This document shows, one piece after another, positions 1-35,847 of a DNA stretch of 35,847 nt. Source of the DNA: an archaeon (GTDB lineage: Archaea; Nanobdellota; Nanobdellia; SCGC-AAA011-G17; GW2011-AR17); contig JABHYY010000002.1 in the NCBI GenBank assembly GCA_018653605.1, positions 1 to 35,847 of the forward strand, in the 5' to 3' direction. The translations under genes were made by a program, and so were the position numbers. Every line of letters begins with the position of its first letter. Within the stretch, counting starts at the first letter, position 1. The notes below the pieces were generated by a model, which was given only the letters and a program-made list of their open reading frames with translations, was not told the origin of the DNA and ran no database searches.

Positions 1-539
1 ATTGTTATTGTTAGTAATTGTTTGACTGATTTATTGTAAAAGAATGCTAGTAGGTAGATTGGTACAATGAATAGTGAGGCATCCCAGAATAGTGTTGTGA
101 GTCCTAAGAATAATCCTGAAAGTATTAGTTTGTTTTTCTTAAGGTAAAGGTATGAAACGAAGAATAGGAATGAGCTTATTATTAATGGTGTGATTGCTGT
201 TGAAAGATACCAAATGATTGGTGATGTTAAAGCTAGCAAAAGTGTTTTTTGTTTTTTTGTTGTTAAGTATAATAGAACTGTTGTTAGTAGAAGGAATATT
301 GTGTTTATTATTTTTAATGTGTATATTGAATCTGCTATGTTTGTGAACATGCTTTGGAAATAAGGGTAGATACAATTATGGCTGCATCTTATGCTTGTTA
401 ATGGTGAATCATCTGTAATGAATCTTGAGTTTACTACATATTCTTCTTTGTCATTGTAGCCAAAGTGTAAGAAAACTGCGTTTAAGATTATTAAAAGTAT
501 GATAAATATTGCAAAATATAGGAGTATTTGCTTTTTCAT
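1..539 (-). CDS. Multi-spanning membrane protein, 3' end outside window
   Basis: An open minus-strand frame begins with ATG at 539 and runs off the left edge; 179 codons are visible. The protein starts MKKQILLYFAIFIILLII, a first membrane span, followed by an outward-type loop with FGYNDKEEY and two Cys (RCSHNCIYPY), then at least four further hydrophobic segments from about residue 75 on. This layout, one span, a polar loop with acidic residues, then closely packed spans, resembles GT-C membrane glycosyltransferases and would suit the neighbouring aglB. No catalytic motif is clear enough to assign it, so the function is inference only. A TATA-like element lies 27 bases upstream, suggesting a leaderless transcript. 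It is divergent from the secreted protein at 691. Confidence 0.75.
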   Translation of the reverse strand, partial: MKKQILLYFAIFIILLIILNAVFLHFGYNDKEEYVVNSRFITDDSPLTSIRCSHNCIYPYFQSMFTNIADSIYTLKIINTIFLLLTTVLLYLTTKKQKTLLLALTSPIIWYLSTAITPLIISSFLFFVSYLYLKKNKLILSGLFLGLTTLFWDASLFIVPIYLLAFFYNKSVKQLLTIT

Positions 540-560
540 TAGTTTTAGTTTTTAATTTTG

Positions 561-570
561 AATTTATAAG
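561..570 (-). promoter_or_regulatory. TATA box for the 1-539 gene
   Basis: On the minus strand this reads CTTATAAATT, centred about 27 bases before the ATG at 539. That spacing puts the transcription start at or next to the start codon. The core CTTATAAA recurs in front of the genes starting at 11127 and 11778. Confidence 0.55.
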
Positions 571-637
571 GTTTGTTAAGGGAAATATATATATATGAAG
601 GATCCTTGTGTATTTGTATAATTATTAAATGAGGTGT

Positions 638-656
638 CATAAATTTCAAATTTATG
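638..656. repeat. 19-bp perfect palindrome upstream of the secreted-protein gene
   Basis: CATAAATTT and AAATTTATG are 9-bp perfect inverted arms around one central C at 647. The element lies 35 bases upstream of the ATG at 691, in the divergent intergenic region. It could be an operator for a dimeric regulator, or a weak RNA hairpin in the 5' leader. AT-only arms make chance occurrence possible. Confidence 0.45.
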
Positions 657-690
657 GGCCTTCAATAATAAATTGGAAGGTGATATAAAA

Positions 691-1695
691 ATGAAAAAAT
701 ATTTGAAAGTTTTACTTGTTTTTGCAATCGTTAGTATTCTTGCAACAAGTGCAGTGAGTGCTGGTTTTTGGGATATAACTGGTTTCTCAATATTTGACAA
801 AATCAGAGACAGAATGGGTGGCGGACAAACAGCACCTGCAATTGGTGAACCTGCATTAGCTATTGATTGTGAAGATACCTTAGCAATGTGTAAGACAGTT
901 AGAAATGGTTGTAGAATGGATTTAGATGATTGTGAAATGGATTTGTCTGGTTCTGAAGAAAATCTTGAACTTTGTGAAGGTAATCTTGAAGCTTGTGAGT
1001 TAGAAGAGTGTGAAGAGATTGTTTGTGAACAGTGTGAAGATTGTGAAGATTGTAGAAGAACTTATTGTATTGGAGATTGGGCAATGGATATTGCATATGT
1101 TGAGAGTTATAGAGATTTTACTGTTTTAAATCCTAATAGGACCGGATATGATGATGAAGTTGAAGTTGAATACTTTGATGTTGTTGCTAATGATACTATC
1201 CAATTAAATTTTGAAATTGATAGAGATCTTGATATTAGTGATATAGTTGCTGGTGAAACTGCTGCTGATGCAATTCACATTACATCTCCTGTTAATGAAG
1301 CCTTTTCTTTATCTCAATTTAACTATGATACAAATGCAGGTCTTGGTTATGTTGATACTGATGAAATTTGGGTTTGGTATAATGATGGCGATGCAACTCA
1401 GTTTGGTGCAGATCCTGGTGAAATCAATGTTAATGTGTTCTTCAAGGATAATACTAATCATATTGCATGGTTTGGATCTACTACTGTAGATCAGATGTTA
1501 TTCACTTGGGTATTTAATGGACAACACATTGGACACACCTATTTTGAAGAGTTTGATGCTAATAGTATAAGTTTAGCTTATGGATATTATGCATATGACT
1601 TAGAGATGCATTGGGGAATTGATAATGGTGATGTTTCTTTCTTAGGTCAAACTGAGAATGTAGCTGAAGCATGTGAATTAGAATTTAATCCCTAA
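691..1695 (+). CDS. Secreted Cys-rich protein with signal peptide
   Basis: A 334-residue protein of no family I recognise. Residues 1-24 form a classical signal peptide (MKKYLKVLLVFAIVS..., predicted cleavage after SAVSA). After a short linker (GFWDITGFSIFDK) comes an acidic segment at about residues 58-122 with many Cys in CxxC and spaced Cys patterns (CEQCEDCEDC), which is probably a disulfide-stabilised or coiled-coil stalk. The rest is an acidic beta-type domain with few sequons (NRT, NDT). ATG at 691 is chosen over an in-frame TTG at 673 because GGAAGGTGAT, a good Shine-Dalgarno match, lies at 675-684. It is transcribed alone, with a T-rich stretch after the stop. It is probably displayed at or released from the surface; its partner is unknown. 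Confidence 0.82.
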   Translation: MKKYLKVLLVFAIVSILATSAVSAGFWDITGFSIFDKIRDRMGGGQTAPAIGEPALAIDCEDTLAMCKTVRNGCRMDLDDCEMDLSGSEENLELCEGNLEACELEECEEIVCEQCEDCEDCRRTYCIGDWAMDIAYVESYRDFTVLNPNRTGYDDEVEVEYFDVVANDTIQLNFEIDRDLDISDIVAGETAADAIHITSPVNEAFSLSQFNYDTNAGLGYVDTDEIWVWYNDGDATQFGADPGEINVNVFFKDNTNHIAWFGSTTVDQMLFTWVFNGQHIGHTYFEEFDANSISLAYGYYAYDLEMHWGIDNGDVSFLGQTENVAEACELEFNP

Positions 1696-1696
1696 T

Positions 1697-1723
1697 TCTT
1701 TTTTTTATTTTTATTTTCTATTT
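1697..1723 (+). terminator. T-tract terminator after the secreted-protein gene
   Basis: Directly after the TAA stop come runs of T (an 8-T run, then TTTATTTTTATTTTC) with no strong hairpin, typical of archaeal intrinsic termination on the U-rich transcript. Confidence 0.5.
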
Positions 1724-1733
1724 ACAAAAACTA

Positions 1734-1743
1734 TATAAAGGCA
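1734..1743 (+). promoter_or_regulatory. aglB promoter TATA element
   Basis: TATAAAGGCA lies 37 bases before the aglB ATG, predicting a leader of roughly 10 nt. The identical decamer is the TATA region of the giant surface-protein gene (20001-20010), which suggests similar promoter strength or co-regulation. Confidence 0.55.
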
Positions 1744-1773
1744 GTAAAAATATTCTAACAAAGGGTTGTATAT

Positions 1774-4398
1774 ATGGAGCAAGATAATATTCTTAATGAG
1801 AGAAAAGAGAAATTTTTGAAAGCTTTTAAAAGTGGTAATTTGAAATGGTTGCCTTTTTTGATATTAGCTATTATTGCTGGAATGGGATATTATATTAGAA
1901 CTAGAAACCTTGGTCATTTGATTGATGCAACAACTGGAAATTATATTCCTGTGGCTCTTGATCCTTTTGTTTTCTTGAGGTATGCTAAGTATTTGTTGGA
2001 ACATGGGCAGTTGATGGCTATTGATATGATGAGGTATGTTCCTTTAGGTTATACAAATATTTCTGAATTAAGTTTTTTAACTTATTTTATTGTTTACTTT
2101 TACAAATTTTTACATTTGTTTAGTCCTTCAATGACTTTGGAGTATGCGCATGTGTTGTATCCACCTGTTGTTTTTGTTGTTAGTTTAATATTTTTATTCC
2201 TGTTTGTAAGGAGAGTGTTTGACTGGAGAGTTGGTTTGTTGGCTACTGCTTTTATTGCTGTGGCTCCTGCTTATTTGTACAGGACAATGGCTGGTTTTTC
2301 TGATAAAGAAAGTTTGGCTATGTTTTTCCTTTTCTTGTGTTTGTATTTGTTTACTGTGTATATACAAGAGAAGAAATTGAGAACAAAGTTAATTGCTGCA
2401 ACTTTATCTGGTGCTGCAATGGGGTGTATGGGATTGATTTGGGGTGGTGTTAACTTTTTATTCCTTATTATTGGTGCTTTTGTTTTGGTTTGTGTTTTAC
2501 TTGATAAGTTTAGTGAGAGAGATTTTTATGGATATATTCTTTTTATGATTTTTTCATTTGGAGTGTTGTGGGTTGGGTATCCTGTAAAATATAGTTTGTT
2601 GAATTTGTTTAACTCTACAACTTCAGGGTTTATGGTTCTTGCTTTTGGTGTTGTTTTAGTTAATTATATTGTTTTCCAAAAAGATTTGTTGAGAATTAAA
2701 AGTAAAATTCCTTTTAAGTTACCCACTGGTATTACTTCAACTATTTTTGTTCTTGCTGTTATTTCAGTTTTGGGTGTGTCTATTTATGGTATTGAATTTA
2801 TATCTGCTAGGATTGGTGGTTTGTTAGCACAGTTAACTAATGAGGCTAGTTCAAGGTGGATCTTAACTGTTGCTGAATCGCATCAGCCTTATTTTGTTGA
2901 TTGGATTGGTCAATTATCCTGGAAATATATTGGATTATTTTACTTTGGTGCTGTATTCTTGTTTTATGAAGTTGTAAAGAATGTTAGGGAGAGGTATTTG
3001 TTAACTGGTGGGTTTTCAGTGTTCTTGTTACTTTTCTCTTTGAGTAGGTATAGTTCAGCTTCTGTTTTTAATGGTGAAACTTTTACATCTAACTTAGCTT
3101 TTGTTGGATCTTTGGTTTTGTTCATAATTGGTCTTGGATGGTACTATCTTGATAAGTTTTACAATGATGGTGAAGGGTTTGAAAAATTCCACAGATTTGA
3201 TAGGTCTTTGATTTTTGTTTTGATTGCGTTTATCTTTTTCTTGATAGGTGCTAGAACTGCTATAAGATTGATGTTTTCATTTGTTCCTATAACTGCTATT
3301 TTAGCATCATTTTTAGTGTTTTATCTGATTGATAAAGCTTGGAAAATGAAAGAGGAAATTTACAAATATTCAATTATTGTTTTGATTGTGTTGTTAGCTT
3401 GTACTATTTTGTATGGTAATTATAATACTTCTTTAGGTCAAGCTACTTACACAGGTCCAAGTTATAATGCACAGTGGCAGTATGCAATGGATTGGGTTAG
3501 GGATAACACTCCTGAAGATGCTGTGTTTGCGCATTGGTGGGATTATGGGTATTGGGTGCAAACTGGTGGTGAGAGAGCTACAATAAGTGATGGTGGTAAT
3601 GCAAGAGGTGCAATTAATTATTTTACAGGTCGGCATTTAATGACAGGGCAGAGTGATATGGAAGCTTTAGAACTGTTAGCTGCAAATAATGTTACTCATG
3701 TTTTAATGATTAGTGATGAGATTGGAAAGTATGGTGCTTACTCTTCAATTGGTGCTGATGAAAACTATGATAGGTATTCATGGATTCCTTCAATGAGTTT
3801 GGATATGGCTAATTCTCAAGAAACTAGGAATGGTACAACTTATGCTTATGTTGGTGGTGCTGCATTGGATGATGATTTTATTTATGGTGATATGTTGTTC
3901 CCTGCTTATACTTCAGCTGTTGTTGCGGTTTTATTACCAATGGATCTTGCTGAAAATGGAACAATTAGTAATCTTGAACAACCAACTGCTGTTTTGAATT
4001 ATAATGGAATGCAGTACAATGTTCCACTTGCTTGTGTTTCAATAAATGGTCAGGAAGTTATCTTTGATGAAGAGGAAGATGCTTTACAAAGTTGTCTTTA
4101 CATAATTCCTACTTATAATGCTAACCAGTACAATCCTATTGGTTCTGCATTATACTTGTCACATGATGTTTGGGTGTCAAGGTTTAGTCAGTGGTATTTG
4201 ATGGATAATGTTGGAGAGTATTTAGAGTTGGTTCATGATGATAGTGCAAGTGGTTATCCTTTGATGGTTTACAATGGTATGATGGTTGGTCCTTTGAAGA
4301 TTTGGGAAGTTTCTTATCCAGATAACATGGATATTCCTGAAGAGTATTATGGTATTGAAGTTCCTGAGGGTGTGACTGAAGTTAAAGATGGATTTTAA
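1774..4398 (+). CDS. aglB: AglB/STT3 oligosaccharyltransferase
   Basis: The 874-residue catalytic subunit of archaeal N-glycosylation transfers a lipid-linked oligosaccharide to Asn in N-x-S/T on the outer face of the membrane. The N-terminal ~540 residues hold many membrane spans. STT3 motifs are visible: first acidic motif region around D63 (LDPFVFLRY), second acidic motif D177-K-E179 in AGFSDKES, a TVAE motif at 365-368 (the TIXE/SVSE loop), and WWDYG at 588-592 at the start of the soluble C-terminal domain, followed by GYWVQTGGER. Length fits archaeal AglB (roughly 600-1,000). The gene overlaps the next by 11 bases, so the two are translationally coupled. The window encodes several sequon-rich exported proteins that are plausible substrates. 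Assignment to the family is secure; substrate links are inference. Confidence 0.96.
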   Translation: MEQDNILNERKEKFLKAFKSGNLKWLPFLILAIIAGMGYYIRTRNLGHLIDATTGNYIPVALDPFVFLRYAKYLLEHGQLMAIDMMRYVPLGYTNISELSFLTYFIVYFYKFLHLFSPSMTLEYAHVLYPPVVFVVSLIFLFLFVRRVFDWRVGLLATAFIAVAPAYLYRTMAGFSDKESLAMFFLFLCLYLFTVYIQEKKLRTKLIAATLSGAAMGCMGLIWGGVNFLFLIIGAFVLVCVLLDKFSERDFYGYILFMIFSFGVLWVGYPVKYSLLNLFNSTTSGFMVLAFGVVLVNYIVFQKDLLRIKSKIPFKLPTGITSTIFVLAVISVLGVSIYGIEFISARIGGLLAQLTNEASSRWILTVAESHQPYFVDWIGQLSWKYIGLFYFGAVFLFYEVVKNVRERYLLTGGFSVFLLLFSLSRYSSASVFNGETFTSNLAFVGSLVLFIIGLGWYYLDKFYNDGEGFEKFHRFDRSLIFVLIAFIFFLIGARTAIRLMFSFVPITAILASFLVFYLIDKAWKMKEEIYKYSIIVLIVLLACTILYGNYNTSLGQATYTGPSYNAQWQYAMDWVRDNTPEDAVFAHWWDYGYWVQTGGERATISDGGNARGAINYFTGRHLMTGQSDMEALELLAANNVTHVLMISDEIGKYGAYSSIGADENYDRYSWIPSMSLDMANSQETRNGTTYAYVGGAALDDDFIYGDMLFPAYTSAVVAVLLPMDLAENGTISNLEQPTAVLNYNGMQYNVPLACVSINGQEVIFDEEEDALQSCLYIIPTYNANQYNPIGSALYLSHDVWVSRFSQWYLMDNVGEYLELVHDDSASGYPLMVYNGMMVGPLKIWEVSYPDNMDIPEEYYGIEVPEGVTEVKDGF

Positions 4399-5854
4399 AG
4401 AATGGATTAAGGATAGACAGAATTTGTTGTTTGTTGTAATCCTTGTTTTTTCTATTATTTTAAGAATTTGGGTTTATGTTAAAACTGTTGGTCAACCAAT
4501 CTGGTGGGATGAGGCTGATTACTTATTATCTTCTCAAAGATTGTTTGGGTTGAATGATTTTTTTGAATTAAATCCTAGAAGGCCTTTTTTGATTCCTGCA
4601 ATTTGGGGTTTTATGATGAAGATTGGTTTGTCTGAAGCTTGGTTAAGGATTACTGAGTTGATTGCTTCTGTTTTTGGTGTTGCATTAGCTTATTTTGCTG
4701 GAAAAGAAATGTATAACAAAAGGGTTGGGTTGATTGCTGCGTTTGGTGTTGCTGTGTTTTGGCAGTACTTGTTTTTTACTGGTAGGTTGTTGGTTGGATT
4801 GCCAATGACTGTGTTTTGGTTAGGTGCAATTTACTTTTTTTGGAAAGCTCATATTAAGAAAGCTGGTCATTATAATTATTATTGGTTTGGATTGTTTTTG
4901 GGATTGACTGTTTTTACTAGAGGTGCTGGTATTTTGTTGGCTGGTGTTCTGGGATTGTATTTGTTGTTTACAGAGAAGTTGAGTTTCTTGAAATGTAAGC
5001 ACTTATGGTATGCTTTTGTAATATTTTTAGTTGTTATTGCACCATTTTTCCTTTACATGCAATTTCAGTTGGATGATAATGTGCTTTTGAAGTATACTGG
5101 TGTTACTGAAGATAGGTTTTCTCGAGGGATGGGGATTTCTGGTATCGGAACTTATGTTAACTTTTTCCCTGCTTACTTGTTTTGGCCTTTTTTGATTGTT
5201 TTCCTTTTTGGTTTAGGGATGTTGTTGTTGGATTTGGTTTTGTCTTTTGATTTAATTTTGAAAGGTAAGAGTAAGAAGTTTAATAATGATTTACTGTTGG
5301 TTCTTTGGATGGTGATTCCATTTCTGTTCTTTTCGATCTTGGTTGATCATATGGAGCCAAGGTATATTATGGTGATATTCCCTGCTGTATTTTTTATAAT
5401 GGGGAAAGGTTTGTTGAAGGTTGGTGATTTTGTTGAGAAGTATAAGAAAGGTTTAGGTACTGTTGTTATTGTTTTGGTTCTTTTAGGTGGTGGATATTTT
5501 CAGTTGGTGCAAGCTGAGGGTGTGATTGGTGTTAAGAGTGATAGTTATTCGCAAGTTCAAGAGTCTGGGTATTGGTTGGATGAGAACACTCCTTCTGATG
5601 CTGTGATTTATTCTGGTTCAACTCCTCATCATGGGTATTATGCTATGCGTACTGTGTATGGTTTCCCTGAAACTGAAGAGTTGTTTTGGGAAACTTTTGA
5701 AGATGTTGATCCTGATTACATGGTGATTTCTATTTATGAATATCACAGAGAATGGGTTTATGCTTTTGCTGAATTGAATCCTGAATTGGTGCAGGTTGTT
5801 CAAACTTATACTTTGGAAGGGCAACCTTCTTTGATTATTTATGAATTTGTATGA
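4388..5854 (+). CDS. GT39/PMT-like membrane glycosyltransferase
   Basis: A 488-residue integral membrane protein of the GT-C fold (PMT/ArnT-like). After the first span comes QPIWWDEADY, with D41-E42 matching the catalytic acidic pair of the family. About ten further hydrophobic segments follow, and a C-terminal soluble domain from about residue 390 begins YWLDENTPSDAV, resembling the start of AglB's soluble domain (WVRDNTPEDAV). Such enzymes use a polyprenyl/dolichyl-phosphate-linked sugar on the outer face of the membrane. The ATG lies inside the last codons of aglB, so the pair forms a two-gene operon. Its last 29 bases are part of a 78-bp direct repeat (5826-5903) that recurs at 7815-7892. 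Sugar donor and acceptor cannot be read from sequence. Confidence 0.88.
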   Translation: MDFKEWIKDRQNLLFVVILVFSIILRIWVYVKTVGQPIWWDEADYLLSSQRLFGLNDFFELNPRRPFLIPAIWGFMMKIGLSEAWLRITELIASVFGVALAYFAGKEMYNKRVGLIAAFGVAVFWQYLFFTGRLLVGLPMTVFWLGAIYFFWKAHIKKAGHYNYYWFGLFLGLTVFTRGAGILLAGVLGLYLLFTEKLSFLKCKHLWYAFVIFLVVIAPFFLYMQFQLDDNVLLKYTGVTEDRFSRGMGISGIGTYVNFFPAYLFWPFLIVFLFGLGMLLLDLVLSFDLILKGKSKKFNNDLLLVLWMVIPFLFFSILVDHMEPRYIMVIFPAVFFIMGKGLLKVGDFVEKYKKGLGTVVIVLVLLGGGYFQLVQAEGVIGVKSDSYSQVQESGYWLDENTPSDAVIYSGSTPHHGYYAMRTVYGFPETEELFWETFEDVDPDYMVISIYEYHREWVYAFAELNPELVQVVQTYTLEGQPSLIIYEFV

Positions 5855-5903
5855 TTGATTTGCCTTTCCATTCTTTTGGTTGTTTGATATTTAAAGAATT
5901 TAA
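5826..5903. repeat. 78-bp direct repeat, left copy
   Basis: Base-for-base identical to 7815-7892, offset exactly 1,989. It spans the last nine codons and stop of the GT39-like gene. On the minus strand it repeats the last ~22 codons (KEWKGKSIIQIHK and preceding residues) of the phosphatase-like gene whose intact end lies at the right copy. It therefore contains the old junction of two convergent, slightly overlapping genes. Confidence 0.97.
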
Positions 5904-5920
5904 GATAGTGATAAGAAAGT

Positions 5921-6538
5921 TTAATCAAAAAAGATTGTATTGCCTAAATTATCTGAAACTTTTAAAATTGGATTTCTTAAGAAATTTATTTCTTTTTTTA
6001 GATCTACAAGTCTTTCATGGATCTCTTCTTCATTTGCTTTTTTATATGCCCCTAATGTGAAGAATTCTATTTTATCATTGATTCTTTTTACAACAGAAGG
6101 TTTAAATTTATTTTCAATAAACATTTTAGTTTTTTCTACATAGGGTTTATCTTTAGCAAATATGTCCAGAGCTTGAAAAATTTTTTCTCTATTATTGTAG
6201 ATTAATTGTAAATTTTTCATTAAATCTTTCCAAATATACATAATATTTGGATTTTCAAACCCTTCAACATCAGTACTTGGATCTTCTATTGCTTTAGCTG
6301 TTTGTTTGGCTGTTCCAACTTTCTTTTTTTGGTAACTTTCTGAGATTACCCAATGAATTTCATCTAATTGTTTCATAAGCCTACCAATTTCTTTAGACCA
6401 GGCTCTTGCTTGGTTTAATATAGCTTTTTCTTCAGAATGTTCTTCATCTTTTTTTCCTTTTCCAAATAAATTTCCAAAAAGTCCCATATCTATTTGGTTG
6501 TTGAGTTTATTTAAATAGTTTTCTTTTTTATTTGTCAT
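5921..6538 (-). CDS. Helical protein of unknown function, insert gene 2
   Basis: A 205-residue protein that I do not recognise. It starts with ATG at 6538 behind a good ribosome site (AAAGGAG, spaced by TAATT). An internal Met at residue 18 begins MGLFGNLFGKGKK, an amphipathic, glycine-rich stretch of the kind that can touch membranes. The rest is strongly helical and charged (AWSKEIGRLMKQLDEIHW, then EEIHERLVDLKKEINFL near the end), with no Cys, membrane span or enzymatic motif. It lies 111 bases downstream of the 6650-7774 gene in the same direction and has its own ribosome site, so it may share that transcript. Its stop lies 17 bases from the left 78-bp repeat. Both genes appear to be cargo of the insertion. 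Confidence 0.75.
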   Translation of the reverse strand: MTNKKENYLNKLNNQIDMGLFGNLFGKGKKDEEHSEEKAILNQARAWSKEIGRLMKQLDEIHWVISESYQKKKVGTAKQTAKAIEDPSTDVEGFENPNIMYIWKDLMKNLQLIYNNREKIFQALDIFAKDKPYVEKTKMFIENKFKPSVVKRINDKIEFFTLGAYKKANEEEIHERLVDLKKEINFLRNPILKVSDNLGNTIFFD

Positions 6539-6649
6539 TAATTACTCCTTTAGAATAGCTAAATGTTTTATCTTGTTCTTTCAGTAGGATAAATAGAGAG
6601 AAATTCAAACATGTTTAAGTAATCCTTGTAGATTATTTAGATAAAAACT

Positions 6650-7774
6650 TTAATAATCTTCTTTTAGGTACTTCTTGAGATTTGGACAGTAACCAATAAG
6701 ATTTTTTGGGAAGTATTTTTTAATATGTTCTTGATAATCTCTTATGTGGTCTTTTATTGCTGGGAGATATTTTTGAGGATATTTTTTTAATGCAGATTTG
6801 ACTTTTCTAAAAGGACTTTGGAAAGTATTTATAGAATTATCACTATACTCAACTGAGGATCTAAAGAGAGTATCAAATGCATTTAATTCAATTATAGGGA
6901 AATCAGCAATAATTGTTCCATTAAATACTCTTCCTTTGGAATCAACATATGTTTTATTTTTTTTAGAAATCTCCATCCCATCTTTTTTATAATAACCTTG
7001 AGGATAAGTTGGAAAAATGATGTTCCTTTCTTTAAGATGAGCTATTGCTCGTACTAAGAAATTAATTTCTTCTTTAAAGGAATCAATATCTGCTGTTATT
7101 TGCTCTAAATCACTTGTCCAATGGTCACCATGAGATTCCCTACCTAATCCTAAAATTTTATCTACTTCTAATATACCTATTTTTAGTGTTTGAGAACAAA
7201 TCATAGTTATACCTTTTGCTTCATATCCTAATATTTTTATAACTTCACTTACAACTGGTTTTATTTTTTTGTGTCCGTGATAGATTCTGTAATTTATACC
7301 ATTAACAGTTTTTTTAAAAATGAAATCTCTTCCAACTTTTGTGCTAATTTTGAATAGTTCAATTAGTTTGTTATGTTCTTCATTGGATATTATTTTATTA
7401 TTTATTAACTCTTGAATCCCTGTAGACATTACTATTATTGTAGATCCTTCTGGAATTGTGATGTTTCCAATAAAAAATGTGTCTTTTCCACTAAGAGTTT
7501 GTAATTTGCCTGGATGGTTTTGATATAATCTATCAAAAGGTATTAAAATTGCGAAATTTCTTACTTTCCAGGATGAACCTCCTTTTTTAATTGAAGAAAA
7601 ACTAGAAATGTCCTCTACGGGTTTATTTGTGCTGAAATGGAGTGTATCTCTTAACCAAGTTTTAGGTGCTGTGAAGAATCTTGTTTTAATTATTCCATTT
7701 TGGGGAAAATAATTAGTAAGATGTATTGCAATTAGTTTAGTGAAGAATTTATCTATAATTTCTTGTTCATCCAT
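6650..7774 (-). CDS. Unknown 374-residue protein, insert gene 1
   Basis: An intact 374-residue soluble protein that I cannot place in a family. The N-terminal half contains TAPKTWLRDTLHFSTNKPV, then RNFAILIPFDRL and DTFFIGNITIPEGSTIIV, a pattern of short beta strands. Mid-protein there is GLGRESHGDHWTSD (about residues 210-223), whose clustered R, E, H, D and H are candidates for an active or metal site, and two aromatic-rich stretches follow (FPTYPQGYYKKDG). No membrane span or signal peptide. A TATA-like element (7797-7807) lies 27 bases upstream, inside the insertion, so the cassette carries its own promoter and probably gives a leaderless message. An enzyme, perhaps an effector of a defence or toxin-type pair with the downstream gene, is possible but unproven. 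Confidence 0.78.
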   Translation of the reverse strand: MDEQEIIDKFFTKLIAIHLTNYFPQNGIIKTRFFTAPKTWLRDTLHFSTNKPVEDISSFSSIKKGGSSWKVRNFAILIPFDRLYQNHPGKLQTLSGKDTFFIGNITIPEGSTIIVMSTGIQELINNKIISNEEHNKLIELFKISTKVGRDFIFKKTVNGINYRIYHGHKKIKPVVSEVIKILGYEAKGITMICSQTLKIGILEVDKILGLGRESHGDHWTSDLEQITADIDSFKEEINFLVRAIAHLKERNIIFPTYPQGYYKKDGMEISKKNKTYVDSKGRVFNGTIIADFPIIELNAFDTLFRSSVEYSDNSINTFQSPFRKVKSALKKYPQKYLPAIKDHIRDYQEHIKKYFPKNLIGYCPNLKKYLKEDY

Positions 7775-7796
7775 AGGATTATAATGTTGTAATAGA

Positions 7797-7807
7797 TTAT
7801 AAATATT
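7797..7807 (-). promoter_or_regulatory. TATA box of the inserted two-gene cassette
   Basis: Minus strand reads AATATTTATAA, centred 27 bases before the ATG at 7774. It lies within the inserted segment just before the right repeat, so expression would not depend on the host locus. Confidence 0.5.
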
Positions 7808-7814
7808 TCTTATA

Positions 7815-7892
7815 CTTCTTTGATTATTTATGAATTTGTATGATTGATTTGCCTTTCCATTCTTTTGGTTGTTTGATATTTAAAGAATTTAA
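7815..7892. repeat. 78-bp direct repeat, right copy
   Basis: Identical to 5826-5903. It includes the true 3' end of the phosphatase-like gene (stop at 7824) and an orphan copy of the last codons of the GT39-like gene (reading SLIIYEFV then TGA at 7841-7843), which no longer has a gene upstream of it. Confidence 0.97.
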
Positions 7893-9014
7893 TATTGTTG
7901 GGCATATATCTACCAAACCCATTTTAGTTTCAGTTTTCTTGATTGGGTTTGATGATTTTATTAAGAAGAAAGCATCTAACTTGTCTGTTGGTAAGTAACC
8001 ATGCATTGCTTTTGGTATGTTTTTACCATCCAAATCATTTGGTGAAATGTTAACTCCAGGGTTTGCTACAAATAAAATGTCTCCTGTGTAGTCTCTGTTG
8101 TATGTTAATGGAATGTTTTTCATTGTTTCTTTTGTGAAAACTTTTCCTTTGTTTGTTTTAATCTTATTTAATGTGCCTTTGATATCTTTTGTCCATATTC
8201 TTATACAGGTTGAATCTGAAAATGAGTATTCTTTGTCTAGAAGCTTTGTAATGTCAAGGGTGTCTGTGATTGGTACCATGCCATGATCTGATGCAATTAT
8301 AAAATTGTAATTATATTTTTTTAGTTCATTGTAAATGTTTTTTATGTTGTTGTCAATCTGTTTAAGATGTTGTATAACTTTTGGATGGTTTACTCCTAAA
8401 GCGTGCATTTTGCTATCTAATTCTACTGTGTGTGCGAAAACAAATTGGTTATTTTTTATATTTTTTATTATGAAGTTGCTTATTGCTTTGTCTGATCTGT
8501 AAAAAGGGTTTAAGCCTTTTGTTTTGTTTGTTGTTTTTAGTGGCCATTCATATGCTGTGTATTGAATGTTTTTTTCTCTTAGGATGTCAAACAATGTTTT
8601 TATTTTTGCTGGGTATTGGTCAATGAAAGCTCTTTGTGCCATTGGTGCGAATTGAAGTGCTTTTTCTATGTCCATTCCTAACAGTTTAACAAATCTTGTT
8701 TCTCCTCTGAAATAAGCTAATAATGCGCTGGAATATGTTATTAATTCTCTAAATTTGTTTGATTTTATTTTTTTAATTATTGGTGCAAAAGGTTTTAGCC
8801 ACTTGAAGTGTGATTTTTCTGGGTTTCTGTAGAACCAAGCCCACATGTCTAGGTCTTTTTGGTGTTGTGATGCAAATATTGAAAATTCAAACTGGTGCAA
8901 TGGTTCAACTTGTATGTTTGATGTTACTGATCTCTTTGATAAGTTGTTTAGAAATGGCATGTGTTCTGTGTAATGGAAACACATTGCATCAATGTATAAG
9001 AATACTGTTTTCAT
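7824..9014 (-). CDS. Alkaline-phosphatase-superfamily phosphodiesterase/phosphatase
   Basis: A 396-residue predicted metal-dependent hydrolase of the type I phosphodiesterase/nucleotide pyrophosphatase kind. Metal ligands fit the fold in order: D9 in VFLYIDA, D200 and H204 in HTVELDSKMHA, D243-H244 in IIASDHGM, and H338 in AMHGYLP. The nucleophile Ser/Thr is not obvious; a Ser in HQFEFSIFAS is the best candidate. I start it at the ATG at 9014, which overlaps the TGA of the upstream epimerase (ATGA), rather than an in-frame ATG at 9038 inside that gene. It is the last gene of a three-gene operon with the nucleotidyltransferase and epimerase. Substrate unknown; a phospho-sugar or phospholipid head group would fit. 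The final ~22 codons lie in the 78-bp repeat. Confidence 0.85.
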   Translation of the reverse strand: MKTVFLYIDAMCFHYTEHMPFLNNLSKRSVTSNIQVEPLHQFEFSIFASQHQKDLDMWAWFYRNPEKSHFKWLKPFAPIIKKIKSNKFRELITYSSALLAYFRGETRFVKLLGMDIEKALQFAPMAQRAFIDQYPAKIKTLFDILREKNIQYTAYEWPLKTTNKTKGLNPFYRSDKAISNFIIKNIKNNQFVFAHTVELDSKMHALGVNHPKVIQHLKQIDNNIKNIYNELKKYNYNFIIASDHGMVPITDTLDITKLLDKEYSFSDSTCIRIWTKDIKGTLNKIKTNKGKVFTKETMKNIPLTYNRDYTGDILFVANPGVNISPNDLDGKNIPKAMHGYLPTDKLDAFFLIKSSNPIKKTETKMGLVDICPTILNSLNIKQPKEWKGKSIIQIHK

Positions 9015-9985
9015 AGGAGTTTCTGTTTTTTGTACCATTTTACTGTTTGTTCTACTCCTTGTTCTAAAGTTATAAAGTTTTTGTAGCCTAGGTCTTTTAC
9101 CTTGGAAATGTCCATTATGTTATCATTTGTCATCCATAAAGCTGTTCCTGAATTAAATGGTGGGTGGATGTTTATTATTTTTGAGATTATTTCTGAAATT
9201 TTTCCTATGAATCTTACTAGAAATACTGGTGGTGATATTGGAAATAGTTTTTTGTTTTCTTTTTCTGCTATTAATGTGAACACTTCTTTAGTTGTGTATG
9301 TTTTTGCATCTGAAATGTTGTAGCATTCTTTGTTTTTGCCTTTTTTGTCAACTAAAAGTATTCCTTTTACTAAATTTTTAACATAAGTGAATTCCATCTT
9401 TGCTTTTCCTTTTTTTAATAGTGGGAAGAAACCACTGTTAATACCTCTGAATAAAGTTAAAAATTGAAAGTCTCTTGGGCCATAAATCATTGGTGGTCTT
9501 ACAACCACAATGTTGTTTGATAGTTTTAGTGCTAACTCTTCACCTTGCTTTTTGCTTTCACCATATTCACTTACAGGCAACTTTGGTGAATCTTCTGTTA
9601 ATGGTGTTCTATCACGAGAATATCCAAAAACTGACATTGAGGAAACATGTATTAGTTTAGCTTTCCCTATTGCTTTGATTAGGTTTTCAGTGCCTTTTAC
9701 ATTCACATCATAGTAAACATGTTTTGGAACATTCATTGGTCTTGCAATTGCTGCCAAATGAAACACTTTGTTTACACCTTTTGTTGCTTTTTTTAGGCTG
9801 TCAAGGTCTAACAAGTCACCATATACTATCTCTGCACCTAGTCTTCTTAAAATTATTTCTCTTTTCTTTGATTGTTTTAGAATTGGATCTTTTTTTAGAA
9901 CTAAACATCTAACTTTTTCAGTTTTTACTAGTTCTTCAACTAAGTGTGAGCCTATGAATCCTGTTGCTCCTGTGACTAGTATCAT
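9011..9985 (-). CDS. NAD-dependent epimerase/dehydratase (extended SDR)
   Basis: A 324-residue extended short-chain dehydrogenase. The NAD-binding glycine motif TGATGFIGSHL is at residues 5-15, a GDLLD acidic strand follows near 56-60, and the catalytic set is visible: Ser in HVSSMSVFG (about 115-118), and Y141-x3-K145 in EYGESKK. PPMIYGPRD and the TYVKNLVKGILL segment are typical of sugar-nucleotide epimerases/dehydratases of this group. It probably modifies a nucleotide-linked sugar or similar substrate for surface glycan synthesis. It overlaps the upstream nucleotidyltransferase by 4 bases and the downstream phosphatase by 4 bases (ATGA at both joints), so the three are translationally coupled. 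The exact substrate cannot be told. Confidence 0.92.
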   Translation of the reverse strand: MILVTGATGFIGSHLVEELVKTEKVRCLVLKKDPILKQSKKREIILRRLGAEIVYGDLLDLDSLKKATKGVNKVFHLAAIARPMNVPKHVYYDVNVKGTENLIKAIGKAKLIHVSSMSVFGYSRDRTPLTEDSPKLPVSEYGESKKQGEELALKLSNNIVVVRPPMIYGPRDFQFLTLFRGINSGFFPLLKKGKAKMEFTYVKNLVKGILLVDKKGKNKECYNISDAKTYTTKEVFTLIAEKENKKLFPISPPVFLVRFIGKISEIISKIINIHPPFNSGTALWMTNDNIMDISKVKDLGYKNFITLEQGVEQTVKWYKKQKLL

Positions 9986-11127
9986 ATTAACCTCTGTAAG
10001 TAGTAGTATCCATATAAATCAAGAACTCTTTGCTTTAAAGGTTGTGTTTTTGAGCTTACTTTTTTTAGATATTTTTCTGCAAGTTCTTTTTCTCCATAAA
10101 GGTATAAGAATAATGGAATTGCAACTTTTAGTCCAACATCTCTCCAGTCTAAAAGAGGTTTAATTATTTTTTCTCCTTTTCTCCAACAGTTTAGTGTGTA
10201 TTTAATGTTTAGGTAGTATTGTGCTAGGAACATTGATTTGTGTGGAATGTATGGTGTGAAGTATGTTAGTGGTAGTTTGTTGTACACTGCATCTGCAATT
10301 GTTTCCCAATTGTCATCTTTTAGGTTGAGATGTTTTTTTAGAATGTATTTGAATGCGTAGGCTACCCATTGTTGTGCTGTTTCTAATTCTTTGTCTATAT
10401 TTTTTATATTGAAATCAGGATTGTTTCTGAACTCTGTTGCCCAGTCAATTTTATCTTTTAGTTCTTGTGGGAAGGAATGTTTTTTTATTCTGTTGTTTCT
10501 TTCAGTGTAAGTGCCTGCAAAGTCATTCTTGAACATTAGTAAAGCTGAACAAAGGTCTGTGTATGCTTTTACTGTGTAGATTAGTTTTATTTCATGGTTT
10601 TTTTGTCCTTTTGCCATTAAAATGTGGTCCATTTTGTTGAAAAGGATTCTTATTCCATCTGAAACTTCTACTTTTACATTTGGTATTAAGTATCTTACAT
10701 CTTCACCATAGATTATTTGGCTACCATTTTTTAGTTCGTAAGTTCTTTGTGTTGGAAGTAGTTTTTTTATTTTGTTGTAGTTTAGGTTTCTTAGGTCAAC
10801 ATGAAAAAAGTCATCTCTGTTGTACTCTTTTCCTGCGTGTTCTACAAAGTCTAGTCCACCTTTGTTTATTGCTTGTGCACATTTGTCTGCAACTTTGTCT
10901 AAAAAATCATCATCTAGATTTGTTTTTGTAACAACATACATGTCATAGTCATTCATTGGTGTGATCTTGTTGTTTTTTACTTCTACAATACCTTCACCTT
11001 TGCCAAAACCACCGAATAGAATTATTGAAATAGGGTTGATTTCTTTTACTATGATTGGAATAACTTTGTCAAGATCTTGCTGAACCTTTTGGTTTGCTTC
11101 TTTAGAGTGTTTTGTGTATGTTGACAT
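9982..11127 (-). CDS. Pol-beta-superfamily nucleotidyltransferase domain protein
   Basis: A 381-residue protein whose N-terminal third is a nucleotidyltransferase fold: IILFGGFGKGEG (about residues 34-45) gives the GG helix-turn, MNDYDMYVV the D-x-D metal pair, and FFHVDLRNL the third acidic strand. The spacing between GG and DxD is longer than in small MNT antitoxins. The C-terminal two thirds are helical (KAYTDLCSALLMF, TAQQWVAYAFKYIL) and may bind the substrate. It is the first gene of the operon with the epimerase and phosphatase, which favours a role in activating or tagging a surface-glycan or lipid precursor over a toxin-antitoxin role. Its TATA box is 26 bases upstream, so it should be leaderless. 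Confidence 0.83.
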   Translation of the reverse strand: MSTYTKHSKEANQKVQQDLDKVIPIIVKEINPISIILFGGFGKGEGIVEVKNNKITPMNDYDMYVVTKTNLDDDFLDKVADKCAQAINKGGLDFVEHAGKEYNRDDFFHVDLRNLNYNKIKKLLPTQRTYELKNGSQIIYGEDVRYLIPNVKVEVSDGIRILFNKMDHILMAKGQKNHEIKLIYTVKAYTDLCSALLMFKNDFAGTYTERNNRIKKHSFPQELKDKIDWATEFRNNPDFNIKNIDKELETAQQWVAYAFKYILKKHLNLKDDNWETIADAVYNKLPLTYFTPYIPHKSMFLAQYYLNIKYTLNCWRKGEKIIKPLLDWRDVGLKVAIPLFLYLYGEKELAEKYLKKVSSKTQPLKQRVLDLYGYYYLQRLI

Positions 11128-11147
11128 TAAGAGTTGGATTTTTGGAG

Positions 11148-11163
11148 GGTTTATAAGTTTTAT
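11148..11163 (-). promoter_or_regulatory. Promoter of the nucleotidyltransferase operon
   Basis: Minus-strand core AAAACTTATAAACC, TATA centred 26 bases before the ATG at 11127. The 16-bp block GGTTTATAAGTTTTAT (plus strand) occurs identically at 11799-11814, in front of the small paralogous pair. Confidence 0.65.
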
Positions 11164-11426
11164 TAAAGAATCGACTCTAGTTTTGCATCGCTTCTAAGAA
11201 TTACATGTTCTCTATCTAATTCTTCCATAGTTCCTTGTGCATCAGTTTTCCAAAAATATTTGTTTGTTTCTCTTATTCTGATGTATGCATTTGGTGGGAA
11301 ATTAGGATTTCTTCCTGGGACAGGGCTTATTGTTTCTTTTTTGTCACATTCTGGTGCGTCACACCACCATGCTTGGCCATCTACGCCTCGGCTTTCAAAA
11401 CTGATGTATTTGTGTTGGCATGTCAT
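11163..11426 (-). CDS. Small Cys/His protein, paralogue of the upstream gene
   Basis: An 87-residue protein, function unknown. It opens MTCQHKYISFESRG, then AWWCDAPECDKKE, so a C-x-H pair and a C-x4-C pair could bind zinc. The preceding gene product has the same arrangement (GCAHGYVSFSMQRS ... YRCDLCGRTE), so the two are diverged duplicates. Only one base separates its ATG from the stop of that gene, so they are co-transcribed and probably coupled. The remainder (PPNAYIRIRETNKYFWKTDA) looks like a short beta sheet. The 3' end touches the promoter of the next operon. Confidence 0.75.
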   Translation of the reverse strand: MTCQHKYISFESRGVDGQAWWCDAPECDKKETISPVPGRNPNFPPNAYIRIRETNKYFWKTDAQGTMEELDREHVILRSDAKLESIL

Positions 11427-11427
11427 T

Positions 11428-11778
11428 TTATTGTGAAGCCTCTCTGAATACTGCTGCTTTGTTTGTCCACCTTTCTAAGTTAGTTGGTACCATTCTTTTA
11501 GAGCTATAACCTAAGTGATTTTCTATAACTTCTGTTTCAATTTTTCCTCTTCCATTTGCTCTGTGGATGTAATTTTGTCCATCTATTGAAACCATTGCAA
11601 ATCTTGGAAATGTCATTGTTATTGCTCCTTCTATAGATCTTGTTTCTGTTCTTCCACATAAATCACACCTGTACATTTGTTCTTCTTGTTGTTCTTCAAA
11701 AACACTTCTTTGCATTGAGAAAGATACATATCCATGTGCGCATCCTGGGTTTCCTTCATTTACTATTTCTTGTGTCAT
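11428..11778 (-). CDS. Small zinc-ribbon-like protein
   Basis: A 116-residue protein, function unknown. GCAHGYVSFSMQRS near residues 11-24 and MYRCDLCGRTETRS at about 35-48 supply C-x-H and C-x2-C pairs, as in a small zinc ribbon. The rest is mixed strand with FPRFAMVSIDGQNYIHR. It heads a two-gene transcript with its paralogue at 11163-11426. Its promoter TATA lies 26 bases before the ATG, so it should be leaderless. Nothing ties it to the glycan genes beyond location. Confidence 0.77.
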   Translation of the reverse strand: MTQEIVNEGNPGCAHGYVSFSMQRSVFEEQQEEQMYRCDLCGRTETRSIEGAITMTFPRFAMVSIDGQNYIHRANGRGKIETEVIENHLGYSSKRMVPTNLERWTNKAAVFREASQ

Positions 11779-11798
11779 ATTTGTTCTTTTTTCCTTTT

Positions 11799-11814
11799 GG
11801 TTTATAAGTTTTAT
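11799..11814 (-). promoter_or_regulatory. Promoter of the small paralogous pair
   Basis: Carries the same 16-bp block as 11148-11163, with TATA centred 26 bases before the ATG at 11778. The identity extends past the TATA core, so it may mark shared regulation or a duplicated promoter. Confidence 0.65.
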
Positions 11815-11824
11815 GTGGGTAAGA

Positions 11825-11833
11825 TTTAAATAT
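11825..11833 (+). promoter_or_regulatory. TATA box for the 11855 gene
   Basis: TTTAAATAT centred 26 bases before ATG 11855. The distance argues that 11855, not the upstream in-frame ATG at 11813, is the real start, because 11813 would lie upstream of the promoter. Confidence 0.55.
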
Positions 11834-11854
11834 TGGGAGTTTATTTTTTTGTTT

Positions 11855-12148
11855 ATGCAAAAAGATGTATCTGTATTTGAATATCATTATCCTGGTTTGG
11901 GTTGGTGTTATGCTCTTCATATTGAAGGGGAGGGTAATGGTAGATTTTATTTTAGAAATATTGGTGCTGTAGGTTTAGCAGGAAATGTTAGAGTTCTATG
12001 TGAAGGACATTCTGCAAATTTTTTAAATAGGGCTCCAATTGGATCAGAATTTAAGAGATTAGATGATAAATTCTTTGAAGAGGTGAGGGGATGTTATATG
12101 AGAGTTACTCCTGTTGGTCCTATTGCTTCTCTTCAGTTTGAAAATTAG
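11855..12148 (+). CDS. Small hypothetical protein
   Basis: A 97-residue protein with no family I recognise. It begins MQKDVSVFEYHYPGLGW; the body is rich in strands and glycine (IEGEGNGRFYFRNIG, AVGLAGNVRVLCEGHS) and ends ASLQFEN, suggesting a compact beta domain. There is no signal peptide or membrane span. The ATG at 11855 is chosen from its TATA spacing; an in-frame ATG at 11813 would add 14 residues but precedes the TATA box. It is divergent from the zinc-ribbon pair and its stop overlaps the convergent flippase-like gene by 4 bases. Confidence 0.72.
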   Translation: MQKDVSVFEYHYPGLGWCYALHIEGEGNGRFYFRNIGAVGLAGNVRVLCEGHSANFLNRAPIGSEFKRLDDKFFEEVRGCYMRVTPVGPIASLQFEN

Positions 12149-13071
12149 AATTTTTTCTTTAAAGATATTAGAAAACCTATTAGTGCTGGTATCATGCCAC
12201 CAATTATCATGGACAGCAATGACAAAGCTATTATTTTATCTGCTGGCACACCAAAAGTTCCAAGTATTGCAACCAAAGTTACTTCTCTTACACCTAAACC
12301 TGATGGTGAGATTGGAAGCAAACTGAACAGTGTTGTGATTGGGAATAGTAATAGGAAGTAATGGTAAGGTAAATCTATGTTTAGTGATAAAGCTACAAAG
12401 AATGCTATTGTATATATTAGTAGCCAACTTATTATTGTTACAATGAATGGTAGGATTAGTTTTCTTCTTTGTGGGAATTCTGAGTAGAACTCTTCAAAGT
12501 AATGTTTTGCCTTCTTCTTGTATTTTTTTGGTAGTAAGTGGCAGTATATTTTTTTTAGGATTTTTGTTATTATACTTTCCTTTAGGAAGATTAGTGAAAA
12601 CATTCCAAATCCTGCAATTACTATTACTACAATGTACATCCAACCTGTGAAGAATTTCATAAAGAATAGTACTCCTAGGAATGCTAAGCCCATTATTGCT
12701 GCTAAGTCTAGGATTCTTTCAATGATTGTGTTTGAACTAGATTTGACTAATGATTTTCCTGTTAATTCTTTTAGGTATTTTGCTCTGATTATTGATCCTG
12801 CTCTTGCAGGTGTTATAAAACCATAAAAAACACTGATCATTTGTATTTTGAATATTGTTGGGAATGGTAAGTTGTAACCTTGCACTTTTAGAATCATGTT
12901 CCATTTGTAAGTTTGTACAAAAATTACTACTAATACTATTAGTATTGCTGGGATTAAATAAATAGGATGGTCTAGTTTGAATGCATTGATGATGTCTGTT
13001 AAACCTATCTTATATATTAGGTAGGCTAGGATTAGAACACCAATCAATGGTAAGTATTTAGTTATCTTCAT
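12145..13071 (-). CDS. Flippase-like integral membrane protein (LPG synthase TM family)
   Basis: A 308-residue protein with about eight membrane spans. It fits the UPF0104/lysylphosphatidylglycerol-synthase transmembrane family: the conserved FYGFITPARAGSIIRAKYL (residues about 82-100), then SNTIIERILDLAAIMGLA, and the C-terminal LPISPSGLGVREVTLVAI signature are all present. In archaea such domains occur with glycosyltransferases handling dolichyl-phosphate-linked sugars. A role in moving or handling a lipid-linked sugar fits the nearby aglB and dolichyl-phosphate-glucose-type synthase, but this is inference. A TATA-like TTTATATT block sits 28 bases upstream of the ATG. That region is shared with the divergent Fic gene. 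Confidence 0.88.
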   Translation of the reverse strand: MKITKYLPLIGVLILAYLIYKIGLTDIINAFKLDHPIYLIPAILIVLVVIFVQTYKWNMILKVQGYNLPFPTIFKIQMISVFYGFITPARAGSIIRAKYLKELTGKSLVKSSSNTIIERILDLAAIMGLAFLGVLFFMKFFTGWMYIVVIVIAGFGMFSLIFLKESIITKILKKIYCHLLPKKYKKKAKHYFEEFYSEFPQRRKLILPFIVTIISWLLIYTIAFFVALSLNIDLPYHYFLLLFPITTLFSLLPISPSGLGVREVTLVAILGTFGVPADKIIALSLLSMIIGGMIPALIGFLISLKKKF

Positions 13072-13095
13072 CTTTAAAATAAGTATATAGTGTTC

Positions 13096-13103
13096 TTTAT
13101 ATT
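13096..13103 (-). promoter_or_regulatory. TATA box of the flippase-like gene
   Basis: Minus strand AATATAAA centred 28 bases before the ATG at 13071. It lies next to the operator-like TGTAGTGTATA sites of the divergent Fic gene, so regulation of one could touch the other. Confidence 0.45.
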
Positions 13104-13111
13104 CTTTTGTT

Positions 13112-13154
13112 TTTGTAGTGTATAATCGAAAGCTTTAAATAAATGTAGTGTATA
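13112..13154. repeat. 43-bp repeat with paired TGTAGTGTATA sites, upstream copy
   Basis: Two TGTAGTGTATA boxes at 13114-13124 and 13144-13154, 30 bases apart, flank the TATA box (TTTAAATAAA, 13134-13143) of the Fic gene. The block matches 14061-14103 at 38 of 43 positions, with the five mismatches between the boxes. Position around a promoter suggests an operator; copies on both sides of the gene suggest a module boundary. Confidence 0.8.
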
Positions 13155-13163
13155 CTTTTAAAT

Positions 13164-14060
13164 ATGGTGTTTGTAAGAAAAACTAAGGATTATTATGTAT
13201 TAACTCATTCAATTAGAAAGAACAATAAAATTACTCAAAAAACAAAATATTTGGGAAAAGAACTTCCTCCCAAATCTAGAATTGAACAATTGAAAAAAGA
13301 GTTTCTTAAAGAAATTCAAGGTGAAAAATTCAAATATCTAAATAAAGAAGATTTGGAAATGGTTGAAAAAAAGAAAGAAGAATATAATAAAGAAATTAAA
13401 AAATTAAGCAAATTAGAGAAAAAGAAACATTTTGAGGATTTTATGATTAGATATACTTATGATAGTAGTAAACTTTCTGGAGTGGATGTTACTTTGAGAC
13501 AAACATCTCTTATTTTGAAAGATGGTATTATCCCTAAGAATTTTAAGAGTATTAAAACTGTTAAGGAAATTGAAAATCATGAAAAAGGAGTAGTTGCTAT
13601 AACCAAATATAATGGTGTTTTGAATCTAAATTTTATTAAGAAATTACATACAATTCTTTTTTCTGGAGTAGATGATGAAGTTGCTGGAAAATTAAGGAGT
13701 GAACTAAAAAGAAATGTTAAAATAACTGGAACTGTGTATGTTCCTCCTAAATGGAATGATATTGATAAAGAAATAGATCTTTTTTTTAATTGGTATCATA
13801 GTGAGAATAGAAAATTTCATCCTATTGAATTAGCTGCACTTGTTCATCTAAAAATGATATCTTTGCAACCTTTTGTTGATGGAAACAGTAGATTATCAAG
13901 ATTATTAATGAATTGGGTACTTTGGAAGAAAAAATATCCTTTGATTGATATAAAAATAGAGGATTTAGAAAATTATTATGATGCTCTTGATGAATATCAA
14001 ATAGAACATAAGGAAAGGCCTTTTGTTAATTATATTAAGGAAAAATTTCTTGAAATCTGA
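13164..14060 (+). CDS. Fic-domain protein with altered catalytic motif
   Basis: A 298-residue Fic-fold protein. Residues 1-31 form a short module (MVFVRKTKDYYVL...KYLG), followed by a lysine/glutamate-rich coiled coil (about 35-88) and the Fic domain. The flap region reads VKITGTVYVPPKWND (about 185-199). The catalytic loop reads LQPFVDGNSRLSRLL (234-248) where the consensus is HPFxDGNGRxxR, so the catalytic His is Gln235 and the second Gly is Ser242. The inhibitory helix reads SSKLSG (101-106), with Ser105 where S/TxxxE(G/N) has Glu. Normal Fic AMP-transfer therefore seems unlikely unless the site is rebuilt. A TATA box 26 bases upstream implies a leaderless message. Plus-strand A-richness differs from the T-rich neighbours, suggesting transfer. 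43-bp repeats bracket the gene. Confidence 0.88.
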   Translation: MVFVRKTKDYYVLTHSIRKNNKITQKTKYLGKELPPKSRIEQLKKEFLKEIQGEKFKYLNKEDLEMVEKKKEEYNKEIKKLSKLEKKKHFEDFMIRYTYDSSKLSGVDVTLRQTSLILKDGIIPKNFKSIKTVKEIENHEKGVVAITKYNGVLNLNFIKKLHTILFSGVDDEVAGKLRSELKRNVKITGTVYVPPKWNDIDKEIDLFFNWYHSENRKFHPIELAALVHLKMISLQPFVDGNSRLSRLLMNWVLWKKKYPLIDIKIEDLENYYDALDEYQIEHKERPFVNYIKEKFLEI

Positions 14061-14103
14061 TTTGTAGTGTATAATCTAATCTGTTAAATAAATGTAGTGT
14101 ATA
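14061..14103. repeat. 43-bp repeat with paired TGTAGTGTATA sites, downstream copy
   Basis: Starts right after the Fic stop codon. Boxes at 14063-14073 and 14093-14103 keep the same 30-base spacing as the upstream copy. It overlaps the 3' end of the tiny minus-strand ORF at 14084-14215. Confidence 0.8.
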
Positions 14104-14215
14104 AATTATATCTTTTAGCAAAATCATTTACTCTAATACTTTTTTGCTTTTGAATTTTTTTCATTTTTTCAATAAATTCAGGTTTTAATTTAGTTTTTTC
14201 TTTTATATTATTCAT
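14084..14215 (-). CDS. Tiny antitoxin-like protein or remnant
   Basis: A 43-codon minus-strand ORF. Its ATG at 14215 overlaps the TAA of the radical SAM gene (ATGAATAA), so it could be translationally coupled. The peptide contains LKPEFIEKMKKIQKQK and IRVNDFAKRYNL, which resembles, from memory, the C-terminal half of small archaeal RelB-like antitoxins (DUF2683-like). An intact member would have a further N-terminal DNA-binding part, absent here. The last codons fall inside the 43-bp repeat. It could be a functional mini-antitoxin, a decayed remnant left when the Fic region was acquired, or chance coding. Confidence 0.42.
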   Translation of the reverse strand: MNNIKEKTKLKPEFIEKMKKIQKQKSIRVNDFAKRYNLYTTFI

Positions 14216-15668
14216 CTTTAAAGTCAGTCAAATGGCCAACAATGGCTTTTGCTCCCTTTAATGTATAGGTTACATCCTTTATATTTTTAATCTTTTTTAG
14301 ATGGTTTAGAACATATCTTGGATGGATGAAGATTTTATAGATTTTGTTGCAAACACTTTGCACTTGTTCTGGTGTCATGTCTGGTGTTTTTAGGATAACT
14401 TGTGACATGTCATATTTTTCATAGTCATGTGGATCAAATAAGAATGAGTTGTTCTTTTTTGCTAGGTCCCAAAGTGGTGTTCCGGGGTATGGTACTAATG
14501 TTGTGGATTGTAAAACATGTGCTTTGCCTGTGTGCATTAATTTCTTTGCAAGTTTGTAAGTGTTTAGTGCTTGTTTTTTTGTTTCCCATTCGTAACCTAC
14601 AATCATTGTAAGGTGTACAGTGAGTCCTGCTTTGGTTGCCATTGCACATCCTTGTTCAATATCTTCAACTTTCACTCCTTTGTCAAGTTTGTCTAAGGTT
14701 TCTTGGTTTCCACTTTCTAGGCCAAACTTTAGTAATCTGAATCCTGCTTTTTTCATTAGGTTGTAATCTTCTTGTTTTAGTATTCCAAACCTCATGTTGC
14801 ATGAAAATTTAATCTTTCTGTTGTAACCTCTTTGAATCATTCCTTTACAGAAAGTTTTTAGCCATTTGCCTACAGGTAGTGTTCCTGCATCATCAAAGAT
14901 CTCTTTAACTTGGTACTTTTCTATTAGCATTCCAATCTCATCTAGTACATTTTCAGGTGATCTTATCTTGCAAACAGGGTATAGAGTGTGGTTCCATACA
15001 CAGAATTTGCACTTTCCCCACCAACAGTCTCTTGTGGATAGAATGTATGCAAAAGGGTATTCTATGATGTTATACTCTTTTTGGTAGAGTTCAAAGCATT
15101 GTGTTAGTTCTCTGTCAATGAATGGAAGTGTGTCTAGGTTTTTGTTTAGTTCGAATTTTCCTGTTGAAACTATCTTATTATTACTTCTGTAGTAGATTCC
15201 TTTTGGTAGTTTTGTTTTTTTGGTTATGTGGTTGCAAAGGTCTAGTAGTTGGAAGTCAAAGTTTCCTCCTGTGATAACATAATCTACTTTTGAGTTTTGC
15301 AAACTTTCTTCTGGAAACACTGTAACATGGTCTCCCATGATTGCAATCTTGATTTCTGGATGTTTTTCTTTTATGTTGTCAATTGTTTTCCAGTTTTTCT
15401 TTACTGCAGGTGTTTTTGTTTCAATTGCAATCAAGTCTGGTTTGTGTTTTTCTATGTAGGTTAAAAAGTTTTCTTCGTTAATATTCTCTGCTACACAGTC
15501 TTTCCATAGAACTTGGTAATTATTTTCTTTTAGTAATGTTGCAGCTGATGCTGGAACTAGTGGAAATATGAATGTTGGGTTTGTAAAGTATTGAAATTGT
15601 CTGTTTTGTCCTAATGTTGCAATTCCTTTTGAACTTTTTAGGGGCAGGTAGCCAATTAATACTTTCAT
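14208..15668 (-). CDS. B12-binding-type radical SAM protein
   Basis: A 486-residue protein with an N-terminal cobalamin-binding-like Rossmann region (residues about 1-150: MKVLIGYLPL, PDLIAIETKT, KIAIMGDHVTVFPEE, DYVITGG) and a radical SAM barrel. The cluster-binding cysteines are C215, C220 and C223 (DCWWGKCKFC), a Cx4Cx2C spacing instead of the commoner Cx3Cx2C, followed by the FGLESGN strand and a TMIVGYEWE strand. The classical DxHxG B12 motif is not evident, so cobalamin binding is uncertain. Members modify lipids, sugars or other small molecules; here a role in lipid or glycan tailoring is suggested by two glycosyltransferases upstream in the same operon (24-base gap). Substrate unknown. 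Confidence 0.88.
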   Translation of the reverse strand: MKVLIGYLPLKSSKGIATLGQNRQFQYFTNPTFIFPLVPASAATLLKENNYQVLWKDCVAENINEENFLTYIEKHKPDLIAIETKTPAVKKNWKTIDNIKEKHPEIKIAIMGDHVTVFPEESLQNSKVDYVITGGNFDFQLLDLCNHITKKTKLPKGIYYRSNNKIVSTGKFELNKNLDTLPFIDRELTQCFELYQKEYNIIEYPFAYILSTRDCWWGKCKFCVWNHTLYPVCKIRSPENVLDEIGMLIEKYQVKEIFDDAGTLPVGKWLKTFCKGMIQRGYNRKIKFSCNMRFGILKQEDYNLMKKAGFRLLKFGLESGNQETLDKLDKGVKVEDIEQGCAMATKAGLTVHLTMIVGYEWETKKQALNTYKLAKKLMHTGKAHVLQSTTLVPYPGTPLWDLAKKNNSFLFDPHDYEKYDMSQVILKTPDMTPEQVQSVCNKIYKIFIHPRYVLNHLKKIKNIKDVTYTLKGAKAIVGHLTDFKDE

Positions 15669-15691
15669 TTTTGTTTTTATTTTAGTTTTAT

Positions 15692-16603
15692 TTATAATTC
15701 TTTGGTTTCAAAGAAGTATGAGATTATTCCTAAGCCATATGCTATATGTATAAATAGGTAGATGAATGGTAGTAGGATTATTGAAAACAGGCTTTTGTTT
15801 TTTATTGCTATGACTACTGAGTTTATGATTGCTACTATTAAGTATGCTAGTAATGGGATTAGGAAAGCGCTGTGTAGTACTAGTGTTACTGGTAGTGTGA
15901 TTAGGTATATTACAAATAGGGAAGGTATAAGGAACACTGGTTTTGGCTTTTGGTTCAGTATTTTTTCTTTCTTTAGCCTTACATTGCCATATTTGAAGAT
16001 CTGTTTGACTAAGCCTTTTAGGTCTGGTCTTCTTCTGTGGTACATTATTTGTGTTGGTGAGTATGCTATCTTGAACTTTGCATTTTTTATCCTGTCAAAC
16101 ATTTCTGGGTCTTCGCCAGGGAATAGTTTTTTATTGAAATAGCCAACTTTTTTGAATATTGTTTTCTTAGCACAAAAGTTTGCTGTGGTTAAAGACATTT
16201 CATCTGTGTTTAGATCTAGTTCGCCTTGTTTGTACCTTTTTGCCATTTTGAAACAGCCAAAAAAAGATTCTAATGCGTATCCTGAAATTCTTGCAAATGT
16301 TTTGTCATCATGTGGAGTTAGTTGTGGCCCACCAATGGCGTCAATGTCATATTTTTGAAAAAGTTTGTTTGCATTTTCTAAAAAATCTTTTGGAATTATT
16401 CCATCATCATCTAAAAAGTAAATGTATTGGTGTTTTGCTTTCTTTATACATTTGTTTCTATTTTCTGAAGGGTTTAAGCCATGTTCTATAAGGATTTCAT
16501 AGTCTGATTTTTTGTAGGTTAAATTTTTTATTGACTCTAGTATCTCGCAATCTCTGTAGGGTGCTACTGGAATTGCTAATGAAAATTTTATTTTTTTTGC
16601 CAT
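15692..16603 (-). CDS. Family 2 glycosyltransferase with C-terminal membrane spans
   Basis: A 303-residue GT-A-fold enzyme. The nucleotide-sugar site shows YIYFLDDDG (D65-D67, the metal-binding DxD), GGPQLTP, and the later acceptor/catalytic motif FPGEDPEMFDR (about 161-171) followed by MYHRRRPDL. Residues from about 222 on are hydrophobic with roughly three spans, placing the catalytic domain on the inner face of the membrane. It probably adds a sugar to a lipid carrier in the glycan pathway that ends at AglB. The start codon lies inside the upstream dolichyl-phosphate-glucose-synthase-like gene (16-base overlap), so the two are coupled. Donor sugar unknown. Confidence 0.9.
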   Translation of the reverse strand: MAKKIKFSLAIPVAPYRDCEILESIKNLTYKKSDYEILIEHGLNPSENRNKCIKKAKHQYIYFLDDDGIIPKDFLENANKLFQKYDIDAIGGPQLTPHDDKTFARISGYALESFFGCFKMAKRYKQGELDLNTDEMSLTTANFCAKKTIFKKVGYFNKKLFPGEDPEMFDRIKNAKFKIAYSPTQIMYHRRRPDLKGLVKQIFKYGNVRLKKEKILNQKPKPVFLIPSLFVIYLITLPVTLVLHSAFLIPLLAYLIVAIINSVVIAIKNKSLFSIILLPFIYLFIHIAYGLGIISYFFETKEL

Positions 16604-17325
16604 CTTCTAAAGGGTGAGTGGTGCATTCTTAATCTGATTATGCTCTTTAGCATATTCTGTGATGCTTTTTTCACATCAAGTTGTGAACCTTCTGCGTCAT
16701 CCCATTTGGTTGGGATTTCTGTTATGTTGAAACCTTTTCTTTTTAGGGTGTAGAGTAAGTCTACATCAAATGCCCAGTGGTTTGTGATTATTTGGTTTAT
16801 TACAGACTTTGCTGCTTTGTTTTTGAATATCTTTGCTCCACATTGTGAGTCTTTTACTTTGAGTCCAAACATGGTTTTGATTAGTAGGTTAAATGTTCTG
16901 CTTGCAATCTGTCTTTGGATATTTTGTTTTTTTCCTATCTCTGCGCCTTCAATCCATCTTGATGCAATGATGCCATCTTTTTCTGCAATGTTGTGTAGTA
17001 AGTCATAAAAGTATTCTGGTGGAGTGCTGCCATCTGCATCAACATAGCCTATGTAGTCTCCTTGTGCTATTTTGAATCCTTCTACAACTGCACCTCCTTT
17101 GCCAATGAATTTATCTTTGAAAGCGTTAGTGAAATTTACTTGAGAATGTTTTCTTGCTAGTTTTTGTGTTAGCTCTGGTGTTTTGTCTTGGCAGTTGTTT
17201 GGTATGATTACTATTTCATAATTGTCTTTTAATTCTTTGTCAAAGTAGTTGATATAATTCTTTAATGTTGTTGGCATCCTGTTCTCTTCATTGCTTGCAG
17301 GTATGACAATTGATAATTTAGGCAT
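16588..17325 (-). CDS. Dolichyl-phosphate sugar synthase-like GT2
   Basis: A 245-residue family 2 glycosyltransferase most like Alg5/dolichyl-phosphate beta-glucosyltransferase: LSIVIPASNEENR at the N-terminus, GKGGAVVEGF (about 75-84), VDADGSTPPE (D96-x-D98), a SRWIEGAE loop, and KDSQCGAKIFKN plus FDVDLLYTLKRKGF downstream, all in the usual order. No membrane spans are attached, in contrast to some relatives. It would make the lipid-phosphate sugar used by the GT39-like enzyme or for the AglB precursor. It is first in a minus-strand operon with the GT2 and radical SAM genes. A TATA box 25-26 bases upstream indicates a leaderless message. Confidence 0.92.
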   Translation of the reverse strand: MPKLSIVIPASNEENRMPTTLKNYINYFDKELKDNYEIVIIPNNCQDKTPELTQKLARKHSQVNFTNAFKDKFIGKGGAVVEGFKIAQGDYIGYVDADGSTPPEYFYDLLHNIAEKDGIIASRWIEGAEIGKKQNIQRQIASRTFNLLIKTMFGLKVKDSQCGAKIFKNKAAKSVINQIITNHWAFDVDLLYTLKRKGFNITEIPTKWDDAEGSQLDVKKASQNMLKSIIRLRMHHSPFRRWQKK

Positions 17326-17345
17326 ATGAATGATTTTCCTTGGGG

Positions 17346-17355
17346 GTTTTTAAAG
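17346..17355 (-). promoter_or_regulatory. TATA box of the glycosyltransferase operon
   Basis: Minus strand CTTTAAAAAC centred about 25 bases before the ATG at 17325. It shares the 112-base divergent region with the promoter of the 17438 gene. Confidence 0.5.
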
Positions 17356-17387
17356 ATTATTAAGGTATGATTTGTGCTTTTGCAAAC

Positions 17388-17396
17388 ATTTAAATA
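17388..17396 (+). promoter_or_regulatory. TATA box of the 17438 surface-protein gene
   Basis: ATTTAAATA, predicting transcription from about 17418 and a short leader of about 20 nt that contains the Shine-Dalgarno GAGGTG (17426-17431) ahead of the TTG start. Confidence 0.5.
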
Positions 17397-17437
17397 GGTT
17401 AATATTCTAATATAATTAATTGCAAGAGGTGAAAGGA

Positions 17438-19942
17438 TTGGTTGATCAAGCACTAAAAGATTTTATTAAACAGAGTTTAGCTAAAGGGATTTCTAAAGAA
17501 GATTTGAAAAAGGTGTTGATTAAGAAAGGTTGGGATGCAAAAGATGTTAATCTTGCAATGAATTCAAGTGTTCCTGTAACTACTGCTGGTGCTATGAAAA
17601 AACCTGAAACTGTTTCTACTAAAAAGCCTTTTAACAAAAAATGGTTGTTGATTGGTATTGGTGCTTTGGTTGTTTTGTTCTTGTTTGGAATTGTTGGGTT
17701 TTGGGTGAGTAGTATGCTTGGAAGTATTGATGGTATTGAGGGTGGTGAATCTGATTGTTACTCTGATGATGATTGTGGAAGTGATTATGAGTGTTCTAGG
17801 GGTGAGTGTGTGTATGTAGGGGATGATGATGTTGATGATGTTGATGAAGATGAGTGTAGTTTGGATTCTGATTGTTCTACAGGGTATGAATGTAGTTTTG
17901 GAACTTGTGTAGTGAGTTCTACTGATGATGGTGGAGATGATGATGTTGATGAAGAAGTGAATTGTACTGGGATTTGTAGAACTGGATGTCCTGAATATTG
18001 TGGTGGAACTGAAGTTCTTAGTGGTGTTACTGTTTATGCTGATATAGATCCAGATAATATCACTGAAGGTAGTTGTGGTGATTGGACTGAGTGTGAGTAT
18101 AATTTGCCGTTTTCAAATACTGGTAATGCTACATTTTCAAATGCTTGGAATATTAATTGTAGCTTGTATGCTGAGAATGGTTCATTAGTTGATTATGATA
18201 AGATTAGTGTTCATGATACTATGGAGGCTGGTGAAAGGTATTCTGTTACTGCTGAGTTTGATGTTGAAGAGTTTATGCCTAATGTTCTTTTAGAGAATGT
18301 TACTGTTATTTGTACTTTGGATATGTATAGCAATATTACTGAAAGTAATGAAGGTAATAATGTTCAAACAAATAGTTTTATTATTAATCGGACTGTGATT
18401 CCAACTTATGATTGTGATTATAGTTTTATTGAAGGTGCTAGTTTGACTTTTGATTCTGATACTTTGGTGATTGTGAACATTACTAGTACTGAGGTTAATG
18501 TTACTGTTGATGGTGTTGCTGGAAGTGTGTTTGCTAAAACTGAGGTTAGTGGGTTAAATGTTGCTGTGAGCGCTGTATTTGGTGATTATGTTAACATGAC
18601 TGTGTATAACCAAACTGTTTGTCCACATTATGAGTTAGCTTGTTTGAATGATAAGTTATGTGCTTGTGGTGAAATGTGTAGTCTTGGTGTTTGTGTTGCT
18701 GGTTCTGTTAAGCCTGAATGTAGTGACAATTGTGATAATGATGCTGATCTTTATACTGATTGGCCTGATGACCCTGAGTGTGCAAATTCTGCTGATCCTA
18801 CTGAGAATGTGGAGGAGACTAGGTGTAATGATGGTTTGGATAATGATTTTGATCTTTTGGAAGATTGGCCTGCTGATCCTGGTTGTTTAGGGCCTTGGGA
18901 TGATGATGAGAGGAATGCTTGTACTGATAGAGTTGATAATGATGGTGATGGGTTAGTTGATTATGCTGGTCTTAATCCTGATCCTGGTTGTGTTAGTGGT
19001 TCTGATGATGATGAGTGGAATGAATGTAATGGGGCTGATGATTGTGGCTTAGGTTGGGTTTGTGATGAAATGGTCTGTGTTCAAGGTGAGTGTAATGATG
19101 GTGTTGATAATGATGGTGATAATGAGGGTGCTAGAATTGATGTTAATGGTAAATTAATAGGGGATGGTGGTATTGATTATGCTGGTGCTTGTGAATTTGA
19201 GGGTTTGGGTTCAACCTTGCTTTATTCTTGTGAAGAGCTTGGTTTTGGAATTGCTGGATTTGTTAATGGGGATGGAAGTGTTGATATACTTAACTTAAGA
19301 AATGCTTGTGAAATTGGTTGTGTTGATCAAGGTGGTGAATATATTCTTGATGATGAAGATTGTGCTGGTTTTGATGATTGGGATGAAGATGCTTCTCTTA
19401 TTCATGCTGATGTTGGTAATGCAAAGGTTTCAAATCAGTTTGGTTCAGTTTTTTGCAATGTTGATAATGAATGTGACAAGGGTTGGGTTTGTAATGACCA
19501 TGTTTGTGAAAGACCTGAATGTAATGATGGCGAGGATAATAATGTTAATGATGTTAATTGGAATGATGATTATCTGATTGATTTTTATGGGGGTTGCTGG
19601 GTTTATGATAGTAATGCAAATAGAGAATCTTATGCTTGTGATGAGTTAGGTGTAGATTATGAAGATAAACAGATTAGTGAAATTAGGGATGAATGTAAAG
19701 AAGTTTGTATAAATTTAGAATATTATGAGTATAGTCCAATATACCGATCCTTTGATCCTGATTGTGAACAAGCAAGAGATGATAATGAAGGTGCTGATCC
19801 TATAGAAGTTGATTGGGGTAATGTGGAAGTTAAAACTCAACCAGGTTTAAGAAGTTCTGCAGAATATGAAGATTTAAATTGGTACCAAAAAGTGTGGAAT
19901 TGGCTGTTTGTTTCTGAATCTGTTGATGTTCTAAATTACTGA
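17438..19942 (+). CDS. Membrane-anchored, Cys-rich acidic surface protein
   Basis: An 834-residue protein. TTG at 17438 is chosen because GAGGTG lies six bases upstream; in-frame TTG 17420 and GTG 17429 lack this. A cytoplasmic helical domain (ISKEDLKKVLIKKGWDAKDV, residues about 18-37) precedes one membrane span (about 69-93). Outside come two Cys knots of the form DDDCGSDYECSRGECV and DSDCSTGYECSFGTCV, an acidic linker, a CARDB-like domain at about residues 195-310 (PFSNTGNATF, ITESNEGNN), then repeated CNDGxDNDxDxxxDWPxDPGC units likely to bind calcium, and sequons throughout. It is probably a glycosylated, calcium-stabilised surface or adhesion protein. It is followed within 110 bases by the giant protein gene in the same direction. 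Confidence 0.88.
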   Translation: MVDQALKDFIKQSLAKGISKEDLKKVLIKKGWDAKDVNLAMNSSVPVTTAGAMKKPETVSTKKPFNKKWLLIGIGALVVLFLFGIVGFWVSSMLGSIDGIEGGESDCYSDDDCGSDYECSRGECVYVGDDDVDDVDEDECSLDSDCSTGYECSFGTCVVSSTDDGGDDDVDEEVNCTGICRTGCPEYCGGTEVLSGVTVYADIDPDNITEGSCGDWTECEYNLPFSNTGNATFSNAWNINCSLYAENGSLVDYDKISVHDTMEAGERYSVTAEFDVEEFMPNVLLENVTVICTLDMYSNITESNEGNNVQTNSFIINRTVIPTYDCDYSFIEGASLTFDSDTLVIVNITSTEVNVTVDGVAGSVFAKTEVSGLNVAVSAVFGDYVNMTVYNQTVCPHYELACLNDKLCACGEMCSLGVCVAGSVKPECSDNCDNDADLYTDWPDDPECANSADPTENVEETRCNDGLDNDFDLLEDWPADPGCLGPWDDDERNACTDRVDNDGDGLVDYAGLNPDPGCVSGSDDDEWNECNGADDCGLGWVCDEMVCVQGECNDGVDNDGDNEGARIDVNGKLIGDGGIDYAGACEFEGLGSTLLYSCEELGFGIAGFVNGDGSVDILNLRNACEIGCVDQGGEYILDDEDCAGFDDWDEDASLIHADVGNAKVSNQFGSVFCNVDNECDKGWVCNDHVCERPECNDGEDNNVNDVNWNDDYLIDFYGGCWVYDSNANRESYACDELGVDYEDKQISEIRDECKEVCINLEYYEYSPIYRSFDPDCEQARDDNEGADPIEVDWGNVEVKTQPGLRSSAEYEDLNWYQKVWNWLFVSESVDVLNY

Positions 19943-19983
19943 GGGTGTAACAACCTGTAACCTACATTCTTTATTATATAATT

Positions 19984-19991
19984 ATTTTTTT
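19984..19991 (+). terminator. T-tract terminator after the 17438 gene
   Basis: ATTTTTTT-type run about 45 bases after the stop at 19942, without a strong GC hairpin, as usual for archaeal termination. Confidence 0.4.
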
Positions 19992-20000
19992 AGTTAAATT

Positions 20001-20010
20001 TATAAAGGCA
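20001..20010 (+). promoter_or_regulatory. Promoter TATA element of the giant surface-protein gene
   Basis: TATAAAGGCA, identical to the aglB promoter decamer at 1734-1743. Predicted transcription start about 20027, giving a leader of about 25 nt that begins with the right arm of the TGTAGGTTACA inverted repeat. Confidence 0.6.
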
Positions 20011-20051
20011 AATTCCTTATTATTATTCTGTAGGTTACAATTAAAAAGGGG

Positions 20052-23000
20052 ATGGGTTTTGTGCACAAAAAGAGGATTCATAATAGAGATTATTATTACG
20101 CTTCATACAGGGGTGAAGATGGTAAAGTTTGTTCTAAATATTTAGGTAGTGATGAAAAGTTAGCTTTGAAAAAAGAGAAGGATATGGATGGTGGGAAGGC
20201 TGATCTTTATGTTTACAGTTTAATATTTTTGCTTTTAGGTTTGTGTTTTTTTGGTGGGATGTTTTCTTACACTGGCTTTGTAACCTACAATGGTGGTGTT
20301 GATTTATCTTGGAATGAAAGTTGGGATGTTGATTCAAGTTTTGTTCGTGTAAGTCTTGGTAGTGATGTTTATGATATTCCTGTTTCTGTTGTTGATGGTT
20401 CTGTTGTTGTTGATTTGTCTGTTTTTGATTTTAATTCTACTGGTGTTGGTTATGTTGATTTGATTGTAAATGAAAGTGTTGTTGATTCTGCTTCTTTTGA
20501 GATTGCAGAAGAATCCTATTTTAACGAATCCTTGAGTGCACAAAACCTAACCCTAAATGATACAGAGTTAAATAATTCTGTTGATGGGTTTAACTCAAGT
20601 TTGGATTTGAATGAATCTGTTTCTTTGAATGAGTCTTTGGATCTTAATGAAAGTGTTGAAGAGTCTTTGAATGTTTCTGTGGATGTACCTGTTGTTAATG
20701 AAACTGTTGAAGATGTTGATGAAAGTGTTGAATTGGTAAATGAGAGTGTTGAAGATGTTGATGAAACTGTTGAAGAAGTATTAAATGAAAGCTTAAATGT
20801 TTCTGTAGAGGTCCCGATTGTTAACCTGACTGCTAATGAAACTGTTATAATTCCTGTTAACATTACTAATCAAACTGTGAATTACACAATTGCTGGTGTA
20901 AATGTTTCTGAAGAGGTTGTACAGTATGGTGCTGTGATTGGTGAACCTGTTAAATGGAAGAAGAAGATTGTTTTATCTGAAAGCACTGCTAATTTGAGTG
21001 TTGACATTCCTGAAACTGCTGAAAATGTTACAGTTGTTGAAATTGTTGATGATGTTGAAACTGTTTTGGATAATGTTAAGGTGAATAATTCTGGTGTTAT
21101 TAGTGATTTGGATGGAAGTGATCTGGATAGTCCTACTGGGTTCTTTAATTTAATCTCTGGAATGTTTAGTGCTTCAATAACTGGTTTCTTTGTAGCTGGA
21201 GAACCTGTTGAAAATATTACTTTGATTATTGAAGAAGAGGTTGAAGAGGTTGAAGTTGAATATTATACTGAAGCTCCTGAAGCTAGTGAAGAAAACACTA
21301 GTTATGGTAAAAAAGTTGTTGTGAGTTCTGAAACTCACTATGAAAATATTTTAACCTACACTACAATTCCTGAAATTGCATTAGATGCAGTTAACTTGTA
21401 TTGGATTGTGAATGGTTCTAGGGTTGTACATTCCTTTGATGGTTATGATACAAATGCTGATGGTTTGGTTGATTATCTTGAATGGGTTACACCGCACACT
21501 TCTGAACAAGAATTTCAGATTGAGCTTACAATTTTGAATGTGCAATCATATCCTTTTGTTGGTGGTAGCTGGACTGTTATGTTTAATACAAGTGGTACTG
21601 CTGACTTAAGTGTCAATGCAATTAATACCACTTCCTTTGGAGTTGATTTACAATTTATAGAAATTAGGTGTGGTGAGGATGTTGTAAATAGTTCTTATAA
21701 TGGTTCTATTTTTGTTGCTGATTATTCTTGTAATCAAACTGGGTTTGAAGAGTCTAGAGTTTTGACTGCTGGTGTTCATGATTTAGAGTTTAGGTTTGGT
21801 GACTTGGTTGCTTATGCTCACAATGATGCGAGTTATCCCAATTGTACTGGTGCTACTTCAAATGGTATTTGGGTAATTAATGATTCTCAAACTGTGAATG
21901 ATACTGTAACTTGTAACACCATTACTATTCAGGATGGTGGAACTTTAGTTGTTGATACTACTGTTAATAATGTTTCAATTACAATTAATGCAACTAATAT
22001 TACTGTTGATGTTGGTGGTTCTATTAATGCAAATGAAAAAGGTTGGATGTTGTCTGAAGGTCCTGGTCAAGGTTCTACTGGTACTTATGATCAAGGTGGT
22101 GGTGGAGGTGGTTATGGTGGAAAAGGTGGTAATGGTGAATCTGGAGTTGCTGGTGGTAGTCATTTTGGTGATTCTTTGGTTCCTACTAGATTAGGTTCTG
22201 GTGGTGGTTATTGTAGTCAGGCTAGTTGTAATAGTGGTGGTTCTGGTGGTGGTGCAATTAAGTTAGATGTTATTGATACTTTTACTTTGAATGGTAGTGT
22301 TAGTGCTGATGGTGAATCTGGTACTACTTATCAAACTTTTTATGCTGGTGGTGGTGGTTCTGCTGGATCTATTTTTGTTAATACTAGTGTTCTTAGAGGG
22401 ATTGGTAATTTTAGTGCTGTTGGTGGTGATGGTGCTGATAATAGTGGTGGTGATGGTGGTGGTGGTTCTGGTGGTCGTGTTGCTGTTTATTATGATAGTG
22501 TTGAAGATGTTGATATAACTACTAGTACTGTTGCTGGTGGTACTGGACCTGGTAGTGCACAGGATGGTGATCCTGGAACTTTAGGTTTTATTGATCGTGA
22601 TGATAGGCATTTAACAATTTATTCTGGTTGGGAATTTTCTAGTAATATGAATTATACTAATGTTAGTGTTTACAGTTCCTTGACTAGGATGAATAAGTCT
22701 ATTAATATGAATGCAAGTAATTGGAATGCTTTTGGTGATTTTAACATGACTTGTTATGGAAATACTTATGACTTTACTTTAGATGTTGTTAATGATGTAA
22801 ACTTTTCTAGAAGTACTATAAAGAATTTAGGTAGAGCAAATTTAGATTGTGATAATGTTGATGTAAATGCTACTGAAAGTAGTGTTGTTTTCATGGAAGA
22901 CATTACTATTGAAGTTGGTGGTAATATTAGTTTAGATTTAGGCAATGATTTAGTTTTGAATGATTCTAGTTTGTCTTCCAATCGTGAGTTGCAATGGATG

Positions 23001-26000
23001 TTCTTTAGAAATATTTCAAACTTAAGTTTGCAAAATGTCAATATAAAGAGTAATTTGAATTGGAGTTTAATAAATTTGAGTGTTGATAGTTTATCTAAAT
23101 TAAATGCTACTACAAAGGGTTATAATATTACAACTGGTCCAGGTGAAGGTACTACTGGTACTTATAATGAAGGTGCTGGTGGTGGTGGATATGGTGGAAA
23201 AGCTGGTAATGGTGAAACTGGCAAATCTGGTGGAAGTCATTTTGGTGATGCTTTAGTTCCTGTGAGATTTGGTTCTGGTGGAGGTTATTGTAGTCAGCCT
23301 AGTTGTAGTACTGGTAGTTCTGCTGGTGGTGCAATTATTCTAAGAATTACTGATACCTTTACTCTAAATGGTAGTGTTAGTGCTGATGGTGAAGCTGGTA
23401 CTACTTTTCAAACTTTTTATGCTGGTGGTGGTGGTTCTGCTGGATCTATTTTTGTTAATACTAGTATTTTTAGGGGAACTGGTAGTTTTAGTGCAGTAGG
23501 TGGTACTGGTGGTGATAATAGTGGTGGTGATGGTGGTGGTGGTTCTGGTGGTCGTGTTGCTGTTTATTATGATAGTGTTGAAGATGTTGATATAACTACT
23601 AGTACTGTTGCTGGTGGTACTGGACCTGGTAGTGCTCAAGAAGGTGACCCAGGAACTTTAGGTTTTATTGATCGTGATGATAGGCACTTGACAATTTATT
23701 CTGGTTGGGAGTTTGCTAGTAATATGAATTATACTAATGTTAGTGTTTACAGTTCTTTGACTCGGATGAATAAGTCTATTAATATGAATGCTAGTAATTG
23801 GAATTCTTTGGGTGATTTTAACATGACTTGTTATGCTAACACTTATGATTTTACTCTAGATGTTGTAAATGATGCAAACTTTTCTCGTTCTGCAATTAAG
23901 AATTTGGGAAATGCTAACTTAGATTGTGATAATGTTTATGTTAATGCTACTGAAAGTGGTGTTGTTTTCATGGAAGATATTACAATTGAAGCTGGTGGTA
24001 ATGTTAGTTTAGACTTAGGTAATAATTTAGTATTGAATGATTCAAGTTTATTTTCTAATCGAGAGTTGCAATGGGTTTTCTTTAGAAACATTTCTAACTT
24101 AAGTTTACAAAATGTTCATATTAAAAGTAATATTAATCTAAGTTTGGTTAACTTTAGTGTTGATATTTTGTCTAAATTAAATTCTACTGGTAAAGGTTAT
24201 AATATGACTCTTGGTTCTGGTCAAGGTGGTGATGGTGGTTATAGGGATGGCGGTGGTGGTGCTGGTTATGGTGGGATTGGTGGTACAAGTTGGGGTGGAA
24301 GTGGTAATAGTCCTGGTGGTAGTCATTTTGGTGATGCTTTAGTTCCTGTTAGGTTTGGTTCTGGTGGTGGTTATTGTAGTCAAGGAGCTTGTAATAAAGG
24401 TAGTGCTGGTGGTGGTTCAATAATCCTGAGAGTTAGTGATACTTTTACTTTGAATGGTACTGTTGATTCTAATGGTGAAAAAGGTCATTTTACTGGGAGT
24501 GATTATACTGGTGGTGGTGGTTCTGGTGGTTCTATTTTTGTTAATGCTAGTGTTTTTAGAGGGATTGGAAACTTTAGTGCTGTTGGTGGTTCTGGTGCTG
24601 ATAATAGTAATTCTGATGGTGGTGGTGGTTCTGGTGGTCGTGTTGCTGTTTATTATGATAGTGTTGAAGATGTTGATATAACTGATAGTGTGGTAACTGG
24701 TGGTACTGGTCCTGGTAGTGCCCAGGATGGTGATCCAGGAACTTTAGGTTTTATTGATCGTGATGATAGGCACTTGACAATTTATGATGGTTGGGAGTTT
24801 TCAAGTAATATGAATTATACTAATGTTAGTGTTTACAGTTCTTTGACTCGGATGAATGCTTCTATTAATATGAATGCTAGTAATTGGAATTCTTTGGGTG
24901 ATTTTAACATGACTTGTTATGCTAACACTTATGATTTTACTCTAGATGTTGTAAATGATGCAAACTTTTCTCGTTCTGCAATTAAGAATTTTGGTTTAGC
25001 TAATTTAGATTGTGATAATGTTTATGTTAATGCTACTGAAAGTGGTGTTGTTTTCATGGAAGATATTACAATTGAAGCTGGTGGTAATGTTAGTTTAGAC
25101 TTAGGTAATGTTTTGACTTTAAACAATTCTGACTTGTCTCACAATAGAGAGTTACAATGGGTGTCTTTCCATAATGTTTCAAATCTTGTTTTCCAGGATG
25201 TTGATATTCTTGGAAATATTAATTGGAGTTTAGTTAATTTTAGTGTTGATAGTTTGTCTAGTTTGAATGCTACTGGTAAGGGTTATAATATGACAACTGG
25301 TCTTGGTCAAGGTGGTGATGGTGGTTATCGTTCTGGTGGTGGTGCCGGTGGTTATGGTGCTAAAGGTGGTAATGGGGAAGCTGGAGTTGCTGGTGGTGTT
25401 TCTTATGGTAGTTTTTTGATGCCTTCTGATTTTGGTTCTGGTGGTGGTTATTGTAGTCAAGGAGCTTGTAATAGAGGTAGTGCTGGTGGTGGGATTATTA
25501 TTTTTAATGTTAAGGATACTTTTGTTTTGAATACTACTGTTAGTGTTGATGGTGAAAAAGGTCATTCTACTGGGAGTGATTATGCTGGTGGTGGTGGTTC
25601 TGGTGGTTCTATTTATGTTAATACTAGTACTTTAAGTGGGGTGGGCGATTTTACTGCTTTAGGTGCTTCTGGTGGTGATACTACTTATGCTGATGGTGGT
25701 GGTGGTTCTGGTGGTCGTATTGCTGTTTATTATGAAACTTTAGAGTATATGAATATTACTGGAATTGGTTTAGCTAGTGGTAGTGGTCCTGGTGATGCTC
25801 AGGATGGTGGAGATGGGTCATTGTTTAAGTGTGATACTGTTCCTGGAGTTGGTTGTAATCCTTTATCTTCATCTGTGCTTTGGATTAGTTCTGTTAATGC
25901 TGATCAAAGAGTTGAGTATACAGTTAACCAAAGTATTGAAATTAATAAAACAATCACTACTTGGAATGCTACTGTTTTGCTTTGGAATGATAGTGCAAGT

Positions 26001-29000
26001 AATGTTACAACTTTAGCAATTTATAATACTTCAGGGTTAACTAGTTCTATCAATTATACTGTTGCTAACAATTCTATAGAATTTTCGGAGTCTCCAATGT
26101 TAACTTCTGCAGCTGGTAATATGGATTTATTTAATCTGAGTTTAGCTGCAGATCAGCAGGTACAAGTTCAAGAATTGGTTAGACCTGTTGTTAATTCAGT
26201 GAATACTTTCAATTCTTCAGGTGTTATGGTTAATGATGGTGTGTCTTTGAATTTTAATACTAATGTAACTTATAATCTATCTGTAACATCTGGTTCAAAT
26301 TCAATTTCTGCTGCATGGGTTGTTATTTGGAGTACTGTTGTTGATGGTGCTGAGTATGCAAATGAGTTGATGACTTTTGATGGAACAAATTATAGTGTTG
26401 ATATTTATATTAATAATTCACTTTATTCATTGGTTAATTATACTGTTTATTCTAATGATACTTTGAATTATATCTCTTCTCAGAATGGGAATTTTAGTTT
26501 GAGTCTTCCTCCTCGTTATGATGGGTCTACACTTTATGGTGCAAGCTTTATGGAAAATGTTACAATAAATTCTAATGTTACTGGAGTTGGTTTGGTTGGG
26601 GTTAATTTTACTATAACTAGGTATACTGATAATGTTAATATTTTGGATAATGTTGCTGCTGTTGTTAACTCTTCTATGTTGTGGAATTCTAGTTCTACTA
26701 ATTTAAGTCAATGTACTGAATATAATTATAGTGTTCTGGCTTGGAATAGTGGTGGTTTGACTTCAACTTCTTATGGTAATATAACTCTTGTTTGTGTTGA
26801 TGTTAATTTGAATTCTAGTTCAGTTAATGTAAATAGTAGTGTTGAAGTTACAGGTTCTTTTAATTTAACAAATGGTAGTGCTGTTTCTGCGAATGGTGTT
26901 GAAATATATTATAATGATGATTTGAAAAGTAATGCTGCTAATTGGTGGAATACTAGTTGGAAATATAGAACTAATGTTACTGTTAATACTGGTTATATGC
27001 CAAGAGGAAACAATACTTATGTTAAAAGAATTATTAATTTTAGTAGTTTAATGTCTGATGCTGGGATTAGTGGAACTTTAGATAATAAATCTATTAGGGT
27101 TGCTGATATGAATGGTAGAGAGATGGATTCTAATATCCTTAAGTGGATTGTTGTTAATGATACTGGTATGCTTCGTTGGAAGTTAACTACTAATGGTACA
27201 ATTAACAAAGGAGTAAATTATAGTTATTATATTTATTTTGATACTGTTCAGAATGGGTTGAAGGAATCTCCAACTTATAGTTTATCTAAAGAATTTTGGC
27301 TTTGTTCTGGTGCTGATTCTGGTAATGATCTTTACTATGCTTATTCAACTTATAATAGAACTTTGCCAAGTTCTTGGACTATATGGGATCCTCAATCAAG
27401 TAGTGAAAAAGATGAATCTACTATTGCTGACTTTGATAATGATGGTGATTATGATGTAATCTTTACTTCAGATGGTGCTAATTCTGCTTATGTTTATTCA
27501 AATGATGGTGATGCGAGTTGGAGCTTTACTTTGACTCAAACAATTACTAGTATTGATTATAATTGGAATGGTATTTGTGAGGGTGATTTTAATGAGGATG
27601 GTTGGTTGGATATTGTTATTAATGATGATAATTGTGTTATAAATTATTATCAAAATGATGGTGATGGAACCTTTACTTATAATTCAACAGCTGGAGATTG
27701 TGGTGGTGAGCCAAGGAAAATTGCTTGTGGTGATTTGAATGGTGATGATAATATTGATATTTTAGCTGGTGCTTATAGTAATGGTGGGTTGTACTGGATC
27801 CAAGGTGATGGTGATGGTACTTTTACTTCAATTGGTAATATTGCTGATTCTACTGCCCAAGGTGATGATTGGCATGGTGTGTGGTTGGTTGATTCTGATA
27901 ATGATGGTGATTTGGATGCCTATGGCCAGTCTAATAATGCTTATGCTGATTATTTTGCTAACAATGGAACTGGTGGTTATGCAAATGGTGTTGAGTTGAC
28001 TGATGGTGGATTGTTTGACTCAAGTCCATCTCAAAATGAGTGGGGTTCTGGTACTGTTGGTGATTATGATAACGATGGTGCAATGGATGTTACTGAGGGT
28101 AGTTGGACAAGTGGAACTTCTGATATGATAGTTTATTGGGGTAATAATAGTAAAAGTGATATTTTTAATAGCGGAAATCCTAGTGAAAAAAGTTCTTCAT
28201 CTGGAATGGCTGATTGGGAGATGTGGTGTGGTGGTAAGGATGCTATCCAAGGAATTAATATAAGTGTTGCTGCCGCTGTTGTGGATTCAAGTTATAAAAC
28301 AAATTCTTCTGCTGGGTTTAGTTATAATATTACTGTTGATACTGCAGGTGTTTTGCCTGTTAAAGTTAATACTACCTTTGCTGGAATTTATGGTTGGAGT
28401 TTTGCTAATATAGATGTTTATCAACAACCAGCTGTTAATACAGTTACATTTTTGGGAAGTAATAATTATGCAAACAATATTACTTTACAAGCAAATATTA
28501 GTGATGATAATTTAGTTGGAGTAAATTTTACAATTACAAGAAATGATGGTACAGTTGTTTTAAATAATCAGTTGGGTACAAATGGTACTGCAACTTCTTG
28601 GAATTCAACTTCTGTCAATCTTACTCAATGTGCTGAACATAATTATACTATTTATGCTTTGGATGCTCAGGGTTATAATGTAACTTCTTATGGAAACATT
28701 ACCCTGCTTTGTGTTGAATTGAATTTGAATGCTACTTCTGTTGCTTTGAATGGTAGTGTTTTGGTTTCAGGTATTATTAATTTAACAAATGGTACTGCTG
28801 TTGCTAATACTATTATTAACCTTTATTTGAATGAAAGTTTGCCAACTACAACTGTAGCTACTCATTCAGGTGGAACTATAACATCATATCTTGATGAGAA
28901 TAATACTAATTATAGTGTTCATACTTTTACATCAAGTGGATCATTTAATATTTCTGCCAATGTTACTGTTGAAGTTTTAGTTGTTGCTGCTGGTGGTGGT

Positions 29001-32000
29001 GGTGGTGGAACTATTGGTGGTGGTGGTGGTGCTGGTGGTTTAATTTATAATTCATCTTATCCTGTAACTGCTGAGACTAATTATGCTGTTACTATTGGTA
29101 GTGGGGGTAATGGTGGTGTTGGTTGGAATTATCAACCTAGTGCTGGAACAAATGGTGGAAATTCAGTTTTTAGTACATTAACTGCAGTTGGTGGTGGTGG
29201 TGGAGCAGGTCATACAACAGCACCTGTTATTGGTGGTTCTGGTGGTGGTGGTGCAAATAGTTATGGGACTGGTGCAGCTGGAACTGCTGGACAAGGAAAT
29301 TCTGGTGGGCTTGGTACTACAAATGATGGTGGTGGTGGTGGAGGTGCTGGTGCTAGTGGAACTAATTATGGAGCTGGAGGAGCAGGATTAAATTATTCAA
29401 TTAATGGTTCAAATGTTTATTATGCTGGTGGTGGTGGTGGTGGAGGTAGAGCTGGACCTGGTAGTGCTGATGCTGGTGGAATTGGTGGTGGAGGAGCTGG
29501 TTCATTAAATTCTGTATTAGCTACTGCTGGAACTCCAAATACAGGTGGTGGTGGTGGTGGTAGTGGTTATAATGGAGCTAGTTCATCAGTGCTTGGTGGT
29601 GGTGGTGGTTCAGGTATAGTTATAATTAAATACTTAACATCAGACTTGTCTACAGCAATTACAACAAATGCATCTGGTTGGTACACTTATAATTTAACTC
29701 TTAATACAACTGGTTTACAAACAATTAAAGTTAATACAACTTTTACTAGTTTGTATGGAGAAAGTTTTGCTAGTTTAGATGTTGTGCAAGCTCCTACTGT
29801 TACTTTAGGTAGTCCGGCTAATAATAATTTTTCAGTTGCATTGGAGTCAGTTTATTTTAACTGTTCTGTAATTGATGCTGATGGTGATTTAGCTAATGTT
29901 ACTCTTTATCATAATCTTGGTGGTACTTGGGGTTCAAATGGAACTCGAACTGTTTCTGGTAGTGCTAATGAAAGTATTTTTGTAGAGAATATTAAGAGTT
30001 TTACTTCAAGTAGTTTGAGAGATTCTAATTTTATTTGGAATTGTTATGCTCGGGATGGTACTAACCTTGTTGCTAGGGCGAGTAATGCTACTTTTGGTAG
30101 TTGGGATCTTGGTAATTATACTGATGATACTTTGTTAAATAGTAGTAGTTTGTTTTTAGGGTTAGATGATAATGATACTAAACAGGAAATTAGTTCTGAT
30201 TGGGTTAATACTACTGATTTAGTTTTATTGTATCATTTTAATAATGATAGTGGTTATAGTGAGAATGATCAGAAGAATGTTTCAAATTCTGTTTATGATT
30301 TTTCAGGTTTAGGTAATAATGGTAGTTTAGGTAATGTAACTAGTAGTACAAATCCTGTTTGGAATATTACTGGTAAATTGGGTGGTGGTTATAGTTTTGA
30401 TGGAAAGGATGATTATATTGATTTGGGATTAGATAATAGTTTAAAAGTTAGTTATGGTTATTCCATTTCAGCTTGGATTAATGCTCCTGCAATACCTAAT
30501 GATGCTTTGTGGGCTATTGTTAGTAGTCAAAAAGATTCTACAACTAATGGTGTATCTATTATTTTAGATGGTAGATCAAATCCTGATAGTCAAACTGCTC
30601 CTCGAAGACACATTCATTTTCAAACAGGAGATGGGACTTGGTATACTACAAATGTTAATGCAGTTGTGCCTACAAATGAATGGGTTCATATAGTAGCAAC
30701 AAGAGATGCAGGTGAAGATGGAAAAGTATATTATAATGGAATTTTGAAACCTTCTACTAGTGCGAATAGTTATTCTGGTGCAATAACTTTTACTAATAAT
30801 TGGCAGATTGGAAGACAAGCAGATAAGGCACGTCATTTTAATGGTTCTATAGATGAAGTTGGAATTTGGAATAGGACTTTATCTGCTGCTGAGATTTTAG
30901 AAATTTATGATAAGCAGAAAGGGATTTATCTTATTGATGGGAATTATACTTCTAGAGTTTTAGATGCTGGTAGGAATAGTACTTGGTTAAATGTAACTTG
31001 GGATGAAAATCTTCCTTATGGTGAAGAGTTGCCTTCTAATCAAGGTGTTGAAACAAGTTTGGGTGGGGTTAATATGACTGGTAATGTTTTACTTTATCAT
31101 TTTAATAATGATAGTAGTTTTAGTGAGAATGATCAGAGGAATGTTTCAAATTCTGTTTATGATTTTTCAGGTTTAGGTAATAATGGTAGTTTAGGTAATG
31201 CTAGTGCAAGTTCTAACCCTGTTTGGAATATTAGTGGTAAGTTGGGTGGAGCATATAGTTTTAATCGACATTTTATATATGCAAATACTGTCAGTCCTTA
31301 TCTTTCAGGGGATTTCACTTTATCTACATGGGTTCAATCTGAATCAAATACAGATGGACAATTTTTCGCTTCATTTAATACGCAGGCGGGTGGAAACACA
31401 CTTTTATTTGGAAGTTTAGGTGGGAAAAGTAATTTGTCTCTTTATGATACTGATGGTTGGGAACATACTAATAAGAGTTTTATTGATGGGAATTGGCATC
31501 ATGTAATGTTTATTCTTGATGCTGGTAATAGTGGAACTTTCTATCTTGATGGTGTCAATGTTTTTGATTATTCTACTTCTACTACTATTGGTTCTACAGA
31601 TTCTTTTTCCATAGGAATGGAATATGATTCTGCTAATCCAAGTAACTTTTGGAATGGTAGTATAGATGAGTTTGCAATTTGGAATAGAAGTTTAAGTAAT
31701 GCTGAGATTTTGAATGTGTATAAGAGAGGTGCTTTGAGATTGAATTTATCAGCTCGTTCTTGTGATGACTCCAGTTGTGTGGGAGAGTCTTGGACAGGTG
31801 TTGGTGGCAATGCAAGCTTTGAATCAATCAGTTTAGTGACAAATAGATACTTCCAGTATATGATGTCATATGAATCTGATGACACTTTGTATACTCCTGA
31901 GTTAAACTTGAGTAGTGTTGTTGTTGGTTATACTGTGTTGAATACTGCACCTCAAGTAACTAATGTTACTATGAATAGTACAAGTGGTTTTAATTACAGT

Positions 32001-35000
32001 AATTCTTCATTGCAAACTTATTGGAAGATTTGGGATGCTGATGGTGATTCTGAGAGTGCAAGTTGGACTTGGTGGTGGAAGGATGGTGTTAAGCAGAGTG
32101 CTTTAGAGAATGAGAGTTCTATTACTGCTAACAATTTGAGTAAGAATGAAAAATGGAATATGAGTGTAAGGTTGTATGATAGTTTAGATTGGAGTAACTG
32201 GAGTGGTAATGTTTCTGTTACTGTTGCAAACACCCCTCCTAATTATACTTTGTTAACTCCAACTGATGCTCAGTTGTTGCTTAGGAGTGTTTCTCCTTTA
32301 TTGAATGTAAGTTTTACTGACCCTGATTCAGATCCAATTAATGTAAGTTTCATTAATGATAGTGATGATGTAATTTTGTGTCAGGTTAACAATTCAAATA
32401 AAACTTCTGCTTGTGTTTGGAGTGACTTGAACCCTAACATGGTTTATTCTTGGTATGTAAACATTAGTGATGGTGATGAGGTTGTTCAAACTGACACTTT
32501 TAATTTTACACCAAACAATGAACCTGGTGTAAAAAATATGCGTTTGGAAATGGTAAATGCAAGTGCTATAAGGTTTGCTTGGGAAAATGAACCGGACATG
32601 TCTTGGGTTTCTTTGAGGATTGGTAGTGATATTTTGGAGTTGCGAAGTATTACTAGTAGTAATGATAACTGGACTGTTTACACTATTTACCCTGACCAGG
32701 AGTATGTCTTTGAATGGCAAACTGGTGATGATTTGTTGGCGCAAAGTGATTACCATAACTTTACATTTAAAACTTTTGGTTGGCATACAAACTTGACTAA
32801 CTTTACTTATAGAAGAGTTATGACTGTAAACCAAAGTAATATTACTACTGATGTTGAGAATTATGGTGTTAACATTACTTTGACTGAAGAAAATTTTGAA
32901 TATTCTGCTTCTGGTGTTTGGTACCCTAGTTTTAAAAGAATGAATTGGAGTAACAATCGTGACTTTAGGTTTGTTGATTACAAAGATAAAAATCTTTTGG
33001 CTTACAATGTTACTTATTGGAATGTTCCTGGTCGTGGTGGTGTTTCTGTTCAAACTTCTCCTAATGCAACTGCACAGGCTGGTGGTTGGGTTGACTTCAG
33101 TCAAGGGTCAGATGAAGATTGGGACACACAGATGACACCTAGTCCTTATGGTGAGTATTATTATAATTATACAATCCCTGTTGGTGCTAAGAATGGAAGT
33201 AAGTATAGAATTTATGATGGTGGTTGGGGTTGGGACTTGACTTTGCCTGTTGGTTGTTATGGTGGCACTGACTTACAGTTTAAGACTGCTTCAAATTATT
33301 CAAACACTGGTGTTAACACTTACTGTTGGAACAACACTGGTTCAGAGTGGGCTTTTGTTCGAAACAATGGTAATGTTTCTGCTTATGTTTATGAAGTGAT
33401 GATGACTTGGTTGTTTGATTGTGAAGTTCACATTACTGTTATGCCTCAACATTATAATGATACAAACCAAACTTATAATTCTGGTTTGGATACTGACTAT
33501 GATGTTAAGTTTTGGATGTACTATGGTAGTTTGAATGCTACTGATAATACTACAGTTTTAAGTCCGACTGGTATTTGGGGTAATGCAACTCACATTGCTG
33601 CTGAGACTGCAAGAGTTCTTGGTACACCTGCAATTTCTAATATTAATGATACTGTTGGTCGAACTTCAACTGGTACTAATATTAGTTGGGACACTGACCA
33701 GTCTTCTGACCATAGGGTTAGGTACTCTGACAACAAATGGTTCTTGAACTCTACCTGGCATTCAAGGAAAGTTAATAACAGTGAAACTTGTGAACATTTG
33801 TATGGTAATGATGAACAAACTGTGTTGATAAGTGCTTATGGTGATGATTATATCCAAACTTTGAATGTAAGTTGTGAGAATGCAAATTATAATTCTAATT
33901 ATACAATTAATGAAAGTGCAAATCCTGTGAGTATTGTATTTGCTGACTTGGATAATTCTACTTTCTTTAACTGGACTGTAAATTATACTTGGAACAGAAC
34001 ACAGTTAAGAGATAAGTTTAGTGCTGAGTATCAGTTGGAAAGTTTGCCTGGTAATGCAACTTATTATTATGAGATTAATGTTTATGGTCAGACTGCGAAC
34101 AACACTGATAATAGTACTTTCACTTTAGGTACTGCACCTTCAACTCCTGCCTTAACAATTTTGAATTACAGTGAAAATCGTTCTGGTAAACAAGCAACCA
34201 TTTGTGCAAACTTGACTAACTTGAATAGTGAGTCAGAAGTAAACTGTTCAATTCAGTATTGGAACCAAAGTTCTGTTGATTTTATGACAAGTAATATTAC
34301 AAATTTGAGTGCGATTGGTACTTACTGTTTTACTGTTGATGTTGAGTATGGTCAGAATTATACTTACAGAGCAAAAGGTCAAGCAAGTACAACTGGTTAC
34401 AGTTTAGAATATTTGAATGATTTCATGTTAATTCAAGAGTTCTTTGCTGGTAGTTATGTTGAAGATGATAATGATGATAGGAATAGACAATTTTGTCCTG
34501 ATGGTCCTGCTATTGAACCTTGTTATGAACAAACTGGTTATTTGGAAGGTAGTTTGCAGGAAGAGGATTGGATCTGGATTGAAACTAACCAGTCTAACAG
34601 AGGTAACTTGACTGTCAACTGGTGGAATGGTAGTGTTTGGACACCTTACAATATGACAAATGATGGTGACTCTGACATGCAATACTTGAAGTTAGAAGAC
34701 TTAGGTCCAAAGTTCCAAACTTTTTACATAACTAATGATAGTGATGACTTAGTTTTCAATTGGACAAAGCCAAGTCCAATTCACAGTCCTAAGCTTAACA
34801 GAACTGATGAGTCTAAGTATGTTTCTTTCAATGGAACCCCTGCTCCTGTTAATTATACTTTGTTATATTTCGATGCTAAGTATTACAATAGCAGTGCTTA
34901 CCAATGGTGTATGGCTGCACCTGGTGGAAACTTGTATGATTGTATGAGTATCCAATACTTTGGTGGTGGTCTTGAGGGTGGTTGGGGTCCTGAGTATTCT

Positions 35001-35847
35001 GGTACTGCGTATGATAGGGGACGAATGTTTAGAGGTGGTATTGCTAATGGTGAGTTGAATGATACTGGTGTTTTGAATTTAGAAAGAAGAACTAACTTTA
35101 CTGATGCTTATGATTATAGATATTGTTTTGCTTTTACTGTTTTCTGGTGGAACGAATCTGTTGTACCAAACAACAATGTTACTAATTATTACTATCATTA
35201 CTGGACACAAAATGATTGGTGGTCTGATTACTTTGGTGCAACTCAAAGTCGAAGATTCGATTTTGTTAGTTTGTTCACTTGGGAGTATGACTTGTTGAGT
35301 CAGACTAGGGATTGGAATTCAATTGATAATACTACAATGTTAACTGAAAGAATGGTATTGAACACTTCAAACTCAACTTTTAATACACCTTACAATCAAA
35401 GTTTGGTCATTGGTCACCAAACTGGTTTTGCATATGATGTTAGGGATGATCAGATTTATGACTTTGGTTTTTACACTGATGGTAGATGGACTAACCAACA
35501 GTTTGGTCAGTACCAACAAGGTTTTGTGGTTTTCAATTTACCACCAAATGCAACATTGCAAGCTATGGACACTGATAATGATTCAATAAGTGACTTTGAT
35601 GAATTGTTTGTTTATTATACAAATCCAAAACATAATGATACTGACGAGGATGGAAGGATTGACTCTGATGAACTTAATTTGAGTTATGATCCAAACTTGT
35701 TTACTCAATATGGTACTGCACCAACTGTTGAGGTTCCAGTTTTAGATAGAGATTCACATGTTGCAAACACAAGTTACGTTGCAAATGCAACTTACAGTGA
35801 CTTTGATTCAGATAATGCAACTGTTTATATTGTTTGGTACAAAAATG
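20052..35847 (+). CDS. Giant mosaic, sequon-rich surface protein, 3' end outside window
   Basis: A single frame from ATG 20052 stays open to the last base: 5,265 codons and no stop. Residues 1-53 are cytoplasmic, starting with a MGFVHKKR...YYY...KYLG module; residues about 54-77 are one membrane span. Outside follow an Asn/Ser/Glu stalk dense in sequons (about 157-283); DTNADGLVDYLEW near 466; three and a half 359-362-residue glycine-rich repeats (663 to about 1930); a DUF2341-like segment (about 2297-2400); DxDxDG VCBS/FG-GAP repeats (about 2453-2700); a glycine-rich domain (about 2955-3195); two LamG-like domains (about 3387-3630, 3677-3897); Ig/FN3-like regions; and a calcium-type segment (about 5173-5217). 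It is probably a cell-surface adhesin or envelope fibre and a major AglB substrate. The start is supported by similarity of MGFV to the Fic start MVFV. Confidence 0.93.
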   Translation, partial: MGFVHKKRIHNRDYYYASYRGEDGKVCSKYLGSDEKLALKKEKDMDGGKADLYVYSLIFLLLGLCFFGGMFSYTGFVTYNGGVDLSWNESWDVDSSFVRVSLGSDVYDIPVSVVDGSVVVDLSVFDFNSTGVGYVDLIVNESVVDSASFEIAEESYFNESLSAQNLTLNDTELNNSVDGFNSSLDLNESVSLNESLDLNESVEESLNVSVDVPVVNETVEDVDESVELVNESVEDVDETVEEVLNESLNVSVEVPIVNLTANETVIIPVNITNQTVNYTIAGVNVSEEVVQYGAVIGEPVKWKKKIVLSESTANLSVDIPETAENVTVVEIVDDVETVLDNVKVNNSGVISDLDGSDLDSPTGFFNLISGMFSASITGFFVAGEPVENITLIIEEEVEEVEVEYYTEAPEASEENTSYGKKVVVSSETHYENILTYTTIPEIALDAVNLYWIVNGSRVVHSFDGYDTNADGLVDYLEWVTPHTSEQEFQIELTILNVQSYPFVGGSWTVMFNTSGTADLSVNAINTTSFGVDLQFIEIRCGEDVVNSSYNGSIFVADYSCNQTGFEESRVLTAGVHDLEFRFGDLVAYAHNDASYPNCTGATSNGIWVINDSQTVNDTVTCNTITIQDGGTLVVDTTVNNVSITINATNITVDVGGSINANEKGWMLSEGPGQGSTGTYDQGGGGGGYGGKGGNGESGVAGGSHFGDSLVPTRLGSGGGYCSQASCNSGGSGGGAIKLDVIDTFTLNGSVSADGESGTTYQTFYAGGGGSAGSIFVNTSVLRGIGNFSAVGGDGADNSGGDGGGGSGGRVAVYYDSVEDVDITTSTVAGGTGPGSAQDGDPGTLGFIDRDDRHLTIYSGWEFSSNMNYTNVSVYSSLTRMNKSINMNASNWNAFGDFNMTCYGNTYDFTLDVVNDVNFSRSTIKNLGRANLDCDNVDVNATESSVVFMEDITIEVGGNISLDLGNDLVLNDSSLSSNRELQWMFFRNISNLSLQNVNIKSNLNWSLINLSVDSLSKLNATTKGYNITTGPGEGTTGTYNEGAGGGGYGGKAGNGETGKSGGSHFGDALVPVRFGSGGGYCSQPSCSTGSSAGGAIILRITDTFTLNGSVSADGEAGTTFQTFYAGGGGSAGSIFVNTSIFRGTGSFSAVGGTGGDNSGGDGGGGSGGRVAVYYDSVEDVDITTSTVAGGTGPGSAQEGDPGTLGFIDRDDRHLTIYSGWEFASNMNYTNVSVYSSLTRMNKSINMNASNWNSLGDFNMTCYANTYDFTLDVVNDANFSRSAIKNLGNANLDCDNVYVNATESGVVFMEDITIEAGGNVSLDLGNNLVLNDSSLFSNRELQWVFFRNISNLSLQNVHIKSNINLSLVNFSVDILSKLNSTGKGYNMTLGSGQGGDGGYRDGGGGAGYGGIGGTSWGGSGNSPGGSHFGDALVPVRFGSGGGYCSQGACNKGSAGGGSIILRVSDTFTLNGTVDSNGEKGHFTGSDYTGGGGSGGSIFVNASVFRGIGNFSAVGGSGADNSNSDGGGGSGGRVAVYYDSVEDVDITDSVVTGGTGPGSAQDGDPGTLGFIDRDDRHLTIYDGWEFSSNMNYTNVSVYSSLTRMNASINMNASNWNSLGDFNMTCYANTYDFTLDVVNDANFSRSAIKNFGLANLDCDNVYVNATESGVVFMEDITIEAGGNVSLDLGNVLTLNNSDLSHNRELQWVSFHNVSNLVFQDVDILGNINWSLVNFSVDSLSSLNATGKGYNMTTGLGQGGDGGYRSGGGAGGYGAKGGNGEAGVAGGVSYGSFLMPSDFGSGGGYCSQGACNRGSAGGGIIIFNVKDTFVLNTTVSVDGEKGHSTGSDYAGGGGSGGSIYVNTSTLSGVGDFTALGASGGDTTYADGGGGSGGRIAVYYETLEYMNITGIGLASGSGPGDAQDGGDGSLFKCDTVPGVGCNPLSSSVLWISSVNADQRVEYTVNQSIEINKTITTWNATVLLWNDSASNVTTLAIYNTSGLTSSINYTVANNSIEFSESPMLTSAAGNMDLFNLSLAADQQVQVQELVRPVVNSVNTFNSSGVMVNDGVSLNFNTNVTYNLSVTSGSNSISAAWVVIWSTVVDGAEYANELMTFDGTNYSVDIYINNSLYSLVNYTVYSNDTLNYISSQNGNFSLSLPPRYDGSTLYGASFMENVTINSNVTGVGLVGVNFTITRYTDNVNILDNVAAVVNSSMLWNSSSTNLSQCTEYNYSVLAWNSGGLTSTSYGNITLVCVDVNLNSSSVNVNSSVEVTGSFNLTNGSAVSANGVEIYYNDDLKSNAANWWNTSWKYRTNVTVNTGYMPRGNNTYVKRIINFSSLMSDAGISGTLDNKSIRVADMNGREMDSNILKWIVVNDTGMLRWKLTTNGTINKGVNYSYYIYFDTVQNGLKESPTYSLSKEFWLCSGADSGNDLYYAYSTYNRTLPSSWTIWDPQSSSEKDESTIADFDNDGDYDVIFTSDGANSAYVYSNDGDASWSFTLTQTITSIDYNWNGICEGDFNEDGWLDIVINDDNCVINYYQNDGDGTFTYNSTAGDCGGEPRKIACGDLNGDDNIDILAGAYSNGGLYWIQGDGDGTFTSIGNIADSTAQGDDWHGVWLVDSDNDGDLDAYGQSNNAYADYFANNGTGGYANGVELTDGGLFDSSPSQNEWGSGTVGDYDNDGAMDVTEGSWTSGTSDMIVYWGNNSKSDIFNSGNPSEKSSSSGMADWEMWCGGKDAIQGINISVAAAVVDSSYKTNSSAGFSYNITVDTAGVLPVKVNTTFAGIYGWSFANIDVYQQPAVNTVTFLGSNNYANNITLQANISDDNLVGVNFTITRNDGTVVLNNQLGTNGTATSWNSTSVNLTQCAEHNYTIYALDAQGYNVTSYGNITLLCVELNLNATSVALNGSVLVSGIINLTNGTAVANTIINLYLNESLPTTTVATHSGGTITSYLDENNTNYSVHTFTSSGSFNISANVTVEVLVVAAGGGGGGTIGGGGGAGGLIYNSSYPVTAETNYAVTIGSGGNGGVGWNYQPSAGTNGGNSVFSTLTAVGGGGGAGHTTAPVIGGSGGGGANSYGTGAAGTAGQGNSGGLGTTNDGGGGGGAGASGTNYGAGGAGLNYSINGSNVYYAGGGGGGGRAGPGSADAGGIGGGGAGSLNSVLATAGTPNTGGGGGGSGYNGASSSVLGGGGGSGIVIIKYLTSDLSTAITTNASGWYTYNLTLNTTGLQTIKVNTTFTSLYGESFASLDVVQAPTVTLGSPANNNFSVALESVYFNCSVIDADGDLANVTLYHNLGGTWGSNGTRTVSGSANESIFVENIKSFTSSSLRDSNFIWNCYARDGTNLVARASNATFGSWDLGNYTDDTLLNSSSLFLGLDDNDTKQEISSDWVNTTDLVLLYHFNNDSGYSENDQKNVSNSVYDFSGLGNNGSLGNVTSSTNPVWNITGKLGGGYSFDGKDDYIDLGLDNSLKVSYGYSISAWINAPAIPNDALWAIVSSQKDSTTNGVSIILDGRSNPDSQTAPRRHIHFQTGDGTWYTTNVNAVVPTNEWVHIVATRDAGEDGKVYYNGILKPSTSANSYSGAITFTNNWQIGRQADKARHFNGSIDEVGIWNRTLSAAEILEIYDKQKGIYLIDGNYTSRVLDAGRNSTWLNVTWDENLPYGEELPSNQGVETSLGGVNMTGNVLLYHFNNDSSFSENDQRNVSNSVYDFSGLGNNGSLGNASASSNPVWNISGKLGGAYSFNRHFIYANTVSPYLSGDFTLSTWVQSESNTDGQFFASFNTQAGGNTLLFGSLGGKSNLSLYDTDGWEHTNKSFIDGNWHHVMFILDAGNSGTFYLDGVNVFDYSTSTTIGSTDSFSIGMEYDSANPSNFWNGSIDEFAIWNRSLSNAEILNVYKRGALRLNLSARSCDDSSCVGESWTGVGGNASFESISLVTNRYFQYMMSYESDDTLYTPELNLSSVVVGYTVLNTAPQVTNVTMNSTSGFNYSNSSLQTYWKIWDADGDSESASWTWWWKDGVKQSALENESSITANNLSKNEKWNMSVRLYDSLDWSNWSGNVSVTVANTPPNYTLLTPTDAQLLLRSVSPLLNVSFTDPDSDPINVSFINDSDDVILCQVNNSNKTSACVWSDLNPNMVYSWYVNISDGDEVVQTDTFNFTPNNEPGVKNMRLEMVNASAIRFAWENEPDMSWVSLRIGSDILELRSITSSNDNWTVYTIYPDQEYVFEWQTGDDLLAQSDYHNFTFKTFGWHTNLTNFTYRRVMTVNQSNITTDVENYGVNITLTEENFEYSASGVWYPSFKRMNWSNNRDFRFVDYKDKNLLAYNVTYWNVPGRGGVSVQTSPNATAQAGGWVDFSQGSDEDWDTQMTPSPYGEYYYNYTIPVGAKNGSKYRIYDGGWGWDLTLPVGCYGGTDLQFKTASNYSNTGVNTYCWNNTGSEWAFVRNNGNVSAYVYEVMMTWLFDCEVHITVMPQHYNDTNQTYNSGLDTDYDVKFWMYYGSLNATDNTTVLSPTGIWGNATHIAAETARVLGTPAISNINDTVGRTSTGTNISWDTDQSSDHRVRYSDNKWFLNSTWHSRKVNNSETCEHLYGNDEQTVLISAYGDDYIQTLNVSCENANYNSNYTINESANPVSIVFADLDNSTFFNWTVNYTWNRTQLRDKFSAEYQLESLPGNATYYYEINVYGQTANNTDNSTFTLGTAPSTPALTILNYSENRSGKQATICANLTNLNSESEVNCSIQYWNQSSVDFMTSNITNLSAIGTYCFTVDVEYGQNYTYRAKGQASTTGYSLEYLNDFMLIQEFFAGSYVEDDNDDRNRQFCPDGPAIEPCYEQTGYLEGSLQEEDWIWIETNQSNRGNLTVNWWNGSVWTPYNMTNDGDSDMQYLKLEDLGPKFQTFYITNDSDDLVFNWTKPSPIHSPKLNRTDESKYVSFNGTPAPVNYTLLYFDAKYYNSSAYQWCMAAPGGNLYDCMSIQYFGGGLEGGWGPEYSGTAYDRGRMFRGGIANGELNDTGVLNLERRTNFTDAYDYRYCFAFTVFWWNESVVPNNNVTNYYYHYWTQNDWWSDYFGATQSRRFDFVSLFTWEYDLLSQTRDWNSIDNTTMLTERMVLNTSNSTFNTPYNQSLVIGHQTGFAYDVRDDQIYDFGFYTDGRWTNQQFGQYQQGFVVFNLPPNATLQAMDTDNDSISDFDELFVYYTNPKHNDTDEDGRIDSDELNLSYDPNLFTQYGTAPTVEVPVLDRDSHVANTSYVANATYSDFDSDNATVYIVWYKN
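22038..23114 (+). repeat. Giant-protein repeat unit 1 (359 codons)
   Basis: Begins KGWM. The first half is glycine-rich (GGGGGGYGGKGG, then GSGGGYCSQ..C, and GGGGSGGRVAVYY). The second half has DRDDRHLTIYSGWEF and NMTCYGNTYDFTLDV...LDCDN. Each unit carries two Cys pairs and many sequons. Confidence 0.9.
23115..24191 (+). repeat. Giant-protein repeat unit 2 (359 codons)
   Basis: Begins KGYNITTG. Shares about 100 identical bases with unit 1 around GGRVAVYYDSVEDVDI, and long identical stretches with unit 3 in its second half (about 130 bases around 23775-23905), showing recent copying. Confidence 0.9.
24192..25277 (+). repeat. Giant-protein repeat unit 3 (362 codons)
   Basis: Begins KGYNMTLG. 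Three codons longer than its neighbours because of an insertion in the first glycine-rich loop. The second half is almost identical in DNA to unit 2. Confidence 0.9.
25278..25840 (+). repeat. Giant-protein repeat unit 4, first half only
   Basis: Begins KGYNMTTG and keeps the glycine-rich half through GGRIAVYYE and GPGDAQDGGDG, then changes into unrelated Ig-like sequence. The half-unit end suggests that the glycine-rich half is a stand-alone domain. Confidence 0.85.
27410..28130 (+). other. VCBS/FG-GAP-like calcium repeats in the giant protein
   Basis: Five acidic blocks at regular intervals: IADFDNDGDYDVIF, EGDFNEDGWLDIVI, CGDLNGDDNIDILAG, LVDSDNDGDLDAYG and VGDYDNDGAMDVTEG. This is the signature of VCBS/FG-GAP beta-propeller repeats that bind calcium; five visible blades could be part of a seven-bladed propeller. 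Confidence 0.8.
28915..29635 (+). other. Glycine-rich beta domain in the giant protein
   Basis: Starts VHTFTSSGSFNIS...VEVLVVAAGGGGGG and ends GGGGGSGIVIIKYL, the pattern of the glycine-rich domain common in phage tail and bacterial surface proteins. It is inserted between Ig-like strands of the giant protein and differs from the four tandem glycine-rich units upstream. Confidence 0.72.
30211..30940 (+). other. LamG-like jellyroll domain 1 in the giant protein
   Basis: LLYHFNNDS, then KLGGGYSFDGKDDYIDLG, ISAWINAP, WVHIVATRDAGEDGKVYYNG and the closing IDEVGIWNRTLSAAEI are the standard strands of a concanavalin/LamG-like fold, often carbohydrate-binding. Confidence 0.88.
31080..31740 (+). other. 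LamG-like jellyroll domain 2 in the giant protein
   Basis: A second copy: LLYHFNNDSSFSENDQRN, KLGGAYSF, WHHVMFILDAGNSGTFYLDG and IDEFAIWNRSLSNAEIL. The N-terminal lead-in is nearly identical to that of domain 1, the core much less so, so the lead-in has been copied or conserved more strongly. Confidence 0.88.
35568..35700 (+). other. Calcium-binding, thrombospondin type 3-like segment
   Basis: DTDNDSISDFDELFVYYTNP followed by DTDEDGRIDSDELN: paired DxDxDxxxD loops with the TNP spacing typical of thrombospondin type 3-like calcium repeats. The protein continues into Ig-like sequence past the window edge. Confidence 0.75.

Follow-up and report, generated by a model that had tools for sequence, protein, structure and literature searches.

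The window (the whole stretch of DNA analysed, 35,847 nucleotides) encodes at least 5,265 residues of a giant modular protein, which is predicted to be anchored in the membrane, to carry many N-linked glycans and to serve in attachment at the cell surface; we assign this reading a probability of about 0.62. The open reading frame begins with an ATG at 20052 and contains 5,265 codons without a stop (20052-35846, + strand). It is open at the 3' end because contig C27, of which the window is the whole, stops there. The frame is as long as the original prediction had stated and qualifies as a giant protein gene (more than 5,000 codons in a single frame). Its codon-position composition is coding-like throughout (GC3 of 0.09-0.28 versus 0.31-0.55 for GC1 and GC2). 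The assembly has 960,978 bases in 42 contigs and is 93% complete; genomes of this order range in size from 0.5 to 1.8 Mb, which suggests that the archaeon is from a DPANN lineage. The proposal that this is a giant, mosaic surface protein with a membrane anchor is supported by the domain map, the membrane spans and a homologue in genome G006, a relative of the same family but a different genus. This homologue is encoded by a 6,154-aa frame on contig C4 (L035 / P0002) and its alignment is collinear with window residues ~2130-5265. Identity is 61% both at residues 2129-2700 and over the last 1,036 residues; for the whole stretch from residue ~3205 onwards it is 52-54%.

All features of the giant described below are on the + strand. 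The protein starts with a basic segment that is presumed to be cytoplasmic (residues 1-48, 20052-20195; defined from sequence). This segment belongs to no Pfam family, and similar segments are found in a paralogue encoded on contig C36 of the same genome and in genome G001. The single membrane span that had been claimed is recovered by hydropathy at residues 49-77 (20196-20282). It is followed by a conserved N-terminal module, predicted to be extracellular (residues ~82-598, 20295-21845; supported by genome matches, AlphaFold2 and Foldseek). Of 103 genomes of the order, 51 have a match to residues 1-620 (30 of the 47 of high quality), in frames that vary greatly in length. AlphaFold2 predicts that residues ~82-598 form Ig-like sandwiches joined by disordered, sequon-rich linkers (pLDDT 68). 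In a Foldseek comparison with the PDB, tandem proteins of the Ig type account for many of the best matches, at low TM-scores, and S-layer SbsC domains are among the weaker matches. At the opposite end of the protein, the G006 homologue has a C-terminal membrane span and basic tail, and the C36 paralogue has a C-terminal span and tail. As judged by hydropathy only, the N-terminal span and the C-terminal span of the homologue and paralogue point to membrane anchoring. Uncleaved double anchoring is not certain, because the N-terminus of some relatives is plain signal-peptide-like or lipobox-like.

Several neighbouring or related genes were also noted. A Fic/DOC protein is encoded at 13164-14060, and its N-terminus (KTKDYYVLTHSIR...KYLG) resembles the N-terminal segment of the giant by eye. 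Kinship of this 48-aa segment with the Fic gene was rejected, as BLASTP returned no alignment and there was no Pfam family. Upstream of the giant, an 840-aa protein (17420-19942) has one membrane span by eye, Cys-rich and Asp-rich segments and a weak CARDB match that is below the cut-off; it starts with a helical motif that resembles the tail at the C-terminus of the C36 paralogue. The latter (L037, 2174-7201) is a complete protein of 1,675 aa with three LamG domains, a giant-like N-terminal segment and a C-terminal span followed by the helical tail. Comparable complete proteins are found in G001 and G006. The paralogue gene adjoins a class I-type lysyl-tRNA synthetase (best solved match 1irx), which we take to be the archaeal type. 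Between the 840-aa protein and the giant, two copies of the 11-mer TGTAACCTACA (19956-19966 and 20029-20039) make up a perfect inverted repeat that flanks a TATA-like stretch, and a third exact copy is located just within the giant gene (20279-20289). The paired arrangement has no second occurrence in the genome. These repeats may serve as a site for a regulator or as an invertible promoter, or be a product of chance.

The tandem glycine-rich repeats that had been read from the sequence are present as four copies with a motif-based period of ~360 aa. Units 1 to 3 (21885-22961, 22962-24047 and 24048-25124) were delimited by motif period, unit 1 also by profile similarity, and are 74-80% identical to each other at the protein level. 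Unit 4 (25125-25766) is divergent (43-51% identity), and the motifs of units 1-3 are not recognisable in its second half. In a sample of 279 genomes from the phylum, 17 have large frames that encode similar units, mostly in tandem. Two such frames from other families of the class (G175:C5 and G132:C12; 2,908 and 3,756 aa) have 4-7 tandem units. A sequence search of solved structures with the repeats gave no match. A two-unit model is all-beta with moderate confidence (pLDDT 72), and its top Foldseek matches in the PDB are mostly parallel beta-helix adhesins, although at a non-significant E-value (0.02). The repeats are probably beta-solenoid-like, judging from this model. One viral match was also recovered with the model, at an E-value of 6e-4. 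Four stretches of the array match the NCBIfam model AgmC_N (NF047640; E-value: 1.3e-23), but the score of 83.7 bits is far below the cut-off of 275 and an AgmC identity was rejected. The similarity to the AgmC N-terminal domain is local only, and none of the 103 genomes has a match to NF047640 above the cut-off.

The modules downstream of the array are those that were expected from the original prediction, and most have matches in Pfam. The VCBS-like blades correspond to FG-GAP_3 (27414-28151; E-value: 8.5e-20), a domain of the same kind, and carry DxDxDG calcium-type motifs. They are located between two copies of a linker (26487-26930 and 28404-28847; 43% identity) for which an Ig-like-type fold is assumed. 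The glycine-rich domain is Gly_rich_2 (28932-29633; E-value: 9.2e-24). The two LamG-like domains are both Laminin_G_3 (30399-30896 and 31296-31709; E-value: 3.3e-44), with 99.2 and 82.9 bits, respectively, against a curated cut-off of 27.6. Six LamG domains are encoded by the genome in three frames. The calcium segments had also been predicted; D-x-D-x-D sequences are indeed found at residues 5173 and 5196 and stand as motifs, but they have no Pfam match. They are part of a DxDxD/thrombospondin-3-like calcium-type segment (residues ~5173-5210, 35568-35681) that has short matches in other genomes. The Pfam domains of the giant are typical of adhesins, and other authors have proposed that the LamG proteins of DPANN archaea, and their giant surface proteins, help the cells to attach or to interact with a host (PMC10266531, PMC5498576, PMC7414124).

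The giant is rich in N-glycosylation sequons. It has 282 N-x-S/T sites, compared to 102 +/- 8.6 expected (500 shuffles, maximum 125), and 113 occurrences of the reversed motif. The density of 5.36 sequons per 100 aa compares to 0-1.6 in the other window proteins tested and to about 4-7 in related large surface proteins. In the well-aligned region, 79 of 122 sequons are common to the window and G006 proteins, and asparagines are retained more often in sequons (68%) than elsewhere (51%; Fisher p 0.012). Contig C27 also encodes an STT3/AglB oligosaccharyltransferase (1774-4398, +; WWDYG motif at residue 588), a PMT_2-type glycosyltransferase (4388-5854, +), two family 2 glycosyltransferases (15692-17325, -; 15692-16603 and 16588-17325) and an NAD-dependent sugar epimerase/dehydratase (9011-9985, -). 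The genome thus combines a sequon excess with STT3/AglB, as is expected for an N-glycoprotein. Because of the sequon excess, the sequon conservation and the presence of STT3 and glycosyltransferases on the same contig, N-glycosylation of the giant is a well-supported prediction from sequence. The proximity of the genes suggests that these particular enzymes may act on the giant, with AglB as its likely glycosylation partner.

The very high sequon density and the Gly/Asn/Ser/Thr-rich composition would also suit a structural coat, either S-layer-like or a protective glycocalyx, in which the glycans and the length of the protein serve to shield the cell and not to attach it. The N-terminal module fits with this main rival explanation in that it is predicted to be Ig-like, has SbsC among its weaker matches and is found throughout half of the order, in proteins whose lengths differ greatly. 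However, LamG and FG-GAP are usual binding modules, and a highly variable domain composition with a C-terminal region in two genera only is unlike a conserved lattice protein. We therefore consider a coat function to be unlikely.

The C-terminal region (32739-35846; 1,036 residues, 61% identical in G006) has a strong match in G006 alone when 103 genomes of the order and 371 of the phylum are compared. Other matches are short and mostly fall at the calcium-type segment. Comparison by sequence with solved structures gave nothing convincing, and a comparison with viral contigs gave no match. This region might conceal a catalytic domain, and LamG_3 belongs to the concanavalin-like lectin/glucanase superfamily. 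The protein could be predatory or degradative, a function proposed for the giants of some host-dependent bacteria, with an enzyme that is assisted by the LamG or propeller parts. As a catalytic domain was absent both in Pfam and NCBIfam scans and in the G006 homologue, this function is improbable.

The G006 frame continues past the point corresponding to the end of the window and reaches a true stop codon by way of a membrane span and basic tail. This complete C-terminus is informative with respect to SPEARE, the nanohaloarchaeal giant (SVXNc_0300, 9,409 aa; PMC10266531) in which a membrane span and then a VirB4/TraG-like ATPase follow the tandem Ig-like domains. Both proteins are giant, membrane-anchored and extracellular, come from archaea with tiny genomes and have host contact as a proposed role, and their size class is similar (8,880-9,409 aa in PMC10266531). 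The window protein could accordingly be pictured as a SPEARE-like giant, with an adhesive ectodomain and with a secretion ATPase that acts on the host. However, the G006 homologue ends soon after its C-terminal span, and Pfam detects no ATPase in this homologue, including its full C-terminus, or in the window. In place of the ~75 Ig-like domains of SPEARE, the giant has Gly-rich, FG-GAP and LamG cassettes; some Ig-like parts are predicted, but not dozens of such domains in tandem. Because no ATPase follows the span in the homologue, a secretion role is disfavoured, and we regard a SPEARE-like function as very improbable.

The missing 3' end of the giant gene is probably located on contig C28 of the same genome. 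In a homology search, the C-terminal part of the G006 protein matches the extreme end of this contig, from its terminal base. Placed on the G006 protein, the end of the window falls at 5493 and the start of C28 at 5625, with a gap of ~131 residues between them, and the C28 frame was followed over 519 residues to a hydrophobic span. If C28 does carry the 3' end, the full length of the giant would be ~5.9 kaa. Identity to G006 is only 33% for the C28 end (compared to ~61% for the adjacent window end), and GC3 is 0.15 versus 0.26 in the comparison of the C28 end with the window end. Because of the 33% identity, and because no overlap was found between contigs C27 and C28, the C28 end could instead be the tail of a paralogue. 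Contig C28 also encodes frames of 1,451 and 379 aa (L048, 515-6093) whose domains are related to those in the C-terminal part of the giant; 12.3 kb separate these from the presumed 3' end.

Misassembly, including the collapse of repeats or the joining of separate genes, would undermine the single frame. Exact repeats of 123 bp (units 1-2) and 131 bp (units 2-3) are found in the Gly-rich array and, because of these, a short-read assembly may have the copy number wrong, which makes this number the least certain detail of the gene. Fusion of separate genes into the giant frame by an assembly artefact is hardly credible: although exact repeats of up to 131 bp lie in the array and the join near residues ~2040-2130 is the only junction known from the C27 assembly alone, residues ~2130-5265 (the C-terminal 60%) are unbroken in the independent assembly of G006, and other genomes (for example G004 and G009) also have the N-terminal module joined to Gly-rich repeats. 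From this contiguity and this recurring junction, misassembly is largely excluded and the frame appears to be a real single gene.

Comparison of the giant with its G006 homologue reveals a swapping of repeat cassettes. The framework from FG-GAP to the C-terminus is shared, with 52-61% identity over most of its length, and the homologue continues to a C-terminal membrane span, but two cassettes differ. Where the window protein has Gly-rich repeats, the N-terminal half of the homologue has a NosD-like parallel beta-helix, and Gly_rich_2 is replaced by an AgmC_N-like Gly-rich domain (E-value: 1.5e-46). The framework between and after these cassettes is kept in both proteins. The aligned sequences thus provide direct evidence for exchange of modules between homologues while the framework stays in place. 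The G006 gene itself also seems to be divided in its assembly: a 528-aa frame at the end of contig C16 (L050) carries the N-terminal module and NosD-like repeats near-identical to the start of C4. The G006 giant appears to be split over C16 and C4 inside these near-identical repeats, which would put its full length near 6.7 kaa. Its N-terminus has a lipobox-like sequence, LLGC.

The proposed model for the giant as an attachment protein is as follows. The N-terminal and C-terminal spans would hold the protein in the membrane, a topology that is predicted, with an ectodomain of ~5.8 kaa projecting as a fibre or loop. The length would be supplied by the Gly-rich repeats (probably a beta-solenoid) and the Ig-like linkers, and the FG-GAP and LamG domains, with the calcium-type segments, would provide the binding faces. 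AglB from the same contig would decorate the sequons. The likely job of such a protein is to attach the cell to surfaces or to other cells, be it a host or a partner, and relatives would exchange repeat cassettes while keeping the framework constant. More tentatively, the giant may belong to an order-wide cassette system, in which a conserved N-terminal anchor and Ig-like framework carry interchangeable beta-solenoid and lectin cassettes, the whole forms a double-anchored loop of ~5.9 kaa with its glycosylation enzymes encoded beside it, and swapping of cassettes alters what the cell binds.

Giant surface proteins occupy a considerable part of very small genomes, and this gene alone makes up ~1.8% of the genome analysed here. 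The giant and its G006 homologue allow framework to be separated from cassettes, the N-terminal module is a defined query for other genomes, and the sequon loading is linked in a testable manner to an oligosaccharyltransferase encoded on the same contig. Archaeal proteins of more than 5,000 aa are rare yet known (PMC11573180), and nanohaloarchaeal giants reach 9,409 aa (PMC10266531). The papers searched contain no description of the domain order or cassette exchange seen here; what is novel is the architecture, as the class of giant archaeal surface protein is already known. The DPANN LamG surface proteins (PMC5498576, PMC7414124) are similar to the giant in their LamG domains, presumed surface location and occurrence as several per genome, but differ from it in size and with respect to the Gly-rich array, FG-GAP blades and lineage-restricted C-terminal region. 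Very long, modular and often extracellular proteins are also known from other small-genome or host-associated microbes, including Omnitrophota (PMC10066038), Apilactobacillus (Giant1-5; PMC12863079) and archaea (over 5,000 aa; PMC11573180); no shared domain order is claimed for any of these. Together with the differences from SPEARE described above, the giant suggests that such archaea can build giant proteins in other ways than with the SPEARE architecture.
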